Part shown: piece after piece, positions 1-37,827 of the stretch
How the letters are laid out: every line of letters begins with the position of its first letter
How positions within the stretch are numbered: position 1 is the stretch's first letter
Virus record (IMG/VR): IMGVR_UViG_3300043410_000509
Location: 1 to 37,827 of that record
From: a virus
Reading direction: 5' to 3' (one strand)
Length of the DNA: 37,827 nucleotides
Translations under genes and position numbers: made by a program
Notes under the pieces: model-generated
Database searches by the model: none
The model's input: only the letters and a program-made list of their open reading frames with translations
What the model was told of the DNA's origin: nothing

Positions 1-127
1 CTTGGTGTACCACAAAGATGCGATCACATTTGCGACCGCTGACTTGCTGTTGCCTCAAGGTGTGGACATGGCTGCTCGTGCTGTGCACAACGGCATCAGC
101 TTGCGTGTGGTTCGCCAGTACGACATC
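1..127. repeat. Terminal direct repeat (circular assembly overlap), left copy
   Basis: Bases 1-127 are identical to bases 37701-37827. The repeat lies inside the coat protein gene, and joining the ends restores one continuous reading frame. A 127-base overlap is the length expected when an assembler using a k-mer of 127 closes a circular or circularly permuted molecule, so this is more likely an assembly signature of completeness than a biological terminal repeat. The unique genome is then 37,700 bp. Confidence 0.95.
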
Positions 128-214
128 AACAACGACCGCTTGCCTTGCCGTATCGACGTTTTGTACGGTTACAGCGCGATGCGTCCACAAATGGCCGCTC
201 GTATCTGGGGCTAA
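1..214 (+). CDS. Major capsid (coat) protein, C-terminal part
   Basis: This is the 3' end of the coat gene that begins at 36712 and leaves the window on the right. Position 1 is the third base of a codon. The frame entering at base 2 continues the right-hand fragment without a break through the 127-base overlap and stops at TAA 212-214. The fused gene is 1,203 nt, encoding 400 aa, close to P22 coat protein (430 aa). A UUCG-loop terminator hairpin follows 8 bases after the stop. See the entry at 36712 for the N-terminal part and the family argument. Confidence 0.9.
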   Translation, partial: LVYHKDAITFATADLLLPQGVDMAARAVHNGISLRVVRQYDINNDRLPCRIDVLYGYSAMRPQMAARIWG

Positions 215-220
215 ATTGAA

Positions 221-240
221 ATGGGGCTTCGGCCCCTTTC
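221..240 (+). terminator. UUCG-loop terminator after coat gene
   Basis: The hairpin GGGGC-TTCG-GCCCC occupies 223-236 and is followed by TTTCTT. The loop is the unusually stable C(UUCG)G tetraloop. It lies between the coat stop codon and the ribosome-binding site of the next gene, so it probably reduces but does not abolish read-through. It is the first of three near-identical hairpins in 1.2 kb. Confidence 0.75.
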
Positions 241-268
241 TTCGTAAACAATTTGAAAGGAATTTATC

Positions 269-679
269 ATGGCACTCCCTAACGGCGCAGGCGGTTACCA
301 AGTCGGTGACGGCAACCTGAATGAAGTTACTCTTGGTGTTCAGCCAGCGGCTCAAACTGCAACAACTGGTGCAACTTTGACCACTGCTCAAATCACTGGC
401 GGCATTTTGCTGGGTTCTCCCGGCACTACTGCTTCTGCTTACACTCTGCCATCAGGCTCTAGCCTTGATTCAGCAGTGCCTAGCGCAAAAGTGAACAGCT
501 CGTTTGACTTCAGCGTGACAAACGTTGACGGTTCATCTACTGGCGTCATCACAATGACCGCTGGTACAGGTTGGACCATCGTTGGTTTGGCTACCATTGC
601 TGCTACTGCTGGTACTACTGGTGCTTTCCGCGCCCGTAAAACTGGTGATGGCACTTGGACGCTGTACCGCTTGTCCTAA
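269..679 (+). CDS. Putative capsid-surface or head-fibre protein (136 aa)
   Basis: The start is ATG 269, with the Shine-Dalgarno sequence GAAAGGAA upstream. The protein is 136 aa, rich in Gly, Thr, Ala and Ser, has no membrane segment, and has the alternating hydrophobic pattern of a beta-sandwich. It reads like a one-domain phage structural module ending in a conserved-looking segment (FRARKTGDGTWTLYR). It sits directly after the coat gene, flanked on both sides by UUCG terminators, an arrangement expected for a protein made in large amounts and decorating the capsid. The structural role is inferred from position and composition. I do not recognise a named family with certainty. Confidence 0.6.
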   Translation: MALPNGAGGYQVGDGNLNEVTLGVQPAAQTATTGATLTTAQITGGILLGSPGTTASAYTLPSGSSLDSAVPSAKVNSSFDFSVTNVDGSSTGVITMTAGTGWTIVGLATIAATAGTTGAFRARKTGDGTWTLYRLS

Positions 680-683
680 ACTT

Positions 684-709
684 AAATGGGGGCTTCGGTC
701 CCCATTTTT
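684..709 (+). terminator. UUCG-loop terminator, second copy
   Basis: The stem AAATGGGGGC pairs with GTCCCCATTT (one G-U pair) around a TTCG loop and ends in a T-rich run at 705-709. It starts five bases after the stop of the 136-aa gene and precedes the ribosome-binding site of the next gene. It has the same loop and core as the hairpins at 221 and 1142. Confidence 0.8.
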
Positions 710-721
710 AAAGGAACTATC

Positions 722-1135
722 ATGGCAAACAGCAAATCTATCGGTGTTGCATTTGAAGACCAAAACATCATCGGCGCGGACACCGTCCTCGTCAATGGCG
801 TTTTGGGTTATACAACTTTCGCTGAAGGCAGTGTGACTCAAGCAACCAGTAAATCTACTGGCGTGACTTTGAACACTTCTGCTGGCACTATCACATTGAA
901 CAACGCCTCGTTGGCATCTGCCACAAACGTGTCGTTCACTTTGACCAACTCGTACATTTCCAGTAACGACACTGTTATCCTGACGCAAGCCAGCGGCGCA
1001 GCCTCGTCTGGTAGTTACAACGTGTGGGTTTCGGCCCTTGGTACAGGTACAGCAACCATTACAGTGCGAAATATCACTGGTGGTTCATTGTCCGAAGCCT
1101 TGGTGCTCAACTTTGCACTGATTCACTGTCAGTAA
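722..1135 (+). CDS. Putative structural decoration protein (137 aa)
   Basis: ATG 722 is chosen because AAAGGAA lies just upstream; in-frame codons before it overlap the terminator hairpin. The protein is 137 aa, Ser/Thr/Gly-rich and predicted all-beta. It ends in a segment (TITVRNITGGSLSEALVLNFALI) resembling small phage head-fibre or capsid-surface modules. It has almost the same length as the preceding gene and the same terminator-gene-terminator layout, but I see no clear sequence similarity between the two, so they look like two unrelated decoration modules rather than a duplication. Function is inferred from location next to coat. Confidence 0.6.
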   Translation: MANSKSIGVAFEDQNIIGADTVLVNGVLGYTTFAEGSVTQATSKSTGVTLNTSAGTITLNNASLASATNVSFTLTNSYISSNDTVILTQASGAASSGSYNVWVSALGTGTATITVRNITGGSLSEALVLNFALIHCQ

Positions 1136-1141
1136 ACCAAC

Positions 1142-1160
1142 AGGGGGCTTCGGCCCCCTT
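1142..1160 (+). terminator. UUCG-loop terminator, third copy
   Basis: The hairpin AGGGGGC-TTCG-GCCCCCT (1142-1159) is followed by TCTTT. It is the strongest of the three copies and lies only 8 bases before the next ATG, so the hairpin also covers the place where a ribosome-binding site would normally be. Confidence 0.8.
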
Positions 1161-1167
1161 CTTTACC

Positions 1168-1392
1168 ATGCCCATCATTTATCTCAAACACCCCACCCAC
1201 GGCACAAAAGTTGCAACTATGGAGCAAGAGGCCGTTTATGATGAACAAAAAGGCTGGACGCGATATACTCTGGATACGCCTTCGGTCGAAGAAGTAGCGG
1301 CCCCAAAGCGTGCTCGACGCAGTAAAACCGAACAACCAGCAGACCCCGCAGTGCCTGACTTTTTAGCACCGCAAGCCGACCAAGGAGAGTGA
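1168..1392 (+). CDS. Small hypothetical protein (74 aa) in head-tail region
   Basis: ATG 1168 is the first start after the UUCG terminator. The stop at 1390-1392 is one base before the ATG of the gp4-like gene. The 74-aa product begins with a hydrophobic stretch (MPIIYLKH), is acidic in the middle and has a basic patch KRARRSKTE near residue 50 followed by an Ala/Pro/Asp tail. There is no good Shine-Dalgarno sequence, because the 5' side is the terminator hairpin itself, so translation may be weak or depend on hairpin melting. No family was recognised. The tight spacing to the gp4-like gene suggests a head-completion or accessory structural role. Confidence 0.6.
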   Translation: MPIIYLKHPTHGTKVATMEQEAVYDEQKGWTRYTLDTPSVEEVAAPKRARRSKTEQPADPAVPDFLAPQADQGE

Positions 1393-1393
1393 C

Positions 1394-2131
1394 ATGGCAA
1401 CGTATACCGCAGGCGATCAAATCAACCGGGCGTTGCGATTGCTAGGTGTGCTTGCCGAGGGTGAAACACCCTCCGCTTCCATGTCGCAAGACTCCCTGAT
1501 GGCGCTCAATCAAATGATTGAGTCTTGGAACACGGAGCGTTTGTCAGTTTTCTCCACACAGGACCAAGTTACTCTGTGGCCTGTTGGCGAAATTAACGCC
1601 ACTTTGGGACCCACAGGTAGTCTGACCCCCTTGGACCCTCTTGCCACGTTTACTCGCCCCATCCTGATCGATGACGCGACATATTTCCGTGATCCCCAGA
1701 CCAACGTGTCCTACGGAATCAAACTGATCAATCAGCAGCAGTACGACGGTATCGCGGTCAAAACAGTGACCTCGACATACCCGCAAGTCATGTTCGTGAA
1801 TATGACGTACCCTGATTTGGACATTTACATTTACCCTAAGCCTACGCGCTCGTTGGAGTTCCACTTCATCAGCGTAGAGCCTTTAACCCAGCCTGCCGAT
1901 TTGGCAACAAATCTGCTTTTCCCGCCCGGCTATTTGCGTGCTTTCACATACAACCTTGCATGTGAAATTGCTCCCGAGTTTGGCGTAGAGCCATCGGCAC
2001 AAGTGCAGCGCATCGCAATGACAGCAAAACGCGATCTCAAGCGCATCAACAACCCAGACGATGTGATGTCAATGCCTTACGCAATTGTGGCAACACGTCA
2101 GCGTTACAACATCTATGCTGGTAACTACTGA
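1394..2131 (+). CDS. P22 gp4-like tail accessory factor / head-tail connector
   Basis: The protein is 245 aa. The N-terminus (residues 1-60) has the helix pattern of head-completion proteins: a start with a DQINRALRLLGVLAEG segment, then LNQMIESWNTERLSVFS. Such proteins bind under the portal ring, close the head after packaging and start the tail. It lies directly before the gp10-like gene, the order gp4-gp10 seen in P22. P22 gp4 is only 166 aa; this one has an extra C-terminal part. GGAG at 1385 is a good ribosome-binding site. The TGA overlaps the next ATG. The assignment rests on synteny plus the N-terminal pattern. Confidence 0.65.
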   Translation: MATYTAGDQINRALRLLGVLAEGETPSASMSQDSLMALNQMIESWNTERLSVFSTQDQVTLWPVGEINATLGPTGSLTPLDPLATFTRPILIDDATYFRDPQTNVSYGIKLINQQQYDGIAVKTVTSTYPQVMFVNMTYPDLDIYIYPKPTRSLEFHFISVEPLTQPADLATNLLFPPGYLRAFTYNLACEIAPEFGVEPSAQVQRIAMTAKRDLKRINNPDDVMSMPYAIVATRQRYNIYAGNY

Positions 2132-3579
2132 TGAAGACACCCATCCTTGGCTCGACCTACGTTGCCCGCAGCGTTAATGCTGCGGATGCACGCATGGTGA
2201 ACCTTTTTCCCGAGATCATTCCTGAGGGCGGTAAAGAGCCTGCGTTTTTGCAACGCACTCCCGGTTTGCGGCTACTTGCAACGCTAGGGACTGGTCCTGT
2301 TCGTGGCGAATGGGCGTTTGGTGGCTATGGATACGTGGTATCGGGCACAAAGTTGTACAAGATTGATACCAACTACGCAGCAACCGTGTTGGGAACTGTT
2401 GGCGGCTCTGGTCCTGTAAGCATGGCCGACAATGGCACACAATTGTTCATTGCAGCCAACGGCCCTTCGTACATCTACAACTCCAGTACAGCCGTGTTTG
2501 GTCAAATCACCGATCCCGATTTTCCCGGTGCTGTCACTGTGGGGTATTTGGACGGCTACTTTGTCTTCAACGAACCCAACAGCCAAAGAATTTGGGTGAC
2601 CCAGCTACTTGACGGCACATCGATTGATCCACTCGACTTTGCCAGCGCCGAAGGTTCTCCCGATGGCGTGGTTGGCATTATTGTGGATCACCGCGAAGTG
2701 TGGGTTTACGGCACAAACAGTGTTGAAGTGTGGTACGACACAGGCGCAACTGACTTTCCGCTTCAGCGCATTCAAGGCGCATTCAATGAGATCGGTTGCG
2801 CAGCGACTTACTCAATTGCCAAAATGGACAACGGTTTGTTTTGGCTGGGTAAAGATGCTCGTGGTCAGGGCATTGTTTATCGTGCAAATGGCTACACAGG
2901 CACGCGCATTTCGACACATGCTGTTGAGTGGCACATTCAGCAGTACGGCACTTTGTCGGATGCGATTGGTTACACCTACCAGCAAGACGGTCACAGTTTT
3001 TACGTATTGAGTTTTCCAAGCGCCAACACAACGTGGGTTTACGATGTGGCAACTCAAGCATGGCATGAACGTGCTGGTTGGAAAAATGGCTCATTCACGC
3101 GCCATCGCAGCAATTGTCAAATGTTTTTCAATAATGAAGTCATTGTGGGTGACTATGAAAATGGCAACATTTACGCATTTGACCTTGATGAATATTCGGA
3201 CAATGGCAACATTCAAAAATGGCTTCGCTCATGGCGTGCGTTGCCCACGGGTCAAAACAATTTGCGCCGCACCGCCCACCACAGCCTCCAAATTGACATG
3301 GAATCTGGTGTTGGGTTAAATGCTGGACCAACGGGTAGCCCAATCCAAGGCGAAGACCCCAAAGTCATGCTTCGATGGTCTGACGATGGCGGTCATACTT
3401 GGTCCAATGAATACGAAGCCACTGTTGGCAAAATTGGTCAATACTACCGCCGTGTATTCTTCCGTCGTCTTGGTATGACATTGAAACTGCGCGACCGTGT
3501 GTATGAGTTGTCGATGACCGATCCAGTAAAGACGGCCATCATGGGCGCAGAACTACTGATCAGTCCGACAAATGCCTAA
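2131..3579 (+). CDS. P22 gp10-like packaged-DNA stabilisation / tail hub protein
   Basis: The protein is 482 aa; P22 gp10 is 472 aa. The start overlaps the previous stop by one base, implying coupled translation. The opening (TYVARSVNAADARMVNLFPE) and the RTPGLRLLATLG segment are typical of the Phage_stabilise family. It is followed by repeated beta-strand units containing Gly-Tyr and Trp pairs (GYGYVVSG, WVYGTNSVEVWYD, WVYDVATQAWHERAGW), which suggest a propeller-like fold. In P22 six copies form the tail hub that plugs the portal after packaging and carries the tailspikes. The gene overlaps the following fibre-like gene by 8 bases. Confidence 0.8.
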   Translation: MKTPILGSTYVARSVNAADARMVNLFPEIIPEGGKEPAFLQRTPGLRLLATLGTGPVRGEWAFGGYGYVVSGTKLYKIDTNYAATVLGTVGGSGPVSMADNGTQLFIAANGPSYIYNSSTAVFGQITDPDFPGAVTVGYLDGYFVFNEPNSQRIWVTQLLDGTSIDPLDFASAEGSPDGVVGIIVDHREVWVYGTNSVEVWYDTGATDFPLQRIQGAFNEIGCAATYSIAKMDNGLFWLGKDARGQGIVYRANGYTGTRISTHAVEWHIQQYGTLSDAIGYTYQQDGHSFYVLSFPSANTTWVYDVATQAWHERAGWKNGSFTRHRSNCQMFFNNEVIVGDYENGNIYAFDLDEYSDNGNIQKWLRSWRALPTGQNNLRRTAHHSLQIDMESGVGLNAGPTGSPIQGEDPKVMLRWSDDGGHTWSNEYEATVGKIGQYYRRVFFRRLGMTLKLRDRVYELSMTDPVKTAIMGAELLISPTNA

Positions 3580-5314
3580 TCCAAGCGCAACCCCCACTCC
3601 AATCACGCCCCCGCGAGTATCGATGATCGACCCTCGCACGGGGCTGATCTCGCGTGAGTGGTACATGTTTTTCATCAGCTTGTTCAATGTGGCTACGGGC
3701 ACAGTGGACTCGCCCGTTGATCTCAGCCCAAGCCCTGAATCTTTGATTGCGTCTTACGACGAACTTTTACGTTCGGTCAATCAAGAATTGCAAACGCTGC
3801 CTCCGGCAATTGACTATTCCGAAGACATCATCAAGCTGAGAAAAGAAAACAATCTTCAGCCTTCGTCTGAAGTTGGTGAACTGCAAGCACAAATCAATGA
3901 TGTGCGGCAAGAGTTGGAGGTTTTGCCCAAACAATCATTAGGCACGCTTTCTGCAATCAACATTGACTGGGTTCCTTACCTTGGCTTTGACACCGCGCCG
4001 CCTTGGGTTGGTACGACTGCCGGGCAATTTTGGTACGACTCGTCCACCGGATCGTTTAATGCCAAAATGGGCAACAACAACATCACTCAGCAAGTGGGTG
4101 AAGAAATGTTTGTTTACGGTAAAGCGTCTGCCGCAATCACCGACAGTCCACTGCAAATTGTTCGCAAGACAGGTACCGTGGGTGCGTCAAGTGTCATTAC
4201 CTTTGCGCCAACTGTTGCAGGATTGACTGAATCGGATGTAATCATTGGTGTTGCCACCGAGTCGATTGCGCTTAACGGATTTGGTCGAATCACTGCTTTT
4301 GGCGTGGTGCACGGCATCACCACCAACGGTACAGCCTACGGTGAAGTTTGGGCCGACAACGACGACATTTGGTACAACCCGACTACGGGCAACCCGACCA
4401 AAACTAAACCAAGCGCCCCTGGCATCAAAGTGCGAATTGGCACGGTGATTAACGCTGGCTCTGGTGGTTCTGGTTCATTTCAAGTATTGCTGCAACCCGG
4501 CTCCACGCTGGGCGGCACCGACTCAAACGTGCAGTTCGGCACATTGGCCAATGGCAATATTATTCAGTACGACAGCACTGCTGGCTATTGGAAAAACGTC
4601 ACATTAAGTGCCGCTGGTATTGTCACGTCCGTTACCGGAACAGCACCTATTGTGTCATCGGGTGGCACAACCCCTGCAATCAGTCTTGCCGCAAGCTACG
4701 GCGACACCCAAAACCCTTACGCTGCCAAAACTGCCAATTATGTGCTGGCTGGCCCCACATCGGGTGCATCTGCTGCCCCCACATTTCGGGCTTTGGTGGC
4801 CGCTGACATTCCCGCGCTGCCTTATGGCACAGGTACAGTCACCAGCGTGTCTGTGGTGTCTGCCAATGGATTTGCGGGCACTGTGGCAACGGCCACAACA
4901 ACCCCTGCAATCACAATCTCGACCAGCATCACTGGACTGCTTAAAGGCAACGGAACGGCAATTTCTGCCGCCACCGCTGGCACGGACTATCTTGCACCGT
5001 CTGCGCCCGTCACGTACACCGCCAACTTTAGCGTTGCGGCAACGGATACATGGATCATCAACAATAAATCTGGCTCGTCTTGTACGGCCACATTGCCTGC
5101 CGCATCTTCGTACACGGGCCGCATTTTGCGGTTCCAAAATTACCAAGCCCAGACTTTGATCTCGGCTTCATCAAACGTGGTCCCACTTGTCGGGGGCGCG
5201 GCTGGCACGGCAATTCTTGCCGCTGTGGCTGGAGAAACCTGCACTCTTGTGTCTGACGGTTCAAACTGGATAATGACACAATACACCCCTAACAACGTCC
5301 TACTTTTGGAGTAA
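3572..5314 (+). CDS. Tail fibre-like structural protein (580 aa)
   Basis: The N-terminal 30 residues (IDPRTGLISREWYMFFISLFN) match a start often seen on phage tail or needle-position proteins. Residues about 55-115 are heptad-rich and may form a coiled coil. Residues about 340-470 carry imperfect Gly/Thr/Ser/Val repeats (TGTAPIVSSGGTTPAIS, GTVTSVSVVSANGFAG) typical of fibrous shafts. The last about 90 residues form a Ser/Ala-rich beta domain ending SDGSNWIMTQY, like small carbohydrate-binding tips. It occupies the gp26/gp14 place of P22, so it could be the tail needle or a side fibre. A receptor-binding role is inferred. Confidence 0.65.
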   Translation: MPNPSATPTPITPPRVSMIDPRTGLISREWYMFFISLFNVATGTVDSPVDLSPSPESLIASYDELLRSVNQELQTLPPAIDYSEDIIKLRKENNLQPSSEVGELQAQINDVRQELEVLPKQSLGTLSAINIDWVPYLGFDTAPPWVGTTAGQFWYDSSTGSFNAKMGNNNITQQVGEEMFVYGKASAAITDSPLQIVRKTGTVGASSVITFAPTVAGLTESDVIIGVATESIALNGFGRITAFGVVHGITTNGTAYGEVWADNDDIWYNPTTGNPTKTKPSAPGIKVRIGTVINAGSGGSGSFQVLLQPGSTLGGTDSNVQFGTLANGNIIQYDSTAGYWKNVTLSAAGIVTSVTGTAPIVSSGGTTPAISLAASYGDTQNPYAAKTANYVLAGPTSGASAAPTFRALVAADIPALPYGTGTVTSVSVVSANGFAGTVATATTTPAITISTSITGLLKGNGTAISAATAGTDYLAPSAPVTYTANFSVAATDTWIINNKSGSSCTATLPAASSYTGRILRFQNYQAQTLISASSNVVPLVGGAAGTAILAAVAGETCTLVSDGSNWIMTQYTPNNVLLLE

Positions 5315-5317
5315 ACC

Positions 5318-5653
5318 ATGACAGTGACCGTTAAAGTCCTCGTCCCCGCCAAGATCGTCGAGGCGGCGCAAACTACCCAGTACACCGCAAACGGTGTGAC
5401 CACAATCATTGATAAATTCACGGCCACGAACTACAACTCGGCTGCGGCTACTATCAGTGTCAATTTGGTCACTTCAACTGGTTCTGCTGGCAATTTGAAC
5501 CTGATTACCAAGACCAAGACATTGCAGCCGTCCGAGGTTTACACCTTCCCCGAACTTGTGGGTCAAGTGTTGAATTCGGGCGACTTCATCTCTACAATCG
5601 CAGGTACTGCATCCTCGATCAACATGCGCGTCAGTGGACGTGAGGTGACTTAA
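5318..5653 (+). CDS. Small structural-type hypothetical protein (111 aa)
   Basis: The ATG at 5318 follows GGAG and lies three bases after the upstream fibre stop. The 111-aa product is all-beta in pattern, with many Thr, Ser and Asn, no Cys, and no membrane segment. A central segment (IISTIAGTASSINMRVSGREV) resembles small virion-associated proteins found next to fibre genes. Its TAATG junction with the cupin gene indicates one transcription unit. No named family was recognised; it could be a fibre chaperone or minor tail component. Confidence 0.55.
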   Translation: MTVTVKVLVPAKIVEAAQTTQYTANGVTTIIDKFTATNYNSAAATISVNLVTSTGSAGNLNLITKTKTLQPSEVYTFPELVGQVLNSGDFISTIAGTASSINMRVSGREVT

Positions 5654-6015
5654 TGAATTTCATCGAACCTGAAGTCCGACATCATTTTGGTGGTGGTGTT
5701 TACGCCAAGGAAACTTTTATTCCTGCGGGTAAATGGCTTGTGCAGCATACGCACAAGTTTGACCATTTGTCGGTGTTGGCAAAAGGCTCGATTGAACTGA
5801 TCGTCGATGGTCAAGTTTCCGTGGTCCATGCGCCAGCATGTTTGACAATTTCCGCTGGCAAACACCACGGCGTAAAATCTCTCACAGATGTAGTCTGGTA
5901 TTGCATCCATGCGACTGAGTGCACGGATGAGGACAAAATTGATGAAGTAATTATTGCGGATGTCGATCCGCAACAAGTGCGTGAAATTGCTCAATGTTTG
6001 AGCGAAGGAGTCTGA
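5653..6015 (+). CDS. Cupin-fold protein
   Basis: The protein is 120 aa with a cupin metal-binding pattern: motif 1 is H32-T-H34-x3-H38-x6-G45 (QHTHKFDHLSVLAKG) and motif 2 is around A68-G-K-H-H72 (ISAGKHHGVKS). Cupins are small beta-barrels that bind a metal or small ligand; some are enzymes, others structural or sensory. The usual Glu of motif 1 is replaced by His at residue 38, so catalytic activity cannot be assumed. It is embedded between the fibre-region genes and the first ejection protein, overlaps the upstream stop by one base, and probably is virion-associated or assists assembly. Confidence 0.7.
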   Translation: MNFIEPEVRHHFGGGVYAKETFIPAGKWLVQHTHKFDHLSVLAKGSIELIVDGQVSVVHAPACLTISAGKHHGVKSLTDVVWYCIHATECTDEDKIDEVIIADVDPQQVREIAQCLSEGV

Positions 6016-6016
6016 T

Positions 6017-6706
6017 ATGGCATGGATGATCCCCGCCGCAATTATTGGCAGTTCGCTGCTTGGTTCAAGTGCAGCAAGTAGCGCAGCAGATACTCAAGCT
6101 GCGGCAACTCGCGGCGCTTCCGATCTGCAATACAAAATGTTTCAAGAGCAGCAGGCTGCTCAGAAACCTTGGCTGGAAGCAGGCGGTCGTGCTCTTGGCA
6201 AACTTGAAGCCGCCAGTGACTACACCCCATTCAGTTACAACGCATTTACTGCTGACCCCGGTTACGCATTTCGTTTGGCCGAAGGTCAAAAAGCATTGGA
6301 ACACAGTGCTGCGGCTCGTGGCGGTTTGATTTCTGGTGGTGCTCTTAAAGCAGCCACTCGATTTGGTCAAGACATGGGTTCGCAAGAATACACCAATGCC
6401 TTCAACCGTTACCAAACCGAACGTCAAGCACGTCTTGGTCCATTGCAATCATTGGCTGGTGTGGGTCAAACAGCGGCTAATACGATTGGTGCAAATGCTG
6501 GCACATACGGTACAAACGTTGGCAACCTGATGACCAGCGGTGCGGCGGCAGAAGCGGCTGGACGAATTGGTCAAGCCAACGCATTTACTGGTGGTTTGAG
6601 CACTTATCTCAACTACAACCAAGGCAATAATTTGCTCAATGCGTTAAACAATCGTGGTCAATTTACTCCCGGTTCATCGACGTTTGTTGGCCCAATGCAG
6701 CAATAA
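6017..6706 (+). CDS. Ejection (DNA transfer) protein 1, P22 gp7-like
   Basis: The protein is 229 aa, about the size of P22 gp7. The N-terminus (AWMIPAAIIGSSLLGSSAASSAA) is an amphipathic, glycine-containing hydrophobic segment like those of phage internal proteins that enter the cell envelope with the DNA. The rest is Ala/Gly/Gln-rich and helical (PWLEAGGRALGKLE, GYAFRLAEGQKALEHSAAARG), a pattern common in DNA transfer proteins. It is the first of three consecutive genes occupying the gp7-gp20-gp16 positions. The ATG at 6017 follows GAAGGAG in the end of the cupin gene. Confidence 0.75.
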   Translation: MAWMIPAAIIGSSLLGSSAASSAADTQAAATRGASDLQYKMFQEQQAAQKPWLEAGGRALGKLEAASDYTPFSYNAFTADPGYAFRLAEGQKALEHSAAARGGLISGGALKAATRFGQDMGSQEYTNAFNRYQTERQARLGPLQSLAGVGQTAANTIGANAGTYGTNVGNLMTSGAAAEAAGRIGQANAFTGGLSTYLNYNQGNNLLNALNNRGQFTPGSSTFVGPMQQ

Positions 6707-6715
6707 GGAATAGAC

Positions 6716-8068
6716 ATGCCCATCGATCCAAATATTGCTCTTGGTTTTAAAGGCGTTGAAGTCGCCAACCCCATGAACGCAATGCTGCAAGCAACGCAGC
6801 TTCAGCATTCGCAAATGCAAATGGAAGCGTATCAACGTGAACGTGATGCGTTGGTAAAAATGCAAGAAGCAATTGCTGCAAAAGGCGGCCCATCCGATTT
6901 GGGTCTCGCCGCTGACGAAATGCTGAAAAGCGGTGTCCCTCATTTCATGGACATGGGTTTTAAAATCAAAGAAAAAATCCAACGCCAAAAACAACTTTCT
7001 GACATTTTGGGTGGTGGCACTCCTGTTGCCCCGGGTGCCGCTCCTGCGGTTTCCGGTGAACCTGTTGCGGCTCCTGCAAACGCAATGCCCGGTGCGCCTG
7101 TAAATGCAATGGCTGGCGCTTCCGCGCCCTACGCGCCCGTGGTTCCCCGCAACGCAATGGTTGCCCCTGCTGGTGCGCCCGCAGGCACTCCTCCTGTTGT
7201 CGACACATCGATTCAAGACACTTATCGCAAGATTGATCAGCTTCATGCGATTGGTGAGCACGAGTTGGCCAAATCACTCGAGCAGCGCGTCAAGGACAAG
7301 TTGCCACCGACTGCGGTCCAAGAATACGAGTACGCTCAAAAGAACGGCTACAAAGGCTCGTTTGCCGACTTTAAAACGCTGCACGCGCCACGCACCACGG
7401 TCAACGTGCCTGTCAACGTCAGCACCGAGAAGAAGTACGGTGAGCGATTCGGCGGTCTCATTGCTGACGCAGATGCTGCGAAGCTGGCTGCTGCTGAAAA
7501 GGCTCCTGAAGCCGCAGCAAACGCTGACCGCATCATGGACCTGATCTCGACTGGTAAGGTCATCACAGGCACAGGCGCAAACGCACGACTGCAAATCGCC
7601 AAAGCACTTAACCTTGCTGGCGGCACTGACTCGGACAAAATTCGCAACACCGAAGTGCTTATCTCGTCACTGGCTGAGACAACGCTGGGCGCGATCAAAT
7701 CGTCGAATCTTGGCGCAGGTCAAGGCTTTACCAACGCCGACCGAGACTTCTTGGAAAAAGCCAAAGCTGGTCAACTTACCTATGACTCAAAGTCATTGAC
7801 CGAGTTGGCTCGTTTGTCACGCCTCGCTGCTGAAAAGAGCGCGGAATCATGGAATACTCGCGTCAAGCAAATTCCAAGTTCTGCGCTTGAGGGCACGGGT
7901 ATTTCAACCGCTCCAGTGGTTGTGCCTTCTCGCAAAACTGCATCAGTGATGAACATTCCCGCCGATGCGATCAATGCTTTGAAAGCAGGTCAGGGTACTG
8001 CCGAGCAATTCGATTCGATCTTTGGCGCTGGTTCTGCCACTCGTGTGCTTGGCAACAAGGGGAAATAA
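6716..8068 (+). CDS. Ejection protein 2, P22 gp20-like position
   Basis: The protein is 450 aa (P22 gp20 is 471). Residues about 20-100 are strongly helical and Gln/Met-rich, probably a coiled coil. A long Ala/Pro/Val linker with repeated NAM tripeptides spans about residues 100-165, and a helical C-terminal half includes a Lys/Ala-rich segment. The linker plus helices fit a flexible capsid-internal protein that unfolds through the portal. Assignment is from position as the middle member of the three-gene ejection set and from architecture. I see no enzymatic motif. The stop is directly followed by the next ATG at 8069. Confidence 0.65.
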   Translation: MPIDPNIALGFKGVEVANPMNAMLQATQLQHSQMQMEAYQRERDALVKMQEAIAAKGGPSDLGLAADEMLKSGVPHFMDMGFKIKEKIQRQKQLSDILGGGTPVAPGAAPAVSGEPVAAPANAMPGAPVNAMAGASAPYAPVVPRNAMVAPAGAPAGTPPVVDTSIQDTYRKIDQLHAIGEHELAKSLEQRVKDKLPPTAVQEYEYAQKNGYKGSFADFKTLHAPRTTVNVPVNVSTEKKYGERFGGLIADADAAKLAAAEKAPEAAANADRIMDLISTGKVITGTGANARLQIAKALNLAGGTDSDKIRNTEVLISSLAETTLGAIKSSNLGAGQGFTNADRDFLEKAKAGQLTYDSKSLTELARLSRLAAEKSAESWNTRVKQIPSSALEGTGISTAPVVVPSRKTASVMNIPADAINALKAGQGTAEQFDSIFGAGSATRVLGNKGK

Positions 8069-10018
8069 ATGGCTGACAATCCGTTCGCTCAGTACGCACC
8101 ACAACCTGCGGCTGCGGCAAATCCGTTTGCCCAATATGCACAACCTGCTGCCATCAACGAGATTCCCACCACTCGCCGTTCTTACGCTTTGAAAGAAGTG
8201 CCCGGCGCAATGTTGGAGAACGCTCCAGCAAGCGCAGGTCAATTTGTTGGCGGTATCGTGCAGGCCGTTACCAGCCCCGTGCAAACCTTAACGGGTCTTC
8301 TTGATCTGGGTGCTGGTGCGCTTCGCAATTCATTGCCTAAGAGCGTGTCCAATTTCATCGACAAATTCGATGCTGACCCAACAAACGCCGAACGTGCAAG
8401 CGCGGTGGCGACTGCTGTGGGTGGCGCGTACAAAGACAAATACGGCAGCTACGACGCTATCAAGCGCACGTTTGCCGAAGACCCTGTGGGAGCCGTAGGC
8501 GATTTATCGACATTGTTGACTGGGGGCGGCGCGGCTGCTACAAAAGTCGGTGCTGTAAAAACTGGCGCTGCTTTGACCCGTGCTGGTGAAATGACCAACG
8601 TCGCACGTCCTGTCGCACCTCTTGTCGAAGTACCCGTCAAACTTGCAGGCAAGGCCGCTGGTGCGATTTACAACGCATTTGACCCCAAATCTGTCGCATA
8701 TTTGACAGCCGCCGAGGGTCGTGGTCCCGAGATCGTCAATGCTCTGCGTGGTCAGACCGAGATTGTGCCGGGCAGCATGCCCACCGCTGCGCAAGCCGCT
8801 GCGCCCGTGGGAGCCACCCGATTTTCGTCAATGGGCGCATCTGCGGCCAAGACTACGCCCACACCATATTTTGAGCGTGCTCAAGAGCAAAAGGCTGCGC
8901 AATTGGCTGCAGTGCAGCAAGTCGGCAAGAGTCCCGCCGAACTCAAAGCCGCAGAGGCTGCACGCAGCAGCACTGCCAAAGAGTTGTACGGTATTGCCGA
9001 TGAAGCACTGGTTCCCGCTGACACAAAGTTTACGGGCCTGCTTGGTCGCCCATCAATGGATAAAGTGATTGCCCGCGCCAGCGAGTTGGCTGCGGAAAAA
9101 GACATTCCGTTCCAGATTGGTCAGAACCGCCCAGCGCAATCCATACCATCCGCAATTTTGGATGCCGAAGGTAAGCCTATGGGTGTCACCAATATCCCCG
9201 GTGAAGTGGCCAAGTACCCCGGCAGCAGTTTGCATATGATGAAGATCGCATTCGATGATCTGATCAAAAATCCAGAGCGATTTGGCATCGGCGCATCCGA
9301 GGCTCAAGCCATAGGGAAAACCCGTGGTGAGTTTCTCAAGTGGGCCGAAGACAAGGCCCCCGCCTACAAAACAGCGCGTGAGACATTTGCTGCCCAAAGC
9401 AAGCCGATCAATCAGATGCAAGTGGGTCAGTACCTCGAAGGTAAGCTGAAGCCCGCGCTTGAGACAACTGGTGGTGAAACACCCGCTGCACTGAAAGCTG
9501 CGACGTTTGCCAATGCGATGGAGCAAGCACCTCAGACCATCAAGCGATCAACAGGCATGACTCGATTTGATGAACTGAGTCAAGTGCTTGATCCTGACCA
9601 AGTCAAGGTGCTCGAGAGTGTGCGTGCCGATCTGGCCCGTGCCAAGATGACCGAAGCGCAGGCCGCTGCCGCTCGTGGTGCTGGTCCTGATGTGAACCTG
9701 ATGGGTACAGAGACTCTGGGCAATGTGCGTGCACCCAACTTCATCAACAACGTGACCACGGTTGCCAACGACATCCTGCGTCGCCTACAAGGCAAACTGG
9801 ATCAGAAGTTGGCTATCGAGTTGGCTGCTGAAATGCTGGACCCTGCTGCCGCTGCTGCCGCGCTGGAAAAGGCAATGGCACGCGAAGCTCGTGGTCAAAA
9901 ACTTTCTGACCCATTCAAGAAGACAGGCAAAGCTGCGTCGAATATCATTCGTACTCCCGCAGCAATCAACATGCTTGCTCCAACATCGGAAGTACAAAAC
10001 GCATTTGTAGGCCAGTAA
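8069..10018 (+). CDS. Ejection protein 3, P22 gp16-like position
   Basis: The protein is 649 aa (P22 gp16 is 609). The N-terminus carries a tandem NPFAQYA repeat (residues about 4-10 and 18-24), a short-repeat style seen on internal virion proteins of podoviruses. Next come two Gly/Ala/Val-rich amphipathic segments (about 45-90 and 140-175) that could insert into membrane, then a long helical body rich in Ala, Lys and Glu. In P22, gp16 is needed to move DNA across the inner membrane. No lytic transglycosylase motif was seen. The stop TAA shares its last A with the next start codon. Confidence 0.65.
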   Translation: MADNPFAQYAPQPAAAANPFAQYAQPAAINEIPTTRRSYALKEVPGAMLENAPASAGQFVGGIVQAVTSPVQTLTGLLDLGAGALRNSLPKSVSNFIDKFDADPTNAERASAVATAVGGAYKDKYGSYDAIKRTFAEDPVGAVGDLSTLLTGGGAAATKVGAVKTGAALTRAGEMTNVARPVAPLVEVPVKLAGKAAGAIYNAFDPKSVAYLTAAEGRGPEIVNALRGQTEIVPGSMPTAAQAAAPVGATRFSSMGASAAKTTPTPYFERAQEQKAAQLAAVQQVGKSPAELKAAEAARSSTAKELYGIADEALVPADTKFTGLLGRPSMDKVIARASELAAEKDIPFQIGQNRPAQSIPSAILDAEGKPMGVTNIPGEVAKYPGSSLHMMKIAFDDLIKNPERFGIGASEAQAIGKTRGEFLKWAEDKAPAYKTARETFAAQSKPINQMQVGQYLEGKLKPALETTGGETPAALKAATFANAMEQAPQTIKRSTGMTRFDELSQVLDPDQVKVLESVRADLARAKMTEAQAAAARGAGPDVNLMGTETLGNVRAPNFINNVTTVANDILRRLQGKLDQKLAIELAAEMLDPAAAAAALEKAMAREARGQKLSDPFKKTGKAASNIIRTPAAINMLAPTSEVQNAFVGQ

Positions 10019-10251
10019 TGAACGCACCTGAAATTGATCCAGTGAAATACGGAGTCTTGTGGCAAAAAGTGCAGGACTATGAACGTCGTTTTGACCAAAT
10101 GGAAACCAAGATGGACAAGATGGAGAGCCAGTTGGAAAAGCTGGTTGCTCTTGCCAATCAGGGTCGCGGTGGGTTCTGGGCAGGCATGGCCTTTGTGTCA
10201 TTCATTTCCAGCGCCGTAGGCTTTGGTCTTAGCTGGATCAGGAATCACTGA
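10018..10251 (+). CDS. Coiled-coil membrane protein of lysis cassette (holin or spanin-like candidate)
   Basis: The protein is 77 aa. Residues about 12-48 form a charged heptad coiled coil (YERRFDQMETKMDKMESQLEKL), followed by one membrane helix at about 53-73 (FWAGMAFVSFISSAVGFGLSW) and a short basic tail. This N-in or N-out single-pass layout is common in small phage holin-class or haemolysin XhlA-like proteins. Its start overlaps the ejection protein stop and its TGA abuts the endolysin ATG, so it belongs to the lysis module. The holin role is inferred from size, topology and neighbours. Confidence 0.65.
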   Translation: MNAPEIDPVKYGVLWQKVQDYERRFDQMETKMDKMESQLEKLVALANQGRGGFWAGMAFVSFISSAVGFGLSWIRNH

Positions 10252-10631
10252 TGCCTACTCTTGGCCCGCGCTCCGTGATGCGCCTCAAAGGCGTTCACCC
10301 TGATCTGGTCAAAGTGGTTCAACATGCCATCGAGATCAGCGAAGTGGACTTCACGGTGCTCGAGGGGCTTCGTACTATTGAGCGTCAGCGCGAACTTGTC
10401 AAAGCTGGTTCAAGTCAAACCATGAACTCGCGCCACTTGGACGGCCACGCTGTCGATCTGGGCGCATGGGTTGACAACCAAGTCGATTGGTCTTGGCCGC
10501 TGTATTCCAAGATTGCCAAAGCCATGAAAGCGGCTGCGGCAGAATGCAATGTTCCTATTGAGTGGGGCGGGGACTGGAAGCAATTCAAAGACGGCCCCCA
10601 CTTTCAACTACCTTGGAAAAATTATCCATGA
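10251..10631 (+). CDS. Endolysin, M15-family L-alanyl-D-glutamate endopeptidase
   Basis: The protein is 126 aa. It has the complete zinc-peptidase signature of the VanY/D-Ala-D-Ala carboxypeptidase-like M15 family: S60-R-H62-x2-G65-x-A67-x-D69 (zinc ligands H62 and D69), catalytic E104 in IEWGGDW, and third ligand H117 in GPHFQL. T5 endolysin is 137 aa with the same motifs and cuts the peptide stem of peptidoglycan between L-Ala and D-Glu. There is no signal peptide, so export depends on a holin. It lies between two small membrane-protein genes and overlaps the following gene by ATGA. Confidence 0.92.
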   Translation: MPTLGPRSVMRLKGVHPDLVKVVQHAIEISEVDFTVLEGLRTIERQRELVKAGSSQTMNSRHLDGHAVDLGAWVDNQVDWSWPLYSKIAKAMKAAAAECNVPIEWGGDWKQFKDGPHFQLPWKNYP

Positions 10632-10819
10632 ATGACGCAATCGTTTCCGCAATCGTTCGCCACTTGCTGACATCTGTTGGTGGCGGCTTTTTGATGTCTT
10701 TTGGGATCACAGGCACAACGCTTGATGCAGTCGTTGGCGCTGTGTCCACACTGGCTGGTGTTGCTTGGTCGCTATACGACAAAAAGCAAAAACAATCCGC
10801 TGATCAGCCAGCACAATAA
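10628..10819 (+). CDS. Two-helix holin candidate (63 aa)
   Basis: ATG 10628 overlaps the endolysin TGA (ATGA), which decides the start over an upstream in-frame ATG inside the endolysin gene. The 63-aa product has a hydrophobic segment at about residues 6-26 (AIVRHLLTSVGGGFLMSFGI) and a second at about 29-49 (LDAVVGAVSTLAGVAWSLYD), then a charged Lys/Gln tail. This is the layout of small class II holins of the Pam3-gp28 type. As the last gene of the late transcript it completes the lysis cassette. Which of this and the 77-aa neighbour is the actual holin cannot be told from sequence. Confidence 0.7.
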   Translation: MNDAIVSAIVRHLLTSVGGGFLMSFGITGTTLDAVVGAVSTLAGVAWSLYDKKQKQSADQPAQ

Positions 10820-10933
10820 AACCGCCAACACGCACTTGGCCGCAGGGCGCAAATATTTGCGCCACTGCGAACCAATGCAATCATGGCAGCGCGGATAACT
10901 CCAGCCGATTGGGGCAACTTTAGATTGCTTCAT
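10772..10933 (-). CDS. Possible 53-aa single-pass membrane protein
   Basis: ATG at 10933 lies inside the last codons of the 160-aa gene, offset by frame, so translation could be coupled. The 53-aa product has two Cys in YPRCHDC, a basic middle and a C-terminal hydrophobic helix at about residues 33-53. Caution: the hydrophobic helix is partly the antisense of the Lys/Gln-rich tail of the holin candidate (10772-10819), and lysine codons read backwards give Phe and Leu, so the helix may be accidental. It is kept as a low-confidence gene. Confidence 0.35.
   Translation of the reverse strand: MKQSKVAPIGWSYPRCHDCIGSQWRKYLRPAAKCVLAVLLCWLISGLFLLFVV
10846..10863. repeat. 18-bp perfect palindrome between convergent blocks
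   Basis: GGCGCAAATATTTGCGCC reads the same on both strands. It lies in the roughly 100-bp junction between the end of the rightward late block and the end of the leftward replication block. It could fold as a hairpin on either transcript and act as a bidirectional terminator, although no T-run follows, or serve as a dimeric protein-binding site. Confidence 0.7.
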
Positions 10934-11402
10934 ATTTGACCCTTGGTAGATTGGTTGCTTGTTTGTGGCGCATCTTGGTGTCAATAAACTGAAGCGCCCG
11001 CTCCATGTCTTTGATGGTGATCACATCCATCTGAGCATCATGCAGTTCCATCAATCGATTGAGTGCTTGGATTTCAGGACCTGTGGGTATGAACCGTTTG
11101 CGTTCAACAGCGCGGTACACGATTCGCAGGATTGCCTCACGCCCGTCAATCGCAACGTCCTTGTAGTCTTCACCAAACCCTAGTTGGTAAAGCGCTTCAG
11201 TGACGTTGCTCATGGCAACAAGAAGGTCCAGATCATCGTGAGTCGCGTTGCCGCGCAGCAGCGCAACCATCGCTTCACTGTTCTTGATCTTGAGATCGAT
11301 CAGGTAACTCTCGTGAAATGCCACTGGCTTTAAAGACTCAATGACATATGCAACGGGGTTCACCAGTGCTGCTTTTGGTCGGTATTTGCTGCGTTTCCTC
11401 AT
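10920..11402 (-). CDS. Conserved-type phage hypothetical protein (160 aa)
   Basis: The protein is 160 aa and mostly helical. The start (MRKRSKYRPK) is very basic and the body has regular amphipathic helices (KIKNSEAMVALLRGNATHDD, MSNVTEALYQLGFGEDYKDV). I recognise this general pattern as a recurrent small phage protein, but no function is known to me. It is the last sizeable gene of the leftward replication block, starting one base after the stop of a 23-codon ORF. Position suggests a DNA-metabolism or takeover accessory role; this is inference. Confidence 0.75.
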   Translation of the reverse strand: MRKRSKYRPKAALVNPVAYVIESLKPVAFHESYLIDLKIKNSEAMVALLRGNATHDDLDLLVAMSNVTEALYQLGFGEDYKDVAIDGREAILRIVYRAVERKRFIPTGPEIQALNRLMELHDAQMDVITIKDMERALQFIDTKMRHKQATNLPRVKYEAI

Positions 11403-11403
11403 A

Positions 11404-11475
11404 TCAGTTTTTCGCCAAGTAGTACGCCGCGCACACCAGCAGCGTGACGATCAGTGGTGTCCATTTTTGATTCAT
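11404..11475 (-). CDS. 23-aa putative membrane micropeptide
   Basis: This ORF fills the gap between two leftward genes almost exactly: ATG (11475) is two bases after the TAA of the pyrophosphohydrolase gene, and its TGA is one base before the next ATG (11402). The product is 23 aa with a single hydrophobic helix (LIVTLLVCAAYYLA) between short polar ends. The ribosome-binding site is weak (AAAGGG about 12 bases upstream), so coupling is likely. It resembles two other micropeptides in the leftward blocks by size and topology. Confidence 0.45.
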   Translation of the reverse strand: MNQKWTPLIVTLLVCAAYYLAKN

Positions 11476-11477
11476 TT

Positions 11478-11918
11478 TTAATACAACCCTTTAAGGTCTG
11501 GTTTTTTGTAGTTTGGACCTTTGGCAATCTTGCCATTTGCGTCACGAATAGGCTGGCCATTGTGGTCAAACTTGGACCAGTTAGAAAGATTCACACGATG
11601 ACATGCTTCAGCCACATCCATCTTGGCGCAATGACCTGTGCCGACACCTGTGACAATCTGATCTGCAATGCTGTCGAGAAAGTCTTTTCGGTCAACGACA
11701 TCGACAGTGCTAAGTCCTTTTTTTAAACGGTCCGCGATCTGTGAAACAACTGAATCTAGTTCGTCAAGTAACTTGACCATGATGATGTCAGCCCCTTCAA
11801 GGGTGCAAGCCATCTCTTGAATTTCTTCAAAATGGCACCCGAGTTGCACATTGAAATCTGCCTCTGTTGGCTCGGGACGGGCACGCTTATGCCACAGATC
11901 GATTGATTGAATACCCAT
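11478..11918 (-). CDS. MazG-like / PRA-PH-fold nucleotide pyrophosphohydrolase
   Basis: Start ATG 11918 is chosen because AAGGAG lies six bases upstream, inside the end of the helicase gene; the longer frame upstream is helicase sequence. The 146-aa protein has the all-alpha NTP pyrophosphohydrolase signature E31-E32-x2-E35 followed by D82-x3-D86 (LDSIAD), which bind Mg. A C-terminal segment typical of phosphoribosyl-ATP-pyrophosphatase-like phage enzymes is present (RVNLSNWSKFD, KIAKGPNYKKPDL). These enzymes hydrolyse (d)NTPs to monophosphates. In a phage this may tune nucleotide pools or lower alarmone levels. The exact substrate cannot be read from sequence. Confidence 0.8.
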   Translation of the reverse strand: MGIQSIDLWHKRARPEPTEADFNVQLGCHFEEIQEMACTLEGADIIMVKLLDELDSVVSQIADRLKKGLSTVDVVDRKDFLDSIADQIVTGVGTGHCAKMDVAEACHRVNLSNWSKFDHNGQPIRDANGKIAKGPNYKKPDLKGLY

Positions 11919-11919
11919 T

Positions 11920-13326
11920 TCATACTCCTTTTTGTTGACGATATTGTTTGACTGCGTTGCGTAGTCCTGCTTGCGTGGTGGCCTTTTCATCGAGTGCCAG
12001 CGCCTGTGCTTGATCCAGTGTGTCTTGCATCAAGATGCGGTGGCAAATCACGGGCACACCTTGACCTTGTCGGCGCACACGAGCGTTGAACTGTTCGTAC
12101 AAGTCCAGTGACCAGTTGAGGCCGTACCACACAAGAATGTGACCGTTCTTTTGCAGACCATCGATGCCGTGACCCATCGATGCTGGGTGGCCGATCATCA
12201 GTGAACAGTCGCCAGTCTTCCAGCGGTGCATGGCGTTGACCAACGATGCCTCGCTCTTACACTCGGTCAGGTTGATCGGGTCGAGGTGCTTGAACCTTTC
12301 CATGATCCGCGCCGCATCGCTGCGATAGGCGTAGGAGCACAGCACTGGGGAGCCTTGGGCCTCATCCAGAATTTCCTCAAGCGCATCGAGTTTGAGATCG
12401 TGGATCGGTTCCCACAGCGGCATCCCGGCGATGGGGTACATGGCCCCGTTGGAGAACTGCAAACACTTGTTGGTCAGCGACGCTTGGTTGAAGGCTTCGA
12501 CTTCCTTGCCGCTGTCCAGCACCAAGAAAAATTCCTTTTCCATCTTGTCGTACTTGGCCCGCAGGTCATCGGGCATTTCGATCTCGACGTTGTTGACCAT
12601 GAGGTCGGGCAGCGGGTTGTAGTCCTCCGCGCTCATCTCAAGCGTGATGTCACCAATCAGCTTTTTGATGGTGTCCTCGGTGTCCTCATAGGGCACTTCC
12701 TTGTACGGCCCGACCTTCTTGTAGAAACGGGTGCGGAAAGCCGTCTTTGATGTGCCAAGGCGCTCACCCCTATCCACCACGAGAAACTGGCCGTGCAGGT
12801 CTTTGTAGCCATTGCTGGCGGGTGTTCCTGTGAGGCCCGTGGTCCAGTCGAACTTGTCAGCAATCTTTTTGAAGGCTTTGACTCGGTTGGTGGCCGAGTT
12901 TTTCATTTTGCTGATCTCGTCCCACACAATCCCGTTGAACGGCATCGGACGGTCCTTCTTGACAAAGTAGGTCTGAAGTGTCTCGGCCATCCAGCCAAGG
13001 TTTTCGTAGTTGATCATGTAGATGTCAGCAGGACGCAAGAGAGCGCGGGTGCGCTGGTCTTTTGTGCCCGTGACCATGCTGAACTTGATGTGCTTGGTGT
13101 GTTCCCACTTCACAGCCTCTTGACGCCACACGAGTCGGATCACTCGGATCGGGGCCACGATGATCACGCCGCGCAGGAACTGGGTGCGGATCAGGTGGGC
13201 CAACGTGGTCAAGGTGATTACGGTCTTGCCCAGCCCCATGTCGAGCCACAGCATCGAGTTGGGGTGGGTGCATTGGAAGTTGACGGCCTTTTGCTGGTAG
13301 CCGTGAAGCAGATCAGGTGTCAGCAT
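11920..13326 (-). CDS. SNF2-family superfamily 2 helicase / ATPase
   Basis: The protein is 468 aa. Motif I is LDMGLGKT (28-35), motif Ia includes IIVAPIRVIRLVW, motif II is WDEIS (135-139, a DEIS in place of DEAH), and motif III is TGTPA (166-170). Late motifs include NGHILVWYGLNWSLDLYEQFNARVRRQGQ, with the arginine finger of motif VI. Such phage SNF2 helicases translocate on duplex DNA and are usually found beside polymerases and VRR-NUC nucleases in replication-recombination modules, as here. It is short for the family because it lacks accessory domains. Its end carries the ribosome-binding site of the pyrophosphohydrolase, and its start overlaps the 98-aa gene by 14 bases. Confidence 0.9.
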   Translation of the reverse strand: MLTPDLLHGYQQKAVNFQCTHPNSMLWLDMGLGKTVITLTTLAHLIRTQFLRGVIIVAPIRVIRLVWRQEAVKWEHTKHIKFSMVTGTKDQRTRALLRPADIYMINYENLGWMAETLQTYFVKKDRPMPFNGIVWDEISKMKNSATNRVKAFKKIADKFDWTTGLTGTPASNGYKDLHGQFLVVDRGERLGTSKTAFRTRFYKKVGPYKEVPYEDTEDTIKKLIGDITLEMSAEDYNPLPDLMVNNVEIEMPDDLRAKYDKMEKEFFLVLDSGKEVEAFNQASLTNKCLQFSNGAMYPIAGMPLWEPIHDLKLDALEEILDEAQGSPVLCSYAYRSDAARIMERFKHLDPINLTECKSEASLVNAMHRWKTGDCSLMIGHPASMGHGIDGLQKNGHILVWYGLNWSLDLYEQFNARVRRQGQGVPVICHRILMQDTLDQAQALALDEKATTQAGLRNAVKQYRQQKGV

Positions 13327-13609
13327 GTGCGCCTACCGATCTGTCGTATGCTTTTTCAAGACTGTATTCACCATTACGAAGTGGAGCCAACCGAACGTCA
13401 ATCGGTAGGTCACGCCATCCACAGAATTCTTCCTTGTGTGATGGGTACACGACATACGGTACATCATGAGGAATACGATAAAGACTCAGCAAAGTCATTG
13501 GTCCAATGTAGTGTCTGTCCCTATCATTGACGCTCATGACATACCCGTCACACACCACCAATCTCAATTCACGGCGTTTTAGTTTTTGAATAATTGCTTC
13601 AGTGTTCAT
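13313..13609 (-). CDS. Hypothetical protein (98 aa)
   Basis: The 98-aa product is mixed alpha/beta, begins with a basic helix (IIQKLKRRELRLVVCDGYV) and contains aromatic-rich middle strands (HYIGPMTLLSLYRIP, VPYVVYPSHKEEFCGW). No known motif was found. It overlaps the VRR-NUC gene upstream by four bases (ATGT/stop region 13606-13609) and the helicase downstream by 14 bases, so it is a genuine member of the operon. The function is unknown; linkage to nuclease and helicase suggests a DNA-processing partner. Confidence 0.7.
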   Translation of the reverse strand: MNTEAIIQKLKRRELRLVVCDGYVMSVNDRDRHYIGPMTLLSLYRIPHDVPYVVYPSHKEEFCGWRDLPIDVRLAPLRNGEYSLEKAYDRSVGAHADT

Positions 13610-13905
13610 GTCAACCCCACCATCATGTCAATAACCAACTTGCCAGCATCCACGTTATCCACCACGAACACGTTTACTTTGTGGCCGCGCAGCCGGTTGT
13701 GTTCACGTTCCTGCGCGTCAGTAGGCTTCTGGCCCCCACGCTTGAACTCGATGAAGAAGATCACGCCATCGGGTCGCACGAACATGCGATCCGGCACAGC
13801 GGCGCGGGCGGGGCTGGTGAACTTGTACGCCAGCACATTCTTGGCCTTGGCGTAGTCGCAGACTTTGGCTTCAATTTGTTTCTCAAGCATCACCGCACTC
13901 CCCAT
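13606..13905 (-). CDS. VRR-NUC domain nuclease
   Basis: The protein is 99 aa, a single compact PD-(D/E)XK-type VRR-NUC domain: an early Glu in EKQIEAKV, VPDRMFV with the catalytic Asp, then IEFKRGG (E-x-K) and the family-typical PTDAQ helix. Stand-alone phage VRR-NUC proteins are structure-specific endonucleases, possibly Holliday-junction or flap processing, and are almost always coded beside an SNF2 helicase, as here. ATG at 13905 is used; an internal in-frame ATG five codons later is an alternative. It overlaps the DUF3310 gene end by 23 bases. Confidence 0.88.
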   Translation of the reverse strand: MGSAVMLEKQIEAKVCDYAKAKNVLAYKFTSPARAAVPDRMFVRPDGVIFFIEFKRGGQKPTDAQEREHNRLRGHKVNVFVVDNVDAGKLVIDMMVGLT

Positions 13906-14116
13906 CGAGTTTGCGGCTTTCTACTTCGATCAATTTGTCAAGGTAGTGTCGGGCTTTTTGCAAGTCTTGGATGCCACCCTTGTCGCGCCAGCGGCTCACA
14001 TACTTGACCACGTTGCCTTCCAAGTATCCGAGGTTGTTGCCGATGATGTAGTCCCAAGGCTGCACCGCTTTGTCTTTGTAATGTGTGCCACCGTGCTGAA
14101 CATTATTTGCTGTCAT
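13883..14116 (-). CDS. DUF3310 protein
   Basis: Start ATG 14116 is used because AGGAG lies about eight bases upstream; the frame further upstream is the neighbouring gene's territory. The 77-aa product has the DUF3310 layout: V-x-H-G-G-T-H-Y near the N-terminus, QPWDYI, then GNVVKYVSRWRDKGGIQDLQKARHYLDKLIE, with the conserved GN-x2-KY and the Lys/Arg-rich helix. The family is widespread in phages near polymerases; some members are annotated as nucleotide kinase-like, but the biochemical role is not established. It overlaps the 63-aa gene by 14 bases. Confidence 0.88.
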   Translation of the reverse strand: MTANNVQHGGTHYKDKAVQPWDYIIGNNLGYLEGNVVKYVSRWRDKGGIQDLQKARHYLDKLIEVESRKLDGECGDA

Positions 14117-14294
14117 TGTTTTTCTCCTGCTTGATAATCTCGATGAACCGCTCCAACGATTCTTTGGTGAAAACGTATTGGTCTGTGAAGTTGGGCAAGT
14201 TTTTCGCCAAGCACCGCGACTCAATGTTGCCGCCAGCTTCCAGCACCTTGATCGGCAATTCGTACTTTTCAAAATTCATGCGAGACCCAGACAT
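14103..14294 (-). CDS. Hypothetical protein (63 aa)
   Basis: ATG 14294 has GGAG five to six bases upstream inside the end of the polymerase gene and is preferred; an in-frame ATG at 14279 would give 58 aa without a good ribosome-binding site. The product is helical and charged (NFEKYELPIKVLEAGGN, KESLERFIEIIKQEKN), with one Cys and no motif I recognise. It overlaps the polymerase end (19 bases) and the DUF3310 gene start, consistent with tight coupling in the replication operon. Confidence 0.65.
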   Translation of the reverse strand: MSGSRMNFEKYELPIKVLEAGGNIESRCLAKNLPNFTDQYVFTKESLERFIEIIKQEKNNDSK

Positions 14295-16129
14295 AGCTTC
14301 TCCACTTCTCGAACGTAATAATCAAAATCAACTGGCAACTTGCCAGCATCACGAATGTCGTTGCAAGGCTGTACGCCCCAGCCGGACTCCACGCCAATCT
14401 TGCGCCACACGCCGGGGTTCTTTGCAAGCGGCGGCATCCACTTGAACAGTCGGCCACCGTCTTGTGCAATGTAGTAGCGCGTGACGTTTTGCAACTGATT
14501 GGTCACGCCGTCCTTTTCAATCGCCAAGTAGCTGGACCGTGGCACTTTGGCGCGAAGCATGAAGTCCATGATGTCGGGCCACTGCTCCAGCGTTTGACGG
14601 ATCGGCGCATTCTCAAGCAATACCTTTTCTGCGACCTTGGCGATCACCAAGCCGCCAGCATTTTGATGCCACTCCATGTCGTATTCATACGCACCCTTGC
14701 GCTTTACAGAACCGTTTTCGTACTGAGCAATGTAGTTGTTGACATCGCGGATCATCATGGTCTTGTAAATGGCCTCCTCAAGTTGCAATCCGGTCATCTC
14801 CTCCCACAGTGTGCGGACAAGATCAACGCTGTACTTGTTGGCGCGGGGCACACGCACCGTCAAACCATCGGTGTTGACCTGCACGATCTGCAACCCGTCA
14901 ACGCCCATCAACGACTCAGCAAGTTTGCACAGCAGCAATTGACCGTTGAGCGTGATCGACATGGTGAACAGCGGGTCATAGAACACACTGAACTGGTTGT
15001 TGCTGTCACCGTAGACGCCGTTGAGCGCCAGCTTCAGCATGGCCGACTCAGCCGACTTCTTGGGATAGGTCTTGCGCTGCTCATACAAGTTTTTGTAGAT
15101 CACGCAGAACTCTTTACCTAAGTGCTGTGGGAAGAACCCGTTAGAAATCGCCAGATTCGGGTAATAAGAAGCCACATCAAGATCAACGATGACATGGTCA
15201 GCGTCAGACTCAACCACTTTAGATTCAAGGCTTCCGTGAATCCCGCCAAGACCGAACACAAAGCAAAACCCGTTAACAACAGCAGTGAGGTCATTGAAGA
15301 CTCCTTTGGTTTCTGTGATGCTTTGCTCTTTGAGCCAGTTAAGCACACGGTTAAATTCTGGATGGTCGAATGTGATCCAAGGCAGGATCGCATCTTTGAG
15401 ATGGATCACTGGGCGCTTGGTTTGGCGCGGCGTGCGGCCTTTGGAGCCGTAGTCATAACATGCGACACCAGCCTCCTCGAGTTTCATTGTGAAAAACTCT
15501 TTGCCGATCTTGGTATCGTTGTAATTGAGCCAGTCTTTACCGGGGTACAGGGCGCACATCTTCTCGCGAAACGCGATCATGTCAGCCGTGTGCGTCAGGA
15601 ACCTTTTGGTCTGAGACACGTCGTGCTTGTTGTACTTTTTGAGGATGCTGATCTGCTCGGCGTTGAGCGGTGTGCCCACGGGAAACGGCAGGTCCTCAAT
15701 GTTGGCAGAACGCATGTTGAACTCAAGCACCTTGAGGCTCGTTGCGCGTGCTCTGTTGTCGAAGTGGTGAATCTTGAACAGGTCAACTTGTTCAACGAAT
15801 CGATCACTTGGGTTGACTTGGTGCATCCAGCGGCTGTCATCGTCTTGCGAGTTGATGATCGACATGGCCTTTTGATACAGCGTGTTCGCGTCACTTTTAC
15901 CCATGCGGATCAAGGTGTGAATCACAGGGTAATCGAACCCCAAGTTGTTAAAGCCAACCATGCGCGAGTTGGTATTCTTGAGGTACTGGAGGAACTCAAC
16001 GATCTCACGACTGTCGTTGCGTAGGTCGCTGATCTCGAACATCCAAGACACAGGTGCTTCTGCGTGTTCCACCGCCAGTGTGAACACGTTGGGATAGGTT
16101 TCAATGTCGAACACATAGTCATTACTCAT
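14276..16129 (-). CDS. Family B DNA polymerase with 3'-5' exonuclease domain
   Basis: Start ATG 16129 overlaps the preceding gene's stop (ATGA), fixing a 617-aa protein. Exonuclease motifs: Exo I FDIE (7-10), Exo II NNLGFD (61-66) and Exo III YNKHD (166-170). Polymerase motifs: A DLDVASYYPNL (316-326, catalytic D318), B KLALNGVYG (366-374) and C VNTDGL (about 418-423). Motif C has Asn instead of the first Asp of the usual DTDS, keeping only D421. In RB69-type enzymes the second Asp is the key metal ligand, so activity is expected. There is no TPR2 insertion of protein-primed enzymes that I can see. It replicates the phage genome with the primase-helicase and SSB encoded nearby. Confidence 0.9.
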   Translation of the reverse strand: MSNDYVFDIETYPNVFTLAVEHAEAPVSWMFEISDLRNDSREIVEFLQYLKNTNSRMVGFNNLGFDYPVIHTLIRMGKSDANTLYQKAMSIINSQDDDSRWMHQVNPSDRFVEQVDLFKIHHFDNRARATSLKVLEFNMRSANIEDLPFPVGTPLNAEQISILKKYNKHDVSQTKRFLTHTADMIAFREKMCALYPGKDWLNYNDTKIGKEFFTMKLEEAGVACYDYGSKGRTPRQTKRPVIHLKDAILPWITFDHPEFNRVLNWLKEQSITETKGVFNDLTAVVNGFCFVFGLGGIHGSLESKVVESDADHVIVDLDVASYYPNLAISNGFFPQHLGKEFCVIYKNLYEQRKTYPKKSAESAMLKLALNGVYGDSNNQFSVFYDPLFTMSITLNGQLLLCKLAESLMGVDGLQIVQVNTDGLTVRVPRANKYSVDLVRTLWEEMTGLQLEEAIYKTMMIRDVNNYIAQYENGSVKRKGAYEYDMEWHQNAGGLVIAKVAEKVLLENAPIRQTLEQWPDIMDFMLRAKVPRSSYLAIEKDGVTNQLQNVTRYYIAQDGGRLFKWMPPLAKNPGVWRKIGVESGWGVQPCNDIRDAGKLPVDFDYYVREVEKLCLGLA

Positions 16130-16422
16130 TGCTGACCCCGGGCGTTTTTTGCTTCCCACACTTTGCGGTGCATATTGCTTTTGGGTAGTAAATCAAAACG
16201 ATCCGGTTCAACAAGTGTTAACTGATCTTCTTCATACCATGACGACTCGCCGCCCCTTGGCAACAAATGCAAACAATATTGTTTAGATTCCCTAGCACCG
16301 CCACCATACGATTCTGCATATGTGTACAGCACAATGGCTTTGCAGTTGCCGTCAAAATGACTCATGTATGAAGGCATTTCGCCAATCTGAACCAAGTCGC
16401 CTTTAAAAAATTTCTGTGTCAT
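16126..16422 (-). CDS. Small SH3/KOW-like phage protein (98 aa)
   Basis: The protein is 98 aa. The N-terminus (FFKGDLVQIGE, later AIVLYTYAESYGG and SSWYEEDQLTLVEPD) has the strand pattern of a small SH3 or KOW-like barrel seen in a recurrent family of phage and plasmid hypotheticals. No catalytic residues are evident. Translation starts in a repeated leader box (GGAGTAATCGTAATG). Its stop overlaps the polymerase start by ATGA, so the two are likely co-translated. The function is unknown. Confidence 0.75.
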   Translation of the reverse strand: MTQKFFKGDLVQIGEMPSYMSHFDGNCKAIVLYTYAESYGGGARESKQYCLHLLPRGGESSWYEEDQLTLVEPDRFDLLPKSNMHRKVWEAKNARGQQ

Positions 16423-16439
16423 TACGATTACTCCTTACA
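16420..16439 (-). promoter_or_regulatory. Repeated translation-initiation leader box, copy 1
   Basis: On the minus strand the sequence TGTAAGGAGTAATCGTAATG ends in the start codon of the 98-aa gene. It is a close relative of the leader at 17229-17248 and 26119-26138 (TAAGGAGTAANNGTAATG), combining Shine-Dalgarno and spacer. Confidence 0.65.
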
Positions 16440-16447
16440 GATGGGGT

Positions 16448-16537
16448 GGGGGCTTCGATTTGGGCTTCAATAAATCACAGCAGAAAACCAGAAAATGCTG
16501 TGAGTCACCATCCTCGAATGCTGGCTTGACAGCCCCC
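16448..16537 (-). other. Structured intergenic element (nested inverted repeats)
   Basis: The 122-base gap between the SSB gene and the 98-aa gene contains two nested inverted repeats: outer arms GGGGGCT (16448-16454) with AGCCCCC (16531-16537), and inner arms CACAGCA (16476-16482) with TGCTGTG (16496-16502). On the leftward transcript this could fold into a branched structure ending about 10 bases before the leader box. It may protect the SSB mRNA end or modulate polymerase expression. No U-run follows, so it is not a standard terminator. Confidence 0.5.
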
Positions 16538-16544
16538 AATTCAA

Positions 16545-17231
16545 TTAACCCTGCATGAAGGGTGGCAGGCCAGCAGGTGCGCCGGGGAACGGTGCGGCGG
16601 GCATGGCGGGTGCGGGTGCGGCAGCGAAGCCGGGCATGGCGGCAGGAGCGGCCACAGCGCCAAACAAACCAGATGCGTCCACATTGCCTTCACCAAACGG
16701 TGCATCGTCTTGGAAGAACTGCACAGCAATCAGGTCGCAACGGATACCACGACCATGCTTGTTGTCTTGCAGCCAAGGTTTAACAGCAGCGTTGACTCGG
16801 CAACCACCGTACATCTTGCGTGCAAGTTGCTGGTAGGCCATCGAGTTGGAGGCGTCAACAGGTGAACCGTCAGACTGAATCATCTGAGGCTGTGAGTCAC
16901 GGCCAGCAGTGATAAACACATGACCAGCGTAGCCATCGTAGGGTTGAAAAGTTTTCTTGTTGACCTTTTCCTCGCCGCGACCATAGCAGCGAGTCTTGCG
17001 ATCTTGTTGGATCATTTGCATCACGGTGTTGGCGTGCTCTTTCCACTTCTCAAGCGCGAGAGCGCCGTAGCGTTGCATGAACTGAGCAAAACCAGCGTGA
17101 TCCTGCGGCATGATGAACTCGCAGTTGTAGCTGACGCGCTCCTTACCTGTGGCTTCGTTGATTTGCTTTTGTGGTTCCGCAAGATGTGGGAACGACAGGC
17201 GCACGTTTGACAAAAAGATGATTTCAGACAT
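16545..17231 (-). CDS. Single-stranded DNA-binding protein, DUF2815 / Enc34-like
   Basis: The protein is 228 aa. The N-terminal 170 residues match the DUF2815 layout: IFLSNVRLSFPHLAEPQ at the start, YNCEFIMPQDHAGFAQF, the basic segment KTRCYGRGEEK, DGYAGHVFITAGR and YGGCRVNAAVKPW, followed by the GRGIRCDLIAVQFFQDDAPFGEG ending typical of the OB-fold Enc34-type SSB. The C-terminal tail (about 190-228) is Ala/Pro/Gly/Met-rich and lacks the strongly acidic tip of T7 gp2.5. It coats ssDNA during replication and recombination. Its start lies in the repeated leader box, and strong expression is expected. Confidence 0.88.
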   Translation of the reverse strand: MSEIIFLSNVRLSFPHLAEPQKQINEATGKERVSYNCEFIMPQDHAGFAQFMQRYGALALEKWKEHANTVMQMIQQDRKTRCYGRGEEKVNKKTFQPYDGYAGHVFITAGRDSQPQMIQSDGSPVDASNSMAYQQLARKMYGGCRVNAAVKPWLQDNKHGRGIRCDLIAVQFFQDDAPFGEGNVDASGLFGAVAAPAAMPGFAAAPAPAMPAAPFPGAPAGLPPFMQG

Positions 17232-17248
17232 TACATTTACTCCTTACT
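17229..17248 (-). promoter_or_regulatory. Repeated translation-initiation leader box, copy 2
   Basis: Minus-strand AGTAAGGAGTAAATGTAATG, ending in the SSB start codon, is identical over 20 bases to the leader of the 65-aa gene at 26119-26138, about 9 kb away. It carries the AAGGAG ribosome-binding site with nine-base spacing. Confidence 0.75.
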
Positions 17249-17477
17249 TGGTCCAAGTTACTGCTTTGACTGCCCACATTTGTGCAGTCTGAGTTTCAGT
17301 GATAGCGATGCTTAACATGCGCTGTTCCTCACGATCGGTTGTGCTTTCGCGTAACTCGTTCAGACGGGTCACAATTTTCGCGTACTCGGTTTTCAGTTCA
17401 TTCACAAGTGGCAAGCCACCGGGATTGAACGACACACCACAAGCACGTTCACCAAAAGTCATTTCGCGTGTTTCCAT
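17244..17477 (-). CDS. Acb2/DUF7681-like protein, putative cyclic-nucleotide sponge
   Basis: The protein is 77 aa. After a short N-terminal strand (GERACGVSFNPGG) it folds as a helical hairpin: helix 1 about 24-42 (VNELKTEYAKIVTRLNEL) and helix 2 about 48-75 with the conserved-looking RMLSIAITETQTAQMWAVKAVTW. I recognise this as the Acb2/Tad1 hairpin type found widely in phages. Characterised Acb2 proteins form hexamers that sequester cyclic di- and trinucleotides and so block CBASS, and Tad1-type members bind gcADPR of Thoeris. The assignment is from remembered pattern, not a search. The gene lies in the early replication operon, between the exonuclease and SSB genes, a sensible place for an early counter-defence. 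Confidence 0.55.
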   Translation of the reverse strand: METREMTFGERACGVSFNPGGLPLVNELKTEYAKIVTRLNELRESTTDREEQRMLSIAITETQTAQMWAVKAVTWTK

Positions 17478-17490
17478 TTACATTTACTCC
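17475..17490 (-). promoter_or_regulatory. Degenerate leader box, copy 3
   Basis: Minus-strand GGAGTAAATGTAAATG precedes and includes the start of the Acb2-like gene. It is one base longer in the spacer than copies 2 and 5 but clearly the same leader. Confidence 0.55.
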
Positions 17491-17493
17491 AGT

Positions 17494-18792
17494 TTAAGAA
17501 AGCCATGACGGCAGGGATTCGGCAGCGGGTGCTGCTTCTACTGCACTGAACATCGGTGCAGCATTCGTGATGACAGCGGGGCGGCTGTCAGATTCGGGAA
17601 CAACGGTTAATTTGCCAGCCATCTTGACCACATACTCTTGCTCCATGCGGTTCAACTGGCGCTCGGTCAGCGTGACCTTTGTGCCATCTTTTTTCTCCCA
17701 CGTCAGCTTCTCAGCCTTAGCGGGTGTGACGAGTTTGGTCTCATAGACAGCGCCTTTGGGGATGCCCATCTTGACCAGCTTCTCGGCCATCTCGGCTTCG
17801 GGCAGCGCCCATGCGCGTGAACCACGACCGTTGACAAGTTTGAGTCCGGGGATAGATTGACCAGCCTGCAAGCGGCGCAGTGCTTCAGCTTCAACACCCT
17901 CAAGGAGTTGGCGCATCAGGGGTGCGGCTTCCATGATCTGACGAATCTGTGCATCGTCCATCGTGGTGGGGTCTTTATCGGCGCTTTGCTGCGCGACATC
18001 GAGTGGTTGCGTTACTGTTGGTTGGAACATGATCCCTACCTCCTTCATTACATTACCTGCCAGCGCGGCGCAATTACCCTTCGCACGGCAGAACTTACAT
18101 TGACTGTCACCCGGCACCAGTGGTGCGTTAGGGTCATCGCAGCGTTGGCCTTCGACAACCATTTTGCCAATCATATCGAGGATTGCTGACACGGGCATTT
18201 CGTGCGATGTGATTGGCCTCATGCCTTTGATTACCAGCTTGGGCTGGATGACCGTCAGGCGAACCCTTTTCCAAGGGTACTGGCCGTTCACTGGCAACTT
18301 CAGCATTGCCAAGCAACCCATCGCATAGAGTTCGAGTTGGTGGTTGCCCTCAACCTCCACAACACCCATGCCGTCCTTGTAGTCGATGACCTCAAGAACT
18401 TCAGTGCCGTGGATTTGAATGTCAACCGTGCCGCTCATGTCGGTGCGACCAAGCAGGTGCGCGGGATCAACCCGTGTCTCTGCAATCACATGACACATGC
18501 CGTGCTGCTCAACGATTCGGTCTTTCACGTAGTCGGTGGCGACCTTGACTCGGGCGGCGCGGTCAGCGTCAACCTTAAACGATCCATCGTCATCGCTCAA
18601 CACTTGACCAATCATCGACTCGGGCGTAACGCCTTCACTAAGGCAGTGCTCCAAAAGCGTGTGAGAGTGCGTGCCGTCAATGGCCGCAGGGCCGGATCGA
18701 TCATCGGGGTATTTAGCCTCCTCACGAATCGAGCCGGGACAAGCAGCCCAACGATGCCGCTTGCTGGGGCTTAGTTGGGAATGTTTTGTCAT
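17494..18792 (-). CDS. DUF2800 Cas4-like PD-(D/E)XK exonuclease
   Basis: The protein is 432 aa. The nuclease core has GTHSH (40-44), GTVD with D124, IDYKDG with D137 and K139, and QLELYAMG with Q152 and Y156, the RecB/Cas4 order H-D-DxK-QxxxY. Four cysteines, C18 and C232/C235/C241 (CKFCRAKGNC), are placed as in Cas4/AddB enzymes that carry a 4Fe-4S cluster. A C-terminal region of about 150 residues is unassigned, with a Lys-rich segment. It probably degrades dsDNA ends 5' to 3' to feed recombination with the neighbouring SSB. No recombinase of the Erf/Bet/Sak type was identified beside it. Confidence 0.85.
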   Translation of the reverse strand: MTKHSQLSPSKRHRWAACPGSIREEAKYPDDRSGPAAIDGTHSHTLLEHCLSEGVTPESMIGQVLSDDDGSFKVDADRAARVKVATDYVKDRIVEQHGMCHVIAETRVDPAHLLGRTDMSGTVDIQIHGTEVLEVIDYKDGMGVVEVEGNHQLELYAMGCLAMLKLPVNGQYPWKRVRLTVIQPKLVIKGMRPITSHEMPVSAILDMIGKMVVEGQRCDDPNAPLVPGDSQCKFCRAKGNCAALAGNVMKEVGIMFQPTVTQPLDVAQQSADKDPTTMDDAQIRQIMEAAPLMRQLLEGVEAEALRRLQAGQSIPGLKLVNGRGSRAWALPEAEMAEKLVKMGIPKGAVYETKLVTPAKAEKLTWEKKDGTKVTLTERQLNRMEQEYVVKMAGKLTVVPESDSRPAVITNAAPMFSAVEAAPAAESLPSWLS

Positions 18793-18793
18793 C

Positions 18794-19216
18794 TTAGGCT
18801 TTCAATGCTTCAATGCCACTGAACAACTGACCGTAGTGCTCGGGCTTCACGTCATTGATGTTGGCGTAACCGAGTTGTGTCAACACGCCTTGGATCATTG
18901 CGCCCTTTTGTGGGCCAAGTGCCTTGTAAGAAGCCATGACGTAGTCGATCAGACCCTTCGGATCGCTGAACGGAGCACCAGAGGCGGCTGCTGGCGCTGC
19001 TGCTTGGGGTTGAAAAGAAGGCGCGGCGGGCATCACGGGAGCGGTCACGGGTGCAGGGGCTGGCGCTGCTACGGGAGCGGCAACTGGTGCAGGTGCTGCA
19101 ACAGGAGCGGGCGCTTGTGCCACTGGTGCGGCAGGTGCTACATTGCTGGACTCAAGTTTGGCAGTAAGTGCAACGACAGCGGCGGTCAGTGCTTCAATTT
19201 TCGATTCGAGTGACAT
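18794..19216 (-). CDS. Ala/Pro-linker protein with C-terminal helical domain (140 aa)
   Basis: Three parts are seen: an N-terminal amphipathic helix with Leu/Ala heptads (SKIEALTAAVVALTAKLES), a low-complexity Ala-Pro-Val linker spanning about residues 25-80, and a compact C-terminal domain (about 83-140) with conserved-looking LIDYVMASYKALGPQKGAMIQ and INDVKPEHYGQLFSGIEAL. The helix may oligomerise. I recognise this organisation from phage genes next to DUF2815 SSBs, but no function is established. A role as a replication or recombination scaffold is speculation. Its start lies within the end of the RHH gene (overlap of 23 bases). Confidence 0.7.
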   Translation of the reverse strand: MSLESKIEALTAAVVALTAKLESSNVAPAAPVAQAPAPVAAPAPVAAPVAAPAPAPVTAPVMPAAPSFQPQAAAPAAASGAPFSDPKGLIDYVMASYKALGPQKGAMIQGVLTQLGYANINDVKPEHYGQLFSGIEALKA

Positions 19217-19397
19217 ATAACGATTCCTTTGGAGTTACGGGAGGTTGAATTACAAGACGGTCGGTATTGAACGCTTGCACTATTTCCCGAAGGACATCAG
19301 ACGGTTGCCCGTACTTTTCTGCCTTTCGGTGAAATGCTTTGTGATCGTGAGGCGTGAGCCTGACGTTCAGAAATTTGGTAAGAGGTTTGGTAGCCAT
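19194..19397 (-). CDS. Ribbon-helix-helix DNA-binding regulator
   Basis: ATG 19397 is chosen; the longer frame to 19427 runs into the promoter. The 67-aa product has the Arc/CopG-like pattern: strand LTKFLNVRLTP (about 6-16), helix 1 DHKAFHRKAEKYG, turn QPSD, helix 2 VLREIVQAFNT. RHH proteins bind as dimers with paired strands in the major groove, typically at inverted repeats near their own promoter. Exactly such a repeat (GTTGC-N10-GCAAC) overlaps both divergent promoters upstream. It is the first gene of the leftward replication operon, so autoregulation is likely. Confidence 0.8.
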   Translation of the reverse strand: MATKPLTKFLNVRLTPHDHKAFHRKAEKYGQPSDVLREIVQAFNTDRLVIQPPVTPKESLYVTRIEN

Positions 19398-19419
19398 GAT
19401 CAAATAAATTTTTGCTGCG

Positions 19420-19449
19420 TTGAACAAAGTGTAGCACAGTTGCTATACA
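19420..19449 (+). promoter_or_regulatory. Rightward promoter for the primase-helicase unit
   Basis: TTGAAC (19420-19425), an 18-base spacer and TATACA (19444-19449) precede the 112-aa gene at 19491. It faces and overlaps the leftward promoter, so both cannot easily be occupied at once. Confidence 0.5.
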
Positions 19450-19457
19450 ATGTGCAA
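19428..19457 (-). promoter_or_regulatory. Leftward early promoter for the replication operon
   Basis: On the minus strand, TTGCAC (plus 19452-19457) and TACACT (plus 19428-19433) are separated by 18 bases, a fair sigma70 match, about 30 bases before the RHH start codon. The promoter overlaps the rightward promoter and the inverted repeat. Confidence 0.55.
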
Positions 19458-19458
19458 C
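19439..19458. promoter_or_regulatory. Candidate operator, inverted repeat GTTGC-N10-GCAAC
   Basis: The five-base inverted arms (19439-19443 and 19454-19458) cover the -10 region of the rightward promoter and the -35 region of the leftward promoter. A dimeric regulator bound here would block both. The adjacent RHH protein is the obvious candidate. Confidence 0.5.
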
Positions 19459-19490
19459 AGATTTGAAAAATATTTTTGAAGGAGTTAAAA

Positions 19491-19829
19491 ATGAATGACC
19501 CTAAATACAAGTTTGGTGACACTGACCGCCTCTACCACAGGGGGGGGGAGTATTTCATTTCCGAGGATGAGCCTGTAATGGTGCTTCGAGGTAAAGACGT
19601 CACATGCCTTGCTGCGGTTTGCGCTTATGTGCAAGCCCTGCTTGACATGTCTGAAAACGAGGTGGTGAACAGTCACCTTGACTCCAGCATGGAACGTCTT
19701 AAAACCTTTTGGGAATATCAGACAACCAGCGGTGTCGCAGGTGTTGGTTGTTCTCAAAAGCATCATTCAGGGTCGGAACAGTACATCGAAAAAGCAGAAA
19801 AGCTATTGAGAGAACTGAAGTACATCTAA
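19491..19829 (+). CDS. Hypothetical protein (112 aa) with a G9 tract
   Basis: ATG 19491 has AAGGAG six bases upstream. The 112-aa product has a strand-rich start (YKFGDTDRLYHRGGEYFISEDEPVMVLRGKDVTCL), a helix (AAVCAYVQALLDM) and a helical, basic end. The start and helix are reminiscent of small phage proteins that carry a DEPV-LRGKD segment, but the function is unknown. A run of nine G (19540-19548) lies at codons about 17-19; slippage there would truncate the protein. It is the first gene of the rightward unit and is followed by a strong terminator. Confidence 0.7.
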   Translation: MNDPKYKFGDTDRLYHRGGEYFISEDEPVMVLRGKDVTCLAAVCAYVQALLDMSENEVVNSHLDSSMERLKTFWEYQTTSGVAGVGCSQKHHSGSEQYIEKAEKLLRELKYI

Positions 19830-19834
19830 AAAGA

Positions 19835-19863
19835 AAAAGCCCCGTGGGTTAGACGGGGCTTTT
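19835..19863 (+). terminator. Bidirectional-type rho-independent terminator
   Basis: AAAAGCCCCGT pairs with ACGGGGCTTTT around the loop GGGTTAG, giving an 11-bp stem with A- and T-runs on either side. It separates the 112-aa gene from the primase-helicase, so the latter would be expressed at lower level unless read-through or antitermination occurs. The stem-loop contains CCCCGTGGGTTAG, identical over 13 bases to 26221-26233. Confidence 0.85.
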
Positions 19864-19877
19864 AAGAGGAGACTTCC

Positions 19878-19919
19878 ATGAAAAGAGTGACAACTGCAAT
19901 TGTCAAAAGGATTGTATGA
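19878..19919 (+). CDS. 13-aa leader ORF coupled to the primase-helicase
   Basis: ATG 19878 follows AGAGGAGA and the frame ends at TGA 19917-19919, overlapping the primase-helicase ATG (19916) as ATGA. The peptide is 13 aa, basic and hydrophobic (MKRVTTAIVKRIV). Its good ribosome-binding site and exact stop-start overlap suggest a leader whose translation delivers ribosomes to the large gene. The primase-helicase also has its own AAAGGA, so the leader may not be essential. Confidence 0.5.
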   Translation: MKRVTTAIVKRIV

Positions 19920-22399
19920 CAACGAACCCATCAGTACAAGCGCACCCAGCATCAATCGATGCGTACATCAGACACGGCTGGTCACTTGTTCCCATCCCCG
20001 CAGGAACTAAGGGACCACGCACACCCGGCTGGAATTTAAAGCCCAACGCGCTTAAGTCACAGGCCGATTTACCACAGGGCAATGGCATCGGTTTGGCTCA
20101 TGCTTACAGCGGCACGATGGCACTTGACATCGATGACTGGGACACCACGGCCATGCTGCTCGGGTTACAAGGCATCGACATTCAAGCGCTCTACAACGCC
20201 AACGATGCAGTCATCATCGACAGTGGGCGTGCGGGTCACGGCAAGCTGCTTTACGCGATGCCTTTAGGGCTGGCGCTGCCATCGAAAAAGATCATTACCA
20301 ATGGGGAAACTACTTACGAGTTGCGCTGCGCCACGGCCAACGGGTTGACGGTACAGGATGTGCTGCCCCCATCGATTCACCCTGACACCAAGCAGCCCTA
20401 CTGCTGGGCAGGCAAAGGCCACTGGATGCGCTTGCCCACAATCCCACAGCCCCTGCTTGATCTATGGCAGGGCATGATCGATCAGGACAAGGTTCGCAGC
20501 ATCAGCACAGGCGATGCGGTTGACGCATCATGGGACGAGATTCGCAACGCCATCGAGTGCATCAATCCAAGTTGTTCACGCGAGGAGTGGATCAGCGTAG
20601 GCATGGCCCTACATTGGGCTGGCACGCAGAGCGAACAACTCGATCAGGCGTACCACCTTTGGCAAGAGTGGAGCGCACAAAGCGAAGCCAAATATCCCGG
20701 CGACCGTGAGATCGCGCATCAATGGTTGTCGTTCAAAACTGACAAGGCTACCGCAGTCAAACTAGGAACCCTTTTCCACATTGCACGCAAGTCCGGCTGG
20801 ACGCGCCCGATGCCCGATGCGACATCGCTGTTTGCTGCTGTTGACACCGCACCCGTTGCACCCAAGGACATCATGGCTGGTCTGCGCCCTGCGCCACCGG
20901 ACATGGACATAAGTGTTTTCCCTAGTATCTTGCAAACCCGTGCGAATGAGATCAGCGACAGCGTGGGGTGTGACCCACTCGTGCCCTTGTTTGCTGGTTT
21001 AAGCGCGGTCTGCGGGGTGATTGATGCCCAGATGAGGCTTGAGTTGATGCCGGGCTTCAAAGTGCCCCCAGTGCTTTGGTTGATGACCTTGGGCGACCCC
21101 GCTGACAAGAAGTCACCCGGTTCACGCCCCATGCTGGCCCCGCTCAAGAATTTGGAAGCCGAGGACCGTCCACGCTACCAAAAGGAACTGCTCGACTGGG
21201 AGGGTAAAGAGGCAGCGTATGCGTCAGCCAAGAAAACATTTTTAGAGTGGTCCGCATCACCTGACGCCATCCTCGGTGGCGATCAAGCACCCGTGGTTCC
21301 AGAGATGCCACCGCAGCCCGTGCCAGTCAAGATCACAGTCAGCGACATCACCAGTCAAAAGTTGGTGCGCCATGCGTCCGAGCGTCCCCGTGGCCTGCTG
21401 TGCCACCTTGACGAGATGAACTCATGGGTGCGTAAGTTGACCGACAAGACCAGCGGCGAGGATCGCTCTGCGTGGGTGGTGTCTTATGAGGCCGAGCGGT
21501 ATGAGATGGACCGTGTGGGCGCGGGGTCGATCCACGCTGAGAACTTGGCCGTTTCGATCTACGGGAACATCCAGCCCACAGTTTTCAGGCAAAGCATTGC
21601 CTCTCTTGCAGCGGATGGCCTGTTGCAACGATTTATACCAGCAATTCTGCGCGGCAACAAAACGCGCCTTGGTCACCCTATCCCCGAGTACCTGACAGCG
21701 GCTGCTGCGTGGGAAAACACGCTGCGCTTGACCTTCGCGCTGCCACCCCAGACGTACAAGTTATCCCCAGAAGCATTCACAGCTTATCGTGAGTTCCAAT
21801 CATGGTACGAAGGGGCCAAGCAGGATGAGCGGCTGCTGCACTCAGGTGACGTGTTTATGACGGCATTCGGCAAGTTGGAGGGCACAGCGGGTCGATTGAT
21901 CTTGCTGTTCCACGTCATTGAAAACCCGTTCAATCTGATCGTGGCCGAGGATGTTGTCCACAGGGTGATCGCATTTATCAAGGGTTACCTGATCCCAGCG
22001 TATCGCTATGCGTTTGGTGAGGTGGGTGGCACAAACACATTCGATGTGTGGGTTACGGACTACATCATTCACCACTGCGACAAACAGACGATCACGCTGT
22101 CAGAGATTAAGCGCGGTGGGCGCAGACAGTTCGATGGTATAAGCCCGTGGCAGCAGGACCAGTGGGTGCTCGGGGCCATGCAGATGCTGGAGACTGCCGG
22201 GTGGGTGGTTCGCATGGATGACGGCACACGGGAGAACCAGCACCATGCACAGTGGGCCATCAACCCTGCACTGGCGACACAGTTTGCCGAGCACCGCAAG
22301 CAGGTGATTGCGGCCAAGCAGCGCCAGCTTGACGACATCTACAAACTCAGCACCAAAGGAAAGCCCCGTGTGTACGGGGCCGATGAGTTGGATGAATAA
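19916..22399 (+). CDS. Primase-helicase: prim-pol domain fused to DUF3987 ATPase
   Basis: The protein is 827 aa. The N-terminal prim-pol domain (about 10-190) has hhhDhD as LDIDD (D71, D73), SGRAGH (S103-H108), TYELR (E135, R137) and the family's VLPPSIHP...YCW. A PriCT-type helical domain follows (about 203-295; SREEWISVGMALHWAG). The C-terminal DUF3987 domain (about 320-770) has GDPADKKS (393-400) in the Walker A place, LDEMNSW (D499, E500) as Walker B and YGNIQP. The Walker A lacks the usual Gly before Lys. It should synthesise primers and unwind DNA at the fork for the family B polymerase. It lies alone between a terminator on each side. Confidence 0.88.
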   Translation: MTTNPSVQAHPASIDAYIRHGWSLVPIPAGTKGPRTPGWNLKPNALKSQADLPQGNGIGLAHAYSGTMALDIDDWDTTAMLLGLQGIDIQALYNANDAVIIDSGRAGHGKLLYAMPLGLALPSKKIITNGETTYELRCATANGLTVQDVLPPSIHPDTKQPYCWAGKGHWMRLPTIPQPLLDLWQGMIDQDKVRSISTGDAVDASWDEIRNAIECINPSCSREEWISVGMALHWAGTQSEQLDQAYHLWQEWSAQSEAKYPGDREIAHQWLSFKTDKATAVKLGTLFHIARKSGWTRPMPDATSLFAAVDTAPVAPKDIMAGLRPAPPDMDISVFPSILQTRANEISDSVGCDPLVPLFAGLSAVCGVIDAQMRLELMPGFKVPPVLWLMTLGDPADKKSPGSRPMLAPLKNLEAEDRPRYQKELLDWEGKEAAYASAKKTFLEWSASPDAILGGDQAPVVPEMPPQPVPVKITVSDITSQKLVRHASERPRGLLCHLDEMNSWVRKLTDKTSGEDRSAWVVSYEAERYEMDRVGAGSIHAENLAVSIYGNIQPTVFRQSIASLAADGLLQRFIPAILRGNKTRLGHPIPEYLTAAAAWENTLRLTFALPPQTYKLSPEAFTAYREFQSWYEGAKQDERLLHSGDVFMTAFGKLEGTAGRLILLFHVIENPFNLIVAEDVVHRVIAFIKGYLIPAYRYAFGEVGGTNTFDVWVTDYIIHHCDKQTITLSEIKRGGRRQFDGISPWQQDQWVLGAMQMLETAGWVVRMDDGTRENQHHAQWAINPALATQFAEHRKQVIAAKQRQLDDIYKLSTKGKPRVYGADELDE

Positions 22400-22425
22400 A
22401 GGGGGCACTGGCCCCCTTTTTTTTT
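22398..22425. terminator. Terminator between convergent genes
   Basis: AAAGGGGGC pairs with GCCCCCTTT around the loop ACTG, followed by T to 22425. It ends the primase-helicase transcript. Read from the other strand it also has a T-rich end (CCCTTTATTC), so it probably stops the leftward accessory transcript too. Confidence 0.88.
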
Positions 22426-22495
22426 ATTTGAAGTAAATCAACAAGATCATGCACACTGCGAACAGGCCCATGAGGTCTTCGATTAGTTCAGTCAT
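22424..22495 (-). CDS. 23-aa putative membrane micropeptide
   Basis: ATG 22495 overlaps the TGA of the 168-aa gene (ATGA) and has AAGGAG eight bases upstream. The frame stops at TAA 22424-22426 in the terminator T-run. The 23-aa product is acidic at the start (MTELIEDL), then hydrophobic (MGLFAVCMILLIYF) with a terminal Lys. The strong ribosome-binding site and exact overlap argue for translation. It is the last gene of the accessory operon. The function is unknown; single-helix micropeptides can modulate membrane proteins or exclusion. Confidence 0.55.
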   Translation of the reverse strand: MTELIEDLMGLFAVCMILLIYFK

Positions 22496-22998
22496 GTGTT
22501 CTTCTCCTTGAGTTTAACTTCTGACCTGCGAACAAGTGTGACCAAATCAGCATCAGTCAATCCAAAGCCATCGCCTGTTGGTTCCACATAATCGTCATCA
22601 TCCTCATCACCTCTGCCATTGATAAATAGATTGATTTCCTCATCCGTCAGCCCAACCCATGTGCGTTGTTGTGGTGTGGTGTAGAGGTCAGAGACTTGTT
22701 CTTGGTAGTAATCGTGCGCTCGACCCAATTCGTAACGAATGTAATCCCACCACCAACCCACATTTCCACCGCCGTAATCATTAAGCAAACCAGCGTCATA
22801 CTCAGCCAAATTCACAGGCGCACCCTGCTCTTGCTTGGCTAGTGCTTGGCAAGTGTCGTCAATAAGTTGTTCAAACTTTGCTCTTGTTTCGTCAGACTTT
22901 TTGTTTTGGCTAACAAACTCATGATCTGCTTGATACCAATAGTCTTGTCCCAGTTGAAACGCTCGTTTAAGCGCCAGCTTCATTGCTTCTTTACTCAT
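22492..22998 (-). CDS. Hypothetical acidic protein (168 aa)
   Basis: The protein is 168 aa. The N-terminal half is helical and basic (KLALKRAFQLGQDYWYQAD), the middle has a Trp/Tyr-rich segment (GGGNVGWWWDYIRYELGRAHDYYQEQ), then WVGLTDEEI, a motif that recurs in many small phage proteins, followed by an acidic run DEDDDD. WVGLTDEE-type segments often mark modular early phage proteins of unknown function. It is joined to the upstream gene by an ATGA overlap. Confidence 0.7.
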   Translation of the reverse strand: MSKEAMKLALKRAFQLGQDYWYQADHEFVSQNKKSDETRAKFEQLIDDTCQALAKQEQGAPVNLAEYDAGLLNDYGGGNVGWWWDYIRYELGRAHDYYQEQVSDLYTTPQQRTWVGLTDEEINLFINGRGDEDDDDYVEPTGDGFGLTDADLVTLVRRSEVKLKEKNT

Positions 22999-23195
22999 GC
23001 ACCCTCCAATGTCTTTTCAAGGCGAGTAAGTGCTTTGTCCCACTGCTCAAAGTCGGCCATGTTTTGCAAAGCACCCACCATTGTCTTGGCGGCTTGGGCT
23101 ACCTTTTCCAGTCGGTCGTTGCGTGCGCGTAGCAGGCGGTTCTCGGCTTCGCATTCGGCCAGTGCCAAGTCTAGGTTGCGTTCGGTTTCGTTCAT
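22995..23195 (-). CDS. Coiled-coil hypothetical protein (66 aa)
   Basis: The protein is 66 aa and almost entirely one helix with heptads (LALAECEAENRLLRARNDRLEKVAQAAK). It overlaps both neighbours by ATGA. Similar short coiled-coil phage proteins are common and unassigned. It could dimerise with itself or another operon product. Confidence 0.65.
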   Translation of the reverse strand: MNETERNLDLALAECEAENRLLRARNDRLEKVAQAAKTMVGALQNMADFEQWDKALTRLEKTLEGA

Positions 23196-23290
23196 AGCGG
23201 TGCGTCCTCAAAGTTGTCAGGGTTGAACTTGGGCACTTTTGTGCCCTTGTCGAGTGGGTTGGGGAATGGGGGAAAGGGCCAAGTGTTCAT
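23192..23290 (-). CDS. 32-aa Pro-rich small protein
   Basis: This short gene fits between its neighbours exactly: ATG 23290 overlaps the preceding stop (ATGA) and its own TGA overlaps the next start (ATGA at 23195). The 32-aa product is Pro/Asn/Phe-rich (MNTWPFPPFPNPLDKG, then KVPKFNPDNFEDAPL). GAGGTGAAG upstream is a fair ribosome-binding site. Double-ended overlaps make chance unlikely. No family was recognised. Confidence 0.6.
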   Translation of the reverse strand: MNTWPFPPFPNPLDKGTKVPKFNPDNFEDAPL

Positions 23291-23505
23291 GCTTCACCTC
23301 TTGCTCGGATTGCCGCTATGCAACCATTGACCGAATACATTTCGCCTTTGACTTGCTGACACACCTTTGCACACGCCTCACGCTCTTTAGCTGCTACCAG
23401 TTTGGCAAAGGTCATGTATTCATGGATACACCATTGGCTTGGCTCAAAATCCGTATCAACCAAGCCAGCCTGTCTAGCCATCTCAATGATTTCATCTTGT
23501 GTCAT
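23287..23505 (-). CDS. Conserved-type small phage protein (72 aa)
   Basis: ATG 23505 overlaps the upstream stop (ATGA) and is chosen over longer in-frame starts. The 72-aa product begins MTQDEIIEMARQAGL and ends with the FAKLVAAKEREACAKVCQQ segment and AIRARGEA, a pattern repeated in a very common family of tiny phage proteins. The paired Cys near residues 48-52 are family-typical. The function is not known. Confidence 0.72.
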   Translation of the reverse strand: MTQDEIIEMARQAGLVDTDFEPSQWCIHEYMTFAKLVAAKEREACAKVCQQVKGEMYSVNGCIAAIRARGEA

Positions 23506-23726
23506 TGCATCTTCTCCTGTAGTTCGGTTGGGTCGATCATCATCATCTGTTGAAAGTACACCGCGAAGCTGGCGCGTGTGTCGTTCTCGAAGGGCATCAT
23601 GTTCACACGGGTCATGGCTTCTTGCATGGCGCTGTTCCACCCGCTCACGAATACAAACTTCGCTGCGTCTTGAGGGTTCAGGCCAAGGTCGCCATAGAGG
23701 CGGTCATAGTGTTCTAGTGCGTTCAT
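23502..23726 (-). CDS. Small hypothetical protein (74 aa)
   Basis: The protein is 74 aa with ribosome-binding site AAGGA about 11 bases upstream. It is helical: LEHYDRLYGDLGLNPQDAAKFVFVSGWNSAMQEA, then a Met-rich tail (YFQQMMMIDPTELQEKM). The GWNSA segment recalls the C-terminal part of the common AA-E-REAC phage family encoded next door, so the two may be related modules. The stop overlaps the following gene by ATGA. Confidence 0.65.
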   Translation of the reverse strand: MNALEHYDRLYGDLGLNPQDAAKFVFVSGWNSAMQEAMTRVNMMPFENDTRASFAVYFQQMMMIDPTELQEKMQ

Positions 23727-23798
23727 TGGTTGGATTCCTTAGTGGTTGGTTGGGTTGTATATCCCGAGTGAAATTGAAACGGGGTCGATTGACATGAC

Positions 23799-24059
23799 TC
23801 AATCGGTTTTTGTTTTCGATGGTCGCCCGCGCTTGCCCGCAACTTTGGGTTCACTGGGCGCGGGCAAAAAAGAATTGTGAAGCGCGGGGTTCATAGCTTC
23901 GACCATGCCCAGCACCTCGAGCAGTCGGGCAACGGCGGCGGTCGGTTTGCGGTCACCCGCTGCCCATTTGCGAAAAGTAAATACGGGCACGCCCAGATAT
24001 GCGGCGGCTTGGGATTCGTCAAGATTTAGGCGGCTTTGTAGCGATTTAAATGGATTCAT
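23799..24059 (-). CDS. HTH (XRE/YdaS-like) regulator with AT-hook-like tail
   Basis: The protein is 86 aa. Residues about 5-52 form a helix-turn-helix domain: LNLDESQAAAYLGVPVFTFRKWAAGDRKPTAAVARLLEVLG, the layout of Cro/CI or YdaS-like regulators, with recognition helix VFTFRKWAAG. The C-terminus has KRGRPSKTK, an AT-hook-like GRP core that could hold the DNA minor groove. The gene follows a terminator by about 20 bases and lacks a clear ribosome-binding site, so expression is probably low. It is the best candidate regulator for the ACCCACGGGGT sites in the control region, but nothing in the sequence proves it. Confidence 0.72.
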   Translation of the reverse strand: MNPFKSLQSRLNLDESQAAAYLGVPVFTFRKWAAGDRKPTAAVARLLEVLGMVEAMNPALHNSFLPAPSEPKVAGKRGRPSKTKTD

Positions 24060-24081
24060 AGGGTTGGGCTTTCAAAGGGTC

Positions 24082-24111
24082 AAAAAAGCCCCTAGAAACG
24101 CGTTCTAGGGG
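24082..24111 (-). terminator. Leftward rho-independent terminator inside the accessory operon
   Basis: CCCCTAGAA (24089-24097) pairs with TTCTAGGGG (24103-24111) around ACGCG. On the minus strand the stem is followed by CTTTTTT. It would stop transcripts coming from the genes to the right just before the HTH gene. Confidence 0.85.
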
Positions 24112-24118
24112 TGCTGGG

Positions 24119-24181
24119 TTACAGGTCTAAAAGGTAAGCGATTAGGGCGGCGATTATTAGGGCGGCTATCCCTGCAATCAT
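24119..24181 (-). CDS. 20-aa hydrophobic micropeptide
   Basis: ATG 24181 overlaps the TGA of the 59-aa gene (ATGA), and GAGG lies upstream. The 20-aa product is almost wholly hydrophobic (MIAGIAALIIAALIAYLLDL), enough for one membrane helix. The TAA lies eight bases before the terminator stem. A toxin-like, holin-like or regulatory membrane peptide is possible. The overlap geometry and composition support a real gene, but the length makes it uncertain. Confidence 0.5.
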   Translation of the reverse strand: MIAGIAALIIAALIAYLLDL

Positions 24182-24357
24182 CTTCGCGCCTCACTGCGCC
24201 CGATGTCGATTAGGCGGCGGCACTCGGTGACATCTTTGGGGTTTTCGCTTGATAGCATGGCGCGGATATGTTGCGCCTCTGCCCTTGCTCGGTCGGGGTT
24301 TGTGGCGCGTTCATACCGGCGCCCCGCTTCGATGTATGCGCTTTCGGTGTGGTTCAT
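24178..24357 (-). CDS. Small hypothetical protein (59 aa)
   Basis: ATG 24357 overlaps the previous stop (ATGA) and the stop overlaps the micropeptide start. The product is 59 aa, Arg/Glu/Ala-rich and helical (AYIEAGRRYERATNPDRARAEAQ, ECRRLIDIGRSEARR). The AGRRYERA type of segment recurs in small early phage proteins. No function is known to me. Confidence 0.62.
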   Translation of the reverse strand: MNHTESAYIEAGRRYERATNPDRARAEAQHIRAMLSSENPKDVTECRRLIDIGRSEARR

Positions 24358-24527
24358 TGCAACACCTCGACAACGCGTTCAATGTGCCAGTCGTCACCAT
24401 CGACAGATTTTTCAAAAGCCCCGCCGTCGAGTCCTTTTGCCAATTGATATGCTCGCTCGTCGTTTTCTGCCTCAATGACAACTTGACAATAAGTGACATA
24501 ACTTGCTGTTACTTTATAAGTTTTCAT
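24354..24527 (-). CDS. Small DpnD/PcfM-like fold protein (57 aa)
   Basis: ATG 24527 overlaps the preceding stop (ATGA) and its stop overlaps the next start. The 57-aa product has the pattern of tiny plasmid and phage proteins with two strands, a helix and two strands: MKTYKVTASYVTYCQVVIEAEN, DERAYQLAKGL, then DWHIERVVEVLQ. This resembles DpnD/PcfM-type proteins, whose role is unclear. The family call is tentative. Confidence 0.6.
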   Translation of the reverse strand: MKTYKVTASYVTYCQVVIEAENDERAYQLAKGLDGGAFEKSVDGDDWHIERVVEVLQ

Positions 24528-24973
24528 AATTTCAGGCTTTCATTAAGTAAACATTGGGCGGTGTCAGTGTCACCCGTTGCGAGTGCATCAAGGGCGGCGC
24601 GGATTGTCTTTTTTAACCCTGCGACAGTTTGCGCGGGTTTCTTTGGTTTATTTAAAAACTCGGGCACATAGTCAGGGTTGACATCCTCGACACATTCAGG
24701 GATTGACGCATCAAGCATGGGCGCGGGTTTGTGATAGTTCTCGCAACTGTGCTCAATGCCGTGGTGCATTAAGCGGCTGTTCAAGCCATTAAACTGTGCG
24801 ACATATTCAGCGGTACTCATACCAATTTGAAAAGCGGGATATTGCCGCGCTAAATTCTTAGTGCTTAAAGCAACTGGTTTGTGCTTTTTAGGCTTTACCA
24901 ATGCGGCGCGGTACGCTTGGGCATTTTTTGGGTTTACTTTGTATTTTGTAGAGTCGTGGGTAAATTCGATCAT
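24524..24973 (-). CDS. Basic hypothetical protein (149 aa)
   Basis: ATG 24973 with AAAGGTG upstream is preferred. A longer frame to 25111 exists, but its first 46 codons are low-quality sequence overlapping the 53-aa gene. The 149-aa product has a Lys-rich N-terminal third (YKVNPKNAQAYRAALVKPKKHKP), a middle with paired His (LMHHGIEHSCENYHKP) that might bind metal, and a Lys-rich helix near the end (FLNKPKKPAQTVAGLKKTIRAAL). No known family. The basic character suggests nucleic-acid binding. It ends in an ATGA overlap. Confidence 0.62.
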   Translation of the reverse strand: MIEFTHDSTKYKVNPKNAQAYRAALVKPKKHKPVALSTKNLARQYPAFQIGMSTAEYVAQFNGLNSRLMHHGIEHSCENYHKPAPMLDASIPECVEDVNPDYVPEFLNKPKKPAQTVAGLKKTIRAALDALATGDTDTAQCLLNESLKL

Positions 24974-24996
24974 GTGGTCACCTTTTTGTGTTAGGG

Positions 24997-25043
24997 TGCA
25001 AGTTACTTTGTTAACTTGGAATGCGGCGTTGTAAGAACTTGCA
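24997..25043. repeat. Nested inverted repeat upstream of the 149-aa gene
   Basis: TGCAAGTT (24997-25004) is matched by AACTTGCA (25036-25043), and within it AAGTTA (25000-25005) by TAACTT (25012-25017). This lies in the about 90-base gap between the 53-aa and 149-aa genes. Two further TTGCAAG/CTTGCAA words occur at 25135-25141 and 25194-25200. It could be an operator or a small RNA hairpin. Confidence 0.4.
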
Positions 25044-25062
25044 AGAATCAAGGCCGTTGGGG

Positions 25063-25224
25063 TTAATTGGTTTGTGTTTGTTGAGTGATTTTTTCGAGTC
25101 GGTCGCGACAATCGATAATTGTGGTTCCCAAGTGTTGCAAGTCGTTGTAATTTTCAATGTCATAAACCAGCCCGTTTAACTGTTCCCATACAACTTGCAA
25201 AATGGCTTTTTCTTCATGTGTCAT
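25063..25224 (-). CDS. Small hypothetical protein (53 aa)
   Basis: ATG 25224 overlaps the upstream TGA (ATGA), with GAGGTGACC as ribosome-binding site. The product is 53 aa and helical, with MTHEEKAILQVVWEQLNGLVYDIENYNDLQ and a Gln/Thr tail. No motif was recognised. Its end is followed by the gap with the nested inverted repeat. Confidence 0.6.
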   Translation of the reverse strand: MTHEEKAILQVVWEQLNGLVYDIENYNDLQHLGTTIIDCRDRLEKITQQTQTN

Positions 25225-25469
25225 GCGGTCACCTCGGTTTCTGTTTGTTGGGCACTGGTTGCCATTGAAATAATTATTTCGGCGATGTCATCCGCACCCC
25301 AATACTCAAAGGGTTGCCATTCAATCACGGAATATTCTTCAAACACGGCATCGCTTTCGCCGTATTCGCACTCGGTGAGTTTGTCAAACAGGGCGACACC
25401 ATCGCCCGTCCAGTCGCTCAAAACATGGCGAAGGGCAAACAGTTTCCATTTATCGTTAATCGTGGTCAT
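25221..25469 (-). CDS. Hypothetical acidic protein (82 aa)
   Basis: The protein is 82 aa, acidic, with many aromatics (WKLFALRHVLSDWTGDGV, YSVIEWQPFEYWGADDIAEIIISM). GGAGG lies upstream of ATG 25469. It sits between the NGWTNYATW-family gene and the 53-aa gene, three bases after the former. Acidic, small, early phage proteins often inhibit host enzymes, but no particular target can be named. Confidence 0.65.
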   Translation of the reverse strand: MTTINDKWKLFALRHVLSDWTGDGVALFDKLTECEYGESDAVFEEYSVIEWQPFEYWGADDIAEIIISMATSAQQTETEVTA

Positions 25470-25471
25470 GT

Positions 25472-25759
25472 TTAAACCTCCAACTCGTCGGCGTATGCCT
25501 CGATCATGTGCTTAGCAATTTCATGCCAGTTCACATCTTGCAAGAACGCCATTGCGTAATCCATGGCCAAACCTTGCGGAACGCTTGCACATTCAAAAAT
25601 AACTTGCTCGGCGTATTCTTTTATGCTTTCCGGTAGCCATTCCTCAATGTCAGACTGGTTATCGCTGAAATAGTCAAATGGGTCAAACCCGTCAAATATC
25701 TCAAGATTAACGCGCCATGTAGCGTAGTTTGTCCAACCGTTGTATGTGGTATCAGTCAT
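25472..25759 (-). CDS. NGWTNYATW-family phage/plasmid protein (95 aa)
   Basis: The protein is 95 aa. The opening YNGWTNYATWRVNLEIFDG is a hallmark of a widespread family of small phage and plasmid proteins (DUF7249-like, from memory). The remainder is acidic with Trp and Tyr (FDYFSDNQSDIEEWLPESIKEYAEQVIFE). Members are accessory genes in mobile elements and their function is not established; the strongly acidic surface would fit a DNA mimic, which is speculation. Translation starts in a leader-box copy (GGAGTAACTGTAATG). Confidence 0.72.
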   Translation of the reverse strand: MTDTTYNGWTNYATWRVNLEIFDGFDPFDYFSDNQSDIEEWLPESIKEYAEQVIFECASVPQGLAMDYAMAFLQDVNWHEIAKHMIEAYADELEV

Positions 25760-25772
25760 TACAGTTACTCCT
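25757..25772 (-). promoter_or_regulatory. Degenerate leader box, copy 4
   Basis: Minus-strand AGGAGTAACTGTAATG leads into the NGWTNYATW-family gene and shares the GGAGTAANNGTAATG consensus with the copies at 16420, 17229 and 26119. Confidence 0.6.
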
Positions 25773-25783
25773 AAAAATTACAG

Positions 25784-25927
25784 TTACAGGGAAAAGGCAA
25801 ACACAGTTAAAAGGTACAGGGCGACAGCCCCAACGAGTGCACCGCCGATTACTGCCCATTCGCTAGGCTCATCGGTGCTCAGTGGCTCGGGTGTGTAGTT
25901 TTCGCGGAATTTATCGAATGAGTTCAT
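25784..25927 (-). CDS. 47-aa single-pass membrane protein
   Basis: ATG 25927 overlaps the TGA of the 65-aa gene (ATGA). The 47-aa product has a soluble, acidic N-terminal half (FDKFRENYTPEPLSTDEPSE) and a C-terminal membrane helix at about residues 24-46 (AVIGGALVGAVALYLLTVFA). No signal peptide is apparent, so it would be tail-anchored with the N-terminus inside. It may be a host-modulating or superinfection-exclusion peptide; this is inference from topology. Confidence 0.6.
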   Translation of the reverse strand: MNSFDKFRENYTPEPLSTDEPSEWAVIGGALVGAVALYLLTVFAFSL

Positions 25928-26121
25928 AAATTCACCGCCTTTGCAAAGTTAGGCGCTTCGCCGTTGTACATGGCAACTCTAAACGAGTGCCAACCTTGAG
26001 CGGAGGCGGCGGCTTTTACTTTCTCGATGTCGCTAGGTGTGCGACAGTTTGTTGCCAAAAGCGTTTCCATATAATCACGGGTTTCGCCTTTTTCCAAGCC
26101 ATAAATCAAAATTTCACGCAT
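25924..26121 (-). CDS. First gene of the accessory operon, hypothetical (65 aa)
   Basis: The protein is 65 aa with a mixed fold: MREILIYGLEKGETRDYMETLLATN, then helix PSDIEKVKAAASAQGW and strand FRVAMYNGE. Small phage and plasmid proteins of this type often stand beside the NGWTNYATW family; no function is known. It lies immediately downstream of the consensus promoter at 26155-26182 and starts in the exact 20-base leader shared with the SSB gene, so it should be transcribed and translated strongly and early. Confidence 0.72.
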   Translation of the reverse strand: MREILIYGLEKGETRDYMETLLATNCRTPSDIEKVKAAASAQGWHSFRVAMYNGEAPNFAKAVNL

Positions 26122-26138
26122 TACATTTACTCCTTACT
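26119..26138 (-). promoter_or_regulatory. Repeated translation-initiation leader box, copy 5
   Basis: Minus-strand AGTAAGGAGTAAATGTAATG ends in the start codon of the 65-aa gene and is identical over 20 bases to the SSB leader at 17229-17248. Confidence 0.75.
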
Positions 26139-26154
26139 GGTTGATGATGTCTCT

Positions 26155-26182
26155 ATTATATACCCCGTGGGTCATTTGTCAA
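26155..26182 (-). promoter_or_regulatory. Consensus sigma70 promoter for the leftward accessory operon
   Basis: On the minus strand TTGACA (plus 26177-26182) and TATAAT (plus 26155-26160) are separated by 16 bases, a perfect match at both hexamers. It lies 34 bases before the 65-aa gene. An ACCCACGGGGT site fills the spacer and a second abuts the -35 box, so a bound protein would exclude RNA polymerase. Confidence 0.88.
26162..26172 (-). promoter_or_regulatory. ACCCACGGGGT operator site, spacer copy
   Basis: This 11-bp motif on the minus strand lies between the -35 and -10 boxes of the consensus promoter. It is one of six exact copies in about 860 bp. Confidence 0.75.
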
Positions 26183-26192
26183 CCCCGTGGGT
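26182..26192 (-). promoter_or_regulatory. ACCCACGGGGT operator site, upstream copy
   Basis: This second exact copy is 20 bp from the spacer copy and shares its last base with the first T of the -35 box. The two-turn spacing puts both sites on the same face of the helix, which suits cooperative binding. Confidence 0.75.
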
Positions 26193-26203
26193 GCATTTAT
26201 TTT

Positions 26204-26734
26204 CTAGGTGCTTTCCCTAACCCCGTGGGTTAGTTTATACATAAGTACCGCCGCGTCCCGTTCTTCACTACTCGCAAAATAACCCAAGTGTTTTGTCTTT
26301 GCGCCCTCACGCACCACGGCGCGGAATGGTTTCCTATCGGCGCGGGGTGCACGCGCCACAGTTTCACCCGTTCGCAAATAGTGAAGCACAATCGACGCGC
26401 TAACAATTCGCCCGCGCCAAAACACCCGCGACCCAACGGGTATAAATTCATCTCGAATGGTTGTCGAACCATCGGCGGCAAAAGTTCGCCATGTTTCGCG
26501 GCGCATCAAGCGCCCGTCGCGCTCTACCAATTCAAACCCCAACCGCTCGGGCTTTCTAATCTGCGGTTTCTTTTCCCGTGGTTTACGATCGACTGGTTGA
26601 GCGTAAACCACGGGTTCGGGGATGCCCAACAATTCCCGCAACTTTGAATCGGGCAATGCGTCGAGTGTGTCAAAGTCATACGCGCTCAACTCGGGCAACT
26701 CAAAAGCGCGGTTTACAAGTTCTTCATGTGTCAT
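26204..26734 (-). CDS. AP2-like DNA-binding protein, possibly a degenerate HNH endonuclease
   Basis: The protein is 176 aa. Residues about 140-170 (FRAVVREGAKTKHLGYFASSEERDAAVLMYKL) look like the AP2/ERF-type DNA-binding domain that ends many phage HNH homing endonucleases. Upstream, VGSRVFWRGRIVSASIVLHYLRTGE resembles the strand-helix segment preceding HNH cores, but no HNH catalytic His-Asn-His is present. It could be a decayed homing nuclease kept as a DNA-binding regulator. The N-terminal third is acidic, and a basic middle (RKPREKKPQIRKPERL) is encoded by a 13-bp inverted repeat. It stands alone between two groups of ACCCACGGGGT sites. Confidence 0.6.
   Translation of the reverse strand: MTHEELVNRAFELPELSAYDFDTLDALPDSKLRELLGIPEPVVYAQPVDRKPREKKPQIRKPERLGFELVERDGRLMRRETWRTFAADGSTTIRDEFIPVGSRVFWRGRIVSASIVLHYLRTGETVARAPRADRKPFRAVVREGAKTKHLGYFASSEERDAAVLMYKLTHGVREST
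26220..26230 (-). promoter_or_regulatory. ACCCACGGGGT site inside the 3' end of the AP2-like gene
   Basis: This exact copy in the same orientation as the promoter pair codes for Thr-His-Gly-Val near the C-terminus of the 176-aa protein. It may be a third operator or a coincidental coding copy. Confidence 0.5.
26575..26614. repeat. 13-bp perfect inverted repeat within a coding region
   Basis: CCCGTGGTTTACG (26575-26587) and CGTAAACCACGGG (26602-26614) flank a 14-base loop. A stem this long inside a gene should be strong in mRNA. Both arms contain CCACGGG, partly resembling the ACCCACGGGGT motif. Confidence 0.75.
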
Positions 26735-26937
26735 TGGTTTCCCCTTTGGTCAGTGTTTCCATGTTACCACAATTCTGCAAGGGTGTGACAAAGTTTCTTG
26801 TAGAGGGGTAAAAGGATTCGAGGATTCAAAAAATAAGTGCTTTTGAAAAAGTCGTACTATTTTTGCCTATCGCGCGGAGGAACATTGGCGCAGTGATGCA
26901 CAAATGCGGAAACATGGAAACAAACCCCGATTCACCG

Positions 26938-26948
26938 ACCCACGGGGT
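26938..26948 (+). promoter_or_regulatory. ACCCACGGGGT site, right group
   Basis: Exact 11-bp copy on the plus strand, opposite in orientation to the promoter-associated sites on the left of the AP2-like gene. No promoter hexamers are evident around it. Confidence 0.6.
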
Positions 26949-26989
26949 AAACGTATCACGCCGCATCGATTGAACCAATAGACGCAATG

Positions 26990-27020
26990 ACCCACGGGGT
27001 CACCAGTAAACCCACGGGGT
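26990..27020 (+). promoter_or_regulatory. Pair of ACCCACGGGGT sites with 20-bp spacing
   Basis: Exact copies at 26990-27000 and 27010-27020 reproduce the spacing and orientation of the pair at the consensus promoter, here pointing rightward towards terminase. Where the left pair encloses TTGACA and TATAAT, this pair has TCACCA and no -10, so it is either a promoterless operator pair or uses another factor. Confidence 0.7.
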
Positions 27021-27191
27021 CGGGCGTCTGCGTGCCGTGGTGCTCGGCGCTCGGCGTCCCGCGCCGCCGGATTCGCCCGCGATTCTGGATTCCGGATTCA
27101 GGACACATGGGGTGGGTGGGGTCCCGCGACCCTCCGGTCCCGGCGACGGCGGTATCGCGAACAATTTTTTATTTTTTCAAATTAACCCTAG

Positions 27192-27202
27192 ACCCACTGG
27201 GT
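27192..27202 (+). promoter_or_regulatory. Variant ACCCACTGGGT site near the terminase leader
   Basis: This is a one-mismatch copy of the 11-bp motif followed directly by TCACA, as the promoter copy is followed by TGACA. It lies 64 bases before the small terminase start and may mark the late promoter region, although no good -10 box is seen at the right distance. Confidence 0.4.
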
Positions 27203-27265
27203 TCACATAACTCCCATGATTCCTTTTCACCACGCAACACAAACCTGTGGTAGATTCACAGCACT

Positions 27266-27835
27266 ATGGAAACAAGGCAAACCTCATCCGTAGGCGCAGT
27301 TGTCACACCCGGCCAAGTTGACGAACTCGACAACCTCGAATTGCCCCAGTGGCTTTCTGTGCCTGATCCCAAGCCGCTCACCCCGAGCAAGGTGATGCGT
27401 GAACTCGTCCATGCTCAATACGAAAACATCTTCGAGCGTGTCATCGAACAGATTTACCGTGGCCGCTCCCTTGCATCGCTGCTCGATGATGACCATCGGG
27501 AGATCAGCTACGAGGGGTTTTTGCGCTGGGTCAAGCGTGACCCGATGCGCCATGAACGGTTCAAAGAAGCACAGGAGAACCGCTCCGAGTTCATCGCTGG
27601 CGAGATTCTCCAGATTGCCGATGCCGAGGACTCCATAGAAGATGTGCAACGTTCAAGATTAAAGATCGACACTCGCAAGTGGCTGATGTCCGCTTGGAAC
27701 AGAAAACGCTACGGCGAGACCAAGACGCTTGAGATGGCTGGCTCGATCTCGATTACGAATGCGCTGGCTGCGGCCCGTGAGCGCATGATCGAAGCAGAGG
27801 TGGTTGACGTGACACCGAAAGAGCTGGACAACTGA
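27266..27835 (+). CDS. Terminase small subunit (Sf6-like type)
   Basis: The protein is 189 aa and helical. The C-terminal segment RLKIDTRKWLMSAWNRKRYGETKTLEMAG is the usual end of small terminases of the Sf6/terminase-5 kind. The middle YEGFLRWVKRDPMRHERFKEAQENRSEFIAGEILQIAD is characteristic of the same class, where residues around 70-100 include a helix-turn-helix-like DNA-recognition part. It recognises the packaging site and hands DNA to the large subunit encoded next, whose start overlaps its stop. The ribosome-binding site is weak. It is the first late gene after the control region. Confidence 0.85.
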   Translation: METRQTSSVGAVVTPGQVDELDNLELPQWLSVPDPKPLTPSKVMRELVHAQYENIFERVIEQIYRGRSLASLLDDDHREISYEGFLRWVKRDPMRHERFKEAQENRSEFIAGEILQIADAEDSIEDVQRSRLKIDTRKWLMSAWNRKRYGETKTLEMAGSISITNALAAARERMIEAEVVDVTPKELDN

Positions 27836-29376
27836 TGCAACGCCCCATTTACTCGCCTGAAGAAGAACAACTGCTGATGACGCAGCTTTGGTCTCCGCAG
27901 ATTGCGGATGACCCTGAGAACTTCGTCATGTTCTGTTTTCCGTGGGGGCAACCCAACACACCGTTGGAGAAATTCAAAGGACCACGCGCATGGCAGCGTC
28001 GGGCACTCAGGCGCATCGCCGAGTTCATCAAAGCCAACAAGAACAAACTGAACAATGACGAGTTGATCGATGCGCTGCGCCGTGCCGTATCGTCTGGTCG
28101 TGGTGTGGGTAAGTCGGCACTCGTGTCGTGGCTGATCCTGTGGATGCTGACAACTCGCATCGGCTCGAGCGTGGTCGTGTCGGCCAACAGCGAGACACAG
28201 TTGAGAACGGTTACATGGGGTGAGTTGACCAAGTGGGCCACGATGGCGATGAACTCGCACTGGTGGGAACCATCGGCCACAAAACTCGCGCCAGCATCGT
28301 GGCTGACCGATCTGGTCGAGCGCGATCTGAAGAAGGGCACGCGCTACTGGGGAGCCGAGGGCAAACTGTGGAGCGAGGAGAACCCAGACGCCTATGCGGG
28401 TGTGCACAACATGGACGGCATGATGGTGATCTTTGACGAAGCGTCGGGTATCCCAGACTCCATCTGGTCAGTGGCTGCGGGCTTCTTTACCGAGAACATC
28501 TTGGACCGATACTGGTTTGCGTTCTCCAACGGTCGTCGCAACACCGGGTACTTTTACGAAGCAGTCGATGGCAACAAGCGCGACTTTTGGGAAAGTGAAA
28601 AGATCGATGCGCGGACCGTTGAGGGCACGGACAAGTCGATCTATGACCAGATCATCGCTGAATACGGCGAGGACTCCGACGAAGCGCGAGTCGAGGTGTA
28701 TGGCGACTTCCCCAAAAGCGGCGATGACCAGTTCATCATGCCATCGGTGGTGGACGACGCCATGAAGCGGGCCAAGTACAAAGACATGACCGCACCCGTC
28801 GTGCTCGGCGTTGACCCGGCCCGTGGGGGCATGGACTCCACAGTAATCGTGGCTCGGCAGGGGCGTGACATCTTGGCCATTCGCAGGTTCAAGGGCGACG
28901 ACACCATGACCACCGTGGGTCATGTGATTGATGCCATCGAGGAGTTCAAGCCGACGTTGACTGCCATCGATGAGGGCGGCCTTGGGTACGGAATACTTGA
29001 CAGGCTCACTGAGCAGAGGTACAAAGTGCGCGGGGTGAACTTTGGCTGGAAAGCCAAGAACCCTGTGATGTGGGGCAACAAACGAGCAGAGATGTGGGGC
29101 GCGATGCGCGAATGGTTGAAAACCGCATCGTTGCCGCAGGATCGACAACTGAAGGCCGATTTGGTTGGCCCGATGAAAAAGCCCAACTCGGCTGGCACGA
29201 TCTTTTTAGAGGGGAAAAAGGAAATGAAAGCCCGTGGTTTGGCATCTCCTGATGCTGCCGATGCGCTGGCCGTGACTTTTGCTTTCCCTGTGGCACATCG
29301 CGAGTACAATGATCGAACAACCCTGCGACGTAATGCTCAAAACAGCGGCGTCGCAACTTCATGGATGGGAGCATAA
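27835..29376 (+). CDS. Terminase large subunit
   Basis: The protein is 513 aa. The ATPase has Walker A SGRGVGKS (87-94) and Walker B MMVIFDEAS (196-204, D201-E202). The RNase H-like nuclease domain has D327 in GVDPARGG, D379-E380 in AIDEGGLGYG and D476 in SPDAADALAV, the acidic triad that cuts concatemeric DNA. It docks on the portal and pumps DNA into the procapsid. It overlaps the small subunit by one base and its TAA touches the next ATG. The packaging mode (headful or cos) is not decidable from this sequence alone. Confidence 0.95.
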   Translation: MQRPIYSPEEEQLLMTQLWSPQIADDPENFVMFCFPWGQPNTPLEKFKGPRAWQRRALRRIAEFIKANKNKLNNDELIDALRRAVSSGRGVGKSALVSWLILWMLTTRIGSSVVVSANSETQLRTVTWGELTKWATMAMNSHWWEPSATKLAPASWLTDLVERDLKKGTRYWGAEGKLWSEENPDAYAGVHNMDGMMVIFDEASGIPDSIWSVAAGFFTENILDRYWFAFSNGRRNTGYFYEAVDGNKRDFWESEKIDARTVEGTDKSIYDQIIAEYGEDSDEARVEVYGDFPKSGDDQFIMPSVVDDAMKRAKYKDMTAPVVLGVDPARGGMDSTVIVARQGRDILAIRRFKGDDTMTTVGHVIDAIEEFKPTLTAIDEGGLGYGILDRLTEQRYKVRGVNFGWKAKNPVMWGNKRAEMWGAMREWLKTASLPQDRQLKADLVGPMKKPNSAGTIFLEGKKEMKARGLASPDAADALAVTFAFPVAHREYNDRTTLRRNAQNSGVATSWMGA

Positions 29377-29526
29377 ATGCCACTCGTTAAATCACCCAGC
29401 AAAAACGCATTCCGTGCGAATGTAAAAGCTGAAGTCAAGGCCGGAAAGCCCGTAAAACAGGCCGTCGCCATCGCGTATTCTGTTAAGCGCGAAGCCCAAA
29501 AACCAGCCCCAAAAAGCAAAAAATGA
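29377..29526 (+). CDS. Small basic phage protein (49 aa)
   Basis: ATG 29377 directly follows the terminase TAA and the frame ends at TGA 29524-29526, overlapping the next ATG. The 49-aa product is very Lys-rich (MPLVKSPSKNAFRANVKAEVKAGKPVKQAVAIAYSVKREAQ, then KPAPKSKK). The KAGKPVKQAVAIAYSVKR core recurs in tiny proteins between terminase and portal in many podoviruses and siphoviruses. The charge suggests DNA binding. The function is unknown. Confidence 0.75.
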   Translation: MPLVKSPSKNAFRANVKAEVKAGKPVKQAVAIAYSVKREAQKPAPKSKK

Positions 29527-29768
29527 CTCTCAAGGCTAACCAAAACTGCGTCATCATCGAGCCGGATGTTGAGAAACACGAACTGTTCATCATCCCTCCC
29601 GGCGACAAATGTGAAACTGGCATCGTTGTTGCCATTGGCCCAAATTGCACAGATGTTGTGGTCGGTGACCACGTATACTTTGGCGTGGGTCAGGAATTTA
29701 AGTATGAGGGCAAAGAATATGTCGTCATGCGTGAACCCCACATCTTAGGAGTTTTGGAAAATGGCTGA
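29523..29768 (+). CDS. GroES-like co-chaperonin
   Basis: The protein is 81 aa. It keeps the Cpn10 barrel pattern: a first strand (NQNCVIIEPDVEKHELFIIPPGDK), then GIVVAIGPN, VVVGDHVYFGVG, and the ending FKYEGKEYVVMREPHILGVLE that mirrors GroES EEVLIMSESDILAIVE. The mobile loop is short and lacks the usual IVL tripeptide that binds GroEL, and the roof loop is reduced, as in some phage homologues. T4 gp31 and related proteins help host GroEL fold the capsid protein. It overlaps both neighbours (ATGA, and 8 bases with portal), so it is made with the head genes. Confidence 0.75.
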   Translation: MTLKANQNCVIIEPDVEKHELFIIPPGDKCETGIVVAIGPNCTDVVVGDHVYFGVGQEFKYEGKEYVVMREPHILGVLENG

Positions 29769-31962
29769 TCCAACAGGAATTACGGCTGCGGCTGCGGTCG
29801 CGGTAGGCGGTTCAACCAAGGACAAAAGCAACGCTGACGTTCTTGCCACCGCACGCACACGCCTTGATATGGCAATTTCGGCATTGTCCGAATCCCGTGA
29901 AGACGAACTCGACGATTTGCGATTTTACGCAGCGTCCCCAGACAACCAGTGGCAATGGCCCGCCGATGTGCTGGCAACCCGTGGCGCGGTGCAAGGTCAA
30001 ACGATCAACGCGCGCCCTTGTTTGACCATCAACAAGCTGCCACAACACGTTCACCAAGTCACCAACGAGCAGCGCCAGAACCGCCCGCAGCCCAAAGTCA
30101 TCCCCGCTGATGATGCTGCCGATGAAGAAGTGGCAGAGGTCTACAACGGCGTGATTCGTCACATCGAGTACATCTCTGATGCTGATGTGGCCTATGACAC
30201 AGCGTGCGAAAACCAAGTGGCATACGGCGAAGGTTATGTGCGCATCTTGACCGAGTATTGCGACGAAAAATCATTCGACCAAGACATCAAAATTGGCCGC
30301 ATCCGCAACAGTTTCAGCGTCTACATGGACCCGCTGATTCAAGACCCTTGCGGTGCAGACGCCGAATGGTGTTTTATCACCGAAGACTTGCCCCGTTCCG
30401 AGTACGAACGTCTGTACCCCAACGCTGTACCCATCACCACCTTGCAAACGCTGGGTGTCGGTGACCAAGAAATCTCTCAATGGCTCAACGAAGACACTGT
30501 TCGTATTGCCGAATATTTCTACAAAGAGTACACCAATGAAAAGCTGAACCTGTACCCCGGTAATGTGACCGCATTTGATGGCACACCCGAGGACAAAATG
30601 CTGAAATTGCAGTTCGGGTCACCTGTAAAAAGCCGTAAATCTGAGCGTTGCAAGGTCAAATGGCTCAAAATCAACGGTTATGAAGTGCTTGAGGAAGCCG
30701 ACTGGGCTGGCGTGCATATTCCTGTGATTCGTTGCGTTGGTAACGAATTTGAAGTCGATGGTCGCTTGTATGTGTCTGGTTTGGTCCGAAATGCCAAAGA
30801 TGCCCAGCGCATGTACAACTACTGGGTGTCGCAAGAAGCTGAAATGCTGGCGCTGGCCCCCAAAGCACCGTTCATCGGATACGGTGGTCAGTTTGAAGGT
30901 TATGAGATGCAGTGGAAGACTGCCAACACAACCAACTGGCCGTATTTGGAAGTCAATCCAGACGTCACAGACGGCTCTGGAGCCGTTCTTCCACTGCCAC
31001 AACGTGCACAACCCCCAATGGCCTCCTCGGGCCTCCTGCAAGCCAAGGCTGGCGCGTCTGATGACATCAAGTCATCGACTGGTCAGTACAACGCTGCGCT
31101 GGGCATGACATCGAACGAACGTTCCGGCAAAGCCATCTTGGCCCGCCAGCGTGAGTCCGACATCGGCACATACCATTACGTTGACAACTACGCCCGCATG
31201 ATCCGTTATGTTGGCCGTCAACTGGTCGATCTGATCCCCAAGATTTACGACACGCAGCGCGTGGCTCGCATCATTGGTGAAGATGGCGAGTCCACTACCG
31301 CCAAGATGAACCCACAACAGCCTGAAGCGGTCAAAAAGATCGTCAACGAGCAGGGCATCGTAATCGACAAGATTTACAACCCGTCCGTGGGCAAATACGA
31401 CGTTCAGGTCATCACTGGACCCGGCTACGCCACCAAACGCCAAGAGGCTTTGGAAGCAATGGCTCAGTTGTTGCAAGGCAACCCTCAATTGTGGTCCGTG
31501 GCAGGCGATTTGTTTGTCAAGAACATGGATTGGCCGGGCGCTCAAGAGATGGCGAAACGTTTTGCCAAGACCATCGATCCAAAGATTATTGGCGACGACG
31601 AAGACAACCCAGCGTTGGCCGCAGCCAAGCAGCAAATGGAAGCCATGAATCAAGAACTGCAACAAATGCACGGTATGCTCCAAAACGTGCAGCAGTCTTT
31701 CGAGGCCCGCGACATCGAGGTCAAGGAATACAAGGCTCAGGTGGACGCATACAATGCAGAAACGAACCGCATCAAGGCCGTTCAAGCAGGTATGTCGCAA
31801 GAGCAGATTCAAGACATCGTCATGGGCACGCTTCACGCCGCAATGGACAGCGGAGACATTGTTGCAGGCTCGCCAGAAATGCGTGAAAATCCAGCCATGC
31901 CGGAACCGGGTGAAATGCAACCCGAAATGCCAGAGCAATCAATGGGAGGTATGCCTCAATGA
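29761..31962 (+). CDS. Portal protein (P22 gp1-like)
   Basis: The protein is 733 aa (P22 portal is 725). The features are a helical N-terminus (TARTRLDMAISALSESREDELDDLRFYA), the family-typical QGQTINARPCLTINKLPQHVHQVTNEQRQNRP, a wing domain with GEGYVRILTEY and FSVYMDPLIQDPCGADAEWCF, a central helix in the ASDDIKSSTGQYNAALGMTSNERSGKAILARQRESD region, and a long C-terminal helix, Gln/Glu-rich from about 615 to 690, that could form a barrel inside the head. It is the dodecameric DNA entry channel. The last residues are Met/Pro/Glu-rich. Confidence 0.95.
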   Translation: MADPTGITAAAAVAVGGSTKDKSNADVLATARTRLDMAISALSESREDELDDLRFYAASPDNQWQWPADVLATRGAVQGQTINARPCLTINKLPQHVHQVTNEQRQNRPQPKVIPADDAADEEVAEVYNGVIRHIEYISDADVAYDTACENQVAYGEGYVRILTEYCDEKSFDQDIKIGRIRNSFSVYMDPLIQDPCGADAEWCFITEDLPRSEYERLYPNAVPITTLQTLGVGDQEISQWLNEDTVRIAEYFYKEYTNEKLNLYPGNVTAFDGTPEDKMLKLQFGSPVKSRKSERCKVKWLKINGYEVLEEADWAGVHIPVIRCVGNEFEVDGRLYVSGLVRNAKDAQRMYNYWVSQEAEMLALAPKAPFIGYGGQFEGYEMQWKTANTTNWPYLEVNPDVTDGSGAVLPLPQRAQPPMASSGLLQAKAGASDDIKSSTGQYNAALGMTSNERSGKAILARQRESDIGTYHYVDNYARMIRYVGRQLVDLIPKIYDTQRVARIIGEDGESTTAKMNPQQPEAVKKIVNEQGIVIDKIYNPSVGKYDVQVITGPGYATKRQEALEAMAQLLQGNPQLWSVAGDLFVKNMDWPGAQEMAKRFAKTIDPKIIGDDEDNPALAAAKQQMEAMNQELQQMHGMLQNVQQSFEARDIEVKEYKAQVDAYNAETNRIKAVQAGMSQEQIQDIVMGTLHAAMDSGDIVAGSPEMRENPAMPEPGEMQPEMPEQSMGGMPQ

Positions 31963-32324
31963 GCACCGCAGCAGATTTTGTAGGAACGTTGTTCCTTGCC
32001 CGTGACGTGGCGCATTCAGTGCATCTCAACACGCGCAGTTTTTCCAAGCACATGGCGCTAAATGCTTTTTATGACGGCATCATTGATCATGCTGACGCTT
32101 TTGCTGAAGCCTACCAAGGCCGTCATGGTCTAATTGGCCCCATCAGCTTGATGACGGCAAAGAAAACTGGCAACATCACGGAATTCTTGCAAGACTCATT
32201 GGCCGACGTCGAAAAAATGCGTTATGAGGTGTGCGATAAATCGGACTCGTCGTTGCAGCAATTGATTGACAATATTGTCGAGTTGTACTTGACCACACTT
32301 TACAAGCTAAAATTCTTGGCATAA
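31959..32324 (+). CDS. DUF5856-like ferritin-fold protein (121 aa)
   Basis: The protein is 121 aa and wholly helical. The start FVGTLFLARDVAHSVHLNTRSFSKHMALNAFYDGIIDHADAFAEAYQG has the H-x2-H, KH-AL and D-x2-D/AE pattern of DUF5856 proteins, which look like a four-helix ferritin/Dps-type bundle. Whether it binds metal is unknown. Such genes are found beside phage portal genes. It overlaps the portal end by 4 bases (ATGA). Confidence 0.7.
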   Translation: MSTAADFVGTLFLARDVAHSVHLNTRSFSKHMALNAFYDGIIDHADAFAEAYQGRHGLIGPISLMTAKKTGNITEFLQDSLADVEKMRYEVCDKSDSSLQQLIDNIVELYLTTLYKLKFLA

Positions 32325-32333
32325 GGAGCCATC

Positions 32334-32636
32334 ATGGAACTTTTACGACCTCTAGCCGATACTGATTTTCCAGCACGCACGGTGTCTTACACTGGCACTG
32401 CTGGCTCCACTTCGACGTGGAACCCCGGCCCCGAAGGTGTTGTGGTTTGGTCCACAACCCCTTGTTATGTGGCCGTTGGCGTTGGCGTAACTGCCACCAC
32501 ATCGAGCACCCCCATTCCCGCATACACACCTATCCCGTTTTACTTGGAACCCGGCTCTGGCGCACCTTGGCGTGTCAGCGCGATCCAAATCGCGGACGCA
32601 GGTTCGGTGTATTGCAAACCAATTAACATCCGATGA
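32334..32636 (+). CDS. Small virion-type protein (100 aa)
   Basis: The protein is 100 aa and beta-rich (YTGTAGSTSTWNPGPEGVVVWSTTPCYVAVGVGVTATTSSTPIPAYTPIP), ending with GSVYCKPINIR. The VVVWSTTPCYVAVG and Pro-rich parts recur in small phage proteins between portal and fibre genes, thought to be minor structural components. AAGGAG lies about seven bases upstream of the ATG. The stop overlaps the following gene by ATGA. Confidence 0.62.
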   Translation: MELLRPLADTDFPARTVSYTGTAGSTSTWNPGPEGVVVWSTTPCYVAVGVGVTATTSSTPIPAYTPIPFYLEPGSGAPWRVSAIQIADAGSVYCKPINIR

Positions 32637-32797
32637 GTTGGGGCGTTGGTCTTCGCAGTTCAGTAGCGATTGGCCTAGCAGGCATCGTTACTCTTTTTTC
32701 AGGCACTCGCGATAGCGGTGCCTCTGTCGGTAACTTGCTCTGTGAAAACGGTGACAACCTTGTGCAAGAAGACGGCGGTTTGATTCTTTTGGAGTGA
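32633..32797 (+). CDS. Small hypothetical protein (54 aa)
   Basis: ATG 32633 overlaps the preceding stop (ATGA). The 54-aa product has a Gly/Ile-rich hydrophobic segment near residues 10-22 (SVAIGLAGIVTLF) and ends with an LLCENGD, LVQEDGG and LILLE repeat, a repeat style (L-x-E-D/N-G-G) seen at the C-terminus of similar environmental phage proteins. It is followed six bases later by the fibre adaptor. The role is unknown; it may be virion-associated. Confidence 0.65.
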   Translation: MSWGVGLRSSVAIGLAGIVTLFSGTRDSGASVGNLLCENGDNLVQEDGGLILLE

Positions 32798-32802
32798 CCT
32801 AA

Positions 32803-33285
32803 ATGGCTGTCGTATTCCTCTCTCCCGTGGGCGGTGTAGCAGCCCAGTTCCTAGACAACAACGCAGTGCCTTTGTCGGGTGGCAAGTTGTACACGTACCA
32901 AGCTGGTACAACCACTCCTCAAGCCACCTACACGACAAATGCAGGCAGTGTGGCTCGCACAAACCCAGTTGTGCTGGACTCCGCAGGTCGAGTACCCAAT
33001 GGTGGTGAGATTTGGCTCACTTCTGCCGCATACAAATTTGTTCTTTACACGTCCACAGATGTGTTGATTGCGACATGGGATAACATTTTTGGTATCGGTG
33101 CATCTGCGGCTCAGAATTACACAGGTGATGGCACTACGGTCGGGTATTCGGTCAGCGGTAGCGTGCAAGACGTTTACATAAACGGCGTCTACCAAAACCG
33201 AAACACTTATTCCGTTACGAGCGGTACTTTGACATTCAGCGAAGCGCCACCTCTGACATCATTGATTGAAATTCTGTACAACTGA
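32803..33285 (+). CDS. Tailspike/fibre head-binding adaptor
   Basis: The protein is 160 aa. The first about 100 residues (QFLDNNAVPLSGGKLYTYQAGTTTPQ, then NPVVLDSAGRVPNGGEIWL and YKFVLYTSTDVLIATWDNI) match the fold pattern of the P22 tailspike head-binding domain, with GGK-Y...T...P, then aGr-v..GG and a final D-x-WDN strand. The remaining about 60 residues are another small beta domain (VQDVYINGVYQNRNTYSV). As a separate protein it probably anchors the following tailspike or fibre to the tail. It could interact with the gp10-like hub. Confidence 0.7.
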   Translation: MAVVFLSPVGGVAAQFLDNNAVPLSGGKLYTYQAGTTTPQATYTTNAGSVARTNPVVLDSAGRVPNGGEIWLTSAAYKFVLYTSTDVLIATWDNIFGIGASAAQNYTGDGTTVGYSVSGSVQDVYINGVYQNRNTYSVTSGTLTFSEAPPLTSLIEILYN

Positions 33286-33297
33286 TAAGGACCCATC

Positions 33298-33807
33298 ATG
33301 GCAGATAAAAAGATTTCCGCACTGACCGCAGCATCGACCCCGTTGGCGGGGACTGAAGTTCTGCCAATTGTTCAAGGTGGCGCAACCGTAAAAGTAGCCG
33401 TCAGTGATTTGACAGCAGGCCGTGCAGTTACGGCGGCTGGCGTTGTGTCTACCAGTTCAGTCAAAGGCACCTCGTTTTACACTACATCACAAACAATTAC
33501 GGGAATTGTCAGCGGTGCAACAAATGATTTTGCCGCATGTGATATTCCGCAAGACTCGTCTTATTTGGTAACTGCCAAATATGTCGTTTCTGCTGGGAAT
33601 AACGGCATACGCACAAGCATTGTTTCAAAGCAATCCAGCGGTGCAGGTTCAGCGACGCTTACCTCATTGAATGCCGATCTTTCAGCGGCAACAACCAACG
33701 TTGCAATTTACGCGACCAACAACGGTTCGGACACGATCATTCGAGTCATCGTGACCACAAGCGCCGCTGGTGGTAGCTGCACAGTTACTTGCACTCGGAT
33801 TGGATAA
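33298..33807 (+). CDS. Fibre-associated structural protein (169 aa)
   Basis: The protein is 169 aa. The N-terminus (MADKKISALTAASTPLAGTEVLPIVQGGATVKVAVSDLTAGRAV) is a short module found on many phage fibre-locus proteins and used as an attachment element. The rest is Ser/Thr/Ala-rich beta sequence (SGATNDFAACDIPQDSSYLVTAKYVVSAGN). It sits between the head-binding adaptor and the tailspike, so it likely belongs to the same appendage. Confidence 0.65.
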   Translation: MADKKISALTAASTPLAGTEVLPIVQGGATVKVAVSDLTAGRAVTAAGVVSTSSVKGTSFYTTSQTITGIVSGATNDFAACDIPQDSSYLVTAKYVVSAGNNGIRTSIVSKQSSGAGSATLTSLNADLSAATTNVAIYATNNGSDTIIRVIVTTSAAGGSCTVTCTRIG

Positions 33808-33809
33808 AT

Positions 33810-35339
33810 ATGAGCCTGACCAAAGTTTCCTATTCCATGATCACTGGCGCGGTTGCGAACGTGCTGGATTATGGTGCTACTGGGGACGGCGTCACAAACG
33901 ATGCTGTTGCCATTCAAGCGGCTCTCGATAGCGGTCATTCGGTGTATCTGCCGGAAGGCGTGTACTTTTTGAACGACACCACGCTAAATTTGCCGGAGGA
34001 CTGCACCGTATTTGGCGATGGTCCAAACACCGTGTTGTTGGGCAATGGTGCAAATCCTGTCGTTGAGTTTGCTGGTACATCGGGTACCCACGTTGCCAAT
34101 TTGACATTGCGCGACATGACGGTCAAACGTCAAAACGGCACTTATGCCGCCAGTCGTCAATTGGCCGAATTTACGTATGCCGATGATTGCTACATCCAAA
34201 ATGTGATTTTCGATGGCGATATTGCCACCAGTAGCTACACAGGCTGTTTGATTGGTTACAGCGTCACACGATTGAACGTAAGCGATTGCCAGTTTTTGAA
34301 CGGCTCTAGCTTGAATTTGACATCGTATGGTGCTCTTTCAACCAATCTGTTTTCAAACGGTTGCGTCATCAAGAATTGCTACATGGCTCCGGCAGCCGCG
34401 CAAGGTTTTGATTTTTACTACGTCAACGATTTGATCGTCGATGGTTGTATTGCGCATGGTCGCACATCAACCTACGGTTGCGGTTTCATCATTGAATATC
34501 AAGGCCGCAACATCACGTTCACCAATTGCATTTCCTACGACAACACGCGTTCTGGTTTTTATTACGAACCGAATACTGCGTATGGTCTTGCGTCGGTCAC
34601 GTTCAATAATTGCATTGCGTACAACAACGGCGAAACGGGCCTGTATTCGCAAAACAGTTTTGGTTTGACGATTACTGGCGGTGCCTACTGGGGATCGTCA
34701 ACATCTTTCACGGGGTCAAATGCTGGCATTGCCCTTGAAACCACTGCGCTTCAATGCACTGTGACTGGTGCGTATATCCATAGCAATCAGGTAGCTGGTC
34801 TTTACATTGGTGGAAATAGCCAAACGGTCAGTGTTACGGGAAACTTGTTCTACAACAACAATGGACCTGCTATCAAATTTGGCGGTACTGCAACTGGTGT
34901 TGAACTTGTTGGAAACGTGTTTAAGGAAAACCTTAGCACAGTGTACGGATGGGTTGAAAATCAAACTGGTCAATGGATCGATGGTCCTTGGGTTACATAC
35001 ACTCCCAACGTGTACTCAAACGATGGCAGCACAGCGGTAATCATTAGCAACAACTCTGTCAAATACAAACTGATTGGAAGTGTGTGTCATGTCGAAGGGT
35101 ATTTTGAGTTTGCAGGTTCTGCTGCCAACAGCACAATCTACATTGAAATGCCAGTAAGCGTGGCATGGACGGGCAGCAACACTGGTCCTGACGCGCAAAC
35201 AATGCGTGGATCAGCCAAAGGCAGCGCGTCTGTTGTTTTACCTGTCACAAGCATTTACTACCCATCTCGATTGGCAATTGGCGGCATGACAGTTTCTGAC
35301 ACCAACGTGCGGTTTACTGCCGCTTTTGAAACCGCATAA
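33810..35339 (+). CDS. Tailspike with pectate-lyase-like beta-helix
   Basis: ATG 33810 is two bases after the upstream TAA. The 509-aa protein begins its beta-helix with NVLDYGATGDGVTNDAVAIQAALDSG, SVYLPEGVYFLNDTTLNL and FGDGPNTVLLG, the classic pectate_lyase_3 entry motif, and continues with short repeated strands rich in Asn, Gly and Cys (NVSDCQFLNGSSL, ITFTNCISYDNTRSGF, VTFNNCIAYNNGETGL) to about residue 380. A C-terminal beta domain (about 400-509) probably trimerises. Such spikes bind and often cut capsular or O-antigen polysaccharide; catalytic residues cannot be placed with confidence. Confidence 0.82.
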   Translation: MSLTKVSYSMITGAVANVLDYGATGDGVTNDAVAIQAALDSGHSVYLPEGVYFLNDTTLNLPEDCTVFGDGPNTVLLGNGANPVVEFAGTSGTHVANLTLRDMTVKRQNGTYAASRQLAEFTYADDCYIQNVIFDGDIATSSYTGCLIGYSVTRLNVSDCQFLNGSSLNLTSYGALSTNLFSNGCVIKNCYMAPAAAQGFDFYYVNDLIVDGCIAHGRTSTYGCGFIIEYQGRNITFTNCISYDNTRSGFYYEPNTAYGLASVTFNNCIAYNNGETGLYSQNSFGLTITGGAYWGSSTSFTGSNAGIALETTALQCTVTGAYIHSNQVAGLYIGGNSQTVSVTGNLFYNNNGPAIKFGGTATGVELVGNVFKENLSTVYGWVENQTGQWIDGPWVTYTPNVYSNDGSTAVIISNNSVKYKLIGSVCHVEGYFEFAGSAANSTIYIEMPVSVAWTGSNTGPDAQTMRGSAKGSASVVLPVTSIYYPSRLAIGGMTVSDTNVRFTAAFETA

Positions 35340-35348
35340 GGAAAAATC

Positions 35349-35603
35349 ATGGCACTCAAAAAAGACTTTACGACTTCGCAAGGCATTGAACTCAAGAATG
35401 CCTACATTCGTGTTTACGGTGTGGATTGCGCAACCAAAAATCACGCACTTGCAAAAATTGGTGTGCAGGTCGCAGAAGGTAAACCCGTCATTGATCAGTT
35501 GACAGCTTCTTTCGATCTTGATCTAAACGGATCAAACCCATTTGCTCAAGCGTATGCTTTTGCAAAAACACTGCCTGCTTTTGCAGGTGCTCAAGACTGC
35601 TAA
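35349..35603 (+). CDS. Small hypothetical protein in the fibre region (84 aa)
   Basis: The protein is 84 aa. It begins FTTSQGIELKNAYIRVYGVDCATKNHALAKIGVQV, a strand pattern common in small phage proteins coded after fibre genes. The end is helical (AQAYAFAKTLPAFAGAQDC). AAGGAAA is upstream of the ATG. It may be a structural accessory or chaperone of the spike. No named family was recognised. Confidence 0.62.
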   Translation: MALKKDFTTSQGIELKNAYIRVYGVDCATKNHALAKIGVQVAEGKPVIDQLTASFDLDLNGSNPFAQAYAFAKTLPAFAGAQDC

Positions 35604-35616
35604 ATAGGAAATCATC

Positions 35617-35823
35617 ATGCTTGAAAAATTGATTGAAGTTTTGGAAAACGGCACAGTGCAAGTGCGCACGGTAGTTGTGGACGGTGAAACCACATCGTTC
35701 AAACATTACACAATCGCGCCCGGTGCCGATTATTCCAAAGAAGAACCCCGTTTGAAGGCAATTTGCGCTGCGGTTCAAACCCCTGACGTGATTGCGGCAT
35801 ACGCCGTTGCACAGTCAGCGTAA
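35617..35823 (+). CDS. Small hypothetical protein (68 aa)
   Basis: The protein is 68 aa. It has a strand and helix pattern (LIEVLENGTVQVRTVVVDGETTSFKHYTIAPGADYSKEEPRL, then ICAAVQTPDVIAAYAVAQ) that recurs in tiny phage proteins near fibre genes. AGGAAA lies upstream of ATG 35617. The last gene of the fibre cassette, it precedes the scaffold after about 66 bases. Confidence 0.62.
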   Translation: MLEKLIEVLENGTVQVRTVVVDGETTSFKHYTIAPGADYSKEEPRLKAICAAVQTPDVIAAYAVAQSA

Positions 35824-35889
35824 TCTGCTGTAAGATTCAAAAAAACTGTATCGGCCCAGTTGACCGAGGAATCTAAGGATTCGGAACCT

Positions 35890-36693
35890 ATGACTGATGA
35901 AGTCCAAAACCTAGCGGAAGTAGCACCCGCGCCAGCACCGGAAGTGACGGCCACTCCACCTGCTGTTGAGAATGCGCCGGAAGTCACTGCTGATGGTGAG
36001 CAAGTAGATCAACCAGCGTCGAAGGTATTCACGCAGGAAGAACTCGATGCAGCTATTGGTAAACGGCTTGCGAGAGAGCAACGTAAATGGGAACGAGAGC
36101 AACAAGCACGTTTGAGAGAAACTCAAATGTTGCAAACGATGCCTCAAGGTGCACCGTCGCGTGATCAGTACGACTCTGATGAAGCCTATGCTGACGCATT
36201 GGCAACTGTCAAAGCCGAACAACTGGTTGCTCAACGTCGGCAACAAGAGGAATATCGTAAAACTCTTGCCGTGTATGAGGAAAGTGAAGAAAAGGCTCGG
36301 GACAAATACGATGACTTTGACCAAGTTACTCGCAACCCAAACCTGCCAATCACCAACGTCATGCTTGAAGCGATCCAGTCTTCGGACATTGGACCCGATG
36401 TAGCTTACTACCTTGGAACCAATCCCAAAGAGGCCGAGCGCATTGCCAGTTTGTCGCCCTATCTGCAAGCAAAAGAAATTGGGAAGATTGAGGTAAAAAT
36501 TGCTTCTAATCCTCCCGTGAAAAAAACCTCGTCTGCGCCAGCGCCAATTAACCCGGTGACTGCTCGTGGTGCTACACCTCCTGTGTATGACACAACTGAT
36601 CCTCGTTCTACGAAGACCATGAGTGATTCACAGTGGATTGAAGCCGAACGGCAACGCCAAATTAAGAAACGCCAAGCCCAGATGGCCCGCTAA
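35890..36693 (+). CDS. Scaffolding protein
   Basis: ATG 35890 is preferred with AAGGA upstream; an in-frame TTG at 35860 lacks a ribosome-binding site. The 267-aa protein has an acidic Ala/Pro/Glu N-terminus (about 1-45), then a very helical, charged centre (FTQEELDAAIGKRLAREQRKWEREQQARLRETQ) and a basic C-terminal helix (QWIEAERQRQIKKRQAQMAR), as in P22 gp8, where the C-terminal helix-loop-helix binds coat. It lies directly before the coat gene, the P22 order. It shapes the procapsid and leaves or is degraded later. Confidence 0.8.
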   Translation: MTDEVQNLAEVAPAPAPEVTATPPAVENAPEVTADGEQVDQPASKVFTQEELDAAIGKRLAREQRKWEREQQARLRETQMLQTMPQGAPSRDQYDSDEAYADALATVKAEQLVAQRRQQEEYRKTLAVYEESEEKARDKYDDFDQVTRNPNLPITNVMLEAIQSSDIGPDVAYYLGTNPKEAERIASLSPYLQAKEIGKIEVKIASNPPVKKTSSAPAPINPVTARGATPPVYDTTDPRSTKTMSDSQWIEAERQRQIKKRQAQMAR

Positions 36694-36711
36694 TTTTTGA
36701 AAGGACTCATT

Positions 36712-37827
36712 GTGTCTAACAGTATCTTAACCATTGACATGATCACCCGTAAGGCTCTTGAAATTCTCGAGAACAATCTGGTGCTCACCCGTAACGTGAA
36801 CCGTCAGTACGACGACAGCTTTGCTGTTGAAGGTGCGAAGATTGGTTCAACTTTGCGTATCCGTTTGCCCGACCGCGCTCTGGTAACTGACGGTGCTGCC
36901 CTGCAAGTTCAGGACGACAACGAACAGTACACCACTTTGACTGTTTCCAGCCAAAAGCACATCGGCGTGAACTTCACATCTGCTGAATTGACCATGCAAT
37001 TGGACGACTTCGCAGAGCGTGTGTTGAAGCCTCGTATCAGCCAGTTGGCATCGTCTGTGGACGCTGATGTTGCAAATGCTTACAAGAGCATCTACAACTC
37101 TGTGGGCACACCCGGCACCACACCCGGCACTTCTTTGGTTCTGTTGCAAGCCCAACAAAAACTGAACGAAAACGCAGCCACCATGTCGCCTCGCTACGCC
37201 ACCGTCAACCCTGCCGCTAACGCTGGTTTGGTCGAAGGCATGAAAGGTTTGTTCAACCCCACCGACACTATCAGCCGCCAATTCAAGAACGGCATGATGG
37301 GTGAAGGCGTGTTGGGCTTTGACGAAGTGAACATGTCTCAATCCATCAAGCAACACTTGACTGGTTCTTGGGGCACTAGCATCACTGTGACTTCGACTGT
37401 GTCTACACAAGGTCAAGCCACTTTGCCAATCAGCTTCACTGGTTCAAGCAAGACTTGGAACGTGGGCGATGTGTTCACTATCGCAAACGTGTACGCTGTC
37501 AACCCACAAACTCGTGAATCGACTGGTTCGTTGCAACAGTTCACCGTGACTGCTGTGGCTTCTGGTTCGTCTACTGCGACTTTGAGCATCAGCCCCGCTT
37601 TGTACACTGCTGATCAAGCCTTGGCTACTGTGGACACATTCCCACAAGCCAGCGCCGCAGTGACCATGGTTGGTTCTGCTGCCACTTCGTACCCACAAAA
37701 CTTGGTGTACCACAAAGATGCGATCACATTTGCGACCGCTGACTTGCTGTTGCCTCAAGGTGTGGACATGGCTGCTCGTGCTGTGCACAACGGCATCAGC
37801 TTGCGTGTGGTTCGCCAGTACGACATC
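36712..37827 (+). CDS. Major capsid (coat) protein, P22 coat-like, N-terminal part
   Basis: Start GTG 36712 has AAAGGA six bases upstream. The gene leaves the window at 37827 and continues at base 128 on the left edge, giving a 400-aa protein. The opening (SNSILTIDMITRKALEILENNLVLTRNVNRQYDDSFAVEGAKIGSTLRIRLPDR) is the P22 coat family start, with the N-arm helix and the RQYDDSF...KIG.TL..R.P pattern. The Ser/Thr-rich insert about residues 225-300 may be the inserted domain of this family. It forms the icosahedral shell with the HK97 fold. The GTG start and three downstream terminators suggest tuned high expression. Confidence 0.9.
   Translation, partial: MSNSILTIDMITRKALEILENNLVLTRNVNRQYDDSFAVEGAKIGSTLRIRLPDRALVTDGAALQVQDDNEQYTTLTVSSQKHIGVNFTSAELTMQLDDFAERVLKPRISQLASSVDADVANAYKSIYNSVGTPGTTPGTSLVLLQAQQKLNENAATMSPRYATVNPAANAGLVEGMKGLFNPTDTISRQFKNGMMGEGVLGFDEVNMSQSIKQHLTGSWGTSITVTSTVSTQGQATLPISFTGSSKTWNVGDVFTIANVYAVNPQTRESTGSLQQFTVTAVASGSSTATLSISPALYTADQALATVDTFPQASAAVTMVGSAATSYPQNLVYHKDAITFATADLLLPQGVDMAARAVHNGISLRVVRQYDI
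37701..37827. repeat. Terminal direct repeat (circular assembly overlap), right copy
   Basis: Second copy of the 127-base repeat found at the left edge. Both copies carry the same codons of the coat protein gene, so the two window ends should be fused at this overlap when the genome is redrawn as a circle. Confidence 0.95.

Follow-up and report, generated by a model that had tools for sequence, protein, structure and literature searches.

In phage phi29, protein p4 represses the early promoters A2b and A2c, activates the late promoter A3 and works with the nucleoid protein p6 (PMC10899789). The antitoxin MqsA binds the operator ACCT-N3-AGGT, whose 3-nt spacer is free in sequence (PMC5422877). 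Aca proteins are small XRE proteins with an operon promoter that carries inverted-repeat operators (PMC9410906, PMC9410881). In class I activation by CRP, the position of the activator site shows a periodicity of approximately 10.5 bp (PMC6301791). The literature searched contained no equivalent of a multi-operator lytic switch.

The locus described here can be compared with each of these. It lies in a window of 37,827 nucleotides (the whole stretch of DNA that was analysed), which is a 37.8-kb P22-like podovirus. Our main reading, to which we assign a probability of roughly two in three from sequence comparison, is that a small helix-turn-helix (HTH) protein represses an early promoter and activates a late one in the manner of phi29 p4. 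The likeness to p4 is one of layout, in which one small phage protein would repress an early and activate a late promoter from a single region; the difference is that the sites here are numerous short palindromes and that an XRE protein of the MqsA/HigA-like kind is the candidate, whereas p4 acts with p6. MqsA is the best profile match in the PDB, and its operator has the same length and the same free 3-nt spacer. However, the phage protein lacks the N-terminal toxin-binding domain, no toxin partner was identified, the base-contacting residues differ, and the sites form an array where MqsA has one or two. The locus resembles the Aca systems in its small XRE protein and inverted-repeat operators at an operon promoter, but no acr gene was recognised, and a further, phased site is present at a second promoter, the late one. 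As with CRP, a site is accepted at steps of about 10.5 bp from the promoter; the kind of protein is unrelated, and the positions here are about -45, -55 and -66 from the inferred start. The features concerned, in order along the window, are:

23799-24059, minus strand: 86-aa XRE/MqsA-like HTH protein, likely binder of the array (co-occurrence, profile, structure model)
24089-24111, minus strand: intrinsic terminator immediately before the HTH gene (hairpin search; also in relatives)
25924-26121, minus strand: small gene (65 aa, no family) that opens the leftward early operon (ORF, family search)
26155-26182, minus strand: early promoter TTGACA-16-TATAAT, with TTGACA at 26182-26177 and TATAAT at 26160-26155 (12/12 consensus)
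26162-26172, minus strand: operator ACCCACGGGGT within the early promoter spacer (exact copy; spacer site also in relatives)
26182-26192, minus strand: operator adjoining the early -35 box, one T in common (exact ACCCACGGGGT)
26204-26734, minus strand: HNH-endonuclease-like (AP2-like) gene inside the array, outside the switch in most relatives compared (weak PHROGs HNH match)
26220-26230, minus strand: operator upstream of the early promoter, within the 3' end of the HNH-like ORF (exact ACCCACGGGGT)
26431-26441, plus strand: ACCCAACGGGT within the HNH-like gene, possibly chance (palindrome count)
26938-26948, plus strand: array operator ACCCACGGGGT (exact copy)
26990-27000, plus strand: array operator ACCCACGGGGT (exact copy)
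27010-27020, plus strand: array operator ACCCACGGGGT (exact copy)
27192-27202, plus strand: promoter-proximal operator ACCCACTGGGT, helically phased, centre 54 bp upstream of the late -10 (palindrome, phasing in relatives)
27248-27256, plus strand: late promoter, extended -10 TGG-TAGATT (TAGATT at 27251) with a weak -35 (-10 and TGn kept in relatives)
27266-27835, plus strand: terS, which opens the late structural operon (Sf6-type TerS, PF20901, 71 bits)

The gene set of the window comprises a P22-type portal, an Sf6-type TerS, head closure, DNA ejection, an endolysin, a DNA polymerase, a helicase and a prim-pol. Among named phages, DSL-LC05 from Dishui Lake stands nearest to it (TerL 84%); a family 'Luchaoviridae' has been proposed for DSL-LC05 (PMC10611076). 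As to the host, DSL-LC05 carries the label Gammaproteobacteria and a prediction of Enterobacterales, and its TerL groups with that of Ralstonia/Liberibacter phages. Relatives were gathered by TerS and HTH searches of IMG/VR, yielding well over 100 loci. A scan of IMG/VR for the paired motif returned four contigs only, two of them true relatives (L007, L010) and two without terS (L008, L009). Rhodoferax phage P26218 has a gene order unlike that of the window. The TerL of OR850065.1, a 2.8-kb entry named Staphylococcus phage, matches the query in just the way that those of Salmonella P22-like phages do, and the entry is possibly mislabelled.

No integrase was matched among the window proteins searched (the small ORFs being covered in part), and no TerS relative was present in 84,980 bacterial and archaeal genomes, where no prophage relative was found. 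The phage is therefore probably strictly lytic, in agreement with the initial annotation, which saw no obvious repressor-integrase lysogeny module. Neither the integrase nor the prophage state that belong to a lambdoid/P22 lysogeny switch (cI/Cro with integrase) was thus encountered.

The palindrome ACCC-N3-GGGT has arms that are constant among relatives and a centre that varies (ACT, GCT, AGC, AGT, AAT, ACG and others). Dimeric DNA-binding proteins read such two-fold symmetry. The window contains eight copies, compared to 0.45 expected, and ACCC is its commonest half-site among 3-gapped palindromes with 4-bp arms; seven of the eight fall in the interval that separates the small-gene operon, which runs leftward, from the operon of terS and the structural genes. 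The initial annotation had listed three copies of ACCCACGGGGT, all exact at 26162-26172, 26182-26192 and 26220-26230, and was right that the second has one base in common with the -35 box and that the third lies 38 bp further. The genome scan with chance expectation that it called for gave six exact copies (0.01 expected), among them three plus-strand copies that had been missed (26938, 26990 and 27010), as had the ACCCACTGGGT copy at 27192 and the palindromy itself. Nor is the motif common elsewhere in the genome, all six exact copies falling within 26162-27020; a one-mismatch copy at 19839 belongs to an intrinsic terminator hairpin. The feature first noticed is thus genuine, and is one corner of a larger conserved hub of early and late control.

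Sequence of 1.3 kb or more upstream of terS was available for 168 loci (some contigs enter more than once across searches), and 162 of these carry 3 to 11 copies there, with a median of 6. Array carriers that were searched whole have nearly all their copies in the hub (window 8, G001 7, G002 8, DSL-LC05 6). In DSL-LC05 (L074), an annotated CDS, WJZ48182.1 (3713-4078), covers the array and is probably not a real gene; the annotation of that genome starts terS at 4293, yet the conserved TerS start is at 4176. At 27105-27180 of the window, upstream of the proximal operator, there is a conserved G-rich block with a T-rich tract, the latter kept even in contig L072 (see below); an origin, an UP-like element or another signal are possible explanations.

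The early promoter matches the consensus at 12 of 12 positions on the minus strand, as first claimed, and is the sole match above 9/12 on both strands of 18500-37827. Its spacer reads AATG-ACCCACGGGGT-A: the operator, described initially as filling the spacer exactly, is wholly inside it and leaves 4 bp before and 1 bp after. In 28 of 58 non-redundant relatives, a leftward TTGACA-16/17-TAnAnT promoter contains an operator in its spacer, compared to 2 of 58 on the opposite strand, which served as control. The remaining 30 divide into 20 without a promoter of at least 10/12, 9 with a promoter but no overlapping site, and 1 with an abutting site; the spacer operator is common among relatives, not universal. 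An operator placed within a promoter spacer must compete with RNA polymerase, and the 28 relatives support the earlier proposal that this strong promoter is under repressor control. The early operon genes searched gave one DUF7249 match and otherwise carry no functional assignment.

The late promoter is of another kind. A TAnnnT hexamer lies 8 to 11 nt upstream of the terS ATG in 57 of 58 non-redundant relatives, with TG in front in 43 of these 57, and the -35 is weak (mean best match 3.4 of 6, compared to 2.4 for random sequence), in contrast to the perfect early -35. In the window and in relatives, the ATG follows the -10 by 9 to 10 nt with no Shine-Dalgarno between (27248-27268; CACTATGGAACAAGG), and terS mRNA is therefore probably leaderless.

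The position of the nearest palindrome relative to the late -10 proved to be strongly constrained. For all 50 relatives that have a proximal site within 60 bp of the -10, the palindrome centre was 31 to 34, 42 to 46 or 52 to 54 bp upstream. When the 60-bp limit was lifted, three further sites appeared at 75, 86 and 107 bp, likewise in step, and the three loci that lack a proximal exact copy gave distances of 183, 219 and 280. Degenerate sites, counted by eye, lie at about 34 and 53 in L098 and L103. The proximal distances had a Rayleigh R of 0.88 with a peak at 10.25 to 10.5 bp; under a uniform null, R reached 0.46 at the 99.9% level. As controls, the second site (R 0.27) and the inter-site distances (R 0.23) were not phased; the T tract beside the proximal site was partly phased (R 0.65). 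At least 30 changes of phase class occur on a tree of 69 terS sequences, and every one of them ends in phase; the naive probability of 30 in-phase changes is (10/24)^30 = 4e-12, and some of them could stem from recombination that exchanged promoters.

The late operator overlaps neither the -10 nor a -35 spaced at 16 to 18 bp. Helical phasing indicates contact with something at the promoter but does not give its sign, such contact being able to repress too. Here the site moves relative to the promoter by whole helical turns only, which is a signature of polymerase contact, and the weakness of the late promoter suggests that this contact activates. The initial interpretation is supported for early repression, and had missed the phased late-promoter site with its predicted activation.

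The HTH protein encoded at 23799-24059, a candidate binder from the outset, is likely to bind the array, which it tracks closely. Its family occurs together with at least three sites in 78 of the 79 terS-found contigs with enough upstream sequence; the other contig, L072, has neither. The gene is leftward in 152 of 152 cases and lies about 1.8 to 3.8 kb from terS. Five HTH-found loci (L098, L101, L103 to L105) have the HTH with few exact copies, and degenerate copies are visible in the three that were printed. The AlphaFold2 model has an XRE fold (block-mean pLDDT 91 to 96 over residues 1-60), and structure comparison placed HigA2 and MqsA near the top, with matches to Aca2, Aca10 and P22 c2 as well. 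With a family profile, the best solved relatives in the PDB were MqsA (E 0.0075 to 0.029); a single-sequence phmmer search of the PDB gave no significant match. The homology to MqsA is nevertheless weak, and we conclude from its sequence that the protein is not an MqsA, because it scores below the curated cut-offs (Pfam 20.5 bits compared to 30; NCBIfam 18.8 compared to 61.8) and because the base-contacting Asn97 and Arg101 are not kept, the aligned residues being F/Y and K. The array motif has a geometry like that of the MqsA operator, from which it differs by one base per arm.

A terminator-like hairpin precedes the HTH gene in 50 of 57 non-redundant relatives, with stem sequences that differ, and inspection by eye found no promoter of the gene's own downstream of the terminator. 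Such a terminator would delay or limit the regulator until early transcript accumulates.

Natural loss or swap of the HTH was seen in two cases only. L072 keeps the primase (65%), TerL (84%) and TerS (64%), yet has neither HTH nor array; these proteins therefore do not track the motif, and the HTH does. TerS and primase, both retained there, are disfavoured as binders. The same hub region of L072 contains AACATC-N11-GATGTT four times, and GATGTTTCTA/TAGAAACATC arms flank its early promoter; L072's own regulator was not found. A leftward gene at 3386-3955 of this contig encodes a short product resembling the DNA polymerase III beta clamp (PF02767). In MW202483 (L075), a small protein with a DnaA C-terminal domain (1510-1806) stands at the place corresponding to the HTH, and six GTTTACRTAAAC palindromes all lie in the equivalent hub region (4639-5010).

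The gene at 26204-26734, proposed at first as an AP2-like candidate regulator, is HNH-endonuclease-like and probably not the regulator. The ORF is inside the array in the window and in a few relatives, and is absent from most of those compared; the relatives printed without it have a compact array. As the array is present without the gene, its product was rejected as the binder. Relatives of the protein, 38 to 52% identical, occupy the same region of L083, L192 and L103.

Taken as a switch, the approximately 1.1 kb at 26.1-27.25 kb would form a divergent hub, flanked on the left by the early operon and on the right by the late operon of terS and structural genes. After infection, the consensus promoter at 26182-26155 would fire early, and its transcript would cross the small genes and then partly pass the terminator into the HTH gene. 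The MqsA-like XRE protein would bind ACCC-N3-GGGT, probably as a dimer; as it accumulates, it would fill the operators in and next to the early promoter, turning this promoter off. At the proximal site, a whole number of helical turns from the equivalent positions in relatives, it would touch RNA polymerase at the weak extended -10 promoter and turn on terS and the structural genes. For the remaining array copies, cooperative loading is a guess. The sites, where they lie, their helical phasing, their linkage to the HTH gene and the terminator are observed, whereas binding by this protein, the sign of its action at either promoter and the timing are the predicted parts of the scheme. It is the helically phased late-promoter site that indicates activation as well as repression.

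The HTH protein might instead act by repression only, shutting the early promoter and keeping the late one silent, through contact or looping, for as long as it is neither diluted nor inactivated. The operators do overlap the early core promoter, the XRE gene ends an operon of small unknown genes, and Aca2 and Aca10 are among the structural matches; Aca families repress acr operons (PMC9410906). However, the late site is clear of the -10 and of a -35 spaced at 16 to 18 bp while shifting by whole helical turns, and the late -35 is weak, as expected for an activated promoter. Since the operators are not phased to one another (R 0.23), looping is disfavoured, and looping phased between operators was rejected. 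We consider repression only to be unlikely.

It is quite improbable that the array is mainly a replication origin, with plasmid-like iterons for an initiator and a secondary overlap with promoters. Many non-coding repeats do lie beside the conserved T-rich tract and G-rich block, and the HTH is replaced by a DnaA C-terminal-domain protein in MW202483, but L072 keeps its prim-pol at 65% though the motif is gone, and an origin predicts neither the placement in the promoter spacer nor the phasing to the -10. The array might nonetheless serve in both replication and regulation. Phages often use host factors, and a host regulator that senses host state could bind the array in place of a phage protein; the joint presence of array and phage HTH in 78 of 79 contigs, and their joint absence in the other, makes this very improbable. 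We give hardly any weight to packaging (pac) signals bound by TerS: the sites are directly upstream of terS, yet the TerS of L072 (64%) is as close as, or closer than, that of many array carriers (53 to 69%) in the absence of the motif, and neither the early-promoter site nor the phasing would be predicted. Some copies are inside the HNH-like gene and the region is G+C-rich in relatives, but a chance or compositional repeat devoid of regulatory role has a practically negligible probability, with eight copies compared to 0.45 expected and phasing besides, and is already refuted by the conservation of the array in relatives.

Extended to the clade, the proposed switch leads to a broader statement that we place at even odds: freshwater lytic podoviruses would use an MqsA-type, antitoxin-like repressor that is also a class-I-like activator, working through an operator array, and some relatives would have swapped protein and motif together while keeping the hub (the DnaA-domain protein with GTTTACRTAAAC, another protein with AACATC-N11-GATGTT). 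The hub of these relatives would then show a phage master regulator swapped along with all its sites. For a large group of uncultured phages, the locus provides a testable regulatory logic that names two promoters, an operator and its likely regulator. The 10.5-bp steps of the proximal site are a natural, evolutionary counterpart of the classic CRP spacing experiment, and in phages not yet grown the phasing offers evidence, drawn from comparative genomics, for an activator.

Follow-up and report, generated by a model that had tools for sequence, protein, structure and literature searches.

What do the repeated 11-bp elements between the two gene arms of this phage genome control, and which protein reads them? 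The sequence analyzed (hereafter, the window) is an IMG/VR phage record of 37,827 bp, whose encoded proteins include a primase/helicase, a P22-like portal, and the terminase small subunit TerS, which is Sf6-like. From position 27266, TerS opens a rightward arm of packaging and structural genes; the genes to the left are mostly leftward, and positions 26938 to 27202 lie within the non-coding junction that separates the two arms. The nearest annotated record is phage DSL-LC05, itself metagenomic (TerL, 84%), which has been assigned to the proposed family "Luchaoviridae" (PMC10611076). The literature searched yielded neither a paper describing this operator array nor a description of regulation in the relatives of DSL-LC05. 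A host search returned a single TerL piece in a gammaproteobacterial MAG contig, which is insufficient for naming the host, and Rhodoferax phage P26218 was rejected as a cultured relative, the motif being absent. For comparison, 80 TerL relatives were collected from IMG/VR, followed by operator- and HTH-based sets and two more TerL sets. Motif statistics were calculated over 104 non-redundant related junctions, from which near-identical junctions had been removed beforehand.

The motif, ACCCACGGGGT, is present as six exact 11-mers in 37.8 kb, all between 26162 and 27020. When up to two mismatches are allowed, 20 matches are found, in comparison to 9.5 ± 2.8 in shuffled sequences (0/100 shuffles reach 20). 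A match at 19839 was rejected as a further operator, as it belongs to an intrinsic terminator hairpin. The following sites were assigned at the junction:

26162 to 26172, minus strand: early operator (ACCCACGGGGT, exact copy) within the -35/-10 spacer of the leftward early promoter
26182 to 26192, minus strand: early operator (exact copy) abutting or overlapping the -35 element; relative L012 also has one
26220 to 26230, minus strand: upstream early operator (exact copy), 58 bp from the spacer site
26938 to 26948, plus strand: central operator 1 (exact copy), in a central cluster that is conserved with variable spacing
26990 to 27000, plus strand: central operator 2 (exact copy)
27010 to 27020, plus strand: central operator 3 (exact copy)
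27103 to 27113, plus strand: degenerate site ACACATGGGGT (two mismatches), which may be chance
27192 to 27202, plus strand: late operator ACCCACTGGGT, centered 69 bp upstream of the TerS ATG and 54 bp upstream of the -10 element; in relatives, these distances step by one helical turn

The three exact copies and the variant at 27192 that make up the right group were recovered as reported in the initial annotation, and the left group consists of three exact copies on the opposite strand. The remark of the initial annotation that the right pair lacks promoter hexamers also stands, as no promoter was found among 26938 to 27202. Two geometric readings of the initial annotation were not borne out. 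The consensus across the 104 junctions is symmetric, ACCCA-n-TGGGT with a free central base, of which ACCCACGGGGT is a variant and the copy at 27192 a perfect palindrome. Pointing left or right thus carries almost no information, and the cores are mixed in relatives, so the supposed inversion of the right group, and motif orientation as a signal in general, were rejected. The 20-bp spacing to which it drew attention is no better preserved: 304 inter-site spacings in relatives span 15 to 71 bp, and only 9 equal 20 bp.

Absence of the motif from relatives with the same gene order had been named beforehand as evidence against a functional role. Instead, sequence comparison shows that the operator array is conserved across dozens of uncultivated lake-type phages. 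Sites are enriched approximately 200-fold at the junction (627 in 128 kb, versus 23 in 954 kb elsewhere), and relatives with enough upstream DNA typically have 5 to 12 strict ACCCN3GGGT sites each. The layout is stereotyped: one site in the early promoter, then a central cluster whose spacing varies, then one site upstream of the late promoter. A packaging site was among the suggestions of the initial annotation, and the position of the array directly 5' of terS would also suit a pac/cos region bound by TerS. However, L065 and L037 encode TerS proteins of the same family (60 to 64% identical to that of the window) in the same gene order and lack the motif, and the operators are built into promoters, making a packaging site very improbable.

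The distribution of the array across relatives also points to the protein that may bind it. Two genes of the window are relevant here:

23799 to 24059, minus strand: 86-aa XRE/MqsA-like HTH protein of the leftward early region, proposed as the array binder from its distribution, profile, and structure
26204 to 26734, minus strand: 176-aa AP2-like gene between the early and central operators (C-terminal AP2-like call made by eye; weak PHROG matches to HNH endonucleases)

Of the genes in the window, only that of the 86-aa HTH protein follows the array in its distribution, occurring alongside nearly all arrays and lacking in relatives without any array. Among non-redundant loci with at least 4.3 kb of upstream sequence available, 67 combine the HTH gene with a strict array, in 8 the gene is accompanied by few or no strict sites, and 4 lack gene and array alike (Fisher P = 3e-4, which overstates independence, since there are only four array-less relatives, of which two are distant, and many of the rows come from close kin). 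Seven of the eight site-poor loci contain 4 to 10 relaxed or half-site copies, and L237 contains one. In L077, L034, and L239, the full palindrome is replaced by mostly asymmetric half-sites (ACCCATTG, ACCCAGTGG), and the recognition helices of L077 and L237 are altered. In many relatives, GTAACCC/GTAACC units are repeated just 5' of the start codon in the leaders of the first leftward genes.

Two other candidates were rejected as the binder. The RHH protein at 19194 to 19427 is also encoded by the close but array-less relatives L065 and L037, and the AP2-like protein occurs in a minority of loci only, including the array-less L037. The AP2-like gene, shared by this phage and a minority of its relatives, is accordingly not a required part of the junction; it puts the early and central groups 0.5 kb further apart, with neither lost.

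Residues V24, T28, W32, G35, and R37, located in and around the recognition helix, are invariant in the HTH family. A profile search ranked MqsA first (3fmy; E value, 0.0014), which is the closest solved structure at weak similarity. The PF15731 match covers positions 76 to 120, and only the C-terminal HTH of MqsA is matched by the 86-aa protein. The AlphaFold model has a pLDDT above 90 over residues 1 to 60 and five helices, and its top Foldseek matches are the XRE antitoxins and regulators HigA2, CylR2, and MqsA (best E value, 0.09). As modeled, the fold is of the XRE type, five helices with a recognition helix. In the phage record collection, homologues are restricted to DSL-LC05 and a weak match in an Akkermansia phage, which adjoins a gene annotated as a toxin.

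The operator of MqsA, 5'-ACCT(N)3AGGT (PMC4901048; PMC4894380), is a palindrome with the same 11-bp geometry and shares ACC/GGT with the motif described here. It differs in its half-site, ACCT rather than the ACCC of ACCC-N3-GGGT, and the HTH protein has Lys31 and Phe27 at the positions of Arg101 and Asn97 of MqsA, respectively (HMM alignment). Moreover, the 86-aa protein is without the N-terminal zinc domain, and no toxin partner is evident. The likeness between the operators, spotted only after the motif was known, would support the HTH protein as the binder without amounting to proof. Together with the distribution of its gene, this makes the 86-aa protein the probable binder of the array.

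The placement of the sites relative to the promoters is informative as well. On the leftward side, the promoter lies within the left group of sites:

26155 to 26182, minus strand: leftward early promoter with -35 TTGACA (26182 to 26177), a 16-bp spacer, and -10 TATAAT (26160 to 26155); 12/12 match to σ70, two sites embedded

In 59/62 junctions, a site overlaps the best minus-strand promoter; under the rotation null, 7.8 junctions show such an overlap on average and 18 at most. In relatives, this early promoter is near consensus and has one site in the -35/-10 spacer. The center of the early site is exactly 6 bp upstream of the -10 element in 48 of 61 relatives, and 58 to 60 bp separate the spacer site from the upstream early operator in 37 of these 61. 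The combined pattern TTGACA-n5-ACCCAnTGGGT-TAnAAT recurs in relatives, and an exact DNA search with it returned 35 viral contigs. As the early site lies inside the promoter, bound protein should block the polymerase, which suggests repression.

The rightward side is organized differently:

27160 to 27181, no strand assigned: A/T tract (aacaattttttattttttcaaa), at a near-constant distance of ~23 nt from the late operator in relatives
27248 to 27256, plus strand: late promoter with extended -10 TGGTAGATT and a poor -35; 9 nt separate the end of the -10 from the TerS ATG
27266 to 27835, plus strand: terminase small subunit TerS (Sf6-like; PF20901, 1e-19), the first rightward late gene

Across 83 loci, the -10 element is followed by a gap of 9 or 10 nt to the ATG, a position partly set by the search, which took the best match in the short stretch before the ATG. 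The -10 is TG extended in 57 of these loci, and the best -35 mostly matches at 3/6 positions. The ACT of ACTATG was used in the start-codon search and is not independent evidence. Shine-Dalgarno-like words occur upstream of TerS in only 13/83 loci and are absent from the window. With the -10 element so close to the ATG and Shine-Dalgarno words this rare, the late mRNA looks nearly leaderless.

The late site keeps to discrete distances from this promoter. Its center is 31 to 36 bp from the -10 element in 24 loci, 42 to 46 bp in 38, 52 to 54 bp in 20, and 63 bp in one, equivalent to positions of roughly -45, -55, -65, and -75 relative to the start site. At the helical period, the late site-to-ATG distances give an R of 0.86, a value reached in 0/5,000 uniform draws, versus an R of about 0.12 for the spacings between neighboring sites; the late site and its next neighbor are weakly phased (R of about 0.4), which may reflect kinship. 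Among 32 disjoint pairs whose terS starts are >80% identical, the late-site distance differs by 0 to 1 bp in 11, by 8 to 12 bp in 19, by 20 bp in one, and by 28 bp in one, and never by 2 to 7 or 13 to 19 bp. Because near-identical junctions had been removed beforehand, the share of one-turn pairs is not a rate. The window and L012 form one close pair, differing by 10 bp. On the TerS tree, the distance classes are no less scattered than shuffled labels, and on the TerL tree they require at least 34 changes; tree error and recombination inflate these counts, of which the disjoint pairs are independent. On this comparative evidence, the one-turn steps do not derive from a single ancestral event. 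The A/T tract stays ~23 nt upstream of the late site at any promoter distance, suggesting that site and tract move as one unit.

Placement of the late site on one face of the helix implies contact with RNA polymerase. The poor -35 and a site that leaves the core promoter free make activation more likely than repression at the late promoter, as judged from sequence; contact-mediated repression would leave the same helical phasing. The array could therefore be purely repressive, with the HTH protein acting on both early and late promoters in a lysogeny- or timing-type arrangement and reaching the late one through face-dependent polymerase contact. The phasing is equally compatible with such a scheme, and the DSL-LC05 homologue of the HTH protein is annotated as "repressor protein C." Nevertheless, in no case does the late site overlap the core of the late promoter, in contrast to the early site, which nearly always overlaps the early one; the poor -35 of the late promoter suits activation; and the genes scanned yielded neither an integrase nor another lysogeny gene. 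We regard a purely repressive array as unlikely.

The central sites, which form the largest group, could have a further role, and here two alternatives arise. A replication origin, in which an initiator binds the sites as iterons and the A/T tract is the place of unwinding, would account for a cluster of sites in a non-coding region beside a conserved A/T tract, either alone or on top of a regulatory function. Iterons are usually direct repeats with even spacing. The motif here, on the other hand, is palindromic and variably spaced, and an origin leaves the two promoter-locked sites unexplained, which renders it improbable in our estimation. Clustered palindromes are likewise expected of a centromere-like partition array, another suggestion of the initial annotation. 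This reading can practically be dismissed, given that the genes scanned yielded no ParA/ParB-like protein, the candidate binder has just 86 aa, and sites are locked to promoters.

In the operator regions of lambda CI/Cro, HTH operators overlap one promoter and flank another, and the activator sits upstream of the -35 element. The junction analyzed here shares this layout with lambda but differs in that no lysogeny genes were found and that the late site may lie one, two, or three turns further out. A closer parallel is protein p4 of the Bacillus phage phi29, a repressor of A2b/A2c and an activator of the late promoter A3, whose -35 is poor (PMC3100819). In both cases, a single early phage protein has multiple inverted-repeat sites lying between the early and the late promoters, the sites overlap early promoter elements (here, in 59/62 junctions and at the spacer site of the window), A-tracts occur at or near the sites, and the late promoter has a poor -35 and depends on the protein (as proposed here for the window), combined here with an upstream site on a fixed helical face. 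However, p4 is an unrelated protein that recognizes CTTTTT-N15-AAAATG at four sites and works with p6, whereas the window system has an XRE/MqsA-like HTH protein and typically 5 to 12 sites of ACCCANTGGGT. Profile and structure searches for homology of the HTH protein to p4 gave XRE proteins and no p4.

Taken together, the junction array and the HTH protein probably form a dual switch that turns the early promoter off and the late promoter on, resembling phi29 p4 in its action. From the sequence features described above, we infer that the HTH protein binds the array, that it represses the early promoter, in which direction it acts on the late one, and what the central sites do. The HTH protein, made from the leftward early region, would bind the palindromic operators ACCCA-n-TGGGT and, as it accumulates, fill the site in the early promoter, shutting this promoter off and with it its own synthesis by negative autoregulation. 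At the terminase-proximal site, it would touch RNA polymerase from one helix face and activate the weak rightward late promoter, whose mRNA is predicted to start almost at the TerS ATG, turning on the packaging and structural genes. The central sites may increase occupancy locally or contribute to a larger complex, possibly with looping between the groups. The idea of a shared switch for leftward early and rightward late genes, already put forward in the initial annotation, is thus strongly supported by comparative anatomy, with a site in the early promoter and a phased late site both found in dozens of relatives.

Other relatives have different arrays in this region. L065, without the HTH gene and ACCCANTGGGT, has AACATC-N11-GATGTT at the same junction (8816 to 9160), and L008 has TGTTTA-N2-TAAACA at the equivalent place, 1.5 kb upstream of 8607. 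These two arrays would fit a swapping of regulator-operator pairs. In L074, a palindrome array TGAC-N6-GTCA is located 1.2 kb upstream of terS. A tentative and rather doubtful extension of the dual switch would have the junction folded up by the one-domain, antitoxin-like HTH protein and its 5 to 12 sites; the resulting nucleoprotein complex would silence the early promoter and launch a near-leaderless late mRNA. This would be a phi29-like convergence in phages with P22-type portals whose regulator-operator pairs are swapped as a whole between relatives.

Elsewhere in the window, a HicB/RHH-like 77-aa gene lies beside a divergent intergenic stretch with a TGTAGCA-N4-TGCTATACA inverted repeat (19194 to 19476). 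The gene, which is conserved in array-less relatives too, and its repeat are perhaps a second autoregulated circuit. Another 77-aa protein (17244 to 17477, minus strand) has an Acb2/Tad1 hairpin domain (PF24729; E value, 5e-11) and is likely a counter-defense protein of the nucleotide-sponge type.

The proposed switch is of a known kind, that of phi29 p4, and new in being built from an unrelated protein and site, with more sites. A DNA search with its operator-promoter pattern alone suffices to retrieve such phages. Shifts of the late site by one turn among close relatives amount to a natural helical-phasing experiment, the classic spacing test of activator-polymerase contact, run many times by evolution. 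For the relatives of DSL-LC05, a widespread uncultivated phage family, the analysis predicts which protein acts as the master regulator and provides the operator it would recognize and the two promoters it would target.
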